From: Paenibacillus polymyxa
Lineage (GTDB): Bacteria > Bacillota > Bacilli > Paenibacillales > Paenibacillaceae
Length of the DNA stretch: 64,000 bases
Direction of reading: 5' to 3'
Assembly (NCBI RefSeq): GCF_015710975.1
Contig: NZ_CP049783.1
Coordinates: forward strand, 3,076,001 to 3,140,000
The notes under the pieces are model-generated. The model ran no database searches. It was given only the letters and a program-made list of their open reading frames with translations, and had not been told where the DNA came from. Of this stretch, positions 1 to 64,000 are shown in pieces; the first letter of the stretch is position 1, and every line of letters starts with the position of its first letter. Both the position numbers and the translations under genes were made by a program.

Positions 1-975
1 CCGGGAAATGAGAACGGGGCTGTCGTGATCTACCGTTCTACGGACAATGGGGCCAGTTTTGATCCTCCGGTGGTCATTAACCCAGGCTATGGAGATTACA
101 TTAATAATGACTGGACCAATATTACGACAGATAACGCAGGGGCAAGTCCGTATCTAGGGCATGTCTACGTTACGTATAACCGCCAATACAACGTAGAGGT
201 TAATGCTCGGTCAGCGGCCTTCTACCAGCGCTCCACTGACGGAGGATTGACCTGGGATCGACCGTTAATGCTTTCCAATATCCAGTCCTCCACAGAGCGG
301 CCTGAGCCTGCGGTCGACAAATATGGCAGTGTATATGTCAGCTGGATTCGTACGGGGCCGCAAACACCGGCTTTCTTTATCCGGCGTTCTTTTGATGGAG
401 GGTCCACTTTTAGCGGGGATATTCTTGTGTCCAACATAACACTGGTACCTAGTCCGTTGCCCGTCCCCGGATATGATTTTCGTGTATTGAATTCTCCCTG
501 CTTGGCAGCAGACTGCTCGGGGGTGCCTTCTACAACAAATACGCTATATGCCGTGTGGCAGGATTTTGGTCAGGGCTACAGCAATGTGTTGTTGTCCAAA
601 TCCAGCGATTTTGGCGGTACCTGGAGCGCCCCAGTCATTGTGACAGACAGCCCGCCGGGTTCTCAAAATTTCTTCCCTGCGATTGCAGTGTCGCCCAAGA
701 CGGGGCTGGTCGTTGTTGTCTACTATACGAATCGCCTGGACGGCTTTAATCTGGATGTGTTCGCCGCTCAATCATCAGATGGGGGAAATACCTTTACGAA
801 CAGTCGTCTCACAACGACTTCCTTTAACCCGAATGTAGGTGGGGGCGAATCAGAACTGATCGGCGACTACATTGATATCGCCATTGTACCACCGAACAGC
901 TATATATCCGTCTGGACGGATACGCGCACAGGCAGTTTAACGATTTTTGCTGGCGTACCGGGAGGTGAAACCTGA
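1..975 (+). CDS. Asp-box (BNR/sialidase-like) beta-propeller protein, 5' partial
   Basis: The frame is open to the left edge, so the true start lies outside the window. At least four Asp-box motifs of the S-x-D-x-G-x-x-[FW] type are visible (RSTDNGASF, RSTDGGLTW, RSFDGGSTF, SSDGGNTF), spaced as in sialidase-like six-bladed propellers. The fold is supported; sialidase activity is not, because the Arg triad and catalytic Tyr/Glu cannot be assigned by eye. The stop overlaps the start of the next gene (TGATG), which encodes a paralogue, so the two are translationally coupled. A Pro-rich turn VPSPLPV occurs in both copies. The role is unknown; the flanking glycosyltransferase suggests a surface or spore-surface glycoprotein context. 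Confidence 0.8.
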   Translation, partial: PGNENGAVVIYRSTDNGASFDPPVVINPGYGDYINNDWTNITTDNAGASPYLGHVYVTYNRQYNVEVNARSAAFYQRSTDGGLTWDRPLMLSNIQSSTERPEPAVDKYGSVYVSWIRTGPQTPAFFIRRSFDGGSTFSGDILVSNITLVPSPLPVPGYDFRVLNSPCLAADCSGVPSTTNTLYAVWQDFGQGYSNVLLSKSSDFGGTWSAPVIVTDSPPGSQNFFPAIAVSPKTGLVVVVYYTNRLDGFNLDVFAAQSSDGGNTFTNSRLTTTSFNPNVGGGESELIGDYIDIAIVPPNSYISVWTDTRTGSLTIFAGVPGGET

Positions 976-2201
976 TGCCGAACGTACAGCTTACGCCCAG
1001 TGGAAGGCTGGCACAGGAGCCGAGTGTGGCTTTCAATCTGCTCGACGGTACCATAGTAGCTGCTACCATTGATTTTACGACCGGACCGCCGTTGACAGCA
1101 GTATACCGTTCAGATAACGGCGGTGTCTCCTTCACACAGCAGATTTTACCGCTGCCAGTCGGTTATGTAGGGGCTGAATCCCATAGCGTCAGCTATGGTT
1201 TTCCCAATTTGTTCGTCATAGCTTGTCACGTATTTACCGCAGACGGCTTGAGCGGTACCATCGCTACCTATGTGTCCAGAGACAATGGGAATACATTTGA
1301 TCCACCCGTGATTGCCCAACGAGGGTATGGGACGTTTGTCAATAATGTGGAAGTCAGCGTGAAATTCGATACTTCACAGGTCAGCTCCTATACCGGCAAC
1401 ATCTATTTATGTTATACGCATCAGTATAACCCCGACTTTTTCGGCGGCTCAGTCATGTTTTTTCAACGCTCGCAGGATGGAGGAATCACATGGAATACAC
1501 CTGTGGTGCTCACTCCTGGTTCCAATCAGATCACGCGCGGAGAAATCACCGTGAGCATTACAGGGGTGATTTATGTCGGGTACATTGTGACGAATCCGGT
1601 TAACCAATATCAGGTCATTGTGTCCTTCAATGGGGGGACTTCGTTCAGTTCCTCGCTGCCAGTGTCCTCTGTCGTCCCAGTTCCAAGTCCGCTGCCTGTG
1701 GTCGGTTTTGGCTTTAATGTATTGCCGACGGCCAACATTGCCATAGATCGTTCCACCAGCCCGAATCAGGGGACGCTTTATGCGGTTTGGCAGGATAATC
1801 GGGCAGGGTATGCGGATGTGCTGCTTGCCCGGTCCGTGGATGGTGGATTAAGCTGGACTGCGCCGCAATCGGTGACAGGAGCCAGTGCAGGAGCACAGCA
1901 TTTTTTCCCGGCCATTGATGTTTCGCCCGTGACCGGTGTGATTAAGATTGTGTACTACACCAATCAAATCATAGCCTCTTTATTAGATGTATTTGTTGCA
2001 GAATCATCTGACGGAGGGAATACATTTACGAACCTCAGAATAACAGACAGTTCCTTTAATCCTAACGGGATTAGTCCTGTTCCAGTGGTCACGATCGGCA
2101 ATTTTATTGATGTAACGATCGTGCCGAATAACGGTTTTTTTGCGGTCTGGACAGACGCATTATCGGGTTTCCAGCAAATTTACGGAAGCAACGGAATGTA
2201 G
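975..2201 (+). CDS. Second Asp-box beta-propeller protein (paralogue of upstream gene)
   Basis: This 408-residue protein starts at ATG 975, overlapping the upstream stop by one base, with a GGAGGTG ribosome site at 961-967. Asp-boxes include RSDNGGVSF, SRDNGNTF, RSQDGGITW, RSVDGGLSW and ESSDGGNTF. The order of blades, the PSPLPV turn and the closing SFNPN stretch match the upstream protein, so this is a tandem duplication. There is no signal peptide at the N-terminus (it begins MPNVQLTPSGR), so export by Sec is unlikely; a mother-cell protein deposited on the spore is one possibility. Annotation pipelines may call it exo-alpha-sialidase, but catalytic residues were not identified. Confidence 0.85.
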   Translation: MPNVQLTPSGRLAQEPSVAFNLLDGTIVAATIDFTTGPPLTAVYRSDNGGVSFTQQILPLPVGYVGAESHSVSYGFPNLFVIACHVFTADGLSGTIATYVSRDNGNTFDPPVIAQRGYGTFVNNVEVSVKFDTSQVSSYTGNIYLCYTHQYNPDFFGGSVMFFQRSQDGGITWNTPVVLTPGSNQITRGEITVSITGVIYVGYIVTNPVNQYQVIVSFNGGTSFSSSLPVSSVVPVPSPLPVVGFGFNVLPTANIAIDRSTSPNQGTLYAVWQDNRAGYADVLLARSVDGGLSWTAPQSVTGASAGAQHFFPAIDVSPVTGVIKIVYYTNQIIASLLDVFVAESSDGGNTFTNLRITDSSFNPNGISPVPVVTIGNFIDVTIVPNNGFFAVWTDALSGFQQIYGSNGM

Positions 2202-2234
2202 CTTAACGTACGAGACAGAGGAGGTGGGGCTGTT

Positions 2235-3455
2235 TTGAAAATTTTGTTGGCTACGTACTGGCCGATTCCTCATTTGGGTGGTGTGTGGCCCTTTATGCTG
2301 CAAATTAAACGAAGACTTGAGCTACTGGGTCACACGGTAGACTTGATGGGGAACGGACCGGATACCCCTAAATACCATATTGTTTTTGAAGATAAGGAGT
2401 TGCTGAAGGATCAATTGCTGCCCTTGCTGCATACGAAGCTGAATGAATCAGCTGCCCCTGTATTACATTTGGATTCATGGGTGCAGACGGTGGAAAAGGA
2501 TCGATACTGTATGGAACTGGCGGCAGCCTATTTCGGGGTTGAGCAGTATGATGTGATTCATACGCAAGATGTCATAGCCACTCGTGCTCTAAGTCGGGTC
2601 AAACGCAAAGACAGTGCGTTGGTAGCAAATATTCATGGCTCGCTGGCTCGTGAAGTCATGATGGCTCTGGAGCGGGATCATGAAGAGGGTTACCGCGAGA
2701 CGCTGATGTGGAAATATTATTGGGCGCTGGAGCATTATGGCGCTATTTCCGCTGATATTACGATTACGTCTACAGAATGGATGAAGCAGACGCTTGTGCG
2801 TGAGTTCGAAGTGCCTGAGCAGCAGATTGCCACTTTCCAATATGGCTTAGACACCGAACACTTCTGGGAAGTCCATGCCAGGGGAACAGACATGACACGA
2901 CCTGAGGGGAAAAAAGTTATCATTTGTCCTTCTCGGCTGGTCTATATCAAAGGGCTACATTATTTAATGAGCGCTCTTGGCCTGTTGAAAGCAAGCCGTA
3001 CGGATTGGGTTTGCTGGATTGTTGGGGAGGGAGATAAGAGGGAAGAGCTTCAGGCACAGGCGAAGGAGCTGGGGCTGGAAGAAGACGTGGTATTTCTCGG
3101 ACATCGTGAAGATGTACCTGCCCTTTTACAACTGGCGGACCTTTTTGTACATCCGAGCATACAGGATAATCAGCCGTTTTCGGTCATGGAGGCACAGATT
3201 ATAGGGCTTCCGGCAGTGGTATCGGATGCGGGTGGACTGCCGGAAATGGTGAAGCATGAACACACTGGACTGGTTTCCCCGGTTGGCGATGTGGAGGCAC
3301 TTGCAGCTCATTTGCAGCATTTACTCGCTCAGGATGAAGTACGGATAGCTATGGGGAATCGTGCCAAGGCATGGGGAACCGCGCACTGGTCGCTGGATGT
3401 TATGATTGAACGGCTCGTCAATATTTATGGGCAAGCGCTTAATCAGGTGCGTTGA
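2235..3455 (+). CDS. Glycosyltransferase family 4 protein
   Basis: This 406-residue GT-B retaining glycosyltransferase starts at TTG 2235 behind a strong GAGGAGGTGGGG site. The N-terminal Rossmann domain begins MKILLATYWPIPHLGG, with the GG-x-x-x loop typical of GT4. The C-terminal domain carries VPALLQLADLFVHPS and a DNQPFSVMEAQIIGLPAVVSD segment, the family E-x7-E nucleotide-sugar site variant. No membrane segments are present, so it should be cytosolic or membrane-peripheral. It follows the propeller pair by 33 bases and probably shares their transcript. Donor and acceptor cannot be read from sequence. Confidence 0.9.
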   Translation: MKILLATYWPIPHLGGVWPFMLQIKRRLELLGHTVDLMGNGPDTPKYHIVFEDKELLKDQLLPLLHTKLNESAAPVLHLDSWVQTVEKDRYCMELAAAYFGVEQYDVIHTQDVIATRALSRVKRKDSALVANIHGSLAREVMMALERDHEEGYRETLMWKYYWALEHYGAISADITITSTEWMKQTLVREFEVPEQQIATFQYGLDTEHFWEVHARGTDMTRPEGKKVIICPSRLVYIKGLHYLMSALGLLKASRTDWVCWIVGEGDKREELQAQAKELGLEEDVVFLGHREDVPALLQLADLFVHPSIQDNQPFSVMEAQIIGLPAVVSDAGGLPEMVKHEHTGLVSPVGDVEALAAHLQHLLAQDEVRIAMGNRAKAWGTAHWSLDVMIERLVNIYGQALNQVR

Positions 3456-3477
3456 TTCGATAGTTAGGAGGGAGAGC

Positions 3478-3651
3478 ATGACTTTTCCTATCGTTGGAGA
3501 CTTGTACAACCGTATTTTTGAAATCCAGCAGTCACATCCAGATCAGATGGTCGATTATGCAATCTGGAACCGAATTAACACCTCGCTGCCAGAGGATTAT
3601 AAGCTGCCGGATGCTGACATTTTGGAACGGCTGAAACAATCTGCGCCATGA
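3478..3651 (+). CDS. Small hypothetical protein, 57 aa
   Basis: The start at ATG 3478 is fixed by AGGAGGGAG about six bases upstream; a longer in-frame start inside the preceding gene lacks such a site. The 57-residue protein is acidic, without Cys or membrane segments, and ends ILERLKQSAP. It lies 22 bases after the GT4 gene and before a bidirectional terminator, so it is the last gene of that operon. I do not recognise the family. Confidence 0.7.
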   Translation: MTFPIVGDLYNRIFEIQQSHPDQMVDYAIWNRINTSLPEDYKLPDADILERLKQSAP

Positions 3652-3667
3652 GCATACAGACCATATA

Positions 3668-3703
3668 AAAAGGCAGGTCGGGCTTACATTCCCACCTGCC
3701 TTT
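3668..3703. terminator. Bidirectional rho-independent terminator
   Basis: The arms AAAGGCAGGT and ACCTGCCTTT flank a short loop with a GGG/CCC inner pair. A and T runs at both sides fit termination of the genes converging here (3478-3651 on + and 3717-4142 on -). Confidence 0.75.
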
Positions 3704-3716
3704 AGTTTATTTCAGC

Positions 3717-4142
3717 TCATTGTTCATCCGGGTTGTCATCCATTTGGTCTACATAAACCGAGCCTCGCATCATAAGTGGTCCCGTAACAACAGCACGGTG
3801 GTCAGCTGATTGTACAGTCAAGCAGTATACATGAGTCTCTGCCTGTCGTGCTGTTTCCTCATAGCTTAACTCGGCAAATCCCTCCTGATAACAGGAGTCC
3901 TGCAGCCAATCCAGCACGGGTCCCTGCTCATCGTTGCGGCGCAATCGAATATCCAGCTCCCCAATATCCCAGTTGAGCAGCGGATTCTCCCATGCCAAAG
4001 AGACTTCGATGAGAATGTGGCCCTCAGCTTCACCTGCAGGAATGATCAATGTAGAGAGCACGATCTCCTGTTCGGTAACCTGAAAAGGCAGTGCATATGT
4101 GCCTGCTTCAGCTTTGTTTTGAACTGTATATTTCAACAACAT
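3717..4142 (-). CDS. Hypothetical protein, 141 aa
   Basis: The 141-residue protein starts behind GGAGG with eight-base spacing. It is rich in alternating hydrophobic residues predicted as beta strands (for example HILIEVSLAW) and has no signal peptide or membrane segment. It ends with an acidic DQMDDNPDEQ tail. It is the second gene of a two-gene reverse operon, 25 bases after 4168-4515. The family is not recognised; a small beta-sandwich is the best structural guess. Confidence 0.7.
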   Translation of the reverse strand: MLLKYTVQNKAEAGTYALPFQVTEQEIVLSTLIIPAGEAEGHILIEVSLAWENPLLNWDIGELDIRLRRNDEQGPVLDWLQDSCYQEGFAELSYEETARQAETHVYCLTVQSADHRAVVTGPLMMRGSVYVDQMDDNPDEQ

Positions 4143-4167
4143 ACAATTTTCCTCCTCTGCCTGTTCA

Positions 4168-4515
4168 TTAAGGTGTCACGGTAAAATGACTGGCTGTCCG
4201 CTTAGCGACTACGTTCCCGTTCTCCACAAATTCCGCCAAGATAAACAGCGTTTCTGGATTGTAAATATTTGTGACCACTCGCAGATAAAATGGATTTTGG
4301 GCTGCCTCCATATCTTTGATTTCCAGTACAGAGCCAGCTTCGGGAGAAGGGCTCAGCCGAAGAAGTTGCCGCCTAAAAACACCACTGTCATTCCCCATTT
4401 CCAACAGCACATCAACAGATCTCTTTTCACGATTGAAAAAGGTTACATGGCAGCTTTGTATATGGGCGCTGTGGTAAGCGAGATGATGATCGACAGTTAA
4501 AAGAAACACGGACAT
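4168..4515 (-). CDS. Hypothetical protein, 115 aa
   Basis: The ATG at 4515 follows AGGAGG at good spacing. The 115-residue product has an Ig-like strand pattern (VTFFNREKRSVDVLLEM, FILAEFVENGNVVAKR) and no export signal. It is the first gene of a reverse two-gene unit with 3717-4142; both proteins are small, soluble and beta-rich, which suggests related function. The family is not recognised. Confidence 0.7.
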   Translation of the reverse strand: MSVFLLTVDHHLAYHSAHIQSCHVTFFNREKRSVDVLLEMGNDSGVFRRQLLRLSPSPEAGSVLEIKDMEAAQNPFYLRVVTNIYNPETLFILAEFVENGNVVAKRTASHFTVTP

Positions 4516-4756
4516 ATCATGATGCCTCCTTGAATTCCGTTAGGTTACCAGCCTTATATGATATGAAAAATAACCGCGAGTGGACTGGATAGTTGTACGC
4601 CTCTTTGACTAAAAGCGCGTCAGTGTCCAACCCTTTTTGCCATGCTGTGCATGTAATGTAGAGTGAACAATCTGCGGCCTGAAGCCCCTATTTGACTACA
4701 GAAGAAGCATAGAGCTAGATCGGGGGAAGGGTCGCTTTAACAAAGGAGGCACGGCT

Positions 4757-5401
4757 ATGAGACTCGCACAGCTGGCAGGGGAATATGACGCGGTCTTCAG
4801 TCTGGGGCAAAACTGTACACCTGCCATTCAATTGGAAAAGAACCGTTTGCGGCCGTTTGCCGGGGTGCTGGATTGGATGATGTCTGACACGCTCTCTGAT
4901 GTGAATCGCTTGCTTGAGAATCGGTTTGCAGGTTTTATGGATTTGCCCAATTTAAGTGTCGTTGGTACGAGCCAACTGAATTATATGGTCAGAGATATTG
5001 CTTATAATGTGATCTCGGTACACGATTTTCCGCAGGAACGTAACACGTCCGCAGATCTGGTGACCTATCCCGAGTTCAGGGAAAAGATAGACCGTCGTAT
5101 CGAACGTTTTTTTGCAAAAACACAGATGGCCAAGCGCAACTTGTTCGTCCGTATGCTGGGCACCTATGAAGAAGTAGAGGAACTGGAGCGGATCTTGTCG
5201 GGGATCGTAGCGAATGAATTTCGGTTGTTAGTGGTGAATTGTTCCGGTGTAACGGAGTTGACGGAGGTGGATTGGCAGCTTCCTCATGTATGCGCAGTGG
5301 AAATGCCTTTTGCCGATGTATGGAATTACAAGAGTGATCCACACTGGCGCACCCTTTTTGAGGGAATGTCCTTGTCGAAAAGGGGAGGTCGTCGTGCTTG
5401 A
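4757..5401 (+). CDS. DUF1796 family protein (putative papain-like cysteine peptidase)
   Basis: The 214-residue protein carries the DUF1796 N-terminal signature YDAVFSLGQNCTPAIQL followed by LRPFAGVLDWM. The conserved Cys after FSLG and a downstream His in ISVHDFPQ are the presumed catalytic pair of a papain-like fold; activity has not been shown for this protein. The start has AAAGGAGG upstream. It overlaps the next gene, a paralogue, by eight bases. In Firmicutes such genes often lie near glycosyltransferases and surface proteins, as here. Confidence 0.85.
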   Translation: MRLAQLAGEYDAVFSLGQNCTPAIQLEKNRLRPFAGVLDWMMSDTLSDVNRLLENRFAGFMDLPNLSVVGTSQLNYMVRDIAYNVISVHDFPQERNTSADLVTYPEFREKIDRRIERFFAKTQMAKRNLFVRMLGTYEEVEELERILSGIVANEFRLLVVNCSGVTELTEVDWQLPHVCAVEMPFADVWNYKSDPHWRTLFEGMSLSKRGGRRA

Positions 5402-6020
5402 ACGGTTGCAAGGGGAATATGACGCAGTGTTTAGCCTGGGAGGGCATTGCTTACCATCGATTCAGCTGGATAAAAACGGACTGCGTCCGTATGCAGGTCC
5501 GCTGGATTGGATGATTTCTGGCAATTTGTCACAGATCAGTCGTTTACTGAATGAGCGATTTGCCCGTTTTATGGATGTTGAAAGCCTGCGTGTCACAGGG
5601 CATGATTACGGAGGTCATAACTTCCTGGTTGAGGATGCGTCCTATGAGGTTACAGCAGCACACCATTTTCCGGTTAGCCAGAATACATCAGAGCAGCTGG
5701 CGTCTTATCCTACATTCAAAACGACACTTGATCGCCGCATCGCACGTTTACTGGAGAAATTCGCATTGGCTTCCCGTCTGCTGCTGGTTCGTGTCGGTGG
5801 CAGCCGGGAGCAGGCGGTAGAACTGCATGATGTGTTGTCACAGAGGGTTACCTATGATTTTCGCTTGTTATACGTGGATTATACAGGGACTGAAGGTGTG
5901 ACGGAGCTGAATTGGGGACTGGAGCGATTGGTTTCAGTAGCCCTGCCACCCGAGGATATATGGAACGGTCAGGATGAAATGTGGCGTTATATGCTGGACA
6001 ACGTCAGACTTCATGTCTGA
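5394..6020 (+). CDS. DUF1796 family protein, tandem paralogue
   Basis: A GTG at 5394 sits five bases after GGGGAGG, inside the end of the upstream gene; the longer open frame starting at 5286 lacks a ribosome site and would add sequence absent from the paralogue. The 208-residue product repeats the signature YDAVFSLGGHCLPSIQL and LRPYAGPLDWM, with the candidate His in AAHHFPV. The two copies are clearly homologous over their full length but have diverged, so they may act on different partners or form a heterodimer. Confidence 0.85.
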   Translation: MLERLQGEYDAVFSLGGHCLPSIQLDKNGLRPYAGPLDWMISGNLSQISRLLNERFARFMDVESLRVTGHDYGGHNFLVEDASYEVTAAHHFPVSQNTSEQLASYPTFKTTLDRRIARLLEKFALASRLLLVRVGGSREQAVELHDVLSQRVTYDFRLLYVDYTGTEGVTELNWGLERLVSVALPPEDIWNGQDEMWRYMLDNVRLHV

Positions 6021-6150
6021 GGTGCGGAGACTATAGGAACACGTATAGATTGTCTTCCACCTGTGCTTGCGCCTGCGCCAAGCTGTAGAGCATCGCATAA
6101 CATGATGCGAAGGGAAGATAGATGCTTCGGTTTAAAAGGAGGGTGCGCTA

Positions 6151-7080
6151 GTGAAGGCTTTGGTCACCGGAGGAGCCGGATTTATTGGTTCCCAGCTGGT
6201 ACGTGCGCTTGCTGACTCGGGCGTCAGAGTGCTTGTGCTGGATAATCTGACGACCGGGAATGCTGCAAATGTAGACCCGCGCGCGGTCATGCATATTGCA
6301 GATATTCGCAGCCCTGAAGCCAGGACGCTGCTGATTCGGGAAAGCCCGGATATTGTGTTTCACTTGGCTGCACAGGCTGATGTGCAGCAATCCATCCATC
6401 ACCCCGATGAGGATGCGGATGTGAATGTGCTGGGGACGATTCATTTGTTGCAGGCCTGTCGTGATGCGGGTGTGTCGAAAATCATATTTGCCTCCACATC
6501 CGGCGTATATGGAGAGCTGCAAAAGCAATGTATTCAGGAAGACGATCCCGTGGAGCCTATTTCAGGCTACGGACTGTCCAAGCTGACCGCAGAATCGTAT
6601 ATTCGGCTTTTTTATCGGTTGTACGGTTTGAACTACACGATTTTGCGTTACGGAAATGTGTATGGTCCCGGTCAGGCAGCGAAGGGAGAGGGCGGTGTCG
6701 TCGCTATTTTTATAGAGCGGCTGAAAAAAGGCAGCCCCTTGCTCATTCACGGCGACGGAACGCAAACCCGTGACTTTGTGTACGTCAAGGATATAGTTCG
6801 AGCCAATATGGCGGCTATGCATGCAGCGGACCAACGCACGGTGCATGTAAGTACGGGACGAACGACGTCCATCAATCGGCTGGCCTATGATTTACTAAAG
6901 CTGCACGGTTCGTCTGTGCGCCCTGTGTATTCACCGGCGCGGGCGGGAGATATTCACCACAGCTGTCTGAGTAACGCAGTCGCCAGACATTGGCTTCGTT
7001 GGGAACCGCTATACGGTATCTCTGCCGGTCTAAAGGAAACGTACGTGAGCAGTATGGGCACAGGCAAAGAAGGCGTATAG
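6151..7080 (+). CDS. NAD-dependent epimerase/dehydratase (GalE-like)
   Basis: This is an extended short-chain dehydrogenase of 309 residues starting at GTG 6151 after AAAGGAGGG. The NAD loop TGGAGFIG is at residues 6-13, the catalytic Ser/Thr in STS at 115-117 and YGLSK with Tyr140 and Lys144. The C-terminal part holds GDGTQTRDFVYVKDIV, as in UDP-glucose 4-epimerases and related nucleotide-sugar enzymes. It probably supplies a sugar donor for the glycosyltransferases nearby. Substrate is not determinable by eye. Confidence 0.88.
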   Translation: MKALVTGGAGFIGSQLVRALADSGVRVLVLDNLTTGNAANVDPRAVMHIADIRSPEARTLLIRESPDIVFHLAAQADVQQSIHHPDEDADVNVLGTIHLLQACRDAGVSKIIFASTSGVYGELQKQCIQEDDPVEPISGYGLSKLTAESYIRLFYRLYGLNYTILRYGNVYGPGQAAKGEGGVVAIFIERLKKGSPLLIHGDGTQTRDFVYVKDIVRANMAAMHAADQRTVHVSTGRTTSINRLAYDLLKLHGSSVRPVYSPARAGDIHHSCLSNAVARHWLRWEPLYGISAGLKETYVSSMGTGKEGV

Positions 7081-7100
7081 GGCTAACGAGCGCGCGAATC

Positions 7101-7140
7101 AACCAAGAGACTGAGAGAACCTCTCAGCCTCTTTTTGGTT
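7101..7140 (+). terminator. Rho-independent terminator after epimerase gene
   Basis: GAG-ACTGAGAG pairs with CTCTCAG-CCTC around an AAC loop and is followed by TTTTT; an outer AACCAA/TTGGTT pair extends the stem. Confidence 0.8.
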
Positions 7141-7183
7141 TGGACGAATTTATATGTTTTCGCCAGCCAGCTTGTCCATTTAA

Positions 7184-8620
7184 CTACTTATACTCTTCAT
7201 CCAGATCAGCAACAAATGAGCGCTCCTTGATAACAGCTTGATACCAGTAGCCCGATTTCTTCAAATGCCGACTTCGATCATTTTCCAGATTAATTTCCAC
7301 CAGTCCATAACGATTTTTAAAAGCATTCATAGGAGAAACGTTGTCTGTGAAGGCCCACAGCATATAACCTGTACAGTTGGAGCCTGCGTCTACAGCTTGT
7401 AACGTGTAGTATAAATGCTCAGTTATAAAGTCAATCCGATAGTCGTCCTGAATGATGTGTTCCTCATTTTTGAAAGCAGCTTCATTCTCAATGCCCATGC
7501 CATTTTCCGCGACAAACCACTCGATATTGTTATATTCGTTCTTGATACGTATGCCCATATCGTAAATGATCTTGGGATAAATTTCCCAGCCCCGTGACTT
7601 GTTCATTCTTTTACCTGGAAGTTCGAAATGCTCATAGTAGTATGAGGGGTGAAAAGGAATGTTTTCGTTCCATGCTTTACTCTGCGCTTTGACCCGGTGG
7701 GGAGAGTAGAGATTGATTCCAACGTAATCCACGGTATTTTCCTTAATCAAGGCCAGTTCTTCCGTTGTAGCCTCAAATGCAATATCATGCTTGCTCATAA
7801 GCTCGAACAATTCTTGCGGGTATTCGCCTTTTATAAGCGGGTCCAGAAATATCCGATTGTAAAATAAATCATACACATGTGCTGCGTACTGGTCATGAGG
7901 GGCGCTGGATCGGGCATAAGTCACTTCGGGATTCAAAATAGCACCTATTTTAGCCCCGTTCTGACTATAATTTTTGGCTTTGAAAAGCTGTACGCACTTT
8001 GCGGTAGCCAGCGTTTTGTTGTAGTTCCATTGCATCCACTTCCGTGTGTTTTGTTCATAGGGATAGCGAAGGGCATCCAGATAGACGCGAGTCTGTACAA
8101 CAATGGGCTCATTAAACGTAAACCAGTGCTTGACCCGATCCCCGTACCGTTCAAACACCTTTTCCGCATATTTCACAAACAGCTCTACCACATGCTTGGA
8201 AGACCAGCCCTCATATTTGTCGAGCAAATAAGCAGGTAATTCATAGTGTTCCAGACAAATCATCGGCTCGACTCCGCTTGCAATTAATTCGTCAATGACT
8301 TTGCCCATATAATCCGCATAGGTTTCATCCACCACCACATTCTCATAATCCGTTAAGAAGCGGGCCCAATTAATAGAGGTGCGATAATGAGTCAGTCCAA
8401 TCTGCTTCATCAGCGCAATATCCTCGGTATAACGATTATAAAAATCGGTTGCACCCGCGGGTCCATATCCATTGTGCCAGGCATAGCGGTCATTTTTGTA
8501 CCATACGTCCAGATACGAGTCCTGACCTTCCTGTTTACCGCTCCAGCCCTCTGTCTGCCAGGCGGAAGCCGCTGCCCCCATCATGAAATTCGGTGGAATT
8601 TGTATTGTGTGTTTAGCCAT
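7184..8620 (-). CDS. GH1 glycoside hydrolase, probable 6-phospho-beta-glucosidase
   Basis: A 478-residue cytosolic TIM-barrel enzyme with the GH1 acid/base Glu171 in HWFTFNEP and the nucleophile Glu372 in FVAENGMG. Near the C-terminus the segment NVSPMNAFKNRYG places Ser, Lys and Tyr like the phosphate-binding S...K.RYG signature of 6-phospho-beta-glucosidases, so a PTS-delivered phosphorylated beta-glucoside is the likely substrate. The ribosome site AAAAGGAG precedes ATG 8620. A beta-glucoside-type PTS permease lies on the other strand at 15057-16909 and could feed it. No regulator is adjacent. Confidence 0.9.
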   Translation of the reverse strand: MAKHTIQIPPNFMMGAAASAWQTEGWSGKQEGQDSYLDVWYKNDRYAWHNGYGPAGATDFYNRYTEDIALMKQIGLTHYRTSINWARFLTDYENVVVDETYADYMGKVIDELIASGVEPMICLEHYELPAYLLDKYEGWSSKHVVELFVKYAEKVFERYGDRVKHWFTFNEPIVVQTRVYLDALRYPYEQNTRKWMQWNYNKTLATAKCVQLFKAKNYSQNGAKIGAILNPEVTYARSSAPHDQYAAHVYDLFYNRIFLDPLIKGEYPQELFELMSKHDIAFEATTEELALIKENTVDYVGINLYSPHRVKAQSKAWNENIPFHPSYYYEHFELPGKRMNKSRGWEIYPKIIYDMGIRIKNEYNNIEWFVAENGMGIENEAAFKNEEHIIQDDYRIDFITEHLYYTLQAVDAGSNCTGYMLWAFTDNVSPMNAFKNRYGLVEINLENDRSRHLKKSGYWYQAVIKERSFVADLDEEYK

Positions 8621-9198
8621 GATATGTTTCTCCTTTTCATTCTATAGATTTCCCATAGCGATCCTCTGCGGGTGTATCTCTACATTAGCGCATTATTCAG
8701 TCGTTCGCTTGTTGGCAATTTCGAGGAACGAAAAATAGATGAGATGATGAGTTTATGAAAGAGTTCATCATACAAAAAATAAAGAGCCCTTGACGATAAG
8801 CTGCTTCTGGTTACGCTACTGGAGGCAGCTTATTAATCTTTTGCTGGGGTTGATATTGGAGTATACTCCTCAACTCTTTTCACATCCTGTCTATAAATTC
8901 AAATTATACAGGGTAACCCAAATGTTTATACAATAACTATTCTAGCTATAGGGGATACTCAAATTCAGCGAGGAATTTTCTTGATCTAGAATAAGTGTAG
9001 GGGATCATCGAGCAAAGTACATGAATTGGAAAAAAATATATTCTCGCGTTTTACACGATTTGGTTGTAATTCGCAGCCTTAAATCACCTACATAAGTGAG
9101 AGGGAATTGAAGACTAACATTAAAGAATGTGGAGCCATTTAGATGTTAGCGACTCTATCAAATCTACTCTCAACTAAACTAAATGGAGGCGTTTAACA
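8621..9198. other. 578-base intergenic region with hairpins, no gene seen
   Basis: This A+T-rich stretch has no credible ORF on either strand. It contains an inverted repeat ATGATGA/TCATCAT at 8744-8750 and 8765-8771, a hairpin ATAAGCTGC/GCAGCTTAT at 8796-8804 and 8825-8833 followed by a short T run, and CTAACAT/ATGTTAG arms about 9114-9148. Promoters for both flanking genes must lie here but I could not fix them. Confidence 0.5.
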
Positions 9199-9669
9199 AT
9201 GGGTTATCACATTATTGCTAATTTTCCATCTAATCGAGATTACAAAGGAACACTGAAAGTTTATAACGATAGTGGTAGTTTGGTATTTGGACCTGTAGAA
9301 GCTTTAGGCCGTGGATCAAATGATCCGAAGAATGGTAACGACCATACGAACTGGAGACTTAAATATGCAGACATTCCTACAGGGGTTGCGAAAACAATTG
9401 TTTATGCGAAAGGTGACTCCGACTATTCTTATGGTCCTTATAAGCGTGTGTGGCTGAATCAAGCAGTAAGTGGGAACTTCCTGACTGCTACAAATAATGG
9501 CCGCGACGAAATTATGATTCATGGCGGAGACCCTGCTACAAGCACATCTCTGACTTGGTATCCTCTGCGTCCAACATACGGTTGCATCCGACTTTCTAAC
9601 AGTGACCAAAGAGCACTAATTCAAGTGCTTGAGCAAAACGGAAGTTCCGGCAAAATCACAATAAACTAG
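9199..9669 (+). CDS. L,D-transpeptidase-like (YkuD fold) protein without signal peptide
   Basis: The 156-residue protein has the YkuD catalytic arrangement: His108 in MIHGG, then Cys129 and Arg131 in TYGCIRLSN. The usual Ser/Thr-His-Gly-Cys motif has Tyr in place of the second His. There is no signal peptide, lipobox, LysM or membrane segment, so it is not an obvious cell-wall cross-linking enzyme; it may be secreted by another route, released by lysis, or have another substrate. ATG 9199 follows TGGAGG. It is a single gene ended by a terminator and sits in an A+T-rich stretch. Confidence 0.8.
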   Translation: MGYHIIANFPSNRDYKGTLKVYNDSGSLVFGPVEALGRGSNDPKNGNDHTNWRLKYADIPTGVAKTIVYAKGDSDYSYGPYKRVWLNQAVSGNFLTATNNGRDEIMIHGGDPATSTSLTWYPLRPTYGCIRLSNSDQRALIQVLEQNGSSGKITIN

Positions 9670-9680
9670 AACAAAAAATT

Positions 9681-9710
9681 CAAAGGGCGGGATTTACTCC
9701 GCCCTATTTG
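9681..9710. terminator. Bidirectional terminator
   Basis: AGGGCGG (9684-9690) pairs with CCGCCCT (9699-9705); A-rich sequence lies to the left and T-rich to the right. It separates the convergent genes 9199-9669 and 9714-10544. Confidence 0.75.
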
Positions 9711-9713
9711 GTA

Positions 9714-10544
9714 TTAATTTGTACTGTATTTATCAAGTTTGAACCATTTTTGAAATTCGTTCTGGCTAATTTTTTTAACAGGTTTCACCTTTTTGCTGTC
9801 CATTGAGTATCTGTACAACTTCTTTTGGTCAGATGGATACTCACTTATATAGTCTAAACTTTTTCCATTTTTATGCCATAAAATCAGACTTGTGCTAATG
9901 TAATCCGTTTCCCTAGGAAGATATATAAAGGCATCCTTCTTGGTGTTATAAATGGCTATGGAGCTGCTTGATGTATCACCGTACGAAAAGGCAATTTGAT
10001 CTTCTTTAGGTGACCAGTTATAAGCAGCAATGGATTCTACACTTTTTTTGCCTTTAGCTTTTAAAAGATCATTTACAATGGTAGATTTTCCGGTTTTAAG
10101 ATTGATCAGTAATAACGTATCTCCTGCACTGCGCCGTGCCTGGATAGCCAACCATGTATTAGAAGGAGATAATACTGCGCTCGATATATTACGCAGTTTA
10201 TCATTATATCCATCTGTTTTAATGGTGTAATTCTGTTCTCCTGTTTTGATCGTTATAGATGTAATAACACTCTTCTCAGAGCTTGGTGCATTTTCTAGCT
10301 CCATTTTTTTGGCCACTAACGAAACGTTGTTCTCCTTCCAAATCACCTGATTTGGGGTCTCGCTCTTTTTAAATTTGGTTACAGACTGGTAAACAGATGG
10401 ATTTATAGTATTAACTGAACTTTGAACATGCGTATTAGGGCGTAAAGTGCTATTAGCATTGGCAATAGAAAAGCCACTTACACTTCCCACAAGCACTATA
10501 CTAGACAGGAAAGCAGTAGCGTATTTTAGTCTTGGATTTTTCAT
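9714..10544 (-). CDS. Exported hypothetical protein, beta-propeller-like
   Basis: A Sec signal peptide is clear: MKNPRLKYATAFL, a hydrophobic core and a probable cleavage after SIANANA-like residues near 31. The 276-residue protein has strand-turn repeats reminiscent of TolB/WD40 blades (AIQARRSAGDTLLLINLKTG, NWSPKEDQIAFSYG, IAIYNTKKDAFIYL, LYRYSMDSKK). About three to four blades are visible, fewer than a complete propeller. No catalytic motif is seen. It is monocistronic and A+T-rich relative to neighbours. Confidence 0.75.
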   Translation of the reverse strand: MKNPRLKYATAFLSSIVLVGSVSGFSIANANSTLRPNTHVQSSVNTINPSVYQSVTKFKKSETPNQVIWKENNVSLVAKKMELENAPSSEKSVITSITIKTGEQNYTIKTDGYNDKLRNISSAVLSPSNTWLAIQARRSAGDTLLLINLKTGKSTIVNDLLKAKGKKSVESIAAYNWSPKEDQIAFSYGDTSSSSIAIYNTKKDAFIYLPRETDYISTSLILWHKNGKSLDYISEYPSDQKKLYRYSMDSKKVKPVKKISQNEFQKWFKLDKYSTN

Positions 10545-10821
10545 TTTAATTGCTCCTTTGTAAAAAAATATTGGGCTTCAGGACTTGATCCAAGGTTTTC
10601 CTAAAATTAAATCTATATACATAGACGTGGAAATCGTGAATTTGTTTCTTGTTTATTGAAAAAAATTACATAACAATTGGAAAACATGAAGGAGCGAGTG
10701 ATACTTTCGCCCGCTCTAGCAGGCCAGCCCAAGTCAAACATTCTGTTATAAGGTTGGATGTTATTGAGGTGAAGGCAAAATGCAATTTTTCCCTTCGATT
10801 TTCTATACTTAACCTATAATC

Positions 10822-10851
10822 TTGACATTCCTGCAGATTCAGAGATATTAT
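10822..10851 (+). promoter_or_regulatory. Sigma-A-type promoter of the Rrf2 gene
   Basis: TTGACA (10822-10827) and TATTAT (10846-10851) are separated by 18 bases, 33 bases upstream of the ATG. The -10 element overlaps the repeated motif at 10847-10866, which fits autorepression. Confidence 0.7.
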
Positions 10852-10866
10852 AGATACAATAAGTCT
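10847..10866 (+). promoter_or_regulatory. Candidate Rrf2-family operator, copy 1
   Basis: A 20-base element beginning ATTATAGATA and ending AGTCT matches the element at 11347-11366 in 17 of 20 positions. Both copies sit just upstream of the two genes of this locus and overlap likely -10 regions. This is inferred to be the binding site of the regulator encoded at 10884. Confidence 0.55.
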
Positions 10867-10883
10867 GTGAATGAGGTGTAGTT

Positions 10884-11282
10884 ATGAAATTTACCAAAGC
10901 AACCAATTATGCACTGCACACCATGCTCATGCTCGTTGAGGATTCGTCGGTGAAGCCCGTAGGTGTCCAGCAATTGGCCGAATCCCAAAATGTCTCACCC
11001 ACGTATCTTTCAAAAATTTTGACGAGGCTTGTGAAGGCGGGGATGATCGAATCGGTCTCTGGAGCCAATGGGGGCTATCGCTTATCCCGCAATAAAGACG
11101 ATATTACCTTTTTGGATATTATCCATGCGATTGAAGGGACGAATTCTTTGTTTGAATGTGATTTTGTCCATGGATCAGAATGTCTGATTCAAGCTGTAAT
11201 GAGGGAAGCGGAGGAAAAAATGGAGGGCCATCTTAAAAATACGAAATTGGTCGATTTAGCCCAAAAGCAAGCGCAAGTATAA
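10884..11282 (+). CDS. Rrf2 family transcriptional regulator
   Basis: The 132-residue winged-helix protein opens MKFTKATNYALHTMLML, the Rrf2 hallmark, with recognition helix region VSPTYLSKILTRLVKAG and wing GANGGYRLSR. Cys92 and Cys100 lie in the region where family members bind an Fe-S cluster or sense thiol stress; the usual third Cys is missing, so redox sensing by cysteines rather than a standard [2Fe-2S] cluster is plausible. It precedes a thioredoxin-reductase-like gene and shares a promoter motif with it, so it probably controls that gene. Confidence 0.9.
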   Translation: MKFTKATNYALHTMLMLVEDSSVKPVGVQQLAESQNVSPTYLSKILTRLVKAGMIESVSGANGGYRLSRNKDDITFLDIIHAIEGTNSLFECDFVHGSECLIQAVMREAEEKMEGHLKNTKLVDLAQKQAQV

Positions 11283-11346
11283 AGGGGAGCGGCTATAAAT
11301 AGAGAGAAGGTGATCGCCAGTTATGTGAAGTGTTTTTTTTGTTTTA

Positions 11347-11366
11347 ATTATAGATATAAAGAGTCT
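11347..11366 (+). promoter_or_regulatory. Candidate Rrf2-family operator, copy 2
   Basis: Second copy of the 20-base element (core ATTATAGATA, end GAGTCT), 30 bases before the flavoprotein start. The TATAGAT/TATAAA portion could be the -10 element itself. Confidence 0.55.
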
Positions 11367-11396
11367 TTAATATCTTTGTAAAAGGAGCTGGATGTT

Positions 11397-12302
11397 ATGC
11401 TGTACGATTGCGCTATTATTGGGGGAGGACCTGCTGGATTGAATGCAGCCCTTGTACTGGGCAGGGCAAGAAGAAGTGTGGCTTTGATCGATAATAACCG
11501 GCCCAGAAATGCGGTTACGCATGCGTCGCACGGTTTCATTACGAGAGATGGCGTAACGCCGGCCGAGTTCCGCCGCGTAGCTTATGAGGAAGTACTGCGG
11601 TATCCATCTGTGCATCATCTGCAAACCGAGGTTATTTCAGTTACGAAAAATGAATCCGGATTCGAGGTATTTGATTCTTCAGGCCTTCGTGTTCAAGCGC
11701 GAAAATTGATACTGGCGATGGGTGTAAAGGAGATATTCCCTGAGATCGAAGGTTTTTACACGTTCTACGGAAGAAGTTTGTTTAATTGCCCTTATTGCGA
11801 TGGCTGGGAGTTACGGGATCAACCGCTTGTCCTCGTCTCTGAGTCGCCAGCTATATATCACACAGCCAAACTGCTCCTGAACTGGAGTAAGGATTTGCTT
11901 GTCTGCACGAACGGTCAGGCATTCTTGTCGGACGAGCAAAAAGAACGACTTCAATCTAAAGGAGTCGCGGTAATGGAGCAGCCTGTTGCAGCGTTCATCG
12001 GTCACCATGGACAGCTGGAGTATGTGTCCTTTACGGACGGTACTCAAGTCCCAAGGGCCGGCGGCTTTGTGACCCCCCAATTTGTGCAAAGTGCACCGTT
12101 TGGAGAACGTTTGGGCTGTGAAAGGACCGAGTCGGGCGGGATCCAAACGGATGGAGCGGGGAGAACCTCCATTCCTGGTGTATATGCTGCGGGGGATTCT
12201 TCATACTTCATGCCTTCTCAGTTGATTTTTGCTGCGGCCGACGGTAGCCGAACCGCTGCGAGTGTAAACCTGGATTTGACAGAGGAAGACTTTAACGAAT
12301 GA
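11397..12302 (+). CDS. FAD/NAD(P)-dependent thioredoxin-reductase-like oxidoreductase
   Basis: A 301-residue two-Rossmann flavoprotein. The FAD loop GGGPAG is at residues 9-14, the redox pair Cys131-Pro-Tyr-Cys134 in NCPYCDGWE, and the C-terminal FAD motif is GVYAAGDSS. This layout fits low-molecular-weight thioredoxin reductases and the related stand-alone flavoproteins often paired with Rrf2 regulators. ATG 11397 follows AAAGGAG. The substrate, whether thioredoxin or a small disulfide, is not clear. A strong terminator follows. Confidence 0.88.
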   Translation: MLYDCAIIGGGPAGLNAALVLGRARRSVALIDNNRPRNAVTHASHGFITRDGVTPAEFRRVAYEEVLRYPSVHHLQTEVISVTKNESGFEVFDSSGLRVQARKLILAMGVKEIFPEIEGFYTFYGRSLFNCPYCDGWELRDQPLVLVSESPAIYHTAKLLLNWSKDLLVCTNGQAFLSDEQKERLQSKGVAVMEQPVAAFIGHHGQLEYVSFTDGTQVPRAGGFVTPQFVQSAPFGERLGCERTESGGIQTDGAGRTSIPGVYAAGDSSYFMPSQLIFAAADGSRTAASVNLDLTEEDFNE

Positions 12303-12420
12303 CGAGAAATTGAAGCTCTCATGATAGTTAAAGATAATGAGGAGAAGTGAGAATTTATCGTTTCCGGTAACGCTTAGATTCATTCGCTATAAAATCACAA
12401 TTCAGAAGTATAAAAGCTGA

Positions 12421-12446
12421 AAGGCCGCCTATATGGCGGCCTTTTT
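12421..12446 (+). terminator. Rho-independent terminator
   Basis: AAGGCCGCC and GGCGGCCTT form a nine-base stem with a short TATAT loop and a T run. It serves the flavoprotein gene and may also work for the converging LacI-type gene. Confidence 0.85.
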
Positions 12447-12458
12447 CTATTCACTTGA

Positions 12459-13490
12459 TTATAATTCTGCGTCTATACAAGACCTTCTTTCAATAACCTC
12501 TGTATTTACAAGAACCTGAGTATGGTGCTCCTGATTGTGATTAAGCCTTTCCATCAGCAAGTTTACAGCCGTTCGGGCCAAAATATCCTTTTTCACATGA
12601 ATGGTTGTGAGTTCCGGGCTAATGACCTTAGCTTCATGAATATTATCAAACCCCATGACGGAAATTTGTTCAGGCACTCGAATGTTCATTTCCTGAAACG
12701 TTTTAATAGCACTGATCGCCATATAATCATTCTCACAAAATAGGGCCGAAGGCAGCTCATTCAGTTTATGAATAGCTGTTTTAAATGCGTCCTGTGACAT
12801 GACAAGCATCGGGTGCATATCAAATGTAAGCCCATGACCTATGGCAAGATTGTGCTCCTCTAAAGCAGCCATGAACCCCTCTTTTCGTTTTGTAAAGTTA
12901 AGAATTCTGGTACTGGATTGTACGTATCCTATATTTCTGTGTCCGGACTGGATTAAATATTGGCCTGCCTGGTACCCCCCAAGATAGTTATTAATCGATA
13001 CAAAACTGGCATCAACGTGTTCAAAGCAGGTATCCAAAATAACGATATTGGAATGAATGGATTGTAAAGAATGAATAATCTCGGACGTTAAATTGGTGCC
13101 CAGCAGAAGTATACCTGAAGAAGGCTGGTCCTTTTCCAGAGCAGATAATTCTTCTTCAAGGCTATGGCTGTCAAATGACGAGAAAATCAAAGTATTGCCA
13201 TGTTCTCTCACCTGCTGGGTAATATGATGGATCAATTCATTGAAAAATGGAAGTGATTCATATTGTTCGGTCACGATGCCTGTATTTTTGCATGCAACAA
13301 AACGAATGACATGATGACTCTTCGTAAATTCCTTATTTGACTTCATGGTACGTGGTCTATATCCATGCTCGTGGGCAATTCTTAATATATGCTCTTTGGT
13401 TTCTTCGCTAACACCGGGTTTGTTATTAAATGCTAAAGAGACGGCTGATTTTGAAACACCGGCAAGCTTCGCAATATCATCTATTTTCAA
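12459..13490 (-). CDS. LacI family transcriptional regulator
   Basis: The N-terminal helix-turn-helix IDDIAKLAGVSKSAVSLAFN and hinge helix are typical of LacI; the rest is a periplasmic-binding-protein-like effector domain. A TTG at 13490 is chosen because GGGAGG lies seven bases upstream; the more distal ATG 13505 would put that site inside the coding region. That gives 343 residues. It is divergent from a DUF4038 hydrolase and a PTS permease, and the intergenic region carries a palindrome and repeated half-sites, so it very likely represses that operon and itself. Confidence 0.88.
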   Translation of the reverse strand: MKIDDIAKLAGVSKSAVSLAFNNKPGVSEETKEHILRIAHEHGYRPRTMKSNKEFTKSHHVIRFVACKNTGIVTEQYESLPFFNELIHHITQQVREHGNTLIFSSFDSHSLEEELSALEKDQPSSGILLLGTNLTSEIIHSLQSIHSNIVILDTCFEHVDASFVSINNYLGGYQAGQYLIQSGHRNIGYVQSSTRILNFTKRKEGFMAALEEHNLAIGHGLTFDMHPMLVMSQDAFKTAIHKLNELPSALFCENDYMAISAIKTFQEMNIRVPEQISVMGFDNIHEAKVISPELTTIHVKKDILARTAVNLLMERLNHNQEHHTQVLVNTEVIERRSCIDAEL

Positions 13491-13546
13491 CGTGGAACCT
13501 CCCATTGGACTAAACTATATAAATTATATCATGATTATATAATAAA

Positions 13547-13571
13547 GTTTAGTTTATAAATTAAACTAAAC
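13547..13571. promoter_or_regulatory. LacI-type operator palindrome
   Basis: Perfect ten-base arms GTTTAGTTTA and TAAACTAAAC surround five bases. Related half-sites occur at 13509-13517 (next to the regulator's ribosome site), 13639-13647 and 13679-13688 (upstream of the hydrolase start), a layout suited to cooperative or looped repression of both divergent transcripts. Confidence 0.75.
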
Positions 13572-13590
13572 AAACAACAGGTAAAACGAG

Positions 13591-13619
13591 TTGACCTTTT
13601 CGGATACATAGTGTTAATA
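13591..13619 (+). promoter_or_regulatory. Promoter of the DUF4038-PTS operon
   Basis: TTGACC (13591-13596) and TTAATA (13614-13619) have 17-base spacing and lie between the main operator and the downstream half-site. Confidence 0.6.
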
Positions 13620-13714
13620 TTCAATTGTGAACGCTTTATTTAGTTTATTTTATTTAATATCGTATAAAATTATACATTAGTTTAGTTTTGTTTATGAGTG
13701 AAAGGGTGATTTGT

Positions 13715-14986
13715 TTGAGCTTAAGCATGGCTGAAAATCAAAGAAGTTTTGTGAAAAAGGGCAAGCCTTTCTTTTACTTGGCAGATACCGTCTGGAGCGT
13801 ATTTACCAACGCCACTATTGAAGAGTGGAGCGATTACCTGGACTATCGAAAAATGCAGGGTTTCAACGTTTTACAGATCAATATGCTCCGACAATGGGAT
13901 GCCAGCGAATCAGACCTGAATCTACAGCCATTTGCATTACTGGAAAATGGAGATTTTGACTACCATACCTTAAACGAAGCTTATTTTGAGCGGGCGGAAG
14001 TCATGATCCAGATGGCTGTCGAGCGCGGCTTTATTCCAGCACTGGTTCTGTTGTGGTGTAACTATGTACCGGATACATGGGCTGAAATGTTCCAGAAAGG
14101 CAATAAAATGCCGCTGGATTGCGTTGAAAGCTATGTAACTTATGTTGTAAACCGCTATTCCCGATTCGAGCCTGTTTATTTGATCAGCGGGGACACTGAT
14201 TTTCCTACAGAACGTGCTAATGCGTACTATTTGAAGGCGCTGGAAACGGTACAACAATTAAGCCCGGCAAGCTTGACTACGCTGCATATCCAAGGGAGAT
14301 TGAGGGAAATTCCTGAAGCTTTTGAGCAACACAAGGGTCTTGGATTTTATATGTATCAATCAGGACATAATTCGGAGTTTCAGCATGTCGCCCATGAGAT
14401 TGCCCAGCATTTTTATCACAAGCCGGAGATACGTCCCGTCATCAATGGAGAACCTTGCTATGAACAGATCAGTTACAGCCGCAATGTGTATGGAAGATAC
14501 ACTGCACTAGATGCCAGAAAAGCAGCATGGCACAGTCTTCTGGCAGGCGGGGGAGCGGGAATTACCTATGGAGCGCATGGCATTTGGAGTTGGCATAAAA
14601 AAGGCAAGAAGTTCGGAATTGTAGAAGGAGAGGGCTTTGATAGTCCCTATGATTGGAGAACAGCACTGCGTTTTGAGGGCGCATGGGATTATTCCTTTAT
14701 CAAATATTTGTTTGAAATGTACAACCTGATTGGCATAAAGCCGTTGGATATTGTTTTAAACAAGACAGAGGAGATCAGAGGTGCGGGGAACGAGAATACC
14801 CTCGTCTTGTATATCCCGGTTAACACGAAAGTGCGGCTAAATATCAACGTGCAGGACTACAAGTTTACAACCATTGATTTAGCGGAGAGACGATTTGCCC
14901 AAACGGAGGTGGATGTCCAGGCTGATCAATCCGTCATTGGTATGCATGGTTTTGAAAGCGATGTTGTGATCATCGGAACGAAATAA
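13715..14986 (+). CDS. DUF4038 (apiosidase-like) glycoside hydrolase
   Basis: TTG 13715 is preferred because AAAGGGTGAT sits six bases upstream; upstream ATG codons at 13688 and 13694 lack a site. The 423-residue protein is a TIM-barrel hydrolase of the DUF4038 type: it opens with GKPFFYLADTVW, has VINGEPCYE and AWHSLLAGGGAGITYGAHGIW near the active site, and ends in a small beta domain. GH140 apiosidases belong to this family. No signal peptide is present, so it acts in the cytosol, probably on a sugar imported by the PTS encoded next. Exact specificity is unknown. Confidence 0.82.
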   Translation: MSLSMAENQRSFVKKGKPFFYLADTVWSVFTNATIEEWSDYLDYRKMQGFNVLQINMLRQWDASESDLNLQPFALLENGDFDYHTLNEAYFERAEVMIQMAVERGFIPALVLLWCNYVPDTWAEMFQKGNKMPLDCVESYVTYVVNRYSRFEPVYLISGDTDFPTERANAYYLKALETVQQLSPASLTTLHIQGRLREIPEAFEQHKGLGFYMYQSGHNSEFQHVAHEIAQHFYHKPEIRPVINGEPCYEQISYSRNVYGRYTALDARKAAWHSLLAGGGAGITYGAHGIWSWHKKGKKFGIVEGEGFDSPYDWRTALRFEGAWDYSFIKYLFEMYNLIGIKPLDIVLNKTEEIRGAGNENTLVLYIPVNTKVRLNINVQDYKFTTIDLAERRFAQTEVDVQADQSVIGMHGFESDVVIIGTK

Positions 14987-15056
14987 AACCAGAGAAGAAC
15001 AGGAGTAAGCTACAGGTGGAGTGGAGAAATAGAAAACGCATCCAGGAGTGATCATG

Positions 15057-16909
15057 ATGGATTACCAAAAGACAGCTAGAGAAGTGCTTAGATCGGTGGG
15101 GGGAAACGAAAATGTGAACAGTGTCATTCACTGTGTTACTCGTTTGAGATTCAAATTGAAGGATAACCAATTGCCAGATAAAGAAAAAATTAAACAGATT
15201 GACGGTGTCATTACCGTCGTGGAAAGTGGCGGCCAATTCCAGGTGGTCATCGGGAATGAGGTTCCCAAAGTATACGAGGCTCTTTTGGATACGATGGGAG
15301 TAAAGCACGGAGATCAGGCAGTTGAAGACGATCAAAAGAATGAAAAAGCGAGCCTGTTCAGCCGATTTGTCGATGTGATCTCAGGCGTGTTCATGCCCGT
15401 TGTGGGTGTGCTCGCTGCTGTGGGGATTCTAAAAGGACTGCTGGCCTTATGCACATCTCTGGGCTGGATGACTGATCAGATGGGCACATACAAAATTTTA
15501 TATGCAACAGCAGACGCTATGTTTTATTTCTTTCCGGTTATTCTAGGGTTTTCGGCAGGTAAAAAATTCGGAGGAAACCCGTATCTGTCTGCTGTTTTGG
15601 GGGCAGCCTTGGTGTATCCGACCATTACTTCCGCTTTTACGGATAAAACGGCGCTGTCCTTTTTGACCATACCTGTCGTTCTGATTAATTATACTTCTTC
15701 TGTTATACCTATCATTATTGGGGCGTTCTTGGCAGCTAAGGTTGAAAAATTTATTAGTAAGTATGCACCTGCATCCATTAAAATGTTCATTGTGCCTTTT
15801 CTGACCTTGGTCATTATATCACCGATTGTTTTTCTGGTTGTCGGGCCGATAGCAACTATAATCAGCGATGGATTAGCCAAAGGCTCCATGTGGATTTACC
15901 AGTTAAGTCCGGCTATAGCTGGTCTCGTTCTGGCAGGATTCTGGCAGGGCATTATTATCTTCGGCTTGCATTGGGCATTCATTCCGATTCTCCTGAATAA
16001 TGTAGTTACGAACGGGTTTGATCCGATTAACGGTATGCTGTTCTGTACTACGTTTGCGCAAACAGGTGCGGCTTTTGCCATTGCTTTGAAATCACGCGAC
16101 CCTAAATTAAAACCTATTGCGACTTCTGCTACCATCGCGGGTTTGATGGGGGTTACTGAACCAGCTATTTACGGGGTTACGCTACCCACCAAAAAACCGT
16201 TTATTTTAGCCTCGATCGCTGGGGGTGTAGGAGGAGCTGCAGCGGGCTTACTCGGCTCAACAGCATATGGATTTGCCTCAGGCGGGATTTTTGGTATCCC
16301 TTTATTCATTAATCCAAAGGGGATAGATGCAGGCTTCATTGGCTTTATTATATCTTTGGTTGTCGCTTTTGTAGTCGGATTTATTCTGACCTATCTTTTC
16401 GGCTATAAGAATGCGAAACCCGCGCCTGAAATTAAGGTTGCAGTTGAAAACAAAGCGGAAGAAAAAACGGTATTTAGTCCTTTAAACGGTGAATTGATTC
16501 GTTTGACCGCAGTGAAAGATGAGGCTTTCTCCAGTGGTGCGATGGGTCAGGGAGCCGCGATTATCCCCAAGAAGGGGTAGCTTACGCACCGTTTAACGGA
16601 ACTGTTGTTACCGTTTTCAAAACAAAACATGCGATTGGACTGATCTCTGAGGATGGAGTTGAACTGCTCATTCACATTGGAATTAATACGGTCAGCTTAA
16701 AAGGGAAACATTTCACTTCTTTTGTGTCTGAAGGAGATACGATTCAAAAAGGGGACAAGCTGGTTGAATTTGATCCAAAAGCTATAGTGGATGAAGGATA
16801 TGATCTCACCACCTCTGTTATAGTAACCAATACTGCGGTGTACACAGATATCTTAGCTGAAAACTCGAAGGATATTCATACAGGAGAACGTTTATTGAAG
16901 ATCAGATAG
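15057..16909 (+). CDS. Beta-glucoside-type PTS permease EIIBCA, frameshifted before the IIA domain
   Basis: ATG 15057 follows AGGAGTG. The IIB domain has the phospho-Cys26 in SVIHCVTRLRF; the IIC domain is a multi-span membrane part with the TEPAIYG signature; the IIA domain has the active His in ELLIHIGINTV. The first frame stops at 16580 (AAGAAGGGGTAG) while the homologous sequence VAYAPFNG continues in the -1 frame to 16909. One extra G in the G4 run would restore a full-length protein of about 617 residues. Either a sequencing error, a mutation, or slippage on GGGG explains this. If real, the short protein lacks IIA and would need another IIA-Glc-like donor. It is downstream of the DUF4038 gene in the same operon. 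Confidence 0.85.
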
Positions 16910-16944
16910 TTCCCTAATATTCAGTAATGCACAGCAAACGCATC

Positions 16945-16995
16945 AAGCTGACGATGGCCCGTGTGTAAAAATAGGGTTGTCGTCAGCTTTTTTGG
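16945..16995 (+). terminator. Rho-independent terminator of the PTS operon
   Basis: AAGCTGACGA (16945-16954) pairs with TCGTCAGCTT (16980-16989), followed by a T run. The 25-base loop contains a smaller pairing. Confidence 0.8.
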
Positions 16996-17036
16996 ATCAT
17001 GAAACAGACTTTTGCGGCATGTACTACAATAGCAGG

Positions 17037-18110
17037 TTACCGTACACCCAACGAGCTCATCATCTGCCGGAAGGAGCGCACATATTTATCTGGCGCCAAT
17101 AGGTTAACGATCCGTGTCCGCCCCTTCTGGCGGATAGATTCGCGATGAGGGACGTTGTTCATGAGGTCTAGTCCTTGTAGTACCGCCTGTAAAATGTCTC
17201 CCTGCTGATAAAACTTGCCGGTTTCGTTATGGTCAATGAATGCTCGTACTCCGTCTGAATCAGAGCTTAAGACCGGGCAACGACAGGCCATGGCCTCAGC
17301 TACCGCGTAGCCGAATCCCTCCACCAGTGAAGTCGAGAGCAGATACCCACCCGAGTCGCCAATCATGGAATAATACAAAGGCATTTTCGCATGAGGCACG
17401 CTTTTAAAACGCTCAATGATCGTGGACATGCCAAGCTGAGCAAGCATGTTCTCGAATTGTATTTTATCCTCCGTCTGCGACAAGGTGTCATCATAGAACA
17501 TCCAAATCCGAAGATCGGCACGATTTTGCAGCATCCAGTAAGATATGTCTATAAAATGCCGCCAATTCTTATTGGGCTCAAGCCGCCCAACCCATGCAAT
17601 GACCGGATTAACCGGGGGAGTGTTAGGTACATAATTAAATACGCTAGTATCCAATACGTTCGGAAATACATAACGATCAAGCCATGGACACATGCTGGAA
17701 AATAGCTGCACGAGGTGAGTTGTATCGGGGAGAAGCACCGCGTCAGCATAATTTTGAAGATACGGAGATGCATCTGCAACAACCCAAGCAGCTTCTTCGT
17801 GAGTGCCAAAGCCTTGTGATTCATAGATTAATATCCCTTGATAGCCCAACATTCGCAGTCTAGGGAGCATAGGATAGTCCGAAGAGACGATAATTGCATC
17901 GTAGCGATGAGTCTCCACCAGTTTTCGAATTTCTTCTTCAGAGGAAGTCATGAACACCGGAATATCGCCTTGCAGGTTTTGCATCCCTGTACCCTGCTGA
18001 TAATAGAGAAGATGACATTCAATCCCGTCCTGAATGAGCGCTTTACAGCGTTGGCGGTTCAAGGTTTCCACGCCACCGCTGGGTATATAAAAAGTAAATA
18101 GAACTTTGAT
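17037..18110 (-). CDS. Glycosyltransferase family 4 protein, possible ATC start
   Basis: The 357-residue GT-B protein begins IKVLFTFYIPSGGVETLNRQ, with the usual GG loop, and has FKSVPHAKMPLYYSMIGDS and SLVEGFGYAVAEAMACRCPVLSSDSDGV in the donor-binding domain. An AAAGGAGG site sits eight bases before ATC 18108-18110, exactly where family members normally have ATG; the nearest usual codons are TTG at 18131 and 18137, upstream of that site and without their own. I chose the ATC on spacing; a TTG start would add nine residues. It is the last gene of a reverse glycosyltransferase set downstream of the collagen-like gene. Confidence 0.85.
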   Translation of the reverse strand: MKVLFTFYIPSGGVETLNRQRCKALIQDGIECHLLYYQQGTGMQNLQGDIPVFMTSSEEEIRKLVETHRYDAIIVSSDYPMLPRLRMLGYQGILIYESQGFGTHEEAAWVVADASPYLQNYADAVLLPDTTHLVQLFSSMCPWLDRYVFPNVLDTSVFNYVPNTPPVNPVIAWVGRLEPNKNWRHFIDISYWMLQNRADLRIWMFYDDTLSQTEDKIQFENMLAQLGMSTIIERFKSVPHAKMPLYYSMIGDSGGYLLSTSLVEGFGYAVAEAMACRCPVLSSDSDGVRAFIDHNETGKFYQQGDILQAVLQGLDLMNNVPHRESIRQKGRTRIVNLLAPDKYVRSFRQMMSSLGVR

Positions 18111-18182
18111 CTCAATAACCTCCTTTGCCAACCACAAGTTCTTATACCAAGTTATTCAACCTACAGGACGGGGTGTGGGTTT

Positions 18183-19277
18183 CTATGGAAGCCTGGATTG
18201 AATTAGCGCATAATTATGGCGAAGGCGAGAATCTTCCGGAGAGCGTTCTGTTGCTTCTTTCGCAAATTCACAGGCTTTGTGTATTAGGCCCAACTCATAG
18301 CAAGCGAGGGCTCCAAGATCATACAAAGTAGCATCCCAGCAAAAATCCTCTTGCATATACGTATCTGGTCGTGTCGAAATGCGCAGCGCTTCTTCGACCA
18401 TATGATAGACGGCGGGCCAGTTCCGTGTATGATAGGCAAGCTGAGCCATTTCCGTGTAAGGTTCACGTAAATAGGGTGCTTCCGCAATAGCACGGTATAA
18501 CCAACGTGCAGCCTCATGCCATTGTTCAGTTGCCTTATACGCTCTAGCGATAAAACGCATCGAAGCGCTGCGTTCATCGGCCCAGCGCGCCTGTGGCATG
18601 GTAAGATGTTGTTGCAGCGTAGTGATGCATTCGTCCCAACGGGCATGATACATATATTCTCGCCCCAAGTAATGCATATTGCGATCATCCTCGGGAAATT
18701 CACGTACAGACTGCTCTAGCAGTGGAAGGTATTGGCTGCGTGACTTGTGCGGATCGGGATCATGATACAAGCGGAGTTGCTCTGATCGGATGCTGTATTC
18801 TTCGCCTTCCCCAATATATTCAAGCACTTCATGAACCGGGCGTACCCAGTGGTAGTCATGACGAGTGTGTATTTTTTCTTTCCAGAACCATGTATAAGCG
18901 GTATCCCTTCCAGGCTGTCCATGTGTAAAGGCATACAGCATTCGAGTCGTTCCATCCTTCCAGTTGCTTTCCAGGCGCGACCGCCATCCCTCCTCCCAGA
19001 CTTCATCCAGATCTGTACAGACACAAATATCTACATCATCAGGGACCAGCCGCAGGGACTCATTGCGAGCCTTGTCAAAACGCCAAGGGACTACCTGAAT
19101 AGGATGTACCTCTGCACCCGCCTCGCGCAGTAGAGCAACGGTGTCGTCTGTAGAACCGGTGTCGGCTACAATGACAACATCAGCTTCCCGCATGGAGTTC
19201 ATCCAGCGCTTGGCGAATCGGGCTTCATTTTTGCTGATGGCATAGACCGCTATCTTGTACCGTTTCTGTGGTTGCAT
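18183..19277 (-). CDS. GT2 glycosyltransferase with C-terminal TPR-like repeats
   Basis: A 364-residue GT-A protein starting behind AAAGGAGGAG. The N-terminal half holds ISKNEARFAKRW, IVADTGSTDDTV and the metal-binding region CVCTDLDEVWEEGW. The C-terminal half is alpha-helical with TPR-like units (HYLGREYMYHARWDECITTL, ARAYKATEQWHEAARWLYRA, LGALACYELGLIHKACEFA). TPR-bearing GT2 enzymes frequently modify repetitive proteins, and this one lies in the same strand as a collagen-like gene, so collagen-like protein glycosylation is a reasonable inference. Confidence 0.87.
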   Translation of the reverse strand: MQPQKRYKIAVYAISKNEARFAKRWMNSMREADVVIVADTGSTDDTVALLREAGAEVHPIQVVPWRFDKARNESLRLVPDDVDICVCTDLDEVWEEGWRSRLESNWKDGTTRMLYAFTHGQPGRDTAYTWFWKEKIHTRHDYHWVRPVHEVLEYIGEGEEYSIRSEQLRLYHDPDPHKSRSQYLPLLEQSVREFPEDDRNMHYLGREYMYHARWDECITTLQQHLTMPQARWADERSASMRFIARAYKATEQWHEAARWLYRAIAEAPYLREPYTEMAQLAYHTRNWPAVYHMVEEALRISTRPDTYMQEDFCWDATLYDLGALACYELGLIHKACEFAKEATERSPEDSRLRHNYALIQSRLP

Positions 19278-19334
19278 TGGTTTGCTCCTCCTTTGATTGA
19301 CTTAAAGAATGATGGCTGGCTATGGGAGGCATCT

Positions 19335-20426
19335 CTATTGGGAAGGGTTCAGGATTGAGCTGAAATATTGTCGATTATGCTGGACATGCGGGTCATTGGG
19401 AACGTACGTGGCTGCTTGCTCATTGTGCCAGTTCGCACGTGTATAGTCTTTTAGCCGAAAATGGCAAATGCATAGCTGGATATGAGGAAACCATGTTTGG
19501 TATGCGTCTTGTACCGGGCCCAGCGTGTTAGGAGGATTCAGAGTGGTAGCCATGTCGTACCAGTAAACGGCTTTGGGAATCTCATTTTTATGCAAAAAAT
19601 AATGACCCATCCGACAACAAAGCTCCGCTCTAGGCGTATCGAAGGTCAGGCTACGGAGAGCCGCGGTAATACTTTCCTCCAGCTTGCCGAGTTGTTGCAG
19701 ACAGTCAGCCATTTTGCCACATGCACTAATTGCGTCCTCTACCCAGCCTTGTTCGGTGTTTAGAAAGTCTCGGTAAGCCTGCACGGCCTGCTCATATCTT
19801 CCATTGTCTCTAAGCTCGTTAGCGTAATAGTAGCGGTCGCGGGGAGAGAAGTCATGGCCTTGGGCGAGCTGCTTCTCATAAATTCGCAGATTTCGGCCCG
19901 GGGTATGGGTATGTGTTCTGGTGTGAGTTATGGCAATATCCGCATGTAGAATATTTCCGTCTACGGCGAGATACTCATGCACGGCTCCATGCCAACGGAA
20001 CCCGGCCGACCGTCTGACCAAGCGATTCCGACGAAAATGCAGGGTGACATTGCCATGATCATCGAAGGCATAATGATACTTCATGGACACTGCATCCACG
20101 GTTGATATAGCTGAGGAATCAAGAGTATGCTTTAGCTCAAGCAGCTTGATAGCATCCTGCTCCTTCAAAATGTCATCGGCATCCAGCCAGAGAATGTACT
20201 CCTGCGTAGCTTGCTCAAATGAATAGTTACGTGCAAGGGCAAAATGATCTACCCATTCAAACGGAAAAATCCGATCTGTAAAGCTGCGACATATGTCAAT
20301 GGTCCGATCCTGTGAACCTGTGTCCACGATGTTGATTTCATCTACAATATGATGGACCGATTCAAGGCAAGGGCCGATGGTATGTTGGTCATTTTTGACG
20401 ATCATGCACAGGCTGATGCTGATCAA
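19335..20426 (-). CDS. GT2 glycosyltransferase with TPR-like repeats
   Basis: This 363-residue protein starts at TTG 20426 behind AAAGGAGTG. The GT-A domain shows SLCMIVKNDQHTIG, INIVDTGSQDRT and the DxD-type YILWLDADDILKE, and the second half has TPR-like helices. It is homologous in layout to the next gene downstream but more like SunS-type and related multi-substrate transferases in its start. It lies immediately downstream of the collagen-like gene on the same strand, so co-expression is possible by read-through. Confidence 0.87.
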   Translation of the reverse strand: MISISLCMIVKNDQHTIGPCLESVHHIVDEINIVDTGSQDRTIDICRSFTDRIFPFEWVDHFALARNYSFEQATQEYILWLDADDILKEQDAIKLLELKHTLDSSAISTVDAVSMKYHYAFDDHGNVTLHFRRNRLVRRSAGFRWHGAVHEYLAVDGNILHADIAITHTRTHTHTPGRNLRIYEKQLAQGHDFSPRDRYYYANELRDNGRYEQAVQAYRDFLNTEQGWVEDAISACGKMADCLQQLGKLEESITAALRSLTFDTPRAELCCRMGHYFLHKNEIPKAVYWYDMATTLNPPNTLGPVQDAYQTWFPHIQLCICHFRLKDYTRANWHNEQAATYVPNDPHVQHNRQYFSSILNPSQ

Positions 20427-20506
20427 TTGAGTATCACTCCTTTGGGAACCATTTAAGGATTGAGGTCAAACCTAAAATTGGAATTAAAAGAGACCTGATT
20501 ATAGAA

Positions 20507-20530
20507 GCCCTGCCGCAATTGCGGCAGGGC
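20507..20530. terminator. 24-base perfect palindrome, probable terminator of the collagen-like gene
   Basis: GCCCTGCCGCAA and its exact complement TTGCGGCAGGGC form a 12-base-pair stem. On the reverse strand it is followed by only a short T-rich stretch, so it may be a partial terminator that lets some transcript enter the glycosyltransferase genes. Confidence 0.6.
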
Positions 20531-20618
20531 AAGGATGGCAAAGCCATAACTTGCTAAGAGGCTTTGGCGGTAGGATATGATACGTCGTTTAAGTCCATGA
20601 TGTGGTAATAATAGAAGA

Positions 20619-22235
20619 TTAGAGTCCGGTCGGTCCTGTAGGTCCGGTCGGTCCAGTCGGCCCCGTAGGCCCGATAGGTCCGGTCGGTCCAATTGGACCT
20701 GTAAATCCAAGACCAAATGGCCCGGTCGGTCCAGTTGGTCCAATCGGTCCCGTGTCGCCCGTAGGTCCGACAGGTCCAGTGTCGCCAATAGGCCCGATAG
20801 GTCCGATAGGTCCAGCAGGCCCCGTAGCGCCAACGTCGCCCGTAGCACCTGTAGGTCCGGTAGGTCCGGTAGCGCCAATGTCGCCCGTGTCGCCCGTAGG
20901 TCCGACAGGTCCAGTGTCGCCAATAGGCCCGATAGGTCCGATAGGTCCAGCAGGCCCCGTAGCGCCAACGTCGCCCGTAGCACCTGTAGGTCCGGCAGGT
21001 CCGGTAGCGCCAATGTCGCCTGTGGCACCTGTAGGTCCAGCAGGTCCCGTAGCGCCAACGTCGCCTGTGGCACCCGTAGGTCCGGCAGGCCCCGTAGCGC
21101 CTGTGTCGCCTGTGGCACCTGTAGGTCCAGCAGGTCCCGTAGCGCCAACGTCGCCCGTAGCACCCGTAGGTCCGGCAGGTCCAGTAGCGCCAACGTCGCC
21201 CGTAGCACCCGTAGGTCCGGCAGGCCCCGTAGCGCCCGTGTCACCCGTGGCACCCGTAAGTCCGGCAGGTCCGGTAGCGCCAATGTTACCCGTAGCACCT
21301 GTAGGTCCGGCAGGCCCCGTAGCGCCAACATCGCCTGTGGCACCCGTAGGTCCGGCAGGCCCCGTAGCGCCCGTGTCGCCTGTGGCACCTGTAGGTCCAG
21401 CAGGTCCCGTAGCGCCTGTGTTGCCTGTGGCACCTGTAGGTCCAGCAGGTCCCGTAGCGCCAACGTCGCCCGTGGCACCCGTAGGTCCGGCAGGCCCCGT
21501 AGCGCCTGTGTCGCCTGTGGCACCTGTAGGTCCAGCAGGTCCCGTAGCGCCAACGTCGCCTGTGGCACCCGTAGGTCCGGCAGGCCCCGTAGCGCCTGTG
21601 TCGCCTGTGGCACCTGTAGGTCCAGCAGGTCCCGTAGCGCCAACGTCGCCCGTGGCACCCGTAGGTCCGGCAGGCCCCGTAGCACCTGCATCGCCGCTAG
21701 CGCCTGTAGCACCAGTTGGCCCAGCAGGTCCGGTTGGTCCCACAGCTCCAGCTGCACTTGCTTTAACAAGGGCAACGGAATCAATGGCTATATCAGCAGT
21801 GTTAGCTGTGGCATTTTTGGTAATAACCAAAAATGCATAGGTAGCATTCGCTGGAACAGGAGCTGTTACTTCATACAGGCTTTGCCATGTTCCATTCACA
21901 GCATCCGGTAATGTGCCTGCGCTCAAATAGGTAGTCAGCCCCGTGCCAAGGAAGTTAAAGTTTGTGTCATAGTAGTACAGAAAAATGTTGATTTGAGGAT
22001 TGACCAAGTTTCCTATTTTCGCAGCTGAAAGGCTTAACGTATAGCTTTCGCCTGGTGTGGCAAAAACGACCTGGGAAAGAGATGCATCTGCCGCGCCTCC
22101 TGCCATGATCGCACTATAAAAGTTTGTCTTTTTCACGGATAAGTTAGTGACGGTGACATTGACAGCGTTCCAAAAAAGGGTTGATCCGGTCTCGAAGTCG
22201 CCGTTAGAAACTAGATTGGTAAATAATACACTCAT
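20619..22235 (-). CDS. Collagen-like repeat surface protein with N-terminal anchor-type domain
   Basis: The 538-residue protein starts at ATG 22235 behind AAGGGAGTG. Residues 1 to about 165 form a beta-rich domain ([19 protein letters not shown], then a DSVALVKAS end) resembling the N-terminal domain described for Paenibacillus tandem-repeat-rich proteins and carbohydrate-binding jelly rolls. The rest is Gly-X-Y collagen-like sequence, about 16 units of [15 protein letters not shown] with alternating V or T, then longer [16 protein letters not shown] blocks. No signal peptide, LPXTG or C-terminal globular head is present. Thr-rich X/Y positions are good O-glycosylation sites, as in BclA of the Bacillus exosporium. 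Spore surface location is inferred. Confidence 0.88.
20640..21720 (-). repeat. 45-base tandem repeats encoding the Gly-X-Y region
   Basis: About 16 units of 45 bases encode [15 protein letters not shown]; alternation of DV and DT units gives a 90-base higher-order period. A longer block encoding [19 protein letters not shown] occurs twice, at about 20752-20850 and 20890-20980. Such arrays change length by slippage and also generate long spurious ORFs on both strands. Confidence 0.9.
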
Positions 22236-22525
22236 CGCTTTTTATACACTCCCTTCACACGTTGTAATGATAGTAGATGCGAATCCATACCATGGCGAAC
22301 CGTACAAGTTTACGAGGATAGATGCGCATTTTTTCAGTTCACATTTTAGACACATTATTTTAAGCTTCTATTTAAGTGACGTTAAGCTGAAGCTATATGT
22401 GGGGGATTATCATTAGAATTTAAAAGTGTAGCATGAAGTTCGAGGAGACCGCTCCGCTACTCATGCAACATTTTAGGTGGGAGAGCAGCATAGGGAAGAT
22501 CACGAACAATGAAAGGGTGAAACAT

Positions 22526-23638
22526 GTGCTCAAAGTACAACAGGTGAGCAAGTGGTATGAGGGCAACCGGGGCGTACATAAGTTGGATTTTGAAATGCAG
22601 CGCGGTGAAATTGTTGGTTTCCTGGGGCCAAATGGTGCGGGTAAAACGACGACAATGCGTATGATTACAGGGTATCTTCAGCCAAACGAGGGAGTAATTA
22701 CGATCGACGGTATCCCGATTCAGGATAAAGGCAGACAGGCTCGTTCCAAAATTGGTTATCTGCCGGAGATGCCTCCTTTGTATGGGGATATGTCTGTAAG
22801 ATCCTACCTAAAGTTTGTAGCTAGTATTCGGGACGTGCCTGCGCGAGAGCAGAAGCTGCGTATTTCAGAGATGATATCCCGATTGGGTCTGAATGGACGT
22901 GAAAAACAATTGGTCCGCAGCTTGTCCAAAGGGTATAAACAGCGCTTAGGACTGGCAGGTGCGATTATTCACAACCCGGACTTACTAGTGCTGGATGAAC
23001 CGACTTCGGGTTTGGACCCCAATCAGATTTTGGAGATTCGTCAGCTCATTCAGGAGATTGGTGAAAATCATACGGTATTGCTCAGCACGCATATTTTGCC
23101 TGAGGTGGATGCTTTGTGCAATCGGGTTCTGATCATCCACGAAGGCAAACTGGTCATGGACGGGCGTCCTGACGCGCTCGGCGGTTCGATGGAAGACGGA
23201 TTCAAGGTGAAGGTGGAGGTCAAAGGCAAGCGTGAGCAGGTAATGGATGTCCTACGAGCTTGGGGAAAAGTACAAGTTGAACCTTCGTCACCTACTCTGC
23301 CTTCAGCGAATACGAAGCTGGCTGTCACAGAGCAGGATTTGACTGGATTGTTGCTTACAGGAGCTTCTAATGAGGATTTTCGCGAAGAACTGTTTTTTGT
23401 GCTGTCGGATGCGAAGCTTCCGATTATGGAAATGAAAAAAGAAAACATAAGCTTGGAAAACATCTTCCAGCAATTAACGACCCGCGAGACGGAAGAAGGT
23501 GGAGGCGACGATCCAGCGGTTCATGTTCTACATACCTCTAAGAATGAAGCAACGGTCAACACGGTGGATCATGGAGAAGCCTTGGCCAGCGATAACAAGG
23601 TCGATGAAGACAAGGATACAGGAGGTAAACAGTCATGA
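22526..23638 (+). CDS. ABC transporter ATP-binding protein (Gld-type)
   Basis: GTG 22526 is chosen because AAAGGGTG lies six bases upstream and the domain begins there (LKVQQVSKWYEG). The 370-residue ATPase has Walker A GPNGAGKTTTMR, signature RSLSKGYKQRLG, Walker B DLLVLDEPTSGLDPNQ and the switch His in LLSTHILPEV. A 130-residue C-terminal extension contains an acidic tail. It overlaps the permease gene by four bases. With the next three genes it forms a GldA/GldF/GldG-like export system of unknown cargo, as found in many Firmicutes. Confidence 0.9.
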   Translation: MLKVQQVSKWYEGNRGVHKLDFEMQRGEIVGFLGPNGAGKTTTMRMITGYLQPNEGVITIDGIPIQDKGRQARSKIGYLPEMPPLYGDMSVRSYLKFVASIRDVPAREQKLRISEMISRLGLNGREKQLVRSLSKGYKQRLGLAGAIIHNPDLLVLDEPTSGLDPNQILEIRQLIQEIGENHTVLLSTHILPEVDALCNRVLIIHEGKLVMDGRPDALGGSMEDGFKVKVEVKGKREQVMDVLRAWGKVQVEPSSPTLPSANTKLAVTEQDLTGLLLTGASNEDFREELFFVLSDAKLPIMEMKKENISLENIFQQLTTRETEEGGGDDPAVHVLHTSKNEATVNTVDHGEALASDNKVDEDKDTGGKQS

Positions 23639-24357
23639 GGCGTTTGTTCGCAGTCTGTCAAAAGGAGCTGCAAGCCTATCTATGGACTCCAACGACGTAT
23701 TTTGCGCTTGCGGTGTACATGTTGCTGACGGGGTTACTATTTTACACGAACTTTGTGATGTATCAGCCTAGTATTTTGGACTATCGGCTGGTACTCGGTG
23801 ACACATTGTCCATGCTGGTGTTTGTTGTCCCCCTACTCACGATGCGGCTGGTTGCAGAGGAATTCAGGCAAGGTACAGATGAGCTCCTGCTTACCTCACC
23901 TGTGAGTGTAACGGAAATCATGATAGGTAAATTTTTGGCATCGCTAGGCATGTTGCTCATACTGGTGCTGTGCAGTCTGGCGTATCCGGTCGTGATGTCC
24001 TTTTATGGGTCGCTGGATTGGACGCTCGTATTTACATCCGTGATCGGCCTGTTTATGCTTGGCGCAGCCATGATGGCGATTGGCTTATTCGCATCGACGC
24101 TTTCACAGCATCAGATGATGTCCGCGGTCGTCAGTTTTATTCTCTTGCTCGTGTTCTGGATGCTGGATTCGTTTGGTGGACAAACGGGCGCATCTGCGGC
24201 GCTGCAGCAGTGGCTGGAACCTTTTTCACTAACCGCACGGTTTGACAGTTTCACCAAAGGATTGCTGAATGGAGCCGATGTGATGTACTACGTGACGGTG
24301 GCGGCGCTCTTTTTGCTATTTAGTATCCAAGTGGTTGAACGGAAACGGTGGAGGTAA
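23635..24357 (+). CDS. ABC-2 type permease (GldF-like)
   Basis: A 240-residue integral membrane protein with about six hydrophobic spans; it opens MRRLFAVCQKELQAYLWTPTTYFALAVY, and the loop RLVAEEFRQGTDELLLTSPVSVTEI is characteristic of ABC-2 permeases of the Gld type. The start overlaps the ATPase stop (ATGA) with GGAGGT upstream. Confidence 0.9.
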   Translation: MRRLFAVCQKELQAYLWTPTTYFALAVYMLLTGLLFYTNFVMYQPSILDYRLVLGDTLSMLVFVVPLLTMRLVAEEFRQGTDELLLTSPVSVTEIMIGKFLASLGMLLILVLCSLAYPVVMSFYGSLDWTLVFTSVIGLFMLGAAMMAIGLFASTLSQHQMMSAVVSFILLLVFWMLDSFGGQTGASAALQQWLEPFSLTARFDSFTKGLLNGADVMYYVTVAALFLLFSIQVVERKRWR

Positions 24358-24362
24358 TGAAT

Positions 24363-25754
24363 ATGAAAAAATGGCTGGGTCATACCAATAGTATGGTACT
24401 ATCGATTGCTGCTGTAGGGATTTTTATTTTATTGACGCTATTTCTGCGTTCGCTGGGAGGCTTTCAACTGGATCTGACGGCAGGCAAGCAGTATACGCTG
24501 TCTGATCAGACGTTAACGACCATTCAGGGTGTGAAGGAAAACGTACGATTGATTGCCTTTACCGTATCCACTTCGCAGAATCAGAAGCTGAACCGGGATG
24601 TTACGGATATGCTGAATGAGTATGCCAAGCGTAACAACAAGCTCAAGGTCGAGCAATATGATTTGAATCAGGAACCGATACTGGCCAAGCAATATGGGAT
24701 TACAGCAGCATCCATCGTGTTGGTGCAAGGAGAGAAGAAGCGGGTTATAGATATTGGGAGTCTATTTACGCAGGCTCAGGGGAGTAGTGAGGGAGCATAC
24801 CAATTTACCGGGGAGGAAAAGCTGACCAGTGGACTGCTGGCATTATCGTCTACCCGCCAAGGGAAAGTGGTTTTTCTGACAGGGCATGAGGAAATTCCTT
24901 TGTCCCAAATGACCGAATTAAGCAGCTCGCTGGCGCAAGATAATGTGAAAGCAGAGGAAGTTCAGCTCAATCAAGCGGGTAGTGTGCCCAAAGATGCGTC
25001 TGTATTGGCTATTGTCGGACCCGAACGGGATATTAGCGTGACGGAACTGAAGAGTATTCGTACGTATCTGAATGACGGTGGAAAGCTTTTTATGGCGTTA
25101 GGATTTCACCCGAACATGGGGTCTAGCTGGAAAAACCTTGACGCATTAGCGGCTGATTATGGTGTGAAAGATACTCATGCTATCGTGGTGGATCAGGAAC
25201 AGACGAATACGCTTGGTCCTCTGTGGACGGTTCCCACCTTTGGCAGTCATGCGATCACCGATAAATTGGCGCCCTCTAATCTGTATCCTGTTCTTTCGCT
25301 ATCTATTGCTTTGCAGGCAGGAGAACAGAAGGATTGGAAGACGACGCTATTGCTAAAATCTTCTGCAGCTAGCTATGGTGAAATGAATATTCAGGGACTG
25401 CTGAACAACGAAACGCAGAAGGATGACAAGGACCCACAGGGGCCGCTTGATCTCGGTTACGCGGTAGAAGGAAAAGACGGCAAGCCCAAAGCGGTTATTC
25501 TCGGAACCTCAGCCCTCCTAAGCGACACGGAGATTAGCACAGGAGGGAATCGAGACTTTGTGCTGAATAGTCTGAATTATGTACAGGAACACTCTGATGG
25601 ACTCACTATTCGTCCTCGTCAGGAGCAGGATTTTAAGGTAGCTTATTTGACTGCTGCACAAGCGAAAACGGTATTAGCCATATCTGTCGTCGGATTGCCG
25701 CTGCTGTTTGCGGTTGTCGGAATCTTATTATGGTGGAGGCGAAGAAGTGCATGA
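24363..25754 (+). CDS. GldG-like ABC transporter auxiliary protein
   Basis: ATG 24363 fits the GGTGGAGG site better than the codon at 24357. The 463-residue protein has an N-terminal membrane span, a large extracytoplasmic domain beginning LDLTAGKQYTLSDQT (the ABC_transp_aux/GldG signature) and a C-terminal span followed by LWWRRRSA. It should pair with the permease and present an outside domain. The last bases overlap the next gene. Confidence 0.87.
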   Translation: MKKWLGHTNSMVLSIAAVGIFILLTLFLRSLGGFQLDLTAGKQYTLSDQTLTTIQGVKENVRLIAFTVSTSQNQKLNRDVTDMLNEYAKRNNKLKVEQYDLNQEPILAKQYGITAASIVLVQGEKKRVIDIGSLFTQAQGSSEGAYQFTGEEKLTSGLLALSSTRQGKVVFLTGHEEIPLSQMTELSSSLAQDNVKAEEVQLNQAGSVPKDASVLAIVGPERDISVTELKSIRTYLNDGGKLFMALGFHPNMGSSWKNLDALAADYGVKDTHAIVVDQEQTNTLGPLWTVPTFGSHAITDKLAPSNLYPVLSLSIALQAGEQKDWKTTLLLKSSAASYGEMNIQGLLNNETQKDDKDPQGPLDLGYAVEGKDGKPKAVILGTSALLSDTEISTGGNRDFVLNSLNYVQEHSDGLTIRPRQEQDFKVAYLTAAQAKTVLAISVVGLPLLFAVVGILLWWRRRSA

Positions 25755-26689
25755 GAAAATGGATACCCACAGTGCTGCTGTTAGTCGTATTGGGAGCGGG
25801 TATAATCTATGCCAAGAGCCAAAATTTCTTTCGTGAACAAGCTCCGGCCGCTCGCCAGCTCGTTCAGCTTACGCAAGAAGATATTACGTCTTTTGCGATC
25901 ACTGGAAAGGACGGCAAGTCGGTGGAACTTGATCAACATGATGGCAAATGGAGCATGAGTAAGCCGCGATCTTACCCGTTAAATCAATATACATTAGACA
26001 ATTGGCTAGCCGCGATTCAAAATGTAAAGTTGGGTGATGTCGTGGAATCATCTCCCAAAGACGTAGCCAAATATGGAATCAGCGCTACCCATGACCAGAT
26101 TGAGATTAAGACCAAGAATGGTGACGTTCGCACCTTTGCCTTCGGTGATACGCTGCCTTCTGGAGACGCTGTTTATGTACTATCAGACCAAAAAGAGATA
26201 GCTTCCGTACCTATAGATACACTTTCGGGTTTGCTGCTGGATGCTGATGATTTTACAGACACAACGCCGTTTGATTGGGATGATACCAAGCTGAGCGGGA
26301 TAGAGTGGGAAGGCCAGAATGCCTCATGGATGCTCCGTTCCTCCGGTAACAGTGGAACTGGAGATAGTGCTTCCGCATCTTGGACGCTAAACGGAAAGTC
26401 GGTAGTGGGTGACACGGCGACTTCCCTCTCACAGCAAATCAAAAACCTGGCCAGCAATCAGGCTTTGCGCAAAGCCTCCGAGCTGAACAAGCCTGTTCAC
26501 CGCTTTACGCTGAGTATATCGTTGGGTAAGGAGGATTCCCAGCTGGTTTATCAGGGCTGGACACTTAACGATGATCCGGATACCGTGTGGGTTGTACCGC
26601 CACAAAGCAACTGGGCTTATGGCCTGTCAGCATCTGACGTGAACCATGCTGAACAGAATGGTCATGACCAGGCTAAGGCTAGCCAATAA
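25751..26689 (+). CDS. DUF4340 membrane-anchored protein
   Basis: ATG 25751 overlaps the upstream stop (ATGA), preceded by GGTGGAGG. The 312-residue protein has one N-terminal membrane anchor (WIPTVLLLVVLGAGIIYA) and repeated DUF4340-type elements: ITSFAITGKDGKSVELDQHDGKWSM, then DGDAVYVLSDQKEIASV-like strands. DUF4340 proteins regularly accompany GldG-like proteins, so it completes the export system. Function is not known. Confidence 0.87.
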   Translation: MRKWIPTVLLLVVLGAGIIYAKSQNFFREQAPAARQLVQLTQEDITSFAITGKDGKSVELDQHDGKWSMSKPRSYPLNQYTLDNWLAAIQNVKLGDVVESSPKDVAKYGISATHDQIEIKTKNGDVRTFAFGDTLPSGDAVYVLSDQKEIASVPIDTLSGLLLDADDFTDTTPFDWDDTKLSGIEWEGQNASWMLRSSGNSGTGDSASASWTLNGKSVVGDTATSLSQQIKNLASNQALRKASELNKPVHRFTLSISLGKEDSQLVYQGWTLNDDPDTVWVVPPQSNWAYGLSASDVNHAEQNGHDQAKASQ

Positions 26690-26719
26690 TCATTACATTT
26701 ATAATAGCTGAACAAAGAG

Positions 26720-26756
26720 GCTCCAACGGCGAATAATCGCCGCGTGGAGCTTTTTT
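26720..26756 (+). terminator. Rho-independent terminator of the Gld-type operon
   Basis: Outer arms GCTCCA/TGGAGC and inner arms CGGCGA/TCGCCG with an ATAA loop precede TTTTTT. Confidence 0.88.
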
Positions 26757-26763
26757 GTGTGCG

Positions 26764-26967
26764 TTATTCATCAGGCTTGCTGCTTTTGGAAGAAGGGCTG
26801 TTATTGACGTTTAAATCTTGGATGACCTGAATCAGCTCATGAAGTGAGAGATCCAGCTTATCCAACTTTTCTTCCATCGTGTGCAGGATGTGCCGCAATA
26901 AAATAAAACAAAGTCCAGCCGGAAAGCCTACGTTGGTAACCAGAGAAAGAGCATCATCCATCTGCAA
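26764..26967 (-). CDS. YvrJ family small protein
   Basis: TTG 26967 is chosen because AAGGAGGG sits seven bases upstream; the longer frame to 27135 lacks a site and overlaps the divergent promoter. The 67-residue product MQMDDALSLVTNVGFPAGLC has the YvrJ hallmark NVGFP, one hydrophobic segment and a helix EEKLDKLDLSLHELIQVI. In Bacillus subtilis yvrJ is a target of the SigO-RsoA sigma pair. Here it is divergent from a SigO/RsoA-like pair, supporting the same regulatory link. Confidence 0.8.
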   Translation of the reverse strand: MQMDDALSLVTNVGFPAGLCFILLRHILHTMEEKLDKLDLSLHELIQVIQDLNVNNSPSSKSSKPDE

Positions 26968-27054
26968 TGTATTTCCCTCCTTTTTAGCCATATATAAAGG
27001 AAGGTAAATTAAAAGAACCATATACAACTGATTGTAAAAATAGTATAATAAATA

Positions 27055-27086
27055 AGAACAAATGTTCTGTTTTGGTTGTAAAACAG
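27055..27086. promoter_or_regulatory. Two overlapping inverted repeats in the yvrJ/sigma divergent region
   Basis: AGAACA-AA-TGTTCT lies at 27055-27068 and CTGTTTT/AAAACAG arms at 27067-27086, sharing two bases. A TATAAT follows at 27102-27107 for the forward gene, and TATACT in the reverse direction near 27043. They may form an autoregulatory operator or the promoter elements of the split sigma factor. Confidence 0.5.
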
Positions 27087-27154
27087 GATTGCAAATTACC
27101 CTATAATATGAGGATTTAGAAAAAGTCAAATCCAAAGAGAAAGGGTGATTTATA

Positions 27155-27517
27155 TTGGAGAAATCTCAGCTAACATTGGTCGAACAATACCGTAAGAAGT
27201 TGTACCGCATTGCTTGGAGAATCCAGTATCGTGCTCGGGTACAAACCAATCATGAATTTGTAATGGAAAAGAACGAAACTGTCAGCGCCCCATCTTTTGC
27301 AGAATCTGTAAACTCTAATATGTACACACTACAGCTTATCAACTCTCTATCTTCTGAGATCGGAAAAATGATCATCTTTGACCTTTACATACTAGATAAA
27401 ACCGAAGCGCAGATTGCAAAAGAGTTAAAGCTATCCCAACAGGCGGTGAATAAATGGAAAAAGAAAATGCTCAAAGAGTTATTTCGGATGCTGAGTTCGT
27501 CCAATGGCTCAAATTAG
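27155..27517 (+). CDS. Sigma-70 region 4-like protein, SigO-like subunit
   Basis: TTG 27155 follows AAAGGGTG. The 120-residue protein ends with a sigma region 4 helix-turn-helix (KTEAQIAKELKLSQQAVNKWKKKMLKEL) preceded by LSSEIGKMIIFDLYIL. It has no recognisable region 2, which is supplied by the overlapping downstream gene. This split matches the two-subunit SigO (YvrI)-RsoA (YvrHa) sigma factor of B. subtilis. An alternative is a mobile-element-type Orf7-like sigma protein, but no transfer genes are nearby. Confidence 0.75.
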   Translation: MEKSQLTLVEQYRKKLYRIAWRIQYRARVQTNHEFVMEKNETVSAPSFAESVNSNMYTLQLINSLSSEIGKMIIFDLYILDKTEAQIAKELKLSQQAVNKWKKKMLKELFRMLSSSNGSN

Positions 27518-27681
27518 CACAACGTGGGGATCAGGAGGCCATGAGCAGGATACTTTATTTGTTCGAGGAAGACATTCAGAGGACGAGTCGGTATATACGT
27601 ATGTCCCGTGAAGATGCTGTTCAAAGTATCATGGTTGATTTTATTGAAGAATTGCGGCAAGAGCTGAAGACAGAGATTTAG
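27454..27681 (+). CDS. RsoA-like sigma region 2 co-factor
   Basis: ATG 27454 lies 64 bases inside the upstream gene, with AGGCGGTG eight bases before, so translation is coupled. The 75-residue protein EFVQWLKLAQRGDQEAMSRIL ... DIQRTSRYIRMSREDAVQSI resembles the region 2-like HTH_16/RsoA family that completes split sigma factors and binds core polymerase and the -10 element. The strong overlap would keep the two subunits in fixed ratio. Confidence 0.75.
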   Translation: MEKENAQRVISDAEFVQWLKLAQRGDQEAMSRILYLFEEDIQRTSRYIRMSREDAVQSIMVDFIEELRQELKTEI

Positions 27682-27751
27682 AAAAGTGGACATTGGATAT
27701 AGTCTTGTCTATCCTTATCGGTAGGTTTAACTTATGTGACGGAGGGCTTGT

Positions 27752-28417
27752 ATGTTTATGAGTGATAGCAGGGCTTTATTTGAAAAAAATATGAAGTTGT
27801 ATCCAGTTAACCGTATTCGTTCCAATGTTATCATTCTTGTTTTATTGCTGTTAGATCTGTTTTTAACTATTCCCTTAATGGGAAACCCCTACATTGCAGT
27901 CTATGTTTATGTGCTGATGCCACCGATTGTTGTGATTAATATTTGGGCTCTTGTACTGGTCATCATGCCAAGCAAATTGCAATTGAATTATGTTTTATTC
28001 CGTGGTGTATTTGGTTTGGTATGCTCTATTGGCTTCATGATCATGACACAAAAGTTTGCTTATGGTATGTTGGGTCTGGATACCCCATGGTATTTTATAA
28101 GTTCTTTTGCCGCTTATGGAATCGCTTTATACTGCTATATAAAATATCATCTGACGAAATTCAAAGATCCTTCAACTTATAAGAAAGAACCAAAAGTGAA
28201 GAAAAAACACAAGCGAGAAGCTGTAGTAACAATGACCACATTTACCGGGGCTGGTTATTTGATAGCCAATCTTTCCCTTGGTTTTGCTACACAACAATTC
28301 GTTGCTACAGTATTGATGTGTGTTTATTCCATGCTTGCATTTGTTCTTTTTCATTTTATTATGGAGCTACATCGCTACTATTGGCTGAATAAACTGAAGA
28401 ATCAGACAACGGATTGA
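27752..28417 (+). CDS. Multi-span membrane protein next to split sigma factor
   Basis: A 221-residue protein starting at ATG 27752 behind GGAGGG. About six hydrophobic segments are visible, with a basic cytoplasmic loop KKEPKVKKKHKREAVV between the third-to-fourth and the last pair. The family is not recognised. In B. subtilis the membrane protein YvrL restrains SigO-RsoA; this protein is in the corresponding neighbourhood and may be a functional counterpart, though sequence similarity was not established. Confidence 0.75.
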   Translation: MFMSDSRALFEKNMKLYPVNRIRSNVIILVLLLLDLFLTIPLMGNPYIAVYVYVLMPPIVVINIWALVLVIMPSKLQLNYVLFRGVFGLVCSIGFMIMTQKFAYGMLGLDTPWYFISSFAAYGIALYCYIKYHLTKFKDPSTYKKEPKVKKKHKREAVVTMTTFTGAGYLIANLSLGFATQQFVATVLMCVYSMLAFVLFHFIMELHRYYWLNKLKNQTTD

Positions 28418-28476
28418 ACAGAACACAATGCATAGATTACATCGTATTATCTCTATTAAAGATGTTTGGAATGATA

Positions 28477-28524
28477 AATAAGCCTGCGAACGCCCATACT
28501 ATAATAGGTGTTTGCAGGCTTATT
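28477..28524. terminator. Bidirectional terminator
   Basis: AATAAGCCTGCGAACGCC (28477-28494) pairs along its length with GGTGTTTGCAGGCTTATT (28507-28524). It separates the convergent membrane-protein and lipase genes. Confidence 0.85.
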
Positions 28525-28539
28525 AAATTGTAGTTTTAT

Positions 28540-30120
28540 TTAGTCAACATACTTGTTACCGTCAGCATCAATATAAATGGATTGAACTGCTGTGCGGCGG
28601 TAAGGATATCCTGCTGCTGTGGTACCGTTAATTTCATACGTTACGGAATAGATGCCCGGCTTGTCCGCTTTAGAAAGCTCAATTTGCCCAGTAGGGTTAA
28701 CGGTTTTTTGCTGCAACGTCAGACCTTTGGACGCTGTAGTGATTTCTTGTTGCGGATCACCATAGTATTGAACTTGGTAAGTGACTTGTGTGACGCTGGC
28801 CGGGGAATCCTGGGACTTCAGGTTTAGCCTTGGACCCACTGCATTTAGATTGTATTTGAGCTCAGGGACTTGAACGGCATGATAGCGTGCAATCAGGAGA
28901 TACGCACCATGATCAGGAATAACGGCATTCAACTTATAGATGCCTGGTTGGGGATTGGTAACTACTGCACTATGATGCCAGGCACCAGCAAAGATTTCTT
29001 CATCACGACCTGCTTTCACATGAAGCAATTCGCTAGTACCGTCAGGTTTGGTCAGCTCAAGCTGGCTTACACGTTTATCACTGATCCAGTCCAGATCAAT
29101 GGATTGGACACCATTTTCAACCGTAAGGGTTTCGGAGGCTTTTCCGTTATAATCGCCGCCTCGAATAAAATATGAATTATCGATCTCGTTATAGGTGGAT
29201 TGTACAGCAGAAGCGGTCAGGGAAGATGCTGCTGAAAATGCCTCAGTTTCCTGATTCAATGCTGGAGTGTTCGCTTGGAGGTAAGGTAGGATCAGGGAGA
29301 AGACGTAAGAACCGGTACGAACCTTGGCATGATCCCAGGAACCGACTTTAACTACACGTCCACCGGGAAGTTTAGCATTGTCGACTGTGACCACCCCATC
29401 ATTTTTGCCGAAGGATGAGAGATAAAGTCCACCCAGTATGTAGGAAGCAGTGCCACCAGACCAGTTATCACCAGCAAACGTGAAGAACGGAATTGTAGTT
29501 GCGTTGCTGAGTGCATCGGTTTTAGTTCGGAAATACTTCATATAAGATGTTTGTAAAGTAGAGGTGCCGGGATTTTGTGAGCCGACGATATCTGCCAGCC
29601 ATCCGGCCCAGCTGCTGTAGGCGAGATCTGCAAGTTGTGAGCCATGATGGGGACTGCTGAGGGTGATGACACGTTGTACATAAGGAGCTGCTCCGTTATA
29701 CACGAGAGCGGTTTGAGTATCCACTCCACCTTTGCTGTGGGCGATGATGATGAGTTTTTTTCCAAAATGATTACTAATGACTTTGATTTTGTCGGCTAGA
29801 AGCTTGCCATTGTCCCACATATCCTGGGATGTGCCATTCGCATCGTACAGATTAATGCTGGCCGTCTGGTATCCAGCGTCACGGGCTTTCTGAAGCATAT
29901 CGTTATTATTCTTGGTCCACACTTCGGCGCTACTGTTCAAACCATGTACAAACAATAATGCAGGCTTGGCAGGATCAACGCGATTAGGTGGTGGGCCTTC
30001 TGTCCAGCTTCCGGCGGGAGCTTTCGGTGCTTCAGGTGTAGTGGAGCCTGCAAAAGCACCGGCGGGGATAAGAGTGACGGATAACAAAAAAATGAGCATC
30101 AAAACGGTGAGCTTCTTCAA
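28540..30120 (-). CDS. Secreted alpha/beta-hydrolase, probable triacylglycerol lipase
   Basis: TTG 30120 is nine bases after AAAAGGAGG; the longer frame lacks such a site. The 526-residue product starts with a Sec signal peptide MKKLTVLMLIFLLSVTLIP, cleaved near AFA. The hydrolase domain has the oxyanion region LLFVHGLNSSAEVW, the nucleophile elbow AHSKGG and SSPHHGSQLADLA, typical of lactonizing/true lipases; a His follows in GSWDHAKV. A C-terminal part of about 200 residues holds Ig-like strands. Esters of lipids are the expected substrates, outside the cell. Confidence 0.88.
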   Translation of the reverse strand: MKKLTVLMLIFLLSVTLIPAGAFAGSTTPEAPKAPAGSWTEGPPPNRVDPAKPALLFVHGLNSSAEVWTKNNNDMLQKARDAGYQTASINLYDANGTSQDMWDNGKLLADKIKVISNHFGKKLIIIAHSKGGVDTQTALVYNGAAPYVQRVITLSSPHHGSQLADLAYSSWAGWLADIVGSQNPGTSTLQTSYMKYFRTKTDALSNATTIPFFTFAGDNWSGGTASYILGGLYLSSFGKNDGVVTVDNAKLPGGRVVKVGSWDHAKVRTGSYVFSLILPYLQANTPALNQETEAFSAASSLTASAVQSTYNEIDNSYFIRGGDYNGKASETLTVENGVQSIDLDWISDKRVSQLELTKPDGTSELLHVKAGRDEEIFAGAWHHSAVVTNPQPGIYKLNAVIPDHGAYLLIARYHAVQVPELKYNLNAVGPRLNLKSQDSPASVTQVTYQVQYYGDPQQEITTASKGLTLQQKTVNPTGQIELSKADKPGIYSVTYEINGTTAAGYPYRRTAVQSIYIDADGNKYVD

Positions 30121-30246
30121 ACTGTAAATCCTCCTTTTTGTAAAATTAAGTATTTCAAACTTATTATACATGCCATCTTGTGGTAAATCATCAATTGTAT
30201 TTCATATTTACATTAAAATTTTATTTTTTTAGTCATTTTTTAGTCA

Positions 30247-30276
30247 GGATATCCCTAAGATTGATGGCGCATGCTA
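30247..30276 (+). promoter_or_regulatory. Candidate sigma-G/sigma-F promoter of the spore lipoprotein gene
   Basis: GGATA at 30247-30251 and CATGCTA at 30270-30276 are 18 bases apart, close to the forespore consensus GMATR-N18-CATNMTA with one mismatch. The start codon is 39 bases downstream. Confidence 0.5.
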
Positions 30277-30314
30277 ATCTCGTCACACATTTTATATGTA
30301 TGGAGGATGAGTTC

Positions 30315-31295
30315 ATGCCAGGAACTAAAAAAGTCATCAGTTTTACGATTTCAGCTGCTTTACTCGCCAGCATGGCTGCTTTAACCGGGTGTGGAAATGC
30401 TGATCATAACGTTCGTACGAACAGTACACGCTATAACGCGCAAAGCACACAGCATATGGATGGTGTGAACCGTTATGGTTTAGATGGTGTAAACCGTATG
30501 GATGGTGTGAATCGTTATGGGGTTAAATCCAACGGTATGGACGGGATGTCATTGAATGAAAATGGCAACAGAACCGGACACCCAATCCGTAATCTGCAAG
30601 TCGATCGCAATTTGTCCAAACGTATATCCGAGATGCCGGATGTAAAGTCTGCGACAGTGCTGGTCGGTGAACGACATGCCTATGTAGCCGTTTCCTTGAA
30701 AGACCAAGCCAACGGAACGGGTGTCAATGCTCCAAGCATTGACGGTACTCCAAGTGCTAATAGTATTGGGGGTAACGGAAATGTACCGAGTGTGAATGGC
30801 GTGAATGGCACTAGAGGGAACCGTACTACAGGTACTACAACGCCTGGAATGACAGATAATGGAGTTACCGGGATTGGAACACCTGCACGTCGTGACGACG
30901 GTTTGTACGGAACAATGGGTACAGGCTCGTATGGTATGTTGCGTGGCTTGACGAACAACAACAATCGCACAGATAACGGCAACAACACCATCGAGGGAGC
31001 AAGAACTGCATATGAACCAAGTGATGCAGTCAAGAGTCGTATTGCTAACAAGATTAAGCAATTTGCTCCTTCCATTGAACAGGTGCATGTATCGGCTAAC
31101 CCGGACTTTGTTAAACAAACCTCTGACTTTACACGCAGTGTACAAAATGGTCATCCGATCAGAGGCTTGAGCAATGAAATGGTGGATGTGATTGAACGTG
31201 TATTCCCGACTTCGGCGGCAGATACAAACCGTCCAATGCAGAATACACCAATACGTCCACAAAATAATACGCCCGCACCAATGAATCATCGCTAA
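30315..31295 (+). CDS. YhcN/YlaJ family sporulation lipoprotein
   Basis: ATG 30315 follows TGGAGG. The 326-residue protein has a lipoprotein signal with lipobox AALTGC. The two conserved parts of the YhcN/YlaJ domain are present: NLSKRISEMPDVKSATVLVGERHAYVAVSL and a C-terminal IANKIKQFAPSIEQVHVSANPDFV. They are separated by a roughly 110-residue Asn/Gly/Thr-rich linker, making it longer than YhcN of B. subtilis. Residues 45-75 contain a DGVNRYG repeat. Family members are forespore-made inner-membrane spore lipoproteins; the promoter upstream agrees. Confidence 0.87.
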   Translation: MPGTKKVISFTISAALLASMAALTGCGNADHNVRTNSTRYNAQSTQHMDGVNRYGLDGVNRMDGVNRYGVKSNGMDGMSLNENGNRTGHPIRNLQVDRNLSKRISEMPDVKSATVLVGERHAYVAVSLKDQANGTGVNAPSIDGTPSANSIGGNGNVPSVNGVNGTRGNRTTGTTTPGMTDNGVTGIGTPARRDDGLYGTMGTGSYGMLRGLTNNNNRTDNGNNTIEGARTAYEPSDAVKSRIANKIKQFAPSIEQVHVSANPDFVKQTSDFTRSVQNGHPIRGLSNEMVDVIERVFPTSAADTNRPMQNTPIRPQNNTPAPMNHR

Positions 31296-31320
31296 TTCAA
31301 ACCCTTAAATGTGAATATCC

Positions 31321-31372
31321 AAAAAAGAGCTATCCCATCTCGGCAATTACGCTGATGGAATAGCTCTTTCTT
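31321..31372. terminator. Bidirectional terminator
   Basis: AAAGAGCTATCCCATC (31324-31339) pairs with GATGGAATAGCTCTTT (31354-31369) with one mismatch; A and T runs flank it. Confidence 0.85.
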
Positions 31373-31389
31373 TTGCGGGGATTATATAA

Positions 31390-32616
31390 CTATAACGATT
31401 TGCGAACTCCTTTAATCCATATCCCTTGCAAATTTAAGTCAGCATCCAGCAACAAGATGTCTGCTTGTTTACCTGCTTCAAGTGAACCTGTTCGATCAGC
31501 TATGTTCAGGGATCGAGCTGGATTCAGGCTGGCCATTTGTGATGCCTCGGGAATACTCAAGCCTACCTGTTGAACCAGATAGCGGAAGCCCTCAATCATC
31601 GTTAGGGTGCTTCCTGCCAAAGTGACGCCATCCTCCAATCGTGCGACACCGTCCTGTACAATCACTGGCAAATCGCCGAGTGTATAATGACCGTCTTCCA
31701 GTCCAGTAGCAGACATGGCATCGGTGATGAGGATGAGGTTATGGTCCTGCTTTAACTTGGCAAGCAGGGAAATGGCGGCAGGATGCACATGAATGCCATC
31801 TGCGATGATTTCTGCTTCAATGCGCGGATCAACAAGTACAGCTCCCGCAGCTCCCGGCTTGCGGTGGTGCAGCGGAGTCATGGCATTAAAGGTGTGGACT
31901 GCATGGTTCAGGCCCGCCGATGCTGCCTGTTCAATCTCCTCATACGTAGCATTCGTATGACCGAGCGCCGCGGTGATGCCGTGGCTCCGCAGCCATGTGA
32001 TGAGCTCAAGGGCGCCTTTTCGTTCAGGCGCAAGTGTGACCTGGCGAACAAGGCCCGGATAGCACTGCTCCCATTCTGCCACCCAAGCGAGGTTCGGAGG
32101 CACGATATGTTCCGGATTTTGTGCTCCTGCCCAGTTCGGACTAATGAACGGTCCTTCCAGATGCACCCCCTCCAACTGAGCATGGGGCATGGGAAGTGCC
32201 ATGTATGTGTGAACTTCTTTTAATACCCGGTCAATTCGTTCCTTGGGCGCGGTCATCGTGGTAGCCAGCATAGCCGTCGTTCCTTGTGAACTATGAAAGG
32301 AGGTGATGGCATCCAGCACCCTCGAATCTGAGTCCATAAAGTCCTCACCGTTGCCGCCGTGAACATGAATATCGATAAAGCCTGGTAGCAGGTAACCCCC
32401 TTCCAGACGAACAATATTCGCCGCTTGTGTGGCACCTTCTTCTGGATTGCCCAAGACCACTGAGGTCCAATCCACGGGCAAATCCTCCTCTGATCCAACG
32501 TATACGATGGATTGCCCCTCAATGATGACAACTCCGTTGTCGATGATGTCATTCCCAACGACGACTTGACCATACAATAGCTGCGGTATGTTACCGTTCA
32601 GTTCATCTGACTTCAT
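31390..32616 (-). CDS. nagA: N-acetylglucosamine-6-phosphate deacetylase
   Basis: The enzyme removes acetate from GlcNAc-6-phosphate. ATG 32616 overlaps the nagB stop (ATGA) nine bases after GGAGG, giving 408 residues. Amidohydrolase features are clear: GFIDIHVHGGNGEDFMD (metal His pair), HLEGPFISP (metal Glu), LGHTNATYEE, VHTFNAM and the catalytic Asp in LITDAMSATG. It is the last gene of a regulator-nagB-nagA operon for amino-sugar use and wall recycling. Confidence 0.95.
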   Translation of the reverse strand: MKSDELNGNIPQLLYGQVVVGNDIIDNGVVIIEGQSIVYVGSEEDLPVDWTSVVLGNPEEGATQAANIVRLEGGYLLPGFIDIHVHGGNGEDFMDSDSRVLDAITSFHSSQGTTAMLATTMTAPKERIDRVLKEVHTYMALPMPHAQLEGVHLEGPFISPNWAGAQNPEHIVPPNLAWVAEWEQCYPGLVRQVTLAPERKGALELITWLRSHGITAALGHTNATYEEIEQAASAGLNHAVHTFNAMTPLHHRKPGAAGAVLVDPRIEAEIIADGIHVHPAAISLLAKLKQDHNLILITDAMSATGLEDGHYTLGDLPVIVQDGVARLEDGVTLAGSTLTMIEGFRYLVQQVGLSIPEASQMASLNPARSLNIADRTGSLEAGKQADILLLDADLNLQGIWIKGVRKSL

Positions 32617-33341
32617 TTGAACCATCCTCCTGCTTCCTGATCCAATAAAATAAGCACATCGGGGTGACATTGCAGCAGGGAAGCCGGACACTCCGTTGTG
32701 ACGGGGCCAGTTAAAGCCTGCCTTATAATGTCGGCCTTCTCTGCGCCAAAGGCCACCAGCATAATTTGCTTCGCCTTCAGAATGGTGCCAACTCCCATCG
32801 TCACTGCTTGTCTGGGGACTGCATCTATATCACCAAAAAATCGGGCGTTCGCTGAGCGCGTTCTTTCTTTCAAATCTACAACATGTGTGGCTCCGGTCAA
32901 GCTGTGACCGGGTTCGTTAAAGCCGATATGACCGTTATGACCAATGCCAAGCAATTGGAGATCCACAGGTCCATGATCCAAAATGGCCTGCTCGTGTGCT
33001 GCACATTCTGCTGTGAGATCTAGTGCATCCCCGTTAGGGACGCGTGTATGAGATATGGGAATGTCGATATGCTGAAACAAGTGCTCATTCATAAAGCTGC
33101 GATAGCTCTGCGGATGTTCTGGGGCAAGGCCAACGTATTCATCAAGATTGACGGAATAGGCGTGTGCAAAGCTCACCTGTCCCTTGCGGTACATATCTGC
33201 AAGATGTCGGTAAATGCCTATCGGCGTACTACCGGTGGCCAAGCCCAGCATAGCTTGTGGTTTGGACAGCAGCAAGCTGGCGATCACAGTGGCAGCAGTA
33301 GCGTTCAGGTCTTCACGGCTGTTCAAAATGCGAATGTTCAT
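32613..33341 (-). CDS. nagB: Glucosamine-6-phosphate deaminase
   Basis: The 242-residue isomerase converts glucosamine-6-phosphate to fructose-6-phosphate and ammonia. Motifs include LGLATGSTPIGIY, NLDEYVGL (catalytic Asp region), LGIGHNGHIGFNEPG with the catalytic His, and MGVGTILKAK. It is shorter than the allosteric E. coli enzyme and resembles monomeric Bacillus NagB. It begins two bases after the regulator gene ends and overlaps nagA. Confidence 0.95.
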   Translation of the reverse strand: MNIRILNSREDLNATAATVIASLLLSKPQAMLGLATGSTPIGIYRHLADMYRKGQVSFAHAYSVNLDEYVGLAPEHPQSYRSFMNEHLFQHIDIPISHTRVPNGDALDLTAECAAHEQAILDHGPVDLQLLGIGHNGHIGFNEPGHSLTGATHVVDLKERTRSANARFFGDIDAVPRQAVTMGVGTILKAKQIMLVAFGAEKADIIRQALTGPVTTECPASLLQCHPDVLILLDQEAGGWFK

Positions 33342-33343
33342 CT

Positions 33344-34210
33344 TTAGTGACCCCCTGGTTGTTTTTTGAGCTTACTCACTTGTTGATATGAACCTTCCAA
33401 TCTCGGAATATATTTGTCAAAATTAGCGCTCACCATACCTGTAAACAGGATATCTATAATATGAAGCTGGGCGATGCGGGAGGCCATGTCTCCACGTCGC
33501 ATTCCTTCCTCCAATGAAGAGGAAAATAGCGCAATATCCGCAAGGCTTGCCAGCGTATTGTTTCCGAAGGAGGTCAGGGATAATGTTTTGGCACCCTGTT
33601 CCTTTGCACACCGTAGAGCCGCAATCGTCTCCTGGGTTTCTCCTGAATAAGAGACGGCAAAGGCTACATCCTCCGCTCCGAGCGAGGAGGCAGAGGTGAT
33701 CTGCATGTGAGAATCCGCGAAGGCAGTGCTATTCTTGCCAATACGGATCAGCTTCTGGTAAAAATCCTGCGCCACAATTGAGGATGTCGCCATCCCATAG
33801 AGATCAATACGGCTTGTGGCTGACAGCCATGCAATGGCATGCTCCAGCTTGTCGAAATCCAGCAGCCGGGTCGTGTCCGCGATGGAGGCCGTATGGTTTG
33901 CCTGAATAGCTTTCACGATGCGGGAAAGTGAATTTCCAGCCACAATGTCCTGATAGGATTCTTCACCTGTAAGGTTGGAATGGGACAACTCGGCGGCCAG
34001 CTTCATTTTGAAATCGGGATACCCTTTAAAATGGAGTGATTTACAAAACCGTGTAACGGTTGCGGCACTCACACCACAACGCTCTGACAGTTCCCGAATA
34101 CCCAGGTGCAGCACATTTTCTGGGGCTTGCAGGATAGATTCCGCCAGCTTACGCTCTTGTACGGGCAACTGATCCAGTCGATGGGATAATGTATGAAGAA
34201 TGGGGGACAT
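33344..34210 (-). CDS. MurR/RpiR family regulator of the nag operon
   Basis: A 288-residue protein with N-terminal HTH_6 (LGIRELSERCGVSAATVTRFCKSL) and C-terminal SIS sugar-phosphate domain (DLYGMATSSIVAQDF, SYSGETQETIAAL). It is the first gene of the operon with nagB and nagA, so amino-sugar phosphates probably serve as effector. ATG 34210 follows AAAGGAG. Confidence 0.92.
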   Translation of the reverse strand: MSPILHTLSHRLDQLPVQERKLAESILQAPENVLHLGIRELSERCGVSAATVTRFCKSLHFKGYPDFKMKLAAELSHSNLTGEESYQDIVAGNSLSRIVKAIQANHTASIADTTRLLDFDKLEHAIAWLSATSRIDLYGMATSSIVAQDFYQKLIRIGKNSTAFADSHMQITSASSLGAEDVAFAVSYSGETQETIAALRCAKEQGAKTLSLTSFGNNTLASLADIALFSSSLEEGMRRGDMASRIAQLHIIDILFTGMVSANFDKYIPRLEGSYQQVSKLKKQPGGH

Positions 34211-34574
34211 GGGCTGTGCTCCTTTAGCTATATAATGCTTTTATGAAAAAAAGTATCGTTTAATTAGAAAAAATAAAGAAAAATATTTTCGTATATATTG
34301 TAAAATAATTACGCTTTTCATACAAGAGGAGAGAGGCTGATCGCTTTCAAGTGTAGCTTCTATAAAATGAATAATGAATGCAGAAAAATTTGTAGAAGTA
34401 ATCATACATTAATTTACATCTTGCGACTTTTACTTACAAAACAACCTATTGACTTGTCTCTTCAATGGAGGAGTATAATTGAATATAGTTCCAAGCAAGG
34501 AAATTTTCTAGGAGCTTTTTAGACGGCATCGTTGGACGGAAGAGTAGTATCTCATTCACAAGGAGGAGTTTGCT
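34211..34574. other. 364-base divergent regulatory region
   Basis: No gene is visible. The left part is A+T-rich and contains a near-palindrome GAAAA-ATA-TTTTC about 34289-34301 that could be the RpiR-type site. The right part has the promoter at 34449-34479 and a 95-base untranslated leader before the first acyl carrier protein gene. Confidence 0.5.
34449..34479 (+). promoter_or_regulatory. Candidate promoter of the carrier-protein cluster
   Basis: TTGACT (34449-34454) and TATAAT (34474-34479) are 19 bases apart, slightly long for sigma-A. The distance to ATG 34575 leaves about 88 bases of leader. Confidence 0.55.
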
Positions 34575-34853
34575 ATGCAAAGCCAAGTGATTGAAATGAT
34601 CAGCGCGGTCAAGGAAGATCCTGAATTGGTCGCTAAGCTGGATGGACATTCGGACATTATTCATGATGCAGGACTAGATTCGTTGCAATTGGTTCATTTC
34701 ATGCTGCAAGTGGAGGATGCATTTGATGTGGAGATTGATTTTGATTCCTTTGAGTTGGAACATCTCCGTTCAGTAGATGCGTTTTGCAGTTACATTCAAG
34801 AAATGAGCGATGCGGAGCAAGTGCCGCACCCGGAAGGTATGGAGACAGTCTGA
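34575..34853 (+). CDS. Acyl carrier protein 1
   Basis: A 92-residue carrier protein with the phosphopantetheine Ser36 in GLDSLQLVHF and acidic helices, after AAGGAGGAG. The extra C-terminal tail is unusual for fatty-acid ACP, and the gene lies apart from fab genes, so it belongs to a dedicated pathway. It is the first gene of the twelve-gene cluster and is followed by a radical SAM gene, suggesting that the radical enzyme may act on its cargo. Confidence 0.9.
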   Translation: MQSQVIEMISAVKEDPELVAKLDGHSDIIHDAGLDSLQLVHFMLQVEDAFDVEIDFDSFELEHLRSVDAFCSYIQEMSDAEQVPHPEGMETV

Positions 34854-34899
34854 ACGTAGGGTAGACTTTGCCTGAAAATCCATTAAACGAGGTGTTAGC

Positions 34900-36093
34900 A
34901 TGCAGCCCAAAAGCAATGTGCTGATTGATGAGAAGGCTTTCAAGCTCATCAAGCGTAACCTGAAAAACGCTTCCGTGTCTTATCGTAACGCAACACAGGA
35001 CCCTGCTTTCAAAACGGACATGCCCCAGACGATCGGTATTAAGCTGACCAACCGTTGCAACTTAAGATGCACGCACTGCTTTGAATGGAACGAGGAAGGC
35101 TATCATCACCAGATGGATAAAGAAGAACAGAATATGGATCTTGCCCCGGACATGCTCCGGCAGATTTTGAGCGAAACGAAGGAGGTTAAGTCCCGACTGT
35201 ACATGTGGGGTGGTGAACCGATGTTTCACCGGCGCTTTGATGAAATTTTGGACGTGCTGGCGGAAGATCGGCGTGAAATGACCTTTTGTACAAATGGACT
35301 ACTCATTGATAAATATTTGGACCGGATTTTGGACTTGTCTGAAAATCTGGAATTGTTAATAGCGATTGAAGGTTTTGAAAGAGAACACGATTTAATACGC
35401 GGTAAAGGCACCTTTCAAAAAACAATGCGGCAGATGGATAAGCTGATTGAACTTCGCGATCAGGGATTGTACAAGGGACGGGTAACTGTCCATGCGGTCA
35501 TTAACGATAACATGATCGGACGGATGTACGAATTTCTGCAAATGTTGGAGGACAAGAGGCTGGATCTGGTGCTGCTGACGTTCCCCTGGTACATTTCCAA
35601 AGAAACCTCCTTTAAAATGGATGAATATTTTACACGTAATTTCTCCTGGCTCCGACAACTTGAAGAAAAAAATATTAGTAGCTGGCATGCTTTCAAATAT
35701 AAAATCAACCCGGCTAACATTGACCCTCTGATGCAGGAATTACAGCGGATCAATGAGCGGGTATGGAACATTCGCGTGCGCTATCAGCCCGGCTTGGATT
35801 ATGAGGAAATTGATAAATTTATACATGGCGAGGAAATGGTCAGCCGTTGTTCCAATCATTGCTTGGCGCTCACCTCCAGAACAGATATTTTACCAGACGG
35901 AAAGGTTATGCCTTGCAAATTTTTCAGTGAGTTCACAATTGGAAGTTTGCGTGAGCACAGTCTGAAGGAAATATGGAACTCGGATGCGTATGAAAAAACC
36001 CGTCAAAAGATTAACCATGAAGGATTGACGCCGGTGTGCTCCAAATGCAGTGTACTGTATCTGCACGGGGCAGGCTCTCTGAAATACATTTAG
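34900..36093 (+). CDS. Radical SAM/SPASM enzyme
   Basis: The 397-residue protein has the cluster motif C53-x3-C57-x2-C60 in TNRCNLRCTHCF, the GGEP motif in MWGGEPMFH and a SPASM-type C-terminus with Cys317, Cys321, Cys339, Cys380 and Cys383 that could hold one auxiliary cluster. BtrN of butirosin synthesis is a radical SAM dehydrogenase with a shortened SPASM domain, but nothing here shows the same reaction. Epimerisation, dehydrogenation or C-C chemistry on an ACP-bound or sugar substrate are all possible. Confidence 0.88.
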   Translation: MQPKSNVLIDEKAFKLIKRNLKNASVSYRNATQDPAFKTDMPQTIGIKLTNRCNLRCTHCFEWNEEGYHHQMDKEEQNMDLAPDMLRQILSETKEVKSRLYMWGGEPMFHRRFDEILDVLAEDRREMTFCTNGLLIDKYLDRILDLSENLELLIAIEGFEREHDLIRGKGTFQKTMRQMDKLIELRDQGLYKGRVTVHAVINDNMIGRMYEFLQMLEDKRLDLVLLTFPWYISKETSFKMDEYFTRNFSWLRQLEEKNISSWHAFKYKINPANIDPLMQELQRINERVWNIRVRYQPGLDYEEIDKFIHGEEMVSRCSNHCLALTSRTDILPDGKVMPCKFFSEFTIGSLREHSLKEIWNSDAYEKTRQKINHEGLTPVCSKCSVLYLHGAGSLKYI

Positions 36094-36159
36094 TTTCCTA
36101 TGGATCTCCTATGGATATTGTTTGCTACTAGATGGAAGAGAGAGGGATGATGACAAGAC

Positions 36160-37535
36160 GTGACGACTAAAACGATTAACCTTGTGGAAGCACTTGCTCA
36201 TGAACGGGATCATGGGGTCCTGATTTGGCTGTTTAATATCGGCGCAGAGCAAGTGTGGCATCCATCCCCCCGGAAGGGGGCATGGTAGACCGGGATGAAC
36301 AGCAGGTTGTAAACCGGATGGAGGAAATGAATCTCCTGCTATGCCGAAGTCAGGATGTCATTGTACTCCGTGAACAGCCGGATGAGGCATTTCTGGACAT
36401 GCTTCAGCGGTTAGGCTTCAGCCTGCCGCGTATTGAGGTACCAGAGCCCTCTGATCCGCTAACGCCGATTTCAGAGCTGGTACTGGCGGATGACGCGCTT
36501 TTGGCACGATTACGCGCGGTTGCGGATGCAGGCCATAGCAGCGGTGGTACCAAAGCATGGCTCGTACCCTATGCGGTCACACCGCAGGAGGAAGCGATCG
36601 CGGAGCGTTGCGGGCTGGAGCTGATCGGCGCTCCATCTGCGGTGTGCGCCCAGGTGAATGATAAAATATTTAGCCGTCTGACCGCACAAAAGCTTGGTTT
36701 TGCTGTCAGTGAAGGCGCTGTGTGTGCAGATGAAGCGGCAATTCGCAGAGAATGTGAGAGATTGGCTGGCTTATCGGACGAGCCCGTGAAGCTGATTATT
36801 AAGCAGCCGCACGGTGCCTCGGGACAAGGCATGTATATGCTGGACGAGCTGTCCAAGCTGGATACACTGCTGAGTGTGATGAGACGCTTCGGCGGCTCGT
36901 CATCGTCTTCTGGCGGCTGGCTGGTGGAGCGCTGGCACAATAAGCAAATGGATCTGAACTACCAGCTCTGCATTGACGAGGGCGGTGGGGTGACGATGTT
37001 TTCACTAAAAAGGCAAAACGTAGACGGCACAGTCTATATCGGGTCCCAGGTTCCCGCTGATATTGGCGAAACGCTGGAGGAAGAAGTGAGACGATGCGCT
37101 TATCAGTTGGGAACGTATCTCTATTCCATCGGGTATACGGGAATGGCCTCCATTGACGGTTTTGTTGACGAAGATGGTTTGCTGGTTCCAGTGATCGAGA
37201 TTAACGGCAGATTTACCCTGTCTACTTACATCTCGTTCCTGTCCTCTGTCTTGGGAGAACAGCATAAGACCTTTTCCCGTTATTATCGCAACGTGACCAC
37301 TACACCTCTCACCTACAGCCGTTTGTGCGGGTTGCTGGCGGAGGAAGGCCTGCTATATACACCCGAGCGACCTGAAGGGGTGTTTGTTTATACGGCGGGC
37401 ACTTTGTCTGGTATTCCTGTGAAGCGGGGCTATGTGAACCGGATTTTTACACTTATTTTGGCAGACAGTTGGCAGGAAGCTGATGCTTATGCGCACAAAT
37501 TGGAAGGTATCATTGCTGGATTAGGATGCTCATAA
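36160..37535 (+). CDS. ATP-grasp ligase 1, N-terminal frameshift
   Basis: GTG 36160 opens a frame MTTKTINLVEALAHERDHG ... IGAEQVWHPSP typical of this family's N-terminus; it reaches a stop at 36286-36288. The remainder continues in the -1 frame (PEGGMVDRDEQQVVNRMEEMN) to 37535. One extra C in the C6 run at 36266-36271 would rejoin them to about 458 residues. ATP-grasp motifs follow: KLIIKQPHGASGQGMYML, LVERWHNKQMDLNYQL and the metal-binding Glu and Asn in PVIEINGRF. It should form an acyl-phosphate and ligate an amino acid or acid, probably to a carrier protein, as BtrJ does. Confidence 0.82.
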
Positions 37536-37553
37536 ATTAGGAGGGAATCGAGA

Positions 37554-37799
37554 ATGAAAACAGACGTATACCATGTAGTACCTTTACTGGAAAAGGTTTT
37601 GAAGCTGGCTCCCGGCGAGCTGGAACAGCTCACTCCGGATCAGGATCTGCGAACCTTGGGGCTGAATTCCTTATCTGCTGTTGAATTAATTGTTGAATTA
37701 GAAAATGAGCTTGATATTACGATGGAGGACGACGATTTGGTGCTGGAGCATCTGTCTACATTGCAAGGCATTGAGCGTCTGCTGGGCAAATATGCATAA
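37554..37799 (+). CDS. Acyl carrier protein 2
   Basis: An 81-residue carrier protein with Ser39 in GLNSLSAVEL; Asn replaces the usual Asp before the modified Ser. AGGAGGG precedes ATG. It follows ATP-grasp ligase 1 and overlaps the BtrH-like gene by eight bases, so the ligase, carrier and transferase may form one loading-transfer unit. Confidence 0.9.
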   Translation: MKTDVYHVVPLLEKVLKLAPGELEQLTPDQDLRTLGLNSLSAVELIVELENELDITMEDDDLVLEHLSTLQGIERLLGKYA

Positions 37800-38868
37800 G
37801 GGCGCTGAACAGACAAGACCTAGGCTGCAATCCGATATGGGAACTCGTCATGATTCCATAGTTGACCATAGTGCAGAAGAAATCGCAAGCGCTCTCCCAG
37901 GGAAACATTGTGTATATTCTTCCCTGCGTACTTCATTGCGGAGGTATGGAGTGAACATGGCGGAAGCTGAGCTGTTCATGCTGTGTGGGAGTATGTGCGC
38001 AGAGTATGGTGGAGATTTGAAGCGCTTCGGGCCGGAGAAATATCCGGAGCAGCTTCAAGAAATGGCCGCCAGTGGCGGACCGGTTATTCGGGTAGAACCG
38101 TGGATCGAAGGAGTCAGCAATGAAACCGACCTGTTGCAGGTGCTCACATCCGGCTATGGTACGATGCTGCATACGTCTAGCACCGCTTTAACCTATCACG
38201 ACGTATATGTGAAAAATTACCCAAGGGGCCATGTGATTGAGTTGTGCGGATTGGACTTGCAAGAACGGACGGCACAGGTGAATGATAGCTTCCTGCTCGA
38301 TTCCTCGGGACATGCGATGACTTATGTGGGCTCAGCCCGGCTCGACGACCTCATGCAGGGCATTATTGAGTATGCATGGCTAGTGGAGCAGCCTGTCCCG
38401 CTTTCGCCAAGGGAGCTGCATGCTGCGTGTGCTTACCATATTCGTCAGTATGTGACGGGTGAGAAAGTTGCAACAGACCAGCAGGTCAAGCGGGGAGATG
38501 CAGGTTACCGGTCATTTGTCGATGACTTCCATCTGTTAGAAGACATGGAGGATCAGGAGTTTCGGACGTACTGTCATGAAATCTATTACAATCTGCGATT
38601 AGGCAGCGCTCTTCATTTGACAGATTATACAGCTGATTATTGCCGGCTGCATCAAGATACGCTTGGGCCGCAAACCCAGCATGTCATTGAATTGGCACAG
38701 GCACTTCACAGGGATTGGCACAAGCTTAATCTGCATATTTACAAAACAGGACTCCAACTGCGCAAGCATCGGATGCCTGAGATTACAGAGCGGGCTCTGC
38801 ATTTGATTGAAAGACAGCGCCATATGCTGGAGGAATTGATGATTTTAGCTGAGCAAGCAGCCGAGTAG
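37792..38868 (+). CDS. BtrH-like acyltransferase
   Basis: ATG 37792 overlaps the ACP stop; a later start would lose the catalytic Cys. The 358-residue protein has a BtrH_N-type cysteine transferase layout: Cys40 in GKHCVYSSLRTSL, followed by GVNMAEAELFMLCGS, then His147 in RGHVIELCGLD and Asp165 in AQVNDSFLL. In butirosin synthesis BtrH moves the ACP-bound side chain onto ribostamycin. The C-terminal helical part here (residues 200-358) is less conserved. Assignment is by motif order only and needs a profile search. Confidence 0.68.
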   Translation: MHKGAEQTRPRLQSDMGTRHDSIVDHSAEEIASALPGKHCVYSSLRTSLRRYGVNMAEAELFMLCGSMCAEYGGDLKRFGPEKYPEQLQEMAASGGPVIRVEPWIEGVSNETDLLQVLTSGYGTMLHTSSTALTYHDVYVKNYPRGHVIELCGLDLQERTAQVNDSFLLDSSGHAMTYVGSARLDDLMQGIIEYAWLVEQPVPLSPRELHAACAYHIRQYVTGEKVATDQQVKRGDAGYRSFVDDFHLLEDMEDQEFRTYCHEIYYNLRLGSALHLTDYTADYCRLHQDTLGPQTQHVIELAQALHRDWHKLNLHIYKTGLQLRKHRMPEITERALHLIERQRHMLEELMILAEQAAE

Positions 38869-38938
38869 TCTAAGCATTCGGCTATATCAGGCATGTTCAT
38901 CCAGGTATCACGCACAGAGGAAAGAGGAGGGGAATTCA

Positions 38939-39931
38939 TTGCCGTCCATTACATTAAACCAATTGTCGAAAACGTTTACGTACTACAAAAAGGAGCCGGG
39001 CGTGCGCAAATCGTTACAAAATTTGTTTAAGCGTGAACAGCTGACCAAAAAGGCTGTGCAGGATGTTAGCTTTAGCATTGAGGAAGGTGAGATTGTCGGA
39101 TTTCTTGGCCCAAACGGGGCGGGCAAAACAACGACGCTCAAAATGCTGTCCGGCATTCTCCATCCCACAGACGGGGAGGCATCGGTACTCGGCTTTACCC
39201 CGTGGAAGCGCCAAAAGGAGTTTAAACGTCAGTTTTCCATCGTAATGGGACAGAAAAACCAGCTCTGGTGGGATTTGCCTGCAAGCGAGTCGTTCGAGCT
39301 GAACAAGCTTATCTACGAAATCGATGATAACCGTTATAAAGAGGCGCTGGATGAGCTGGTCACTCTGCTTGGGGTGGAGGAGCAGCTGCATGTGCAGGTG
39401 CGGCGACTATCGCTCGGCGAGCGTATGAAAATGGAACTAATCGCCGCGCTGCTGCATCGCCCACGAGTCATTTTACTGGATGAGCCGACCATCGGATTGG
39501 ACCTTGTTTCTCAGCGGCGGATTCGGGAGTTTTTCAAAGCTTATAATCGTACACACCGGACGACCATTTTGCTGACAAGCCACTACATGAAGGACATTGA
39601 GGATTTATGCACTAGGTCCATCATTATCAGTGGGGGCAGATTGGTGTATGACGGAGACTTGCACAAGGTGAATGAGGTCATGGGTGCTCGTAAACTGCTC
39701 AAGGTTCGACTGGAGACCACTGTATCCAACCTGACGTTGGCGGGGCTCGGCAAGCTTCGCTCCAACTCGGAGCTGGAGGCGGTATTTGAGCTGGACGCAG
39801 AAGATACGTTGACTTGGTCCAAAAAGATTTTGGATGCACTGCCTGTCGTTGATTTTACGATTGAGGACGTCCCGCTGGAAGAGGGGATAGCCAATTTGTA
39901 TGATGGGGGCAGGCTGGCCGATGCGAAATAA
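38939..39931 (+). CDS. ABC transporter ATP-binding protein of the cluster
   Basis: TTG 38939 follows AGAGGAGGGG. The 330-residue ATPase shows Walker A GPNGAGKTTTLKM, signature VRRLSLGERMKMELIA, Walker B VILLDEPTIGLDLVSQ and LTSHYMKDIE. It has the YbhF/NatA-like form used with ABC-2 exporters of the DUF990 type. It overlaps the first permease gene and should power export of the cluster product. Confidence 0.92.
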   Translation: MPSITLNQLSKTFTYYKKEPGVRKSLQNLFKREQLTKKAVQDVSFSIEEGEIVGFLGPNGAGKTTTLKMLSGILHPTDGEASVLGFTPWKRQKEFKRQFSIVMGQKNQLWWDLPASESFELNKLIYEIDDNRYKEALDELVTLLGVEEQLHVQVRRLSLGERMKMELIAALLHRPRVILLDEPTIGLDLVSQRRIREFFKAYNRTHRTTILLTSHYMKDIEDLCTRSIIISGGRLVYDGDLHKVNEVMGARKLLKVRLETTVSNLTLAGLGKLRSNSELEAVFELDAEDTLTWSKKILDALPVVDFTIEDVPLEEGIANLYDGGRLADAK

Positions 39932-40727
39932 CAAATATGTGAAGGTGCTCCAGCTTGGTATGCAAAACGAAATGGAGTATCGAGCCAATTATTGGCTACA
40001 AATGGCGGGATTTATGCTGCCGATCATGACACAAATTTTTCTCTGGCTTGCGGTATTCGGTTCTTCAGGACAAGCAAGAGTGGTGGACTATTCTCTGCCG
40101 GAAATGCTGGTGTATGTGGTTATGGCGGGAGTAACTGGAAAACTGATTGCTACAGGCTTTGAATACGAAATTGCTACAGATATCAAGGAAGGTGGACTGG
40201 CAAAATTCATGGTACAGCCTGTACATTATTTTGCCTACCGTTTTTGCCGGTTTATTGGAGGCAAAGTCATACAGTCCGCAGTTGTGCTGCTGGCGGCTGC
40301 TATTTTGCTGTTATGCCTTAGCCTGGAAGGACAAATTAGCTTCGAGCTATCGTACATCCTGCTTTACATATTGGCGTTGCCGGGAGCACTTGTGCTTAAT
40401 TTTGTGGTCTATTATGCGCTGAGTGGCATAGCTTTTTGGATGACAGAATCGGCGGGACTTTTTTATACGGTGTCGCTTGTCATTTATGTAGCTAGCGGTA
40501 CCGTGTTTCCGCTGACGATTTTTGGAGATGCGTTGGCCCGTTTGTTCAGTCTGCTGCCGTTCAGCTATACCGTATTTTTTCCGGTGAATGCGTTGACGGG
40601 CAAGCTGACTGTGCTGGAAGCCGCTGAAGGCATTGGCGTGCAATGGATCTGGATTGCAGTGCTGGCGGCCGTATCACGCTGGGTGTGGCAAGCTGGAGTC
40701 AAACGCTTTGTCTCGGTGGGAGGTTAA
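39921..40727 (+). CDS. ABC-2 permease 1 (DUF990 type)
   Basis: ATG 39921 overlaps the ATPase gene by 11 bases. The 268-residue protein has six hydrophobic spans and the family start QLGMQNEMEYRANYWLQM with GGLAKFMVQPVHYFAYRF in the cytoplasmic loop. It pairs with the next permease. Confidence 0.9.
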   Translation: MRNNKYVKVLQLGMQNEMEYRANYWLQMAGFMLPIMTQIFLWLAVFGSSGQARVVDYSLPEMLVYVVMAGVTGKLIATGFEYEIATDIKEGGLAKFMVQPVHYFAYRFCRFIGGKVIQSAVVLLAAAILLLCLSLEGQISFELSYILLYILALPGALVLNFVVYYALSGIAFWMTESAGLFYTVSLVIYVASGTVFPLTIFGDALARLFSLLPFSYTVFFPVNALTGKLTVLEAAEGIGVQWIWIAVLAAVSRWVWQAGVKRFVSVGG

Positions 40728-40728
40728 C

Positions 40729-41541
40729 ATGAAAAATGTTTTTCGAAACGTTGGACGTTACCTCAGACTGTACTGGAAATTTGTCCAGTTTTCCGTCATG
40801 TCGCAAATGGAATACCGCACTAATTTTATAAGTGCATGCCTGGTTGAAACCGCTTATTTATTTATCAAGCTGCTATACGCATCGCTTCCATATCGCGCTG
40901 GGACGGACATTAACGGCTGGTCTCCCGATGCCATGCTCTTATATATCGGCGTGTTTACGATGATGAGCGGATTTTATAGTGGATTATTTTACAGTAATTT
41001 TACAAGCCTGCCTGACAAAATTCGCACTGGCTCACTGGACGTGCTCATGACCAAACCAGTATCGCTGCAATTTATGGTGACACTGCGTCAATTTGAACTG
41101 GGCTATACTGTGCCGAATGTCGTGGGCGGTGGAATCATGACAGGCATTGGCTGGTATCATCTGGGGTTGCCATTTGATGTGGAAACCGTGGGAGGATTTG
41201 CTGTGCTGCTCGGATGTGGAGTGCTTACGGCATACTCCGTGTTTTTGCTGCCACAACTGCTGGCCTTCTGGATTATCCGCACGAACGGTGTTACAGAGCT
41301 ATCCAACAGCATTTTCGAGACAAACTATGTGCCGATGGCCGTGTACAGTAACCTGATTCAGCGTATTGGCTTATTTGTGCTTCCGGTGTTTGTCATCTGT
41401 AATTTTCCGCCCATGTTCATTCTCGGCAAAATGGAACCCAGTTTGATGCTATGGGCCTTTCTCGCACCTCTCTGGCTGCTGGCGATTATCCGCTTGATAT
41501 GGCAGTTTGCTCTACGTGATTATACGAGCGCGAGCCAGTAG
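40729..41541 (+). CDS. ABC-2 permease 2 (DUF990 type)
   Basis: ATG 40729 lies one base after the previous stop with GGGAGG upstream; the longer frame starting at 40633 is not needed. The 270-residue protein has SVMSQMEYRTNFISACLVE and IRTGSLDVLMTKPVSLQF, the counterparts of motifs in permease 1. The two permeases probably form a heterodimer. Confidence 0.9.
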   Translation: MKNVFRNVGRYLRLYWKFVQFSVMSQMEYRTNFISACLVETAYLFIKLLYASLPYRAGTDINGWSPDAMLLYIGVFTMMSGFYSGLFYSNFTSLPDKIRTGSLDVLMTKPVSLQFMVTLRQFELGYTVPNVVGGGIMTGIGWYHLGLPFDVETVGGFAVLLGCGVLTAYSVFLLPQLLAFWIIRTNGVTELSNSIFETNYVPMAVYSNLIQRIGLFVLPVFVICNFPPMFILGKMEPSLMLWAFLAPLWLLAIIRLIWQFALRDYTSASQ

Positions 41542-41590
41542 CGCTACCGTGTAGTAGGTTCATAATGAAGCAGGAAAGGAAGCGAATCAT

Positions 41591-43123
41591 ATGAATGCGA
41601 TACCGAACCAGCGTCATTTATATATGGGAACGTTCGAAGCGGAGGCTTACTGGCGAGATACCGAGCTAGCTTCCCTACCCGCCCTGCCTGACCGGGCTTC
41701 TTCGGCCATAGTAGCAGCTATGGATGAATTGCTGTTTAGCTTTTGCCAGCCGGGAGACGCCTTATTGACACGTTATGCCATTTCACCTGTGCACCGTCAG
41801 TATATCGCGCAGCTAGGCTTTCATCCGGCTGTAAACGAACGGGATTTGACTGACGGAATGGAACTGGCGGACAATGTGTCGGCCGCATCCGTTTTTGAGC
41901 TACTGAGCAGTCGCAAGACGGATGCCGATGAAGGTTTTCCTCAGCTGGAGGGCTGTGTGCTTAGTCCATTTGCGGGGTTGCCGCATGCGGAGGAGGCCGC
42001 ACGTGCTTGGGGAATTACATTGCATCAGCCACCGCTGGAAACGATTCGCAATGTAAATGCCAAAACCTATTCCTCTGAGCTAAAACGCAATCTAGGTCTG
42101 CGCAATCCAGGCCATATTGTGACTTCGTTTGCGGATGTCGCTGAAGCAGGACGTAAACTGCTGCGGGATGGAAGCTTTTTAATCAAGGATGATTTTGGCG
42201 TATCGGGCAAAGGCAATCTACACATTACCTCGACACAAATGCTGGACCGGGTAGTGTCGTATTTGCGTGGACAGGAGCGCAAAGGCAAACGGGTGCTGTT
42301 CCTGCTGGAGCCTTTCCTGGAGAAAGAGCAGGATTTTTCATGCCAATTCACGATTAGCGATGATGGACGTGTCGACATTATATCTGTGCAATGGCTGGCT
42401 AATACTCAATTCGCCTATCGGGAATCCCTATCGCCGGACAGGACTTTTATGGAGCGCCTGGAGCGGGACGGCTATTTTAGCTTGATGCAGGACGTGGGAC
42501 AGCAATTGTATCGGGATGGATATTATGGCGATGTTTGTATTGACTCCATGACACTTCGCGGCGGGAAGCTGGAGCCCATTATCGAAATTAATGCCAGAAA
42601 GTCGATGAGTTTGATCAAGCATCAGCTCGATACCTATCTGGCCGGGAAAAATATGCATGGCACGTTGACGAATTATTCGCTGTCCCATGATGGGAGTCTA
42701 TCCTATGAAGAACTGCTGGAAGGGCTGAAAGGTGAGGGATTGCTATTCACAGGTGAGCGTGAGGAAGGTGTCATGCCTCTGGGAGCCAATACGTTATATG
42801 TAAACACAGGTGGACGAGACGGTGAGAACAAGACTGCAGGTCATACAACCACGCCAAGCAGAAACACAACCGGACGCGGAGGCAGATCATCTGCCAAGCA
42901 GGTTCGCGTAAGTGGGATTGGAGCCAGCGATGGCGGACCAGAAGGGAACGGCATGAGTCAGCCTGATTTGAATGGTAAACAAGAAGCTGATGGAAATGAA
43001 CGGGCACGAGGCAAAGGCCGGCTTTATTTGGAACTGGTTGCTGCGAGCGATGAGGAAAAAATGCGATTGACTACCAAGCTGGAGCGTTTTTTGGCAGAGC
43101 GACATTTTACAGTGCTGAATTAA
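41591..43123 (+). CDS. ATP-grasp ligase 2 with disordered insert
   Basis: A 510-residue protein, ATG after AGGAAAGG. ATP-grasp motifs: SFLIKDDFGVSGKGNLHI, LLEPFLEKEQDFSCQF and PIIEINARKSMS. A Gly/Asn/Thr-rich segment of about 75 residues (from NTGGRDGENKT to NERARGKGR) is inserted between the ATP-grasp part and the last strand-helix unit RLYLELVAASDEEKM. It is distantly homologous to ligase 1. Two ligases and two carriers suggest that two different building blocks are activated. Confidence 0.87.
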   Translation: MNAIPNQRHLYMGTFEAEAYWRDTELASLPALPDRASSAIVAAMDELLFSFCQPGDALLTRYAISPVHRQYIAQLGFHPAVNERDLTDGMELADNVSAASVFELLSSRKTDADEGFPQLEGCVLSPFAGLPHAEEAARAWGITLHQPPLETIRNVNAKTYSSELKRNLGLRNPGHIVTSFADVAEAGRKLLRDGSFLIKDDFGVSGKGNLHITSTQMLDRVVSYLRGQERKGKRVLFLLEPFLEKEQDFSCQFTISDDGRVDIISVQWLANTQFAYRESLSPDRTFMERLERDGYFSLMQDVGQQLYRDGYYGDVCIDSMTLRGGKLEPIIEINARKSMSLIKHQLDTYLAGKNMHGTLTNYSLSHDGSLSYEELLEGLKGEGLLFTGEREEGVMPLGANTLYVNTGGRDGENKTAGHTTTPSRNTTGRGGRSSAKQVRVSGIGASDGGPEGNGMSQPDLNGKQEADGNERARGKGRLYLELVAASDEEKMRLTTKLERFLAERHFTVLN

Positions 43124-43140
43124 ACGGGAGGCGTATAAGC

Positions 43141-44292
43141 ATGCGTAAGAGTACGGAGAAGCTTATGAAGGTAACGATTTTGTGTTCCGGTTTCGGATTG
43201 GGCTTTTATACCCCTGGCTTGCTGCTGCAAGCAGGTCTTCGCAGGCTGGGCATGGATACGGCGATCCATGTATTTGAAAATGTACTGCCAGAATCGGCCC
43301 GTCTCAAGGTCGACAAAAGTCGGAAAGCTTACCATGACAATTTTGCGGTGGCCTTAATGTCGCAAAAGGTTCCGCAGGATATGCGTCATTCACTGGACCC
43401 CGCAGCGATGGAAGTACTGCTGAACCAATGGATAGAAGAGGATCGGCGGTATTTTATATGCTTATCCGGTCATTGGATGTATGTACTGGAGGAGTATCGC
43501 AGGCGCAGAGAGCCGGAGTCGGTGTATGTGGACATCGTGTATATGGATTCGACACCTTCTCCTTCCTGGAAAAATCTAGCCAAGCATCATCCGCATTTTG
43601 CTGATGGCTGTGGAGAAACGACCCTGTTTGAAAATGATAAAAATAGAGTCAGCCACTATATTGACATCCCAGCAGTGGAGCATATCCCTTTTGAAGCACG
43701 GCAATCCCGCTTATTCGTACATGGCGGCGGTTGGGGGATGGGCACCTACCGTGAGAAGGTTGGACGGTTGGCAGAAGCGGGCTGGGAACTGGATCTGCTG
43801 CTGTATGATCAGGATCAGCCAGATGAACAGCGGGACAGTATACGCTATTTTCGGATGGACCCGCAATGGAGAACATGGCAACGAAATGAAGCCGGGGAGC
43901 ATACATTTCCACCTTTCGGAGAGGTGAAAATGGGTGAGGAAACGGTGTATCAGGTCGGACCGGATTACCATTGCATGCTGGACCGAGTATGTCATGCCCA
44001 GGCCATTGTCAGCAAGCCCGGTGGCGGTAGCCTGACCGATTCGTTCGCTACAGCTACTCCGTTGATTATGCTGGAGCCGTTTGGTGTGCATGAGAAGCAT
44101 AATGCGGATCTATGGGAACGTCTGGGGTTAGGCATGCGCTACGAGACGTGGATTGGAACCTATGGCGCCAGTGCTCAGATTCTGGAGGAAATGCATCGGA
44201 GGATCGTAGAGCTGCGCAGTCGGACGCCGCGTTATATAGAGTCCTATGTGAAGAGCATTCAAGTGCCATCAGGAATGGAGCAGGGATCATGA
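43141..44292 (+). CDS. GT-B glycosyltransferase (MurG/GT28-like)
   Basis: ATG 43141 follows GGGAGG. The 383-residue protein begins KVTILCSGFGLGFYTPG and has the GT28-type donor site SKPGGGSLTDSFATATPLIMLE with HEKHNADLWERLGLG. It is soluble. It may add a hexosamine or hexose to the carrier-derived product or build the acceptor. It overlaps the oxidoreductase gene (ATGA). Confidence 0.85.
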   Translation: MRKSTEKLMKVTILCSGFGLGFYTPGLLLQAGLRRLGMDTAIHVFENVLPESARLKVDKSRKAYHDNFAVALMSQKVPQDMRHSLDPAAMEVLLNQWIEEDRRYFICLSGHWMYVLEEYRRRREPESVYVDIVYMDSTPSPSWKNLAKHHPHFADGCGETTLFENDKNRVSHYIDIPAVEHIPFEARQSRLFVHGGGWGMGTYREKVGRLAEAGWELDLLLYDQDQPDEQRDSIRYFRMDPQWRTWQRNEAGEHTFPPFGEVKMGEETVYQVGPDYHCMLDRVCHAQAIVSKPGGGSLTDSFATATPLIMLEPFGVHEKHNADLWERLGLGMRYETWIGTYGASAQILEEMHRRIVELRSRTPRYIESYVKSIQVPSGMEQGS

Positions 44293-45377
44293 ACGCGGCC
44301 GCGGCTGCGCAAGAACCTGCAATGCCAGATATTCGCTTTGGGATCATTGGCTGTTCTGCCATTGCCCCTCGTGCGTTGCTGGAACCGATCCGACATGTTG
44401 CAGGAGCACGCGTGACCGCGCTTGCGAACCGTACGGTTGCCAAGGCGGAAGAAATGGCAGAGCGTTATGGAGTCAATGTCGTTTATGGTCATGCTGAGGA
44501 TATGTTAAAAGACCCGGACATCGACGCTGTATATATTGCGCTCAGCAACGATTTACATGCTGAGTGGATTGGCAGAGCCTTACAAGCTCATAAGCACGTG
44601 CTGGTGGAAAAACCGTTATGCCTGCAGACGGCTGATCTGGCTCCCTTGGCAGCTATCGTCGAACAGAGCAACGCTTACCTGCTGGAGGGAGTCATGGTAC
44701 AGCATCATCCTTGGCAGCGTGAGCTGCGCAGAATTGTAGAATCGGGTCGTTATGGTCGCTTATGCTCCATAGAGACGAGTCTGTGTATTCCGGCAAAAGA
44801 AGGTCATGCGGACAATTACCGATCCCGATCGGAGCAAGGCGGGGGCTGCTTTTGGGATCTGGGTGTGTACTGGCTCCAATTGCTTCAGGCCGTCGTTGGA
44901 TTGGAGCAGGCGGAATTCCACAGTCAATCGGATTTCGATGGCCCCCATGGCTGTGACTGGACATTTCGTGCACAAGCCCGTTACCCAAGCGGACTAGAGG
45001 CATCTGCCCTCTTCTCATTTGAGCGACCTTATCGCTGTGCTCATGTACTGACCTTTGATTCGGCAGTAGTCACCTTAAAGGATTGCTTTCGGGCGAATTT
45101 AGGCTTTTATAAAATGACACTCAAGACGGAAATAAAGAAGGATATCGCGGTGAATATAACAGATACGGCAGCACAGTCCTTGTTATCACAGACATCCTCG
45201 CATAGCAAAACGGTTTTTGAGCCCATGAACTATTATGTCAATCAGTTGGATGCCTTCTGCAGCATCATCCGGGGTGAAACGGAGCCCATTCCATTTCATG
45301 AGGCTGCTGAACGCGTCAGACTGCTGGCAGCTATTCATCAAGCAGCACGCTCAGGCGAGGCGATCTATGCCATATGA
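44289..45377 (+). CDS. Gfo/Idh/MocA family oxidoreductase
   Basis: ATG 44289 overlaps the glycosyltransferase stop; the longer frame from 44112 is a shadow. The 362-residue protein has the Rossmann start IRFGIIGCSAIAPRALL and the catalytic EKP in HVLVEKPLCL, then GGGCFWDLGVYWLQ. Such enzymes oxidise or reduce hydroxyls of sugars and inositols with NAD(P). It probably modifies the sugar handled by the adjacent transferase. Confidence 0.88.
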   Translation: MNAAAAAQEPAMPDIRFGIIGCSAIAPRALLEPIRHVAGARVTALANRTVAKAEEMAERYGVNVVYGHAEDMLKDPDIDAVYIALSNDLHAEWIGRALQAHKHVLVEKPLCLQTADLAPLAAIVEQSNAYLLEGVMVQHHPWQRELRRIVESGRYGRLCSIETSLCIPAKEGHADNYRSRSEQGGGCFWDLGVYWLQLLQAVVGLEQAEFHSQSDFDGPHGCDWTFRAQARYPSGLEASALFSFERPYRCAHVLTFDSAVVTLKDCFRANLGFYKMTLKTEIKKDIAVNITDTAAQSLLSQTSSHSKTVFEPMNYYVNQLDAFCSIIRGETEPIPFHEAAERVRLLAAIHQAARSGEAIYAI

Positions 45378-45459
45378 GTATGATTGTGGTTTTCAATCGG
45401 TGAAATTCGAGTAATACCAAATACAGAGTATCCAAGCAAAGAAAGGAGGGATTCGGCAG

Positions 45460-46740
45460 ATGGATCAAAAGGATCAAGTCTTACTGGAGCGATTCGGCGA
45501 GCATCCGACACCCTTTTATTATTATGATGGGGACGCGCTGCATGCTCACGTCAGCTCGTTGCTGGCTCGGTTACATCCGGCCGTGCGTGTACATTACGCG
45601 CTCAAGGCTAATGGTAACGTAGCCTTGGCTGGGTTGCTACGCTCGTTAGGTTGCGGTGTGGAGATTGCCTCGGCTGGAGAAATGTTCGTCGCCATGGAGG
45701 CCGGGTATGCTGCGGAGGATGTGCTGTACGCTGGGCCGGGGAAAACAGTAGCCGAGCTGCGCGAGGCGATAGCCTGTGGGATCGGCTGCATCCATGTTGA
45801 ATCGGTGAGAGAGCTACGTCTACTGGAGGACATTGCTGCCCAAACAGGTGTGTTTGTCAGAGCTGCGGTTCGAATCAATCCCGATAATGACCTGTCGGGA
45901 GCAACGATTAAAATGGGCGGTGTTCCGCGCCCTTTTGGCGTCGATGAAGGGCAGCTGGATCACTTTTTTAAGGTGCTGGAAGATTGCCCGCACGTATATT
46001 TTCAAGGCATTCAAGTGTATACAGGTACGCAAATGCTGAAAGCGGATCAGATTTTAGCTTCATTTGCAAATACCTTGCAGTTGGCAGAACGGGTGCAGAA
46101 TCAGTATGGTGTGGCGATGCATACGGTCAATTTGGGCGGTGGGTTTGGTGTACCTTATTTTGCTCATGAACAGCCGCTCGATATGGATCATGTCATTGAC
46201 GGACTCAATGCACTCGCGGAACAGACTCGATCCAGTATGCCCGGGGTTAGGCTGATCATTGAAAGCGGCAGGTATTTGGTCGCTCAATCAGGCATGTATG
46301 TCTGCCGGGCGTTGTATACCAAGGAATCCAAGGGAGAGAAGTTTGTCGTGGCTGATGGCGGCATGAATCACTACGTCTCAGCTACCTTTCGGGGACGCCG
46401 CTTAAGGGACAATTACCCGGTGCGAATTATGCGCAGACAAGTGGGAGAAGAGGTTTCCACGGCGCTGGAGACGGTAAGCATTGTCGGTCCGCTTTGTACA
46501 CCCGAGGATTGTATTGTGAAAAAAGCGGAGCTGCCCCCGATTCGCGAAGGCGATTATATTGCTTTTCCGAACGCAGGAGCCTATGGATTAAGCTACAGCC
46601 CATTATATTTTTTGGGACATGCTACTCCAGCGGAACTGCTCGATTATCGCGGGGAAGTGCATGTCATTCGTGAACACGGTGATCGCACGGACCTGCTGCA
46701 CCATCAGCGTATGATTGCGTTGCCTGAGGATGTGATGTAA
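45460..46740 (+). CDS. Fold-type III PLP decarboxylase (DAP/ornithine decarboxylase family, BtrK-like)
   Basis: A 426-residue alanine-racemase-fold decarboxylase, ATG after AAAGGAGGG. PLP Lys49 is in VHYALKANGN; the phosphate loop is NLGGGFGVPYF; ESGRYLVAQSG and the dimer-interface Cys in VGPLCTPEDC follow, with GAYGLSYSP near the end. LysA acts on diaminopimelate, but the context with ACPs and ATP-grasp ligases recalls BtrK, which decarboxylates glutamyl-ACP. It is the last gene of the cluster, followed by a terminator. Confidence 0.85.
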   Translation: MDQKDQVLLERFGEHPTPFYYYDGDALHAHVSSLLARLHPAVRVHYALKANGNVALAGLLRSLGCGVEIASAGEMFVAMEAGYAAEDVLYAGPGKTVAELREAIACGIGCIHVESVRELRLLEDIAAQTGVFVRAAVRINPDNDLSGATIKMGGVPRPFGVDEGQLDHFFKVLEDCPHVYFQGIQVYTGTQMLKADQILASFANTLQLAERVQNQYGVAMHTVNLGGGFGVPYFAHEQPLDMDHVIDGLNALAEQTRSSMPGVRLIIESGRYLVAQSGMYVCRALYTKESKGEKFVVADGGMNHYVSATFRGRRLRDNYPVRIMRRQVGEEVSTALETVSIVGPLCTPEDCIVKKAELPPIREGDYIAFPNAGAYGLSYSPLYFLGHATPAELLDYRGEVHVIREHGDRTDLLHHQRMIALPEDVM

Positions 46741-46749
46741 GTATGTAAA

Positions 46750-46804
46750 AACGCCAAAGTCATAGGAGCCGATATCCATCGGACCTGTGATTTGGCGTTT
46801 TTTA
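46750..46804 (+). terminator. Rho-independent terminator of the twelve-gene cluster
   Basis: AACGCCAAA (46750-46758) pairs with TTTGGCGTT (46791-46799), with a second inner stem CCGAT/ATCGG, and is followed by a T run. Confidence 0.88.
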
Positions 46805-46828
46805 CATTTTCAGCATTGTAGTATTGAC

Positions 46829-48658
46829 TTAACGTGATTGGGAGCTGCGTATTTCCTGACGGACAAGCTGCCATACCATAAAGATCAGCACAAGGGCTTG
46901 TGGGACAAATGTTTCCCAAGTTGGATACATTCCCAACCAGCTAATAGAAGGAAGCGAGGACGCAGTGTGTCCCGGCAGCTTGCCTGCCACCTGAAGGGAA
47001 TGAATACTTTCGCCCAGAAATCGGAATACGAGATAGTAGATCAGTATAGTGGCGGTCAGGAAAAAGGCGCGAATTGGCAACCTTACACTGAACTTGATGA
47101 TCGCTAAAGCAAGGACGACCAGTATAACCGTTGCCGAGCCAATACCGATCAGCAATTGCGAGGTTTCAATGGCCGGAGCCATACCGATATAAAAAATAGC
47201 TGTCTCGGCCCCTTCACGTAGAATCGCGAGCGCAGAAACCGCAAAGAGCGACCATAGGCTGCCCCGTGCTAGCGCATTGCCCACGCTGTTTTCCACAAAG
47301 CGGTTCCACGCAGCAGCATTGGATTTGCTATGCAGCCAGTTACCGACCGTTAGCATCAGCACAACAGCCACCAGCCCGGTGACACCTTCCAACAGCTCAC
47401 GCATGCTGCCCGATGCAGCAGCTGCCACCAGCGAGGTGAACAGCACCGCCAGTATTCCGCTTAGCACCAGTCCTGTACCAGCTCCTGCCCATATCCATCG
47501 TCCAGCCACGGCTTCGCCGCTTTTCTTGACATACGCGAGCAGAGCTGCGAGCACGAGAATGGCCTCCAGACCCTCGCGCAGCAAAATCAGTGCGGCGTCC
47601 CATGCAGTATAAGAACGTTCCTCGGTCAACGGACGGAGCCTGTCCAGCATCTGATCAAGAGTCTGCAAGGCTTTATCCGTATTCGGTGGGGAAGACAGCA
47701 GATATCCAGAAGTCTCGGTCATTTGATTTTCAATCGCAGTGTAAGACGCCGGATCGGAAATTTGTACATGTCCTTCGACAGAAGGCCATATAGCGATAAA
47801 CTGACCTACCTTGTCTGCGGCCTGCTCTGGCTGATTAGCTACAACATCTTGGCGTGCGGATTCGAGCAGGGTGACTGCATCGCCGAGGGAAGCTGTTGAA
47901 CCATTCGCTGCTCCGGCAGCGGCATTGCCTGCATCTGCCCCTTGATCTGTGTTCACAAGTTTGCCCTGACTATAATCAGACAGCAGCGTCGTTAACTCCT
48001 GCATTTCCTTGAGAGCCTGTGCTTGACGTATGGGCTCTGCTTGCATAGAGATGCGAATGAGGCTGATTTTCGTTTCAAGTGAACTGTATACCGAAAAATG
48101 ATCCAGACGAATCGGTGTCTCTACCTGATACCAGGCTTTAACGATTCGGTCGTAATCCACCCGCGCAGCAGCCCAATCGCCTTTTTGCATGGCAGCCAGA
48201 CTGCCCTTCGCCATAGGAAGCAGTTTTTCCGCTGCTTTAGCTCCGGCGGGAGCCGGTTGATCTCCTTCGGCAGCAGTCACGAACTCATTGACCGAGCGCG
48301 CCAGCACGGATAACGCAGCTTTCGCTGAATCCCCGCCGCCACGGGCAAGCGCCTCTTCCGCATCGGTCAGAGCTTGATCTACAGCCGCGATGTGAGCTGA
48401 ATCCCCGCCATTTGCTTTGGCGGCTTCCCATAAACCACGGAATTCCTTTAGGTCCTTGGAGGCTTCCGTCCATTGGTCTTGTCCCGCCTCCACCAGTGCT
48501 CCGCCGACCACTGGCATCAGCTGATCATTAGATTCAGCTTTAGCATTTGATTGTGCGAAAGCAGCGGACCTGGAGCCGGATATGAAGGGAGTTACTGTCA
48601 GCAGCAGAGCCGCCACCAGCACAAACACCCACCCCAAGCTTTTATTGCGCCGATTCAT
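46829..48658 (-). CDS. efeU: FTR1/EfeU iron permease with extracytoplasmic N-terminal domain
   Basis: A 609-residue protein with a signal-like N-terminus, about 320 outside residues of helical Ala-rich sequence and a seven-span FTR1 domain. The two iron-transport motifs are LLREGLEAILVLAAL and LREGAETAIFYIG. The long N-terminal part resembles Gram-positive EfeU/YwbL-type fusions. It is the third gene of efeO-efeB-efeU and moves ferric or ferrous iron inward. Confidence 0.9.
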   Translation of the reverse strand: MNRRNKSLGWVFVLVAALLLTVTPFISGSRSAAFAQSNAKAESNDQLMPVVGGALVEAGQDQWTEASKDLKEFRGLWEAAKANGGDSAHIAAVDQALTDAEEALARGGGDSAKAALSVLARSVNEFVTAAEGDQPAPAGAKAAEKLLPMAKGSLAAMQKGDWAAARVDYDRIVKAWYQVETPIRLDHFSVYSSLETKISLIRISMQAEPIRQAQALKEMQELTTLLSDYSQGKLVNTDQGADAGNAAAGAANGSTASLGDAVTLLESARQDVVANQPEQAADKVGQFIAIWPSVEGHVQISDPASYTAIENQMTETSGYLLSSPPNTDKALQTLDQMLDRLRPLTEERSYTAWDAALILLREGLEAILVLAALLAYVKKSGEAVAGRWIWAGAGTGLVLSGILAVLFTSLVAAAASGSMRELLEGVTGLVAVVLMLTVGNWLHSKSNAAAWNRFVENSVGNALARGSLWSLFAVSALAILREGAETAIFYIGMAPAIETSQLLIGIGSATVILVVLALAIIKFSVRLPIRAFFLTATILIYYLVFRFLGESIHSLQVAGKLPGHTASSLPSISWLGMYPTWETFVPQALVLIFMVWQLVRQEIRSSQSR

Positions 48659-48682
48659 ATAAATCCCCTTCCTTGCCTGCTG

Positions 48683-50047
48683 CTAAAATAACGTATCCCC
48701 GATGTAGCCGCCTTGCGACACACCTGGGAAGCAGGCGAACACCGCGCTGCCTTTGTGTACAATGTATTCGTTCAGCTTGTCATTACGTGCAAGCTTCTCC
48801 TGAATGTGAACGAACTGCTTGAACAGATCACGCTGGTAGCTGATGAACAGCAGTCCGGCATCGAGCTGTCCTGTTTGTTTGTCTAATCCGCTTGAATAGG
48901 AATAAGATCTCCGCAAAATATTAATGCTCCCGTTCCCATGAGCCAATGCCACATGAGAGGTAGGGGGCGTAAGCGGCTTGCCTTCAGGGCTTGTAGCCGC
49001 CAGATCCAGCTTGTCAAACTCTTTGCTTTTGCCCAGTGGGGCACCGCTGCTGCGATGGCGTCCAAAGGTATCCTCCTGGTCACCTAATGTTGAACGATCC
49101 CACACCTCTACTCGCATACGAATACGGCGTACAGCCATATAGCTGCCGTCGCCCATCCATGCTGGTCCGTCATTGGTCTGTGTCCACACCAGCCGATTCA
49201 TCTCGTCTGCCTTGGACGTGTCCGGGTTTCCCGTGCCATCTTTGAAGCCGAGCAAATTGCGCGGTGTGCTGCCCGCAGGATCAGCTTGTGCCGTCCGCTG
49301 GAAACCTTCCTGCGTCCAACGGAGTACCGCCGTTCCTCTGGCGATACGCGCCAAATTACGCAGGGCATGGAAAGCTACCTGCAAGTCATTGGCACATACC
49401 TGCACTCCGATATCACCGCCGCACCATTGCTCATCCAGGGCGTCTCCCTGAAAACGAGGCAACTCACGGAACCCGGCAGGCTTGAGCCCTGCCAGGCCAT
49501 ACCGTCCATCAAAAAAGGAGGGGCCCACCCCAAAAGTGATCGTCGTCCGGGACGGAGATAATCCCGCTGCCTCGCCCGTATCGGAAGGAGGGAGGTTGAT
49601 ATTTTCATTATCGGTGCCAAGCAGCACACCAGAAGTCATTGTAGCACTTGCTTCCGTCCAGGCCTTGAAGAGATTCCGCACCTGTTCCTTGTCGGGGGTT
49701 GTTAGATCGAAAGCGGCGAAACAGATAAAATCTTGTGCCGGAGTTACAATTCCCGCCTGATGTTTGCCGTAAAAAGGAACTACATCTTTGGTATCTGCCT
49801 CCGTCAACATGCTTTCGAGGCGTTGACTGGCTGACAGCACAGCGCCCACGCCACCGCCGCCAAGCAGTAGACCTAATCCGCCTACCCCGGCCAGCTTCAA
49901 TAGATCACGGCGTGATACGGATTTACCTTTTCCTGATCGCTCATCATCCGCTGGCTGAGCATCCTTTTCTGTCAGATCAGACTGTTCATTACGGGATTCC
50001 GCATACTGCGACTTTTCTTGTCCTTTTTGCCGCTTAAAGCCTTTCAT
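48683..50047 (-). CDS. efeB: Dyp-type peroxidase EfeB, Tat substrate
   Basis: A 454-residue haem peroxidase with a twin-arginine signal SRRDLLKLAG followed by a Gly/Leu core. Dyp features include LLGFKDGTGNPD (the GXXDG motif with the distal Asp) and EDTFGRHRSSGAPLG; the proximal haem His should lie in SHVALAHGN. It is exported folded and acts outside the membrane in iron uptake. It lies between efeO and efeU with short gaps. Confidence 0.93.
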   Translation of the reverse strand: MKGFKRQKGQEKSQYAESRNEQSDLTEKDAQPADDERSGKGKSVSRRDLLKLAGVGGLGLLLGGGGVGAVLSASQRLESMLTEADTKDVVPFYGKHQAGIVTPAQDFICFAAFDLTTPDKEQVRNLFKAWTEASATMTSGVLLGTDNENINLPPSDTGEAAGLSPSRTTITFGVGPSFFDGRYGLAGLKPAGFRELPRFQGDALDEQWCGGDIGVQVCANDLQVAFHALRNLARIARGTAVLRWTQEGFQRTAQADPAGSTPRNLLGFKDGTGNPDTSKADEMNRLVWTQTNDGPAWMGDGSYMAVRRIRMRVEVWDRSTLGDQEDTFGRHRSSGAPLGKSKEFDKLDLAATSPEGKPLTPPTSHVALAHGNGSINILRRSYSYSSGLDKQTGQLDAGLLFISYQRDLFKQFVHIQEKLARNDKLNEYIVHKGSAVFACFPGVSQGGYIGDTLF

Positions 50048-50051
50048 ATCA

Positions 50052-50930
50052 TTACACTCCTAACAATTTCCCCATTTGGGACAACGGTTCTGCCAAAGCA
50101 TCAAGGTTCTGGCTTAGCTTTTTAATTTCTTCCGGTTTCAGTTTGGTATACGATACATAGCCTTCGCCGTCTTTGAAAGGAGCCAGCTCCTGCTGTAAGG
50201 CTGTAAAGCGCTCACCAATTTGTTTTTCCAACGCCGCGTCTTTTTGGTTCAGATCTGTTTTCAAAATGTCATAAATCTTTTGAGCACCTTCTACATTGGC
50301 CGCAAAGTCGTACAAGTCTGTGTGAGAATAACGCTCTTCTTCACCCGTTACCTTCGAGGTAGATACTTCATTCAGCAACTCGACTGCACCTGTTACCATC
50401 AAGCTGGCATCAATGTTAACTGTTTCTACTTTGGCACGCAGCAGTTTGGCATCACTCAGCAGGCGGTCGGAAAACTCGTCCAATCCTTTGGTGGTGTTTT
50501 CTTCCCATAATGTTTTCTCAATACGGTGAAATCCGCGCCAATCCGCTGCATCCACATCACCGTCACGAGCGTCAATATTCGGGTCCAGATCGCCTAGTGC
50601 TTCCGCAATCGGTTCAATTCGTTCATAGTACATACGCGCTGGAGCATACAAAGCCTTGGCTTTATCCAGCTCGCCAGCTTTGACTGCGTTCGTGAATTCT
50701 TCCGTCTTTTTTACAAACGTATCACATTGCTCGGTTGCATAGGTACGGTAAGCCGCAACCGCTTGATCAAAATTGGGAGCAGTCGCCGCAGGAGTCGTGG
50801 TCTGTGTTGTTGCTCCTGTATCTTTGGATGTTGCAGCGGGCTGCTGATCCGCAGTTCCGGCTTGTCCGCAACCTGCAAACAGAATAGAAGAGACTAGCAC
50901 TCCGGCCGGTACGGCATAACGTAGTTTCAT
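50052..50930 (-). CDS. efeO: EfeO iron-binding lipoprotein (imelysin-like M75)
   Basis: ATG 50930 is preferred; AAAGGGTG lies ten bases upstream, and TTG 50936 is an alternative. The 292-residue protein has lipobox LFAGC, a Thr/Ala-rich linker and the imelysin domain with YERIEPIAEALGDLD and GFHRIEKTLW, the HxxE metal motif. It lacks a cupredoxin domain, as usual in Firmicutes. It is the first gene of the operon under a Fur box. Confidence 0.92.
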   Translation of the reverse strand: MKLRYAVPAGVLVSSILFAGCGQAGTADQQPAATSKDTGATTQTTTPAATAPNFDQAVAAYRTYATEQCDTFVKKTEEFTNAVKAGELDKAKALYAPARMYYERIEPIAEALGDLDPNIDARDGDVDAADWRGFHRIEKTLWEENTTKGLDEFSDRLLSDAKLLRAKVETVNIDASLMVTGAVELLNEVSTSKVTGEEERYSHTDLYDFAANVEGAQKIYDILKTDLNQKDAALEKQIGERFTALQQELAPFKDGEGYVSYTKLKPEEIKKLSQNLDALAEPLSQMGKLLGV

Positions 50931-51009
50931 AATCAATGAACACCCTTTCTGGCCAAACTGGCCTTGAACCATAGTCTGTAGCGCGATCTCTATAACGAAT
51001 TATCATTTT

Positions 51010-51024
51010 TGATAATGATTATCA
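51010..51024. promoter_or_regulatory. Fur box of the efeOBU operon
   Basis: TGATAATGATTATCA is an exact 7-1-7 Fur consensus; a second partly overlapping TATCA/TGATA pair extends it to the left. It lies about 15 bases downstream of the -10 element. Confidence 0.9.
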
Positions 51025-51039
51025 GTCGCATTTTTTCTT

Positions 51040-51068
51040 ATCATAAGGCTGGCCTATATGCCTGTCAA
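51040..51068 (-). promoter_or_regulatory. Promoter of efeOBU
   Basis: On the reverse strand TTGACA (51063-51068) and TATGAT (51040-51045) are 17 bases apart. The Fur box covers the early transcribed region. Confidence 0.8.
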
Positions 51069-51148
51069 TACATATTTTAGACACAAAGTTCAACTCGTCA
51101 TTAAAGCTACAAGTAAGGTGCCTATGCCCATTTTTATCCGCACATTGA

Positions 51149-51176
51149 ACCATACCTGAGCACATGACATAAAATG
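51149..51176 (+). promoter_or_regulatory. Candidate sigma-K promoter of gerE
   Basis: ACC at 51149-51151 and CATAAAATG at 51168-51176 are 16 bases apart, matching the sigma-K pattern AC-N16-CATANNNTA with one mismatch. gerE of B. subtilis is known to be sigma-K-dependent. Confidence 0.6.
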
Positions 51177-51236
51177 TGTTGACTGTATCCCTTAACCTTG
51201 TTACACCACACAAAACCCGAGCAAGGAGGGGTGAAA

Positions 51237-51464
51237 TTGACGAAGGGTAACGACCAGAAAAACAAGTTTTTGTTAACTCACCGTGAACGTGAAGTATTTG
51301 AACTGCTCGTGCAGGACAAAACAACGCGTGACATCGCCGGACAACTATTTATTAGTGAGAAGACGGTGCGTAACCATATTTCCAACGTAATGCAGAAACT
51401 GAACGTAAAAGGTCGTTCACAGGCGGTCGTAGAATTAATCAGGCTTGGCGAATTAAAAATCTGA
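51237..51464 (+). CDS. gerE: Spore coat regulator GerE
   Basis: TTG 51237 follows AAGGAGGGGTG. The 75-residue LuxR-type helix-turn-helix protein has LLTHREREVFELLVQDKTTR and FISEKTVRNHISNVMQKLNV, nearly the same as B. subtilis GerE, and the usual length. It works in the mother cell late in sporulation, activating or repressing coat genes with sigma-K. It is monocistronic. Confidence 0.95.
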   Translation: MTKGNDQKNKFLLTHREREVFELLVQDKTTRDIAGQLFISEKTVRNHISNVMQKLNVKGRSQAVVELIRLGELKI

Positions 51465-51835
51465 CCTCTCGTTCCTTGCGGGGTACAAAGTCTTCTCGAT
51501 GATCCTTCAACAATGAAGGGTGGTCGGGAAGGCTTTTGTTTTGATCATGCTGAGGATATGATGAAAAAAACGATTAAACCGCTGAAATATGTGGGAATTT
51601 GTGTATAAGTGGTGTACTATATAGATAAGGAAGAAAATACCATGCGTTTTCCAATAAGTTATATGAATAATTGAGGTGGAAGCTGTACCACAAAGTTGTA
51701 TTTAGATAGAAATGCATCTGGTGATAGTCTAAGAATGAAATACAAATTAGCATGACGACAGGATGGAAGTTGAATCGGGTTTTTGCTTAGGACTACCTGT
51801 GGTATATTCTTGATCGGAGGTGAACGATAAGACAT
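51465..51835. other. 371-base intergenic region after gerE
   Basis: Apart from the terminator near its left end no gene is visible; only very short frames without ribosome sites occur. A TATATT near 51803 may belong to the promoter of the next gene, but no convincing -35 is seen. Confidence 0.5.
51487..51541 (+). terminator. Rho-independent terminator of gerE
   Basis: A long imperfect stem (AAAGTCTTCTCGAT... with ...TCGGGAAGGCTTT) closed by CCTTC/GAAGG around AACAAT is followed by TTTTGTTTT. Confidence 0.75.
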
Positions 51836-52318
51836 ATGACACCCAACCAACACTCAATGACTTACACGCTGAACAGCGGTATAAAGGGAACAGTCGACCT
51901 ATCCAGTAAACAGGTGCAGGAATGGATTAAAGCATATCGAATTGGCAGTAAATTTGTAACAGTTGTGGGCAAACAATATTTTGGTTTAAACCCTGAGTTG
52001 GTAGCAGATTTCAAGGTACATAATGAATACTCGGAGCAGAGAGAACACATATCCATGATACAGCCTGTAATGGAACGTAAAGCTGTAGATCTGGACCCAC
52101 TGGTAGAAGCGTATAGTCAGTATAAAACATTAATTCAGGTAGAATGTAAATGTGGTGCTTCCTACATAGAAGAATCACCTCATAAGAGAACCAAGTGGTC
52201 ATGCAAGGAATGCAACAATATTGTGTTCCTGGATCGTAAAAAGGGCATGGTGGATACGAATACAGGCAAGGCCTGGTACATGACCAACAAATACTATGTA
52301 GAAAGACAAAGCAACTGA
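51836..52318 (+). CDS. Hypothetical zinc-ribbon protein, copy 1
   Basis: The 160-residue protein has MTYTLNSGIKGTVDLSSKQVQEW, then a C-terminal zinc-ribbon CKCGASY ... WSCKECNNIVF, and ends TGKAWYMTNKYYVERQ. ATG 51836 is 14 bases after GGAGGTG, which is long; the start is uncertain. The next gene is a paralogue. A terminator overlaps the stop codon. I do not recognise the family. Confidence 0.75.
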   Translation: MTPNQHSMTYTLNSGIKGTVDLSSKQVQEWIKAYRIGSKFVTVVGKQYFGLNPELVADFKVHNEYSEQREHISMIQPVMERKAVDLDPLVEAYSQYKTLIQVECKCGASYIEESPHKRTKWSCKECNNIVFLDRKKGMVDTNTGKAWYMTNKYYVERQSN

Positions 52319-52339
52319 CAGATTGTCAGTTGCTTTTCT
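52308..52339 (+). terminator. Terminator overlapping the stop codon of copy 1
   Basis: AAAGCAACTGACA and TGTCAGTTGCTTT form a perfect 13-base-pair stem with a GAT loop and T run. The TGA stop is inside the left arm. Confidence 0.88.
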
Positions 52340-52484
52340 AACAGACTCGCACGCGTCTTTATATGCTTTTCACCATATATTAAATCCATACTTGGAAATG
52401 CTACTATATCTTTTGCCAAATAATAAAATTGATGTTTTGTACGCTTTGTAGTACATTATCAAGTGTATTATAAGGAGGCTTCTC

Positions 52485-52976
52485 ATGTACGGACATAGAC
52501 AAGATGATACTTTATACATCATGACTTACACATTAAATAGTGGTATCAAGGGCACGGTGCCTTTGTCTAATCAACAGATACAGGAATGGCTTGAGTGTTA
52601 CAGAATCGGCAAGAAATTTGTAACCGAGATTGGCAAAGAGTACTTTGGACTGCATGCGGAACTGGTGGCTGACTTTAAAGTGCACAATCAGTATTCAAGC
52701 TATCAGGAGGTCATTATCCCGATTCAACAGCCGGATACTGGCTTAAGAGAGCTGTCTCAAGCTTACAAATCAACAGAAACCTTAATTAAAGTAGATTGCA
52801 AATGTGGTACATCGTATGTAACAGAATCCCCCTTCAAGCGGACCAAGTGGTACTGCACCAAATGCCGGGAGATTGTTTTTCTCGACAACAAAAAGGGAAT
52901 GGTTGATACTTCTAGAGGCAAGGCTCATTATATGACCAATAAGTATTTTGTGGAACGGGAAACAACTGGCGTATAA
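52485..52976 (+). CDS. Hypothetical zinc-ribbon protein, copy 2
   Basis: A 163-residue paralogue of the upstream gene starting at ATG 52485 behind AGGAGG. It shares MTYTLNSGIKGTVPLSNQQIQEW, EYFGLHAELVADFKVHN and the zinc-ribbon CKCGTSY ... WYCTKCREIVF. Each copy has its own ribosome site and terminator, so they can be expressed separately. The conserved N-terminal part may bind a ligand; the function is unknown. Confidence 0.8.
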   Translation: MYGHRQDDTLYIMTYTLNSGIKGTVPLSNQQIQEWLECYRIGKKFVTEIGKEYFGLHAELVADFKVHNQYSSYQEVIIPIQQPDTGLRELSQAYKSTETLIKVDCKCGTSYVTESPFKRTKWYCTKCREIVFLDNKKGMVDTSRGKAHYMTNKYFVERETTGV

Positions 52977-52991
52977 GCCGGTTGTTTTTTT
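52961..52991 (+). terminator. Terminator of copy 2
   Basis: AACAACTGGC and GCCGGTTGTT pair (one G-T), with a GTATAA loop and seven T. As in copy 1, the stop codon lies within the hairpin. Confidence 0.85.
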
Positions 52992-53084
52992 GTTCATAAG
53001 GTTTGTATACGTTCTGATTTTTTAAAACCGATTGCGCTACAGTGAAAAAGGGGAAAGATAAACCTTAAAATAAACGATAGTCAG

Positions 53085-53519
53085 GTGGTGAACGTCATCC
53101 GGGAAAATCGTACGAATGGTGCAAGAAACCGCATCAGCACGAACAATGTGTACATAAACGAAACGCTTCATTTGGAACAAATCATAAGTGACCTGCGTGT
53201 GATGGGCTATGTTGCCTTTCATCATCAGCCGCAAATTGCAGGTGAGCCTTATGAGCTGGATGAGTTAAAAAAGCAATTACTGTTGTTTTTTCAACAGCAC
53301 CATGTATTGTGGATTGAGCTTGATCCGCTAACGCAATATGTGGTGGTGAATAACATGGGGAAGGCCACCGTGCTGAAACTCATTGGCCGGAAAATAAATC
53401 CGCTACGTGATCGGAGAGCGAACGCTGCTTTGGCGGGGCAGCCACTGCATGAGTTGGATCGGGAGATAGAACGACTAAATCGGCTGGTTCACCTGTTGCG
53501 CTACACTCGTTTTCCTTAA
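53085..53519 (+). CDS. Hypothetical protein, 144 aa
   Basis: The 144-residue protein begins at GTG 53085 without an evident ribosome site, so the start is tentative. Its sequence mixes helices and strands (LEQIISDLRVMGYVAFHH, VLWIELDPLTQYVVVNNMG) and ends in a basic, Arg-rich helix REIERLNRLVHLLRY. There is no signal or membrane segment. The family is not recognised. Confidence 0.6.
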   Translation: MVNVIRENRTNGARNRISTNNVYINETLHLEQIISDLRVMGYVAFHHQPQIAGEPYELDELKKQLLLFFQQHHVLWIELDPLTQYVVVNNMGKATVLKLIGRKINPLRDRRANAALAGQPLHELDREIERLNRLVHLLRYTRFP

Positions 53520-53534
53520 GCGACGGCATTAACG

Positions 53535-53583
53535 AAAAAAAGCATTCACGAGCATGCGTAATCACATGCTGTGAATGCTTTTT
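53535..53583. terminator. Bidirectional terminator
   Basis: AAAAGCATTCAC and GTGAATGCTTTT with inner AGCATG/CATGCT form a long stem flanked by A and T runs, between convergent genes. Confidence 0.88.
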
Positions 53584-53589
53584 GGTATG

Positions 53590-54477
53590 TTATTTTTTAC
53601 CGCATAAGATGAGTAAATCTACGGTGACATACGGTAAATCTATTTCCTGCATTCGCTGCCAGTCTGCTTCCGTAGCTCCCCACGATAAGGGAGTCATATG
53701 GAGCAAAGGCTCCACAAGGTCGGCATTTAGCATAAAGCGATAGGTTACTCGTTCGGCGGATAGAAGATTAAAGCTATCTTTAAACCGGCTTAATATATTG
53801 TCATTTGAATAAGTTGGCTTTTTCTGTTCATACAAGCATCTCAATTCCTGAAGATAATATGGTTCGGGAATGACCTTTAGAATGCAGCCATCCTCCGAAA
53901 GAATCCTTTTAAATTCAGCATAATTGGAAGGGGATAAAATATTGAGTATACCGTCAAATTGTTGATTTGCAAATGGGCAATGAGCGAGATCAGCAACACA
54001 CCAGAGGGCATGAGGATATGCTTTGGCTGCGGCCACAATACCTTCTTTAGACAGGTCCATACCTACGCTTGTAAGCTCGGTGATTCCCTTCCAGGTAAGC
54101 TTATCCTGAATGTGGCTCGAAGGGGAACCTTCCCCGCAACCTGCATCCAGCAAGTACATATGTGATTTTTGATCGTACAGGGGTTTCATAAACTTCATCA
54201 TCGTGCAGCTTATGGCTTCATTTAAAGGATCAAAAAATCCGCTATTGCACATCATTCTTCTGGAGTTAAATAGTTGTTTATCATATTTGGTTTTATGGGA
54301 TCGGGCGGATAAATGTAAATACCCGTGTTTTGAAAGATCATAGCAATGCTGATTCGTACATAGGAAGCTTTTACCTTCCACTATACGCATGGGTTGAGAA
54401 CATACAGGACAACTAAAAAGATGTTGATGCTTCCTGATAAGGCTAGCCTTCATCTCGTGTTTATTCCATTTGGACAT
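53590..54477 (-). CDS. RlmA-type 23S rRNA (guanine-N1) methyltransferase
   Basis: A 295-residue SAM methyltransferase. The N-terminal zinc finger is CPVCSQPM with CTNQHCYDLSKHGYLHL, as in RlmA proteins; the SAM loop is LLDAGCGEGSPSSHI. RlmA-I acts at G745 and RlmA-II (TlrB, for tylosin resistance) at G748 in the peptide exit tunnel. Which guanine is modified is unknown here. ATG 54477 follows GAGGTG and is overlapped by a 36-codon leader ORF. The leader arrangement suggests antibiotic-inducible translation. Confidence 0.88.
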   Translation of the reverse strand: MSKWNKHEMKASLIRKHQHLFSCPVCSQPMRIVEGKSFLCTNQHCYDLSKHGYLHLSARSHKTKYDKQLFNSRRMMCNSGFFDPLNEAISCTMMKFMKPLYDQKSHMYLLDAGCGEGSPSSHIQDKLTWKGITELTSVGMDLSKEGIVAAAKAYPHALWCVADLAHCPFANQQFDGILNILSPSNYAEFKRILSEDGCILKVIPEPYYLQELRCLYEQKKPTYSNDNILSRFKDSFNLLSAERVTYRFMLNADLVEPLLHMTPLSWGATEADWQRMQEIDLPYVTVDLLILCGKK

Positions 54478-54571
54478 AGAAAAGCACCTCGTTCATTCGT
54501 ATTGGGTGAATGAAAAAAGGCACAGCCAAATAAACCCAACCCATTTTTTGAAAAAATGATTGAGTTTTCAT
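54461..54571 (-). CDS. Leader peptide 2 (36 aa) overlapping the methyltransferase start
   Basis: An ORF MKTQSFFQKMGWVYLAVPFF... ends 17 bases inside the methyltransferase gene. GAGGT lies seven bases before its ATG. The first codons form one arm of a hairpin AACTCAATCATTTTTT/AAAAAATGGGTTGGGTT. It may be translated to couple or block initiation of the methyltransferase. Confidence 0.55.
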   Translation of the reverse strand: MKTQSFFQKMGWVYLAVPFFIHPIRMNEVLFYVQME

Positions 54572-54586
54572 GAACTGTACCTCACA

Positions 54587-54616
54587 TTACCGTAAACGAA
54601 TGAACTGAATAATCAT
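54587..54616 (-). CDS. Leader peptide 1 (MIIQFIRLR), putative macrolide-stalling peptide
   Basis: A nine-codon ORF behind AGAGGAGTG encodes MIIQFIRLR and stops. The Arg-Leu-Arg end is the +X+ motif known from ErmDL (MRLR), which stalls macrolide-bound ribosomes when the last Arg is to be added. It lies upstream of leader peptide 2 in the same short transcript. Confidence 0.6.
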   Translation of the reverse strand: MIIQFIRLR

Positions 54617-54634
54617 GTTGTGCAGCACTCCTCT

Positions 54635-54667
54635 AAAAAAATAGAAAGGGCTTTCGCCCTCTCTATT
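54635..54667 (-). terminator. Terminator hairpin after dipeptidase gene, overlapping the next promoter
   Basis: On the reverse strand AATAGAGAGGGC-GAAA-GCCCTTTCTATT is followed by TTTTT. It ends dipeptidase transcription; because a promoter -10 (TACAAT, 54665-54670) borders it, the hairpin would also form the 5' end of the methyltransferase mRNA. Confidence 0.75.
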
Positions 54668-54693
54668 GTAACTTAGCCATTAGAAGTTGTCAT
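54665..54693 (-). promoter_or_regulatory. Promoter of the leader-methyltransferase transcript
   Basis: On the reverse strand ATGACA (54688-54693) and TACAAT (54665-54670) are 17 bases apart, each with one mismatch to consensus. The -35 lies just upstream of the dipeptidase stop region. Confidence 0.55.
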
Positions 54694-54697
54694 ATGC

Positions 54698-56053
54698 TTA
54701 CACAGATTTCAAAAACTCCACAATCGTCAGCAGACCCTTGTCGAAATTCTCCAAATTAAAATGTTCGTTTGGTGCATGCAGGTTTTCATCTGGCAAGCCG
54801 AAGCCCATCAATACAACTGGAGCACTCAGCACACGGGAGAAGGTTTCCACGATCGGAATGGAGCCTCCATCCTTGGTAAAGAGGGCACGTACACCGTATA
54901 CCTTCTCAAAGGCATCCGCTGCTGCTTGTAAGAACGCATGTGACGGGTCGATGTTAAAGGCGTTCGCTTTCTCACCTTGTTGAATATCCAGGGTAGCTCC
55001 TGCTTGAACGTGTGCGCGTAAATGGCGCTCGATTTTGTCCAGAATATCTTGCGGATTCTGATTAGCTACCAAGCGGCAAGTGATCTTAGCGTGAGCTTCC
55101 TTCGGAATGACCGTTTTCGTACCTTCACCCTGGAAGCCGCCATATACGCCGTTCAGCTCCAGTGTAGGACGAGCCCCAACACGCTCGACGAAGCTAAACC
55201 CTTCTTCGCCATAGAGCGAATCAAGTGCAAGATCTTGTTGCAGCTTGCTCTCATTGAAGCCTTGCTTCGCAAATTCTTCTCTCATCTCTGCCGATAATGG
55301 AGCAACATCGTTGTAAAATCCTTCGACGCTAACGCGGCCTTTGTCATCATGCAGGGTTGCCAACAGGGACACCAAAGCATGCAGGGCATTCGGCACGCCG
55401 CCACCGAAGGAGCCGGAATGAAGATCCGTGTTCGCCGTGTGAATGGCGACTTCCAGTGAGCACAGTCCGCGCAAACCTGTGCAAATCGCAGGCTTCCCTT
55501 TTTCGATCAGAGAGGTGTCAGACACCAGTACAGCATCAGCTGCTAGGCGTTCAGCGCCGGTGTGCAAAAACTCAAGCAGGTTCGGACTGGACACTTCTTC
55601 CTCGCCTTCAATGCAAAACTTGATGTTCAGCGGCAATTTGCCTTCCTGCTTCAAAATGGCCTCAACCGCCTTAATGTGCAAGAAAACTTGCCCCTTATCG
55701 TCTGTCGCTCCGCGCGCATACAATTTTCCATCGCGAATGGATGGCTCAAACGGTGGCGTTTCCCACAGGTGAAGCGGGTCCACAGGTTGCACATCATAGT
55801 GTCCATACACAAGGATGGTTGGTTTGCCAGGTGCATGCAAATGGTCTGCGTACACTAACGGATGGCCTTTGGTTGGAATAATTTCAACGTTTTCCAAGCC
55901 TGCAGCAGTCAGTTTGGCCGCCAGCCATTCGGCTGCTTGATTAATGTCTTTTTTGTGCTCCGATAATGCGGAGATACTCGGAATGGACAGCCATTCCTGT
56001 AGTTCGCCCAGTTGTTGTTCTCTGGCTTTTTCAAAATATTCAGTATAACTCAT
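54698..56053 (-). CDS. M20 family dipeptidase
   Basis: A 451-residue zinc peptidase of the M20 (CNDP-like) type. Metal and catalytic residues are visible: YGHYDVQPVDP (His, Asp), GATDDKGQ (bridging Asp), IEGEEEVSS (general-base Glu) and HAPNEHF (His). The insert domain for dimerisation is between. It hydrolyses small peptides in the cytosol. ATG 56053 has AAAAGGAGG upstream. Confidence 0.92.
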   Translation of the reverse strand: MSYTEYFEKAREQQLGELQEWLSIPSISALSEHKKDINQAAEWLAAKLTAAGLENVEIIPTKGHPLVYADHLHAPGKPTILVYGHYDVQPVDPLHLWETPPFEPSIRDGKLYARGATDDKGQVFLHIKAVEAILKQEGKLPLNIKFCIEGEEEVSSPNLLEFLHTGAERLAADAVLVSDTSLIEKGKPAICTGLRGLCSLEVAIHTANTDLHSGSFGGGVPNALHALVSLLATLHDDKGRVSVEGFYNDVAPLSAEMREEFAKQGFNESKLQQDLALDSLYGEEGFSFVERVGARPTLELNGVYGGFQGEGTKTVIPKEAHAKITCRLVANQNPQDILDKIERHLRAHVQAGATLDIQQGEKANAFNIDPSHAFLQAAADAFEKVYGVRALFTKDGGSIPIVETFSRVLSAPVVLMGFGLPDENLHAPNEHFNLENFDKGLLTIVEFLKSV

Positions 56054-56170
56054 AAACTATGTATCCTCCTTTTAAATGTAAATCGTGTTTATATTGCGCT
56101 ATCCTCCGAACCGAGGTTGTGGACGATATGTCTAGTTTACTACGTTTTATGCTGAACGAAAAATAGGGAG

Positions 56171-56217
56171 AAAAAAAAACGATTCTGCCCGGGTCTGTAC
56201 AGACCTGAGTAGAATCG
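56171..56217 (-). terminator. Rho-independent terminator of yjfB-like gene
   Basis: On the reverse strand CGATTCT...AGAATCG arms with inner GGTCTG/CAGACC and a TACA-type loop are followed by eight T. Confidence 0.85.
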
Positions 56218-56241
56218 CCTTTCATCATGAATAGGATGTAC

Positions 56242-56418
56242 TTATGCTCGGATGTCCAGATGACCCCCAAGATGCGGTTGTACGCTTTTTTCCATCATCT
56301 GTACCAAAGCCTGTCCTTGTTCACTGGCCTGATCCTTAGCCATACCCAATACCTTCACACTTACGGCTTGAGCCAAGCTGGCCTGACTCATACCTGTGGA
56401 TAATGCTGCGATATCCAT
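56242..56418 (-). CDS. YjfB family small protein (putative motility protein)
   Basis: A 58-residue protein starts at ATG 56418 behind AAGGAGG: MDIAALSTGMSQASLAQAVS ... then VLGMAKDQASEQGQALVQMM. This is the YjfB family, which follows motility control in Bacillus. It lies directly after the chemoreceptor gene on the same strand and has its own CCGATAA box at 56460-56467, so sigma-D expression is likely. Confidence 0.85.
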   Translation of the reverse strand: MDIAALSTGMSQASLAQAVSVKVLGMAKDQASEQGQALVQMMEKSVQPHLGGHLDIRA

Positions 56419-56459
56419 GTTCCATCCTCCTTCATTTTGAAAATTCGCTTTCTCTGTAT

Positions 56460-56487
56460 TTATCGGTAGGAATGGTTATTTTGTTTC
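56460..56487 (-). promoter_or_regulatory. Candidate sigma-D promoter of yjfB-like gene
   Basis: On the reverse strand GAAA (56484-56487) and ACCGATAA (56460-56467) are 16 bases apart; consensus is TAAA-N15-GCCGATAA. Confidence 0.55.
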
Positions 56488-58455
56488 ATCCAATTGGAAT
56501 TGTGTCAGTAAATCTTGAAGCTGCTCTGCCAGACGGGTCAAATCTGCGGCAGACGAACCGATCTCTTCCATGGAGGCGAGCTGTTCCTCTGCGGCTGCGG
56601 ACACGGTCTCTGTATGAGATGCTGCTTCTTCAGCGATGCGTGTAATTTCCTCCATGCTGCTAACGACTGCATTCGTTCCATTGGCAACTCCCGCGGTAGA
56701 AGCGGCCACGTTATCGAGCTGCTTCGCTGATTTGGCTACTGCTCTACGGATGCGCGAGAAGGAGCGACCGGATAGATCAATGGAATTGATACCTTCCGTT
56801 ACGCGTTCCTTGGCAGATTCCATAGCGACCAGGGCTTCAGATACACCGCTCTGTATCCCTTGAATCTGTTCACGAATTTGCTGTGCGGAATAAGCTGAGT
56901 TTTCAGCCAGCTTGCGGACCTCTGTTGCTACGACAGCAAAACCTTTGCCATGCTCCCCAGCTCGCGCTGCTTCAATAGAAGCGTTCAGTGCGAGCAGATT
57001 AGTCTGGCTAGCAATTTCCGTAATGACGGTGACAATCGTCCCGATTCGTCCGGAACGGTCACTCAAAGCGCTGACAATCGTATCGAGCTCTTCCACGGTA
57101 GTGCGAATTCCATCGATGGAGATGACACTATTGCCGATATGCTCACTGCCTGCATCCGACGCCTGAATAGCTTGTGCGGAATAAGTGGTCATTTCTGCCA
57201 TGGTGTCGGTCATAGCTGTAATGTCAGCAGACATGCCGCTAACTCGTTTCTGATTATCTTTAGCACTGTCTACCTGACGTTCGCTGCCGGCAGCCACATC
57301 TTGAATGGCTATGGTCACATGCTCGATGGCACGGGTCGTTTGTTCTGCACCTGCGGCAAGCTCTTGCGAGGATGCTGACAAATTACCTGTCATTGCTTGA
57401 ATTTCTCTAATCATGTTACGTAGGTTATCCACCATTTGTTGGAAATATCTTGATAACTCGCCAATTTCATCTGTGCTGTTCGTAGCCACGTTAATCGATA
57501 GATTACCTTGGCTGATAGCATCCATAGAATTACGCAATCTATGGATGGGTTTAAGGATACTGTTGATCAGCCACATTGCGAGCACACCAATGATGATGGC
57601 TGCAATAACCAACACTACGATTGTCGTGAGAAGAATAGGTTGGGCGGAGGCACGGGTTTCTGATTTGTCCATCGTTCCGGCAATTTTCCAGCCTGTCAAC
57701 TCATTGGTTTTGAAAATCAGATGTTTAGCTACACCAGCGGCATTGTAATCGAAGCTACCCTCCTTGGAGTCAAACAATTGAGGCGTTTTTTCTCCCATTT
57801 CGGTACTCCCGCTGACTTCTGTCGGGTGAGTAACGATACGTTTGGTACTATCAAATATCACAATATAGCCATTTTGTCCGATTCTTAGCTTTGTGATTTC
57901 TTTTAAATTATTCAAATTCAGAGAAAGACCGAGAACACCGCTGTTGTCGGGAAGTGTACGTGAAATATACACAACGGGGACCTTGGCCGTATTGAGCCCG
58001 ACAGGGCTGATTACGGTTTGACCGGGTTTCTCCATGGCCTGTTTATACCACGGACGCTCCCGTGGATCGTTTGTGGAGCCTACGGCTTTGCCGATAATGA
58101 GTTTACCTTCGGGAGTGCCTACAAACATATCAACAACTTCCGCATGCATTTTCAAATACACTTGTAATCTTTTTAGAATGGCATCATCTGCTTCAGCACT
58201 GTTATCACTAGCTGTCAATGTTGTGGAGTAATATTCGAGATCGGCGAGTTTGGCTTGAATCGTTTGAGTAACTGCGCGATCAGATGCAGTAACGCTAGAT
58301 GTCGCACTGTCCTGTAATTGGCGATCTGTCTGGTTATATGCTGCCTGATAAGAGAAAGAGCCCACAATGATACTAGGAACAAGCATGACCAGCAGGAATG
58401 CCGCTGTCAATTTCTTGCGTAGTGTTAATGTTTTCAGTCGTTTCAGTTGTTTCAT
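56476..58455 (-). CDS. Methyl-accepting chemotaxis protein with Cache domain
   Basis: A 659-residue chemoreceptor. An N-terminal span near residues 15-37 and a second near 280-305 bracket an outside double-Cache sensor ([31 protein letters not shown]). HAMP follows ([17 protein letters not shown]) and then the signalling hairpin with [25 protein letters not shown] 58455 is the better start than TTG 58458. Small ligands such as amino or organic acids are typical for this sensor. Confidence 0.95.
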
Positions 58456-58511
58456 CAAACCCCTGCTTTCTATCTATATATTCATTCTAAAGCTTATACC
58501 ATATGTATTTA

Positions 58512-58537
58512 CTATCGGTTTTTTCGAGCTGAATTGA
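58512..58537 (-). promoter_or_regulatory. Candidate sigma-D promoter of the chemoreceptor gene
   Basis: On the reverse strand TCAA (58534-58537) and ACCGATAG (58512-58519) are 14 bases apart. Confidence 0.5.
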
Positions 58538-58562
58538 TAGATTTATTACTAATTTGTCCAAT

Positions 58563-58589
58563 ACGCCAAAGAATTGCTTGCATAGCATG
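58563..58589 (+). promoter_or_regulatory. Candidate sigma-K promoter
   Basis: AC at 58563-58564 and CATAGCATG at 58581-58589 with 16-base spacing resemble the gerE promoter (CATAAAATG). The ATG of the next gene is 30 bases further. Confidence 0.5.
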
Positions 58590-58618
58590 GAGTATCATGC
58601 AACTTGGAGGGATAAGGT

Positions 58619-59035
58619 ATGGGTTTTTTTCTGGATATGAGAAGCTCCACCAGTTCATCAAAAACAGGGGAGGGTCCCGATATTCAATTGGGTCCAGTAC
58701 CAGAGCGATTCGGTATGATTACGCTGCGAACCTTTCTTGTGCCGAGTCCGATTGTGACTTTTAGTGGTTCGATTGGCTTGATCGGTGAGCTTGGTGATAC
58801 GTATACGGTGGAAATCGTACGTGGAGCCGACTATGATCCGAACGAGGTAGTCTACCGCGCCGAGGGGGTATTAGGCGTGACAGGATCTAATGAAACGCAA
58901 GCTTTTAATGCACAGGATCTGTCCGCTCCCTGGGCCATACAAACGGTATATTCTTCTTATATTTCCGGTGTTTCGACTACTGTCCGCAATGGTCCGGAAG
59001 TATTCACGGGTATCGCTTCAACTCCGTTTTTGTAA
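58619..59035 (+). CDS. Hypothetical protein, 138 aa, possible spore surface protein
   Basis: ATG 58619 follows TGGAGGG. The 138-residue protein has a polar, Ser-rich N-terminus (MRSSTSSSKTGEG) then a beta-rich domain (GMITLRTFLVPSPIVTFSGSIGL, TYTVEIVRGADY, WAIQTVYSSYISG). No signal peptide. The candidate sigma-K promoter and lack of export signal point to a mother-cell protein assembled on the spore. The family is not recognised. Confidence 0.75.
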   Translation: MGFFLDMRSSTSSSKTGEGPDIQLGPVPERFGMITLRTFLVPSPIVTFSGSIGLIGELGDTYTVEIVRGADYDPNEVVYRAEGVLGVTGSNETQAFNAQDLSAPWAIQTVYSSYISGVSTTVRNGPEVFTGIASTPFL

Positions 59036-59121
59036 AATATATCAGACAAGTATTCTCCGGTTCAGAGCTCGCTGCCTGTTCATGGTTTTCCTATGATTAG
59101 GCAGCTGCGCTTTAAGCCTAG

Positions 59122-59164
59122 CAGCCACAGCCTGGGGTAGACATTTGCCGCAGGCTTGTGGCTG
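59122..59164. other. Intergenic hairpin
   Basis: CAGCCACAGCCTG (59122-59134) pairs with CAGGCTTGTGGCTG (59151-59164). No clear T run follows, so termination is only possible. Confidence 0.45.
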
Positions 59165-59258
59165 TCTGTACTCCTTACAACACCGAGAACATAAATGATA
59201 TGGTTGTTGTGATTACTTCATGGTGTGTACAACAGAGTTGATTTGCTTTTACGGGCTG

Positions 59259-60386
59259 CTAATTCTTTAAAATTTCTTGCAAATACTGAGTCAACTCGTC
59301 TGCCGCTTTGGTATGGGCGAGGAGTCCGGGATGGCTGCGAGATCCTATCGTTTCTTCTGTCGTGTTGGGCAGTTGGAATACGGACACACTGCGATCCCTC
59401 GTTTTTTTCTTGTACGCATCGACCGCCCGATAGATCGCTGACATCATCGGAGTACCAAGCATCCCATAGGCCCATACAATATGGGCAGTAGGATTGCAAT
59501 TCCGAAGCTTGACAAGAAAGCGTTCGGTAGCGTTTTCAAAAGCTTGTACGTCTTCTTCATTAAATGTGCCATCCTCATTCAAACGTTGCTTATACACTTT
59601 CCCACTTACTGGGTCTGTCCATGCTGGAGAATAAAAGGCTCCACCGTCATTAGTCCCTAAGTTCACTACGACCACGTCCGGTTGCCAAGAGGTAAAATCA
59701 TGATCGGCAAATGCTCCTAATGCTTCATTTCTCTCTCCGATGAGCACACCGCATATTTGCTCATAATATGCCGGTATGTTCCCATGTGGATTGTTATCCC
59801 AGCTTGTTAGCACACCCCATCCGCTTTGTGAGAATACTCGGTAATCCGCATTCAGTGCCTCGGCTGTTATGGCTGTATAATTGCGTAGAGCCGTGAACAG
59901 CATAGGAACCCAGTCGGTCTCCTCCTTCGCTCCAATCGTTCCTTCTCCCGAAGTAATGCTGTCCCCGACAAACTCTACTTTGAGGGGCTTATTAGGGACC
60001 GGCAGCAATTCTCCGTCAACCTTTAGGGCATGAATTTGCAACAAGCAGCGCGGGTCCGAGCTCATAGGCTGGGCATCCTTGACGAGACGGACATTTTTGA
60101 CCGTGTCAGAGTTCAATCCTCTCAAAAGACAGATCCAATGCCGACCAGCGGTCACCATCAGACGACTCATCGGGACACCATTGATGACAATACTGATCCA
60201 GGGCTCATACACCTGATAATCGGCTTCTATTTCAATCCATAGCTCTGAGCCTTTCATATTTAATTCAATGCCGCTGCCTGTCCAAAATAGAGTAAGAGGT
60301 GTAAGTGTTGGCGTAGTTCGGCCATGAACCTTTACATGCTTTGCTTTTGCAAGTGGAAATGTCTTCAATCTCTTGTTATGCGACAT
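59259..60386 (-). CDS. SGNH/GDSL hydrolase, CE2-like esterase
   Basis: ATG 60386 is nine bases after AGGAGG; the codon at 60404 is upstream of that site. The 375-residue protein has an N-terminal jelly-roll part and an SGNH domain with the nucleophile Ser in EFVGDSITSGEG, VVNLGTNDGGAFY (Asn) and SRSHPGLLAHTKAADEL (His). This is the CE2 carbohydrate-esterase layout, so removal of acetyl groups from polysaccharide is likely. No signal peptide is visible, which is unusual for CE2. Confidence 0.87.
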   Translation of the reverse strand: MSHNKRLKTFPLAKAKHVKVHGRTTPTLTPLTLFWTGSGIELNMKGSELWIEIEADYQVYEPWISIVINGVPMSRLMVTAGRHWICLLRGLNSDTVKNVRLVKDAQPMSSDPRCLLQIHALKVDGELLPVPNKPLKVEFVGDSITSGEGTIGAKEETDWVPMLFTALRNYTAITAEALNADYRVFSQSGWGVLTSWDNNPHGNIPAYYEQICGVLIGERNEALGAFADHDFTSWQPDVVVVNLGTNDGGAFYSPAWTDPVSGKVYKQRLNEDGTFNEEDVQAFENATERFLVKLRNCNPTAHIVWAYGMLGTPMMSAIYRAVDAYKKKTRDRSVSVFQLPNTTEETIGSRSHPGLLAHTKAADELTQYLQEILKN

Positions 60387-60501
60387 ATTCAACATCCTCC
60401 TCATAATCTCGAATGAATGCTAGTTTCTGTAATATTGTAAAAGAAGTGACAGGTAATCTCAAATCTATTTTTAAGTAAGTTTAGAACAGCAATGGATAGC
60501 A

Positions 60502-60541
60502 AAAAGCACCAGCAGGTTTCATTTTGCTGATGCTTTTTTTG
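60502..60541. terminator. Terminator between convergent or sequential reverse genes
   Basis: AAAAAGCA-CAGCA pairs with TGCTG-TGCTTTTTT. It should end transcription of the 60597-61310 gene on the reverse strand. Confidence 0.8.
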
Positions 60542-60596
60542 ATATACGGAGCCCCAATAACGAAGTTGATTCTTTTCAGACTATTACCTTTATTCT

Positions 60597-61310
60597 TTAA
60601 TTCGCTTTGCCGAACATGACAATGTTAACCGCTTTGCCGAAGTCTATACCTACTTTGCCAGTTAATTCTGCTGTTTTTTGCGCCAACACCACTGCATTGA
60701 CACCACAAGAGAATAGCGCAATATCAAAGTCATCTTTGTGGGTTGCGATCCATTCGAGTGTTTCTGGCATCTGTTCATATTGATGGAATGCGAGCGTGTG
60801 CGCGATATGCAGCCCATATGGCTCGGCTTCAAGAACAGGCTTTACTTCAGCAGCTGTCCGGGTGACCAGCAGAATGCGTCGATTTTTCAGCAAGTTCCAG
60901 AATGCGGGTGTCTCTGCCAAATATCGATTCAGGCAGGCATGGCAAGTCAGCGCAGGGGAAAGAGCATAGTGAGCAAAGACCTGATCGGTCAGCTCCCGCT
61001 TCATATAGGATGGTGCCTTAATAGACTCGTCATCATATGGCAAAATGCCTGCGACGCTGGCTTTGTTCACTGCCTCTGCCACTGCGTCTCGTAGTTCCGT
61101 ATTGGGCAGAAATAGTCCCTTTTGGCCGAGATTGGCTTTGACCGCCCAGCGTTCCTGTAACACCTTTTCCATCGGCCAGACGGTGTCTTGAGCCAATACC
61201 AAATTTTCGCCATCTCCAATACGTATGAGTGAGAAGGGATGGTGCTGATCGAGTGCCAGCTTCAAACGTTTCAATACCTCGTCAATCTCCAGATACTTTG
61301 GATCCGTCAT
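60597..61310 (-). CDS. GT-D fold glycosyltransferase-like protein
   Basis: A 237-residue protein with the motif FSLIRIGDGENLVL, the R-x-GDGE signature of GT-D (DUF1792-related) transferases, in which Asp and Glu bind the metal-nucleotide. ATG 61310 follows GGGAGG. It is divergent from another glycosyltransferase at 61526. GT-D enzymes are known from glycosylation of serine-rich repeat adhesins; the substrate here is unknown. Confidence 0.8.
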   Translation of the reverse strand: MTDPKYLEIDEVLKRLKLALDQHHPFSLIRIGDGENLVLAQDTVWPMEKVLQERWAVKANLGQKGLFLPNTELRDAVAEAVNKASVAGILPYDDESIKAPSYMKRELTDQVFAHYALSPALTCHACLNRYLAETPAFWNLLKNRRILLVTRTAAEVKPVLEAEPYGLHIAHTLAFHQYEQMPETLEWIATHKDDFDIALFSCGVNAVVLAQKTAELTGKVGIDFGKAVNIVMFGKAN

Positions 61311-61525
61311 ATCCTGTTTCCTCCCTGTCAGTCCTGCTTGTTCAACTTTTCAAATAGAGCAAAAAACTTCGTATTCTATCATATGTCGAAAGTTAAAAGG
61401 TTTTTGTATGAACGGCTATTCTTTTTCGATTCTACCTATTTTTGCGAGAGTTGTTGCATCTGTACGTGCCGTTTCAGGAGCGTCTTCATAACTTGAGAGA
61501 AGACGGATGAAAGGGAGGAAGATCA

Positions 61526-62233
61526 ATGAAGCGCAAGATTGTGATTGAAATTAATTTTAATAACTATGGGATGAATCCCAACCGCCTGACACGTGAGTGG
61601 ATCAGCGAGCGACTGGATATATTCAGAACCTTTACGCTGCGTAGTCTGCTCAATCAGACAAATACGGATTTTTTATCTGTCGTCAAGCTGGCGGGTGGAT
61701 GCAGCGACATTGTGGAAGAGGAACTGGCCCAACGGGAGCCCATTCCTGAGCACATCCGTTTTGGTACGAGCATCGAAAGTAAACGTCGTATCAATGCGTA
61801 CATCGAAGGAGCGGACGAACTGCTTATTGCTCGAATAGATTCCGACGATTTGTATCACCAATCCTTTGTACAACAGTTGCATGATTACAAGTTTCAACCG
61901 GATACGGTTGCGCTGGTAAATCAAATGGGTTACTTGTGGGATGCGGTTGAGGGGCAGATGGCACCTGTGTTTCACCACTCGCCTTCCTTTTATGTGTTCC
62001 GCTATCAAGTAGAGGAATTTCTGAATGATTACCGTGTCGTTATTCCTGGGAAAGGCACACACGGATATGTAACGGAGCTGCCGCATGAGGTGATTCCGCT
62101 TCGCAACTATGTGAATGTCATTCATGCCGCCAATACATCGGTGAAAAAGGTGCCGGCAAAGGATCGACTCTCAGAAAATGAAATGAACGCGGTGCTGGCT
62201 GAATTTTTGGGCACAGGCATTGCCAATTCGTAA
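61526..62233 (+). CDS. Glycosyltransferase (rhamnosyltransferase-like)
   Basis: The 235-residue protein starts at ATG 61526 behind GGGAGG. It has a GT-A-like core with LLIARIDSDDLYHQSFV, the DxD-type motif, and an N-terminal RLTREWISERLDIFRTFTLRSLLNQTN as in putative rhamnosyltransferase families. Next genes make nucleotide sugars, so they probably act together on a surface polysaccharide. Confidence 0.78.
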   Translation: MKRKIVIEINFNNYGMNPNRLTREWISERLDIFRTFTLRSLLNQTNTDFLSVVKLAGGCSDIVEEELAQREPIPEHIRFGTSIESKRRINAYIEGADELLIARIDSDDLYHQSFVQQLHDYKFQPDTVALVNQMGYLWDAVEGQMAPVFHHSPSFYVFRYQVEEFLNDYRVVIPGKGTHGYVTELPHEVIPLRNYVNVIHAANTSVKKVPAKDRLSENEMNAVLAEFLGTGIANS

Positions 62234-62252
62234 CCGTCAGGAGGAGATTATA

Positions 62253-63233
62253 TTGTTCAAAGGAAAAAAACTGCTGGTGACCGGAGGAACGGGATCTTGG
62301 GGGCAACGCCTGACGGCTGAATTGCTGAAGGAGGAGCCGACAGAAATTCGTATTTTCTCACGCGGTGAATTTGCACAGATTGCCATGGAGCGGCAATTTC
62401 AGTCTGATCCCCGGCTAAATTTCATGATTGGAGATATTCGGGACCTTCAGGCATTACGGGAGGCTTGTCGCGGGGTAGATTATGTGTTCCATTTGGCAGC
62501 ATTAAAACATGTCCCTGTGTGTGAGAAACAGCCGGAAGAGGCTTTCAAGACGAACGTACATGGTACGGAAAATGTGATTCGGGCCAGCATAGAGCAGGGA
62601 GTCGCCAAGGTCATTGATGTCTCTACAGACAAGGCGGTAGACCCGGTGAATGTATATGGGATGACGAAGGCGATTGGCGAAAGATTGATGATCCGCGCCA
62701 ACGCCTTAAGTGAACGTACTCGCTTTGTGTGTATTCGCGGCGGCAACGTGCTCGGAACGAGTGGAAGTGTCGTGCCTCTGTTCAAGCGCCAGATCGCGGA
62801 AGGACAGGATTTAACGCTGACGAGCCCAGATATGACACGTTTCTTCCTCACGCTCGGAGAGGCGATTGGCTTACTGCTGAAGGCTTCTGTTACGGCGATT
62901 GGTGGAGAGATACTAGTCATGAAAATGAAGGGTTGCAATATTGCGGATTTGGCAGAAGTGATGAAAGAACAGGCGGGGCAGCCTAAGTTAAAAGTGAAGG
63001 AAATTGGTATACGTGGTGGGGAAAAGCTACATGAGGTGCTGATTTCGCCCTATGAGGTGCCGCACACGTATCGCTATGATGATCGTTATTTTGTTATTCT
63101 TCCCCAGCAAGCAGACAAGCGTTTGTTGAGTCAATATGGTGGATTGGAGCGGGTGAACTTCGAACAATATCGCTCGGACGATGAGTTAATGGATCGCGCT
63201 GGAATTGCTGAGTTACTGCAAGGTATGGAGTAA
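62253..63233 (+). CDS. UDP-N-acetylglucosamine 4,6-dehydratase/epimerase-like (CapD/PseB type)
   Basis: TTG 62253 follows AGGAGGAG; the longer frame from 62220 would overlap the upstream gene and lacks a site. The 326-residue SDR has TGGTGSWGQ for NAD, HLAALKHVPVCEKQPEEAF and VSTDKAVDPVNVYGMTKA with the catalytic Lys/Tyr. This form makes 4-keto-6-deoxy or C5-epimerised UDP-HexNAc. Confidence 0.9.
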   Translation: MFKGKKLLVTGGTGSWGQRLTAELLKEEPTEIRIFSRGEFAQIAMERQFQSDPRLNFMIGDIRDLQALREACRGVDYVFHLAALKHVPVCEKQPEEAFKTNVHGTENVIRASIEQGVAKVIDVSTDKAVDPVNVYGMTKAIGERLMIRANALSERTRFVCIRGGNVLGTSGSVVPLFKRQIAEGQDLTLTSPDMTRFFLTLGEAIGLLLKASVTAIGGEILVMKMKGCNIADLAEVMKEQAGQPKLKVKEIGIRGGEKLHEVLISPYEVPHTYRYDDRYFVILPQQADKRLLSQYGGLERVNFEQYRSDDELMDRAGIAELLQGME

Positions 63234-63253
63234 CGATGAAAGAGGTGGGTATT

Positions 63254-64000
63254 TTGCAGCTTATGGAAAGAATCACAAAAGGAACGGTAAAGGTGGCAGT
63301 GATCGGCCTCGGTTATGTAGGGCTGCCCATGGCAGTGGAAATGGCAAAGGCCGGTTATGATGTATATGGCGTGGATTCCGACCCCGTCAAAGTAGCCAAG
63401 CTACTTCAAGGAAAGTCGTACATCATAGACATTGGCGATGATGCATTGAAAGGTCTGATCGGGCAGCAATTGCATCCAGTTACGGATATCAAGGTGCTGG
63501 AGCATGCGGATATCGTCGTGATTTGTGTGCCTACGCCGCTAACGGACGGACATCAACCAGATACGTCCTATATTGAGACAGCCATTGATCAGGCCATACC
63601 TCATTTGCGTAGACAAACGCTGTTGATTTTGGAAAGTACCACCTATCCGGGAACGACCGAAGAACTGATTCGGCCAGTAATAGAGCAGCGCAGGGGATGG
63701 ACAGTGGGTCAGGATTTTTATGTGTGCTTTTCACCGGAACGTGTCGACCCGGGCAGCGTCCATTTTAACATTCGCAACACCCCTAAGGTGATCGGCGGTT
63801 GCACACCGGATTGTCTGGCAGCAGGAGCAGGTTTTTACGGGTCTTTTTTGGATCAGATTGTTCCGGTTAGCTCGACAACTGTGGCTGAAGCCGCCAAGCT
63901 GTTTGAGAATACGTTTCGCAGTGTCAACATTGGAATGGTCAATGAGCTGACAGCAGCTTGTGAGAAAATTGGCATCAATATATGGGAGGTACTGGATGCA
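63254..64000 (+). CDS. Nucleotide-sugar dehydrogenase (UDP-Glc/UDP-ManNAc type), 3' partial
   Basis: TTG 63254 after AGAGGTGGG opens a frame that runs to the window end (249 codons). KVAVIGLGYVGLPMAVEMAKAG is the NAD fold, VVICVPTPL and ESTTYPGTTEE are typical of UDP-glucose/GDP-mannose dehydrogenases, and FVCFSPERVDPG follows. The catalytic Cys lies beyond the window. It makes a uronic acid donor for the same polysaccharide as the upstream dehydratase. Confidence 0.9.
   Translation, partial: MQLMERITKGTVKVAVIGLGYVGLPMAVEMAKAGYDVYGVDSDPVKVAKLLQGKSYIIDIGDDALKGLIGQQLHPVTDIKVLEHADIVVICVPTPLTDGHQPDTSYIETAIDQAIPHLRRQTLLILESTTYPGTTEELIRPVIEQRRGWTVGQDFYVCFSPERVDPGSVHFNIRNTPKVIGGCTPDCLAAGAGFYGSFLDQIVPVSSTTVAEAAKLFENTFRSVNIGMVNELTAACEKIGINIWEVLDA

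Follow-up and report, generated by a model that had tools for sequence, protein, structure and literature searches.

We analyzed a 64 000-nt stretch of DNA from a Paenibacillus polymyxa-like bacterium (hereafter, the window, whose coordinates are used throughout) and found 12 tightly packed genes between positions 34575 and 46740, all on the plus strand (Table 1). Their intergenic distances range from –32 to +161 nt, and the last gene is followed by a strong terminator hairpin, which is absent from the list of the consensus scan. The genes look like one twelve-gene operon with a terminator at its end. An earlier reading, made from the sequence only, had likewise described twelve genes on one strand and a strong terminator, and both were borne out; the single promoter that it proposed was not, as promoter-like sites were no more frequent than expected by chance (11 in the sequence versus a mean of 16.8 in shuffled sequences). 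Because the order of all 12 genes is repeated in eight further loci, and also in a ninth, where the contig stops within the last gene, this arrangement is not a product of chance. The locus L020 matches two of the twelve genes in two pieces each. The start of permease 2 was corrected to 40729 and that of the oxidoreductase to 44289, where its ATG overlaps the stop codon of the glycosyltransferase (GT) gene (ATGA; spacing –4 nt). Position 44310, from which the oxidoreductase entered the analyses with seven residues fewer, was rejected as a start, since no start codon lies there.

Table 1. Genes and terminator of the operon, in window coordinates
Feature	Position	Strand	Evidence
ACP1, carrier protein of the conserved core	34575..34853	+	PF00550, 33.8 bits; LDSL serine motif
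Radical SAM/SPASM enzyme of the core	34900..36093	+	PF04055 and PF13186
ATP-grasp1	36160..37535 (open frame 36255–37535)	+	PreATP-grasp, PGM1_C and ATP-grasp domains; own clade
ACP2, carrier protein of the decarboxylase module	37554..37799	+	PF00550, 48.5 bits; LNSL serine motif
BtrH-like papain-fold acyltransferase (putative)	37792..38868	+	Cys40-His147-Asp165; PF14399 below cut-off
ABC transporter ATPase	38939..39931	+	PF00005, 95.5 bits
ABC-2 permease 1	39900..40727	+	PF06182 (ABC2_membrane_6), 92.9 bits
ABC-2 permease 2	40729..41541	+	PF06182 (ABC2_membrane_6), 146.9 bits
ATP-grasp2, diverged ATP-grasp, core gene	41591..43123	+	~27% identity to ATP-grasp1
GT-B-type glycosyltransferase, core gene	43141..44292	+	Alignment A1; profile match to glucosyltransferase
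Gfo/Idh/MocA oxidoreductase	44289..45377	+	PF01408, 85.7 bits
BtrK-type fold-III PLP decarboxylase	45460..46740	+	BtrK 2j66 match; CTPED
Rho-independent-type terminator hairpin	46744..46806	+	–31.6 kcal/mol, z –8.4

A Pfam scan covering all twelve proteins supported the two carrier proteins, the radical SAM/SPASM enzyme, the Gfo/Idh/MocA oxidoreductase and the fold-III PLP decarboxylase named in the sequence-only reading, and its complete ABC-2 exporter was confirmed by the ATPase and both permeases. Its two ATP-grasp ligases and its GT-B transferase stood in part. ATP-grasp1 has Pfam support, whereas ATP-grasp2 reached no Pfam cut-off and was assigned on the basis of its identity to ATP-grasp1 and of conserved ATP-grasp-type residues (K199, D200, G203, G206, G208, D318, E332, N334 and R336, invariant in 12 alignment rows). 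The GT also reached no Pfam cut-off and was assigned through a profile match (E = 1.4e-6, 66 positions) with a processive diacylglycerol beta-glucosyltransferase. As this enzyme is the sole solved relative of the GT profile, and both ACPs match DltC weakly, far below cut-off, the operon might add amino acids to a cell-envelope glycolipid or polymer by a DltC-like ACP logic. We regard this as quite unlikely, given that no DltB-like acyltransferase domain was found in the twelve scanned proteins, that the exporters of sister clusters come from unrelated families, and that the GT, our marker of the cluster family for counting loci and genomes, occurs patchily among Paenibacillaceae, the Paenibacillus family (146 of 394 genomes).

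The radical SAM enzyme is 97.7–99.2% identical among six polymyxa-group loci, the highest value among the larger proteins and equalled only by the small ACP2 (96.3–100%), and its CxxxCxxC motif and four cysteines of the SPASM region are invariant in 51 loci; the search found no close solved structure for it. RiPP clusters frequently encode radical SAM/SPASM and ATP-grasp enzymes, and the NCBIfam radical SAM matches include several peptide maturases, each with a score far under its cut-off. That the two enzyme types modify a ribosomal precursor peptide here is nevertheless very improbable, because the largest gap in the operon (161 nt) is occupied by the 5΄ part of ATP-grasp1 and an ACP lies near the GT in all 54 GT-bearing loci. 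In seven relatives, ATP-grasp1 is a single frame from a GTG equivalent to position 36160 of the window. In the window a C/G run is one base shorter, and the frame is therefore cut at its 5΄ end and opens only at the GTG at 36255, with positions 36160–36254 out of frame. This deficit would be either a real frameshift or an assembly error, and the ATP-grasp1 of this genome may be broken.

By sequence, the decarboxylase groups with BtrK and not with LysA. It scored 407 bits against BtrK (2j66; 45.9% identity over 401 positions) versus 167 bits against the best solved LysA, and it carries CTPED as in BtrK where the LysA of the same genome has CESGD. The sequence-only reading had asked whether this enzyme might be an orthodox LysA, with no LysA elsewhere; it is not, as it remained below the cut-off of the NCBIfam lysA model (275.6 versus 297.9 bits), which a separate true LysA in the genome passes with 528.2 bits. 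Assignment to the exosortase-associated family TIGR03099 was also rejected (398.3 bits; NCBIfam cut-off, 478.45). ATP-grasp1 was found in 20 loci, one of them a duplicate, and all but L023 contain the BtrK-type decarboxylase; in L023 the contig ends in the decarboxylase. ATP-grasp1 and ACP2 overlap by 4 nt in L037. Because the decarboxylase shows one gain and one loss on the tree of the core, we regard ATP-grasp1, ACP2 and the BtrK-like enzyme as a module added to that core.

The gene for the proposed BtrH-like Cys transferase overlaps that of ACP2 by 8 nt. The protein scored 25.2 bits against BtrH_N (PF14399), under the Pfam cut-off of 29.7, whereas five relatives (53–55% identity) carry PF14399, and H39, C40, H147 and D165 are invariant in 15 alignment rows. 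With weak similarity to BtrH_N and a conserved Cys-His-Asp set, the protein was not placed outside this family, the outcome that the sequence-only reading had named as a refutation. A BLAST search at 1e-4 gave no match between it and the BtrH_N protein of L104, a butirosin-like locus of the same family (genome G043), in whose BtrH_N protein the cysteine is not aligned. C39-type proteins of sister clusters have sub-threshold BtrH_N matches at best, and the profile of the BtrH family matched none of seven such proteins.

We then determined which genes accompany the GT. ACP, ATP-grasp2, GT and radical SAM genes lie within 12 kb in 51 of the 54 GT-bearing loci, the core profiles having been seeded partly from loci that are also counted among the 54; when loci were picked by the GT alone, 31 of 32 contained the other three. 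Core genes are on one strand in every locus (54/54), and the window has all four together on one strand. A carrier protein lies near each of the 54 GTs, being of the ACP2 kind in L036 and L037, where the stretch analyzed ends inside ATP-grasp2, and its serine is always kept (47 by pattern, 7 by eye). Gfo is near the GT in 33 of the 54 loci (missing in 21) and the operon-type ABC ATPase in 39 (missing in 15). ACP1, ATP-grasp2, GT and radical SAM accordingly make up a conserved core, which Gfo and an ABC exporter often accompany and which is also present in Lachnospiraceae and Streptomyces. The sequence-only reading had taken the whole for a BtrI/J/K/H-like cluster, but most genes belong to this different, widespread core, and the Btr-like part is an accessory module. 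Within that part, ATP-grasp1 shares 24.8% identity with its L104 counterpart and falls in another clade, and the BtrH-like protein lacks a BLAST match there at 1e-4.

Other parts vary among loci. The exporter is of the ABC-2, MatE (L028) or MFS type (L075, by annotation), and the transferase is BtrH-like, KAS III-like (L082, passing Pfam) or an NRPS condensation domain (L075); since these parts are swappable, they hint at the steps of the pathway. In L112 and L113, the core ATP-grasp shares a clade with ATP-grasps of BtrK-type clusters, including that of L104, and the ATP-grasp2 profile, whose seeds included L079 and L113, outscored the ATP-grasp1 profile on five ATP-grasps of BtrK-type clusters. 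A luciferase-like gene is present in sister locus L039. The sugar-related acceptor of the sequence-only reading gained indirect support from NDP-sugar genes in sister clusters, namely a CDP-glucose 4,6-dehydratase that clearly passes its cut-off (L084) and a glucose-1-phosphate cytidylyltransferase that passes narrowly (L040; 300.9 versus 300.25), whereas the cassette of the window has no NDP-sugar gene among its genes.

From the gene families, conservation, gene pairing and catalytic residues seen in the sequence, we infer the substrates, order of steps, acceptor and product as follows. With a probability only slightly above one half (about 0.52), the operon builds a small molecule on two carrier proteins and exports it, a BtrK-style decarboxylated acyl group being moved by the BtrH-like enzyme to a glycosylated scaffold. 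In the core line, ATP-grasp2, the proposed loader of ACP1, would place an amino acid on this carrier. The radical SAM enzyme would alter either this tethered residue or the sugar that the GT attaches from an NDP-sugar, and the Gfo/Idh/MocA enzyme would oxidize or reduce that sugar. In the added line, ATP-grasp1 would load ACP2 with an amino acid, most simply L-Glu via its side-chain carboxyl as in butirosin, and the BtrK-type enzyme would remove the alpha-carboxyl to leave an omega-amino acyl thioester. The BtrH-like enzyme could then pass this acyl group on to the glycosylated core product, at an amine or a hydroxyl, and the ABC-2 transporter would carry the conjugate out. The co-occurrence of the core on one strand, the ACP directly next to ATP-grasp2 or radical SAM in 49 of the 54 loci, the swappable parts, the clade of L112 and L113, the sugar genes of L040 and L084, the BtrK type of the decarboxylase with its one gain and one loss, and the pairing of ATP-grasp1 with that enzyme and its overlap with ACP2 in L037 count for this reading. 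Counting against it are the remoteness of ATP-grasp1 from its L104 counterpart, the better fit of the ATP-grasps of BtrK-type clusters to the ATP-grasp2 profile, the sub-cut-off BtrH_N score, the at best sub-threshold BtrH_N matches of the C39-type proteins, the cassette without an NDP-sugar gene, the absence of Gfo and the ABC ATPase from part of the loci, a GT whose only solved relative makes glycolipids, and an ATP-grasp1 that may be broken.

The sugar may not be the acceptor at all: ACP1 could carry an amino acid or a short peptide as the substrate of the GT, and BtrH could link the acyl chains of both carriers, which would yield a product resembling a glycosylated dipeptide. The best-scoring ACP directly adjoins ATP-grasp2 or radical SAM in 49 of the 54 loci, ATP-grasp1 has PreATP-grasp and PGM1_C domains with a weak match to PGM1 (3wvq; 33.5 bits), and the condensation domain of L075 comes after the GT, all of which would suit such a product. 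We nonetheless consider it rather unlikely, since the NDP-sugar genes of some sister clusters suggest an elaborate sugar and PMC10318531 describes BtrH itself as an enzyme of the ACP:aminoglycoside acyltransferase type.

Returning to the two-carrier conjugate, we tentatively propose, at somewhat less than even odds, that the core, frequently accompanied by Gfo and an ABC-2 exporter, represents a class of natural products not yet described, namely carrier-protein-tethered glyco-amino-acids, which by the GT count occurs in more than one-third of the sampled Paenibacillus-family species and in Lachnospiraceae and Streptomyces. Swappable loading, transfer and export enzymes would diversify the class, and its capture of a butirosin-style decarboxylation line in the polymyxa group and its kin would have led to the two-carrier conjugate. 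For this cluster family, we found no described product. If the proposal is true, relatives of P. polymyxa, a group used in biocontrol, have a conserved biosynthetic operon for which we know of no product; as 146 of 394 family genomes carry the GT, the structure of a single product would give access to a large family. The loading of carrier proteins by ATP-grasps, to our knowledge known mainly from butirosin, would extend beyond it, and a radical SAM group without assigned function would gain a testable substrate class.

Several known systems share parts of this operon. PGM1-type ATP-grasp peptide ligases (3wvq) have PreATP-grasp and PGM1_C in common with ATP-grasp1, to which they are weakly similar and which here accompanies a BtrK-type decarboxylase and an ACP. 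The match of the GT to processive diacylglycerol glucosyltransferases (9wde) is confined to a C-terminal part (profile positions 277–342); the rest of the GT is unmatched, and its context is an ACP/radical SAM/ATP-grasp cluster. As far as the portion of the source consulted goes, ATP-grasp ligases, ACPs and papain-fold BtrH transferases have been proposed to make peptide-derived metabolites, in predicted secondary-metabolism operons with a methionyl-tRNA-synthetase-like ligase and a cupin, unlike the core described here (PMC2922099).

Given the BtrK-type decarboxylase and the BtrH-like transferase, a butirosin-type aminoglycoside pathway with its aminocyclitol genes elsewhere in the genome might be envisaged. 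It is disfavored and hardly credible: L104 has DHQ-synthase-like, aminotransferase, PIG-L, GMC oxidoreductase and luciferase-like genes and lacks the GT of the core family, and its gene set is unlike the core; the twelve operon proteins contain no BtrO-type (luciferase-like) or BtrG-type (gamma-glutamylcyclotransferase) domain. The best match in the genome to the DHQ-synthase-like protein of L104 (31%) is an ordinary AroB by NCBIfam (386.7 versus 305) and the remaining three are weak, and therefore no DOI synthase was found, in agreement with the earlier claim that the cluster is without aminocyclitol genes. Compared with L104, the decarboxylase of the window is 47.1% identical, the ACP 40.5% and the ATP-grasp 24.8%, ATP-grasp1 falling in a different clade; the decarboxylase alone is close to its butirosin counterpart (46–47% identity). 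Like the butirosin side-chain pathway (BtrI/J/K/H; BtrK structures 2j66 and 7ru7), the operon combines a fold-III PLP decarboxylase close to BtrK with an ACP, an ATP-grasp and a putative BtrH_N-like transferase; it differs in having a further carrier line, to which radical SAM, GT and Gfo belong.

The operon (see the table) lies in a host genome of 5.96 Mb. In our preferred reading it works as an assembly line with two carriers that makes a glycosylated amino-acid conjugate for export, and we give this reading slightly better than even odds (a probability of about 0.52). The product would combine a conserved glyco-amino-acid core with a butirosin-style decarboxylated acyl group; a reading of the operon as a pathway for a RiPP is disfavoured.

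Positions of the twelve-gene operon, its genes in order and neighbouring features
Feature	Position	Remark
nagA-nagB-rpiR-type genes	31390-34210	flank the operon (ORF reading)
Operon	34575-46740	twelve genes, one strand
ACP1		core
Radical SAM/SPASM enzyme		core
ATP-grasp1	36160-37535	added module
ACP2		added module
BtrH-like protein	37792-38868	
ABC ATPase		
Two ABC-2 permeases		
ATP-grasp2	41591-43123	core
Glycosyltransferase (GT)	43141-44292	core
Gfo/Idh/MocA oxidoreductase		
Fold-type III PLP decarboxylase		added module
Hairpin terminator		strong; directly 3' of the operon
Iron-uptake (Efe-like) and Dyp-peroxidase-like genes	46829-50047	flank the operon (ORF reading)

The sequence-only reading had assigned the operon one promoter and one strong terminator; the terminator was borne out, whereas no promoter stood out above shuffled sequence, and matches in the promoter/terminator consensus scan were no better than in shuffles. 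An Rfam scan of the 64-kb window at gathering scores gave no match.

The full set of twelve genes recurs in the same order in P. ottowii (L019; L-numbers denote fetched comparison loci), P. brasilensis (L020, where two of the genes are each split into two matches), Paenibacillus sp. BJ-4 (L021), P. terrae (L022, L024), P. massiliensis (L025, L026) and Paenibacillus sp. P96 (L027), and gene order in P. maysiensis (L023) was kept up to the contig end. Of the flanking genes, nagB and rpiR recur in L019-L024 and L027, and an Efe-like gene is also present in L019-L022 and L024. For ATP-grasp2, P. ottowii was the nearest named relative (93%); its length is reduced by about 45-50 residues in L025-L027, and in the window (about 42800-43015) a low-complexity insert with much Gly, Thr and Asn lies near its C-terminus. 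Compared with seven relatives, a C/G run in ATP-grasp1 of the window (36160-36290) is one base shorter, which places the gene's own 5' part out of frame with the remainder, so that the open frame begins at GTG 36255, downstream of the position (36160) that corresponds to the GTG start of the relatives. The missing base may be either a strain frameshift or an assembly error. Across six polymyxa-group loci, the radical SAM enzyme was the most conserved larger protein (97.7-99.2%, compared with 80.6-93.6% for the BtrH-like protein), and this conservation was matched by the small protein ACP2 alone (96.3-100%).

We used a GT profile (A1) as the marker of the cluster family. Among 394 genomes of the same family (taken as Paenibacillaceae from the named relatives), 146 carry the GT by this profile. 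So do 4 of 398 genomes sampled from the whole phylum, of which three belong to the Paenibacillus family and one is the window's own. In the protein collection the profile matched 603 proteins, and the 120 listed include proteins of Clostridium, Ruminiclostridium and Acetivibrio. An ACP, ATP-grasp2 and the radical SAM enzyme were found within 12 kb in 51 of 54 GT-bearing loci (the ACP counted in L036 and L037 being of the ACP2 kind); the exceptions were L088, lacking ATP-grasp2, and L109 and L110, lacking both ATP-grasp2 and radical SAM. These 54 loci, counted after removal of L041 (which duplicates L026), are a non-random sample: an ATP-grasp2 search supplied L019-L029, a BtrH search supplied L030-L038 (L034, with no GT in its stretch, was left out), and L083, L109 and L110 were selected partly for other genes. 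Among the 32 loci picked on the GT alone (L074-L082, L084-L093 and L111-L123, hand-picked across the GT score list, some of which seeded profiles), the core was complete in 31, with an ABC ATPase in 25, a Gfo gene in 15 and the decarboxylase in 2.

The core residues were also retained. In the radical SAM enzyme, the CxxxCxxC motif was kept over 51 loci together with four more Cys in the SPASM region, the carrier serine was present in the best-scoring ACP of all 54 (47 by pattern, 7 by eye), and ATP-grasp2 retains residues that we take to be typical of nucleotide and metal binding. The idea that the GT is a cytosylglucuronate synthase gained no support, as no model of that enzyme was among the NCBIfam matches at 0.01.

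With this profile set, nothing beyond an ACP, ATP-grasp2, the GT, radical SAM and Gfo was seen in small versions of the cluster (L089, L091 and L111). On Streptomyces plasmids the GT is accompanied by radical SAM, ACP, ATP-grasp, Gfo and APH-like kinase genes; among the relatives of this GT are proteins from Amycolatopsis sp. SANK 60206 and S. calvus. Loci of Lachnospiraceae combine an ACP, ATP-grasp2, radical SAM, a weakly KAS III-like protein, the GT and an APH-like kinase, and L028 has MatE in addition. The APH-like phosphotransferases adjoin the GT in Lachnospiraceae (L028:14687-15748) and Streptomyces (L075:10991-12007), and they may serve either in self-protection or as a biosynthetic kinase.

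Around this core, parts are exchanged. The putative exporter is of the ABC-2, MatE or MFS type depending on the locus (an MFS gene of L089 lies ~2.8 kb from the core on the opposite strand). Some members of the family also carry NDP-sugar genes, with a CDP-glucose 4,6-dehydratase clearly above the cut-off in L084 and a glucose-1-phosphate cytidylyltransferase narrowly above it in L040. In L109, an AMP-ligase lies between the GT side and an ACP with a BtrH_N protein, as if it replaced the ATP-grasp loader. We infer that such swaps mark the loading, sugar, transfer and export steps. The same locus (L109:8828-19969) combines the GT and a BtrK-type decarboxylase with sulfotransferase, thymidylate-kinase-like, NTP_transf_5, AMP-ligase, BtrH_N and 5'-nucleotidase C-terminal domains, which hints at a sulfated or nucleoside-like relative.

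The core and the decarboxylase module are two modules with two histories. On a tree of the joined GT, ATP-grasp2 and radical SAM sequences (51 rows, quick search; L039, L040, L109 and L110 lay outside it), decarboxylase presence required two changes (a gain and a loss) in a sample enriched for BtrH-bearing loci and with L023 scored as positive although its contig stops inside the gene. The loss falls in L032, L033, L035 and L038; these loci are likewise without ATP-grasp1, ACP2 and the ABC ATPase, and BtrH was kept. Each of the 20 loci in which ATP-grasp1 was found (a duplicate included) also has a BtrK-type decarboxylase, the truncated L023 excepted; the decarboxylase occurred without ATP-grasp1 in L104-L108. 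The core ATP-grasps of L112 and L113 form one clade with those of the BtrK-type clusters L104-L108.

Judged by its sequence, the decarboxylase is of the BtrK type. Its closest solved proteins were two BtrK entries (406-407 bits), followed by LysA proteins (≤167 bits), and it shares with BtrK a CTPED motif where the genome's own LysA has CESGD. That LysA, encoded elsewhere and only 24.7% identical to the decarboxylase, scored 528.2 bits against an NCBIfam cut-off of 297.9. The possibility that the decarboxylase is itself an orthodox LysA, with no other in the genome, was thereby rejected. If sequence is a guide, the enzyme would work as in butirosin side-chain chemistry. BtrK relatives were found in 73 of 394 genomes of the Paenibacillus family (E ≤ 1e-60).

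The identification of the 37792-38868 protein as BtrH-like held in part. His39, Cys40, His147 and Asp165, a papain-type set, were invariant across 15 aligned relatives; however, the Pfam BtrH_N score (25.2 bits) was below the cut-off (29.7), and the link to the BtrH family is loose because the BtrH_N protein of L104, a butirosin-like comparison locus, has no Cys at the place aligned with Cys40. The BtrH search gave matches in 15 of 245 genomes. Near the GT, candidate transfer enzymes were BtrH-like in 19 of the 54 loci, C39x in 19, C39y in 6 and KAS III-like in 7, with at least one type in 41. The C39-type proteins had sub-cut-off or no Pfam BtrH_N matches, and the BtrH-family profile matched none of seven, which makes the C39-BtrH links weak. 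Our confidence in the two-carrier reading was lowered slightly because of this profile result and because ATP-grasp profile scores speak against ATP-grasp1 acting as a BtrJ. The KAS III-like protein of L082 passes Pfam; that of L028 has no Pfam or NCBIfam match and scored 21.6 bits against a profile of the others. A condensation domain is present in L075. In L039 (7277-11883), a luciferase-like (BtrO-type) monooxygenase, an APH-like kinase and a second BtrH_N-like protein adjoin an ACP and the BtrH-like gene.

No description of the cassette was found in the open-access literature searched; one article names butirosin among low-similarity clusters (PMC10269915). L105-L108, which combine a BtrK-type decarboxylase with an ACP and an ATP-grasp (partial in L108) and lack the GT, probably belong to other pathways; their neighbours include an AMP-ligase (L105, L108), a cytidylyltransferase and an ABC transporter (L106), a carbamoyltransferase (L107) and a proline-hydroxylase-like gene (L108).

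The butirosin roles of BtrI, BtrJ, BtrK, BtrO, BtrV and BtrG provide the general background for comparison. L104, found via BtrK (61% identity), carries DHQ-synthase-like, class III aminotransferase, PIG-L, GMC oxidoreductase, radical SAM, luciferase-like and BtrH_N genes, and by our reading is a butirosin-like aminoglycoside cluster. Its DHQ-synthase-like protein scored 222.9 bits, below the AroB cut-off of 305, whereas the best match to it in the window's genome passes as AroB (386.7 bits); an aminoglycoside reading was rejected on this evidence, and the search with this protein gave no DOI synthase. The description of the whole as a BtrI/J/K/H-like cluster survives for the decarboxylase only; the Btr-like genes are an accessory part, and the centre of the cluster lies in its other genes. 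ATP-grasp1 shares 24.8% identity with the ATP-grasp of L104, and ACP2 shares 40.5% with the ACP of that locus. The operon as a whole falls outside the butirosin pathway.
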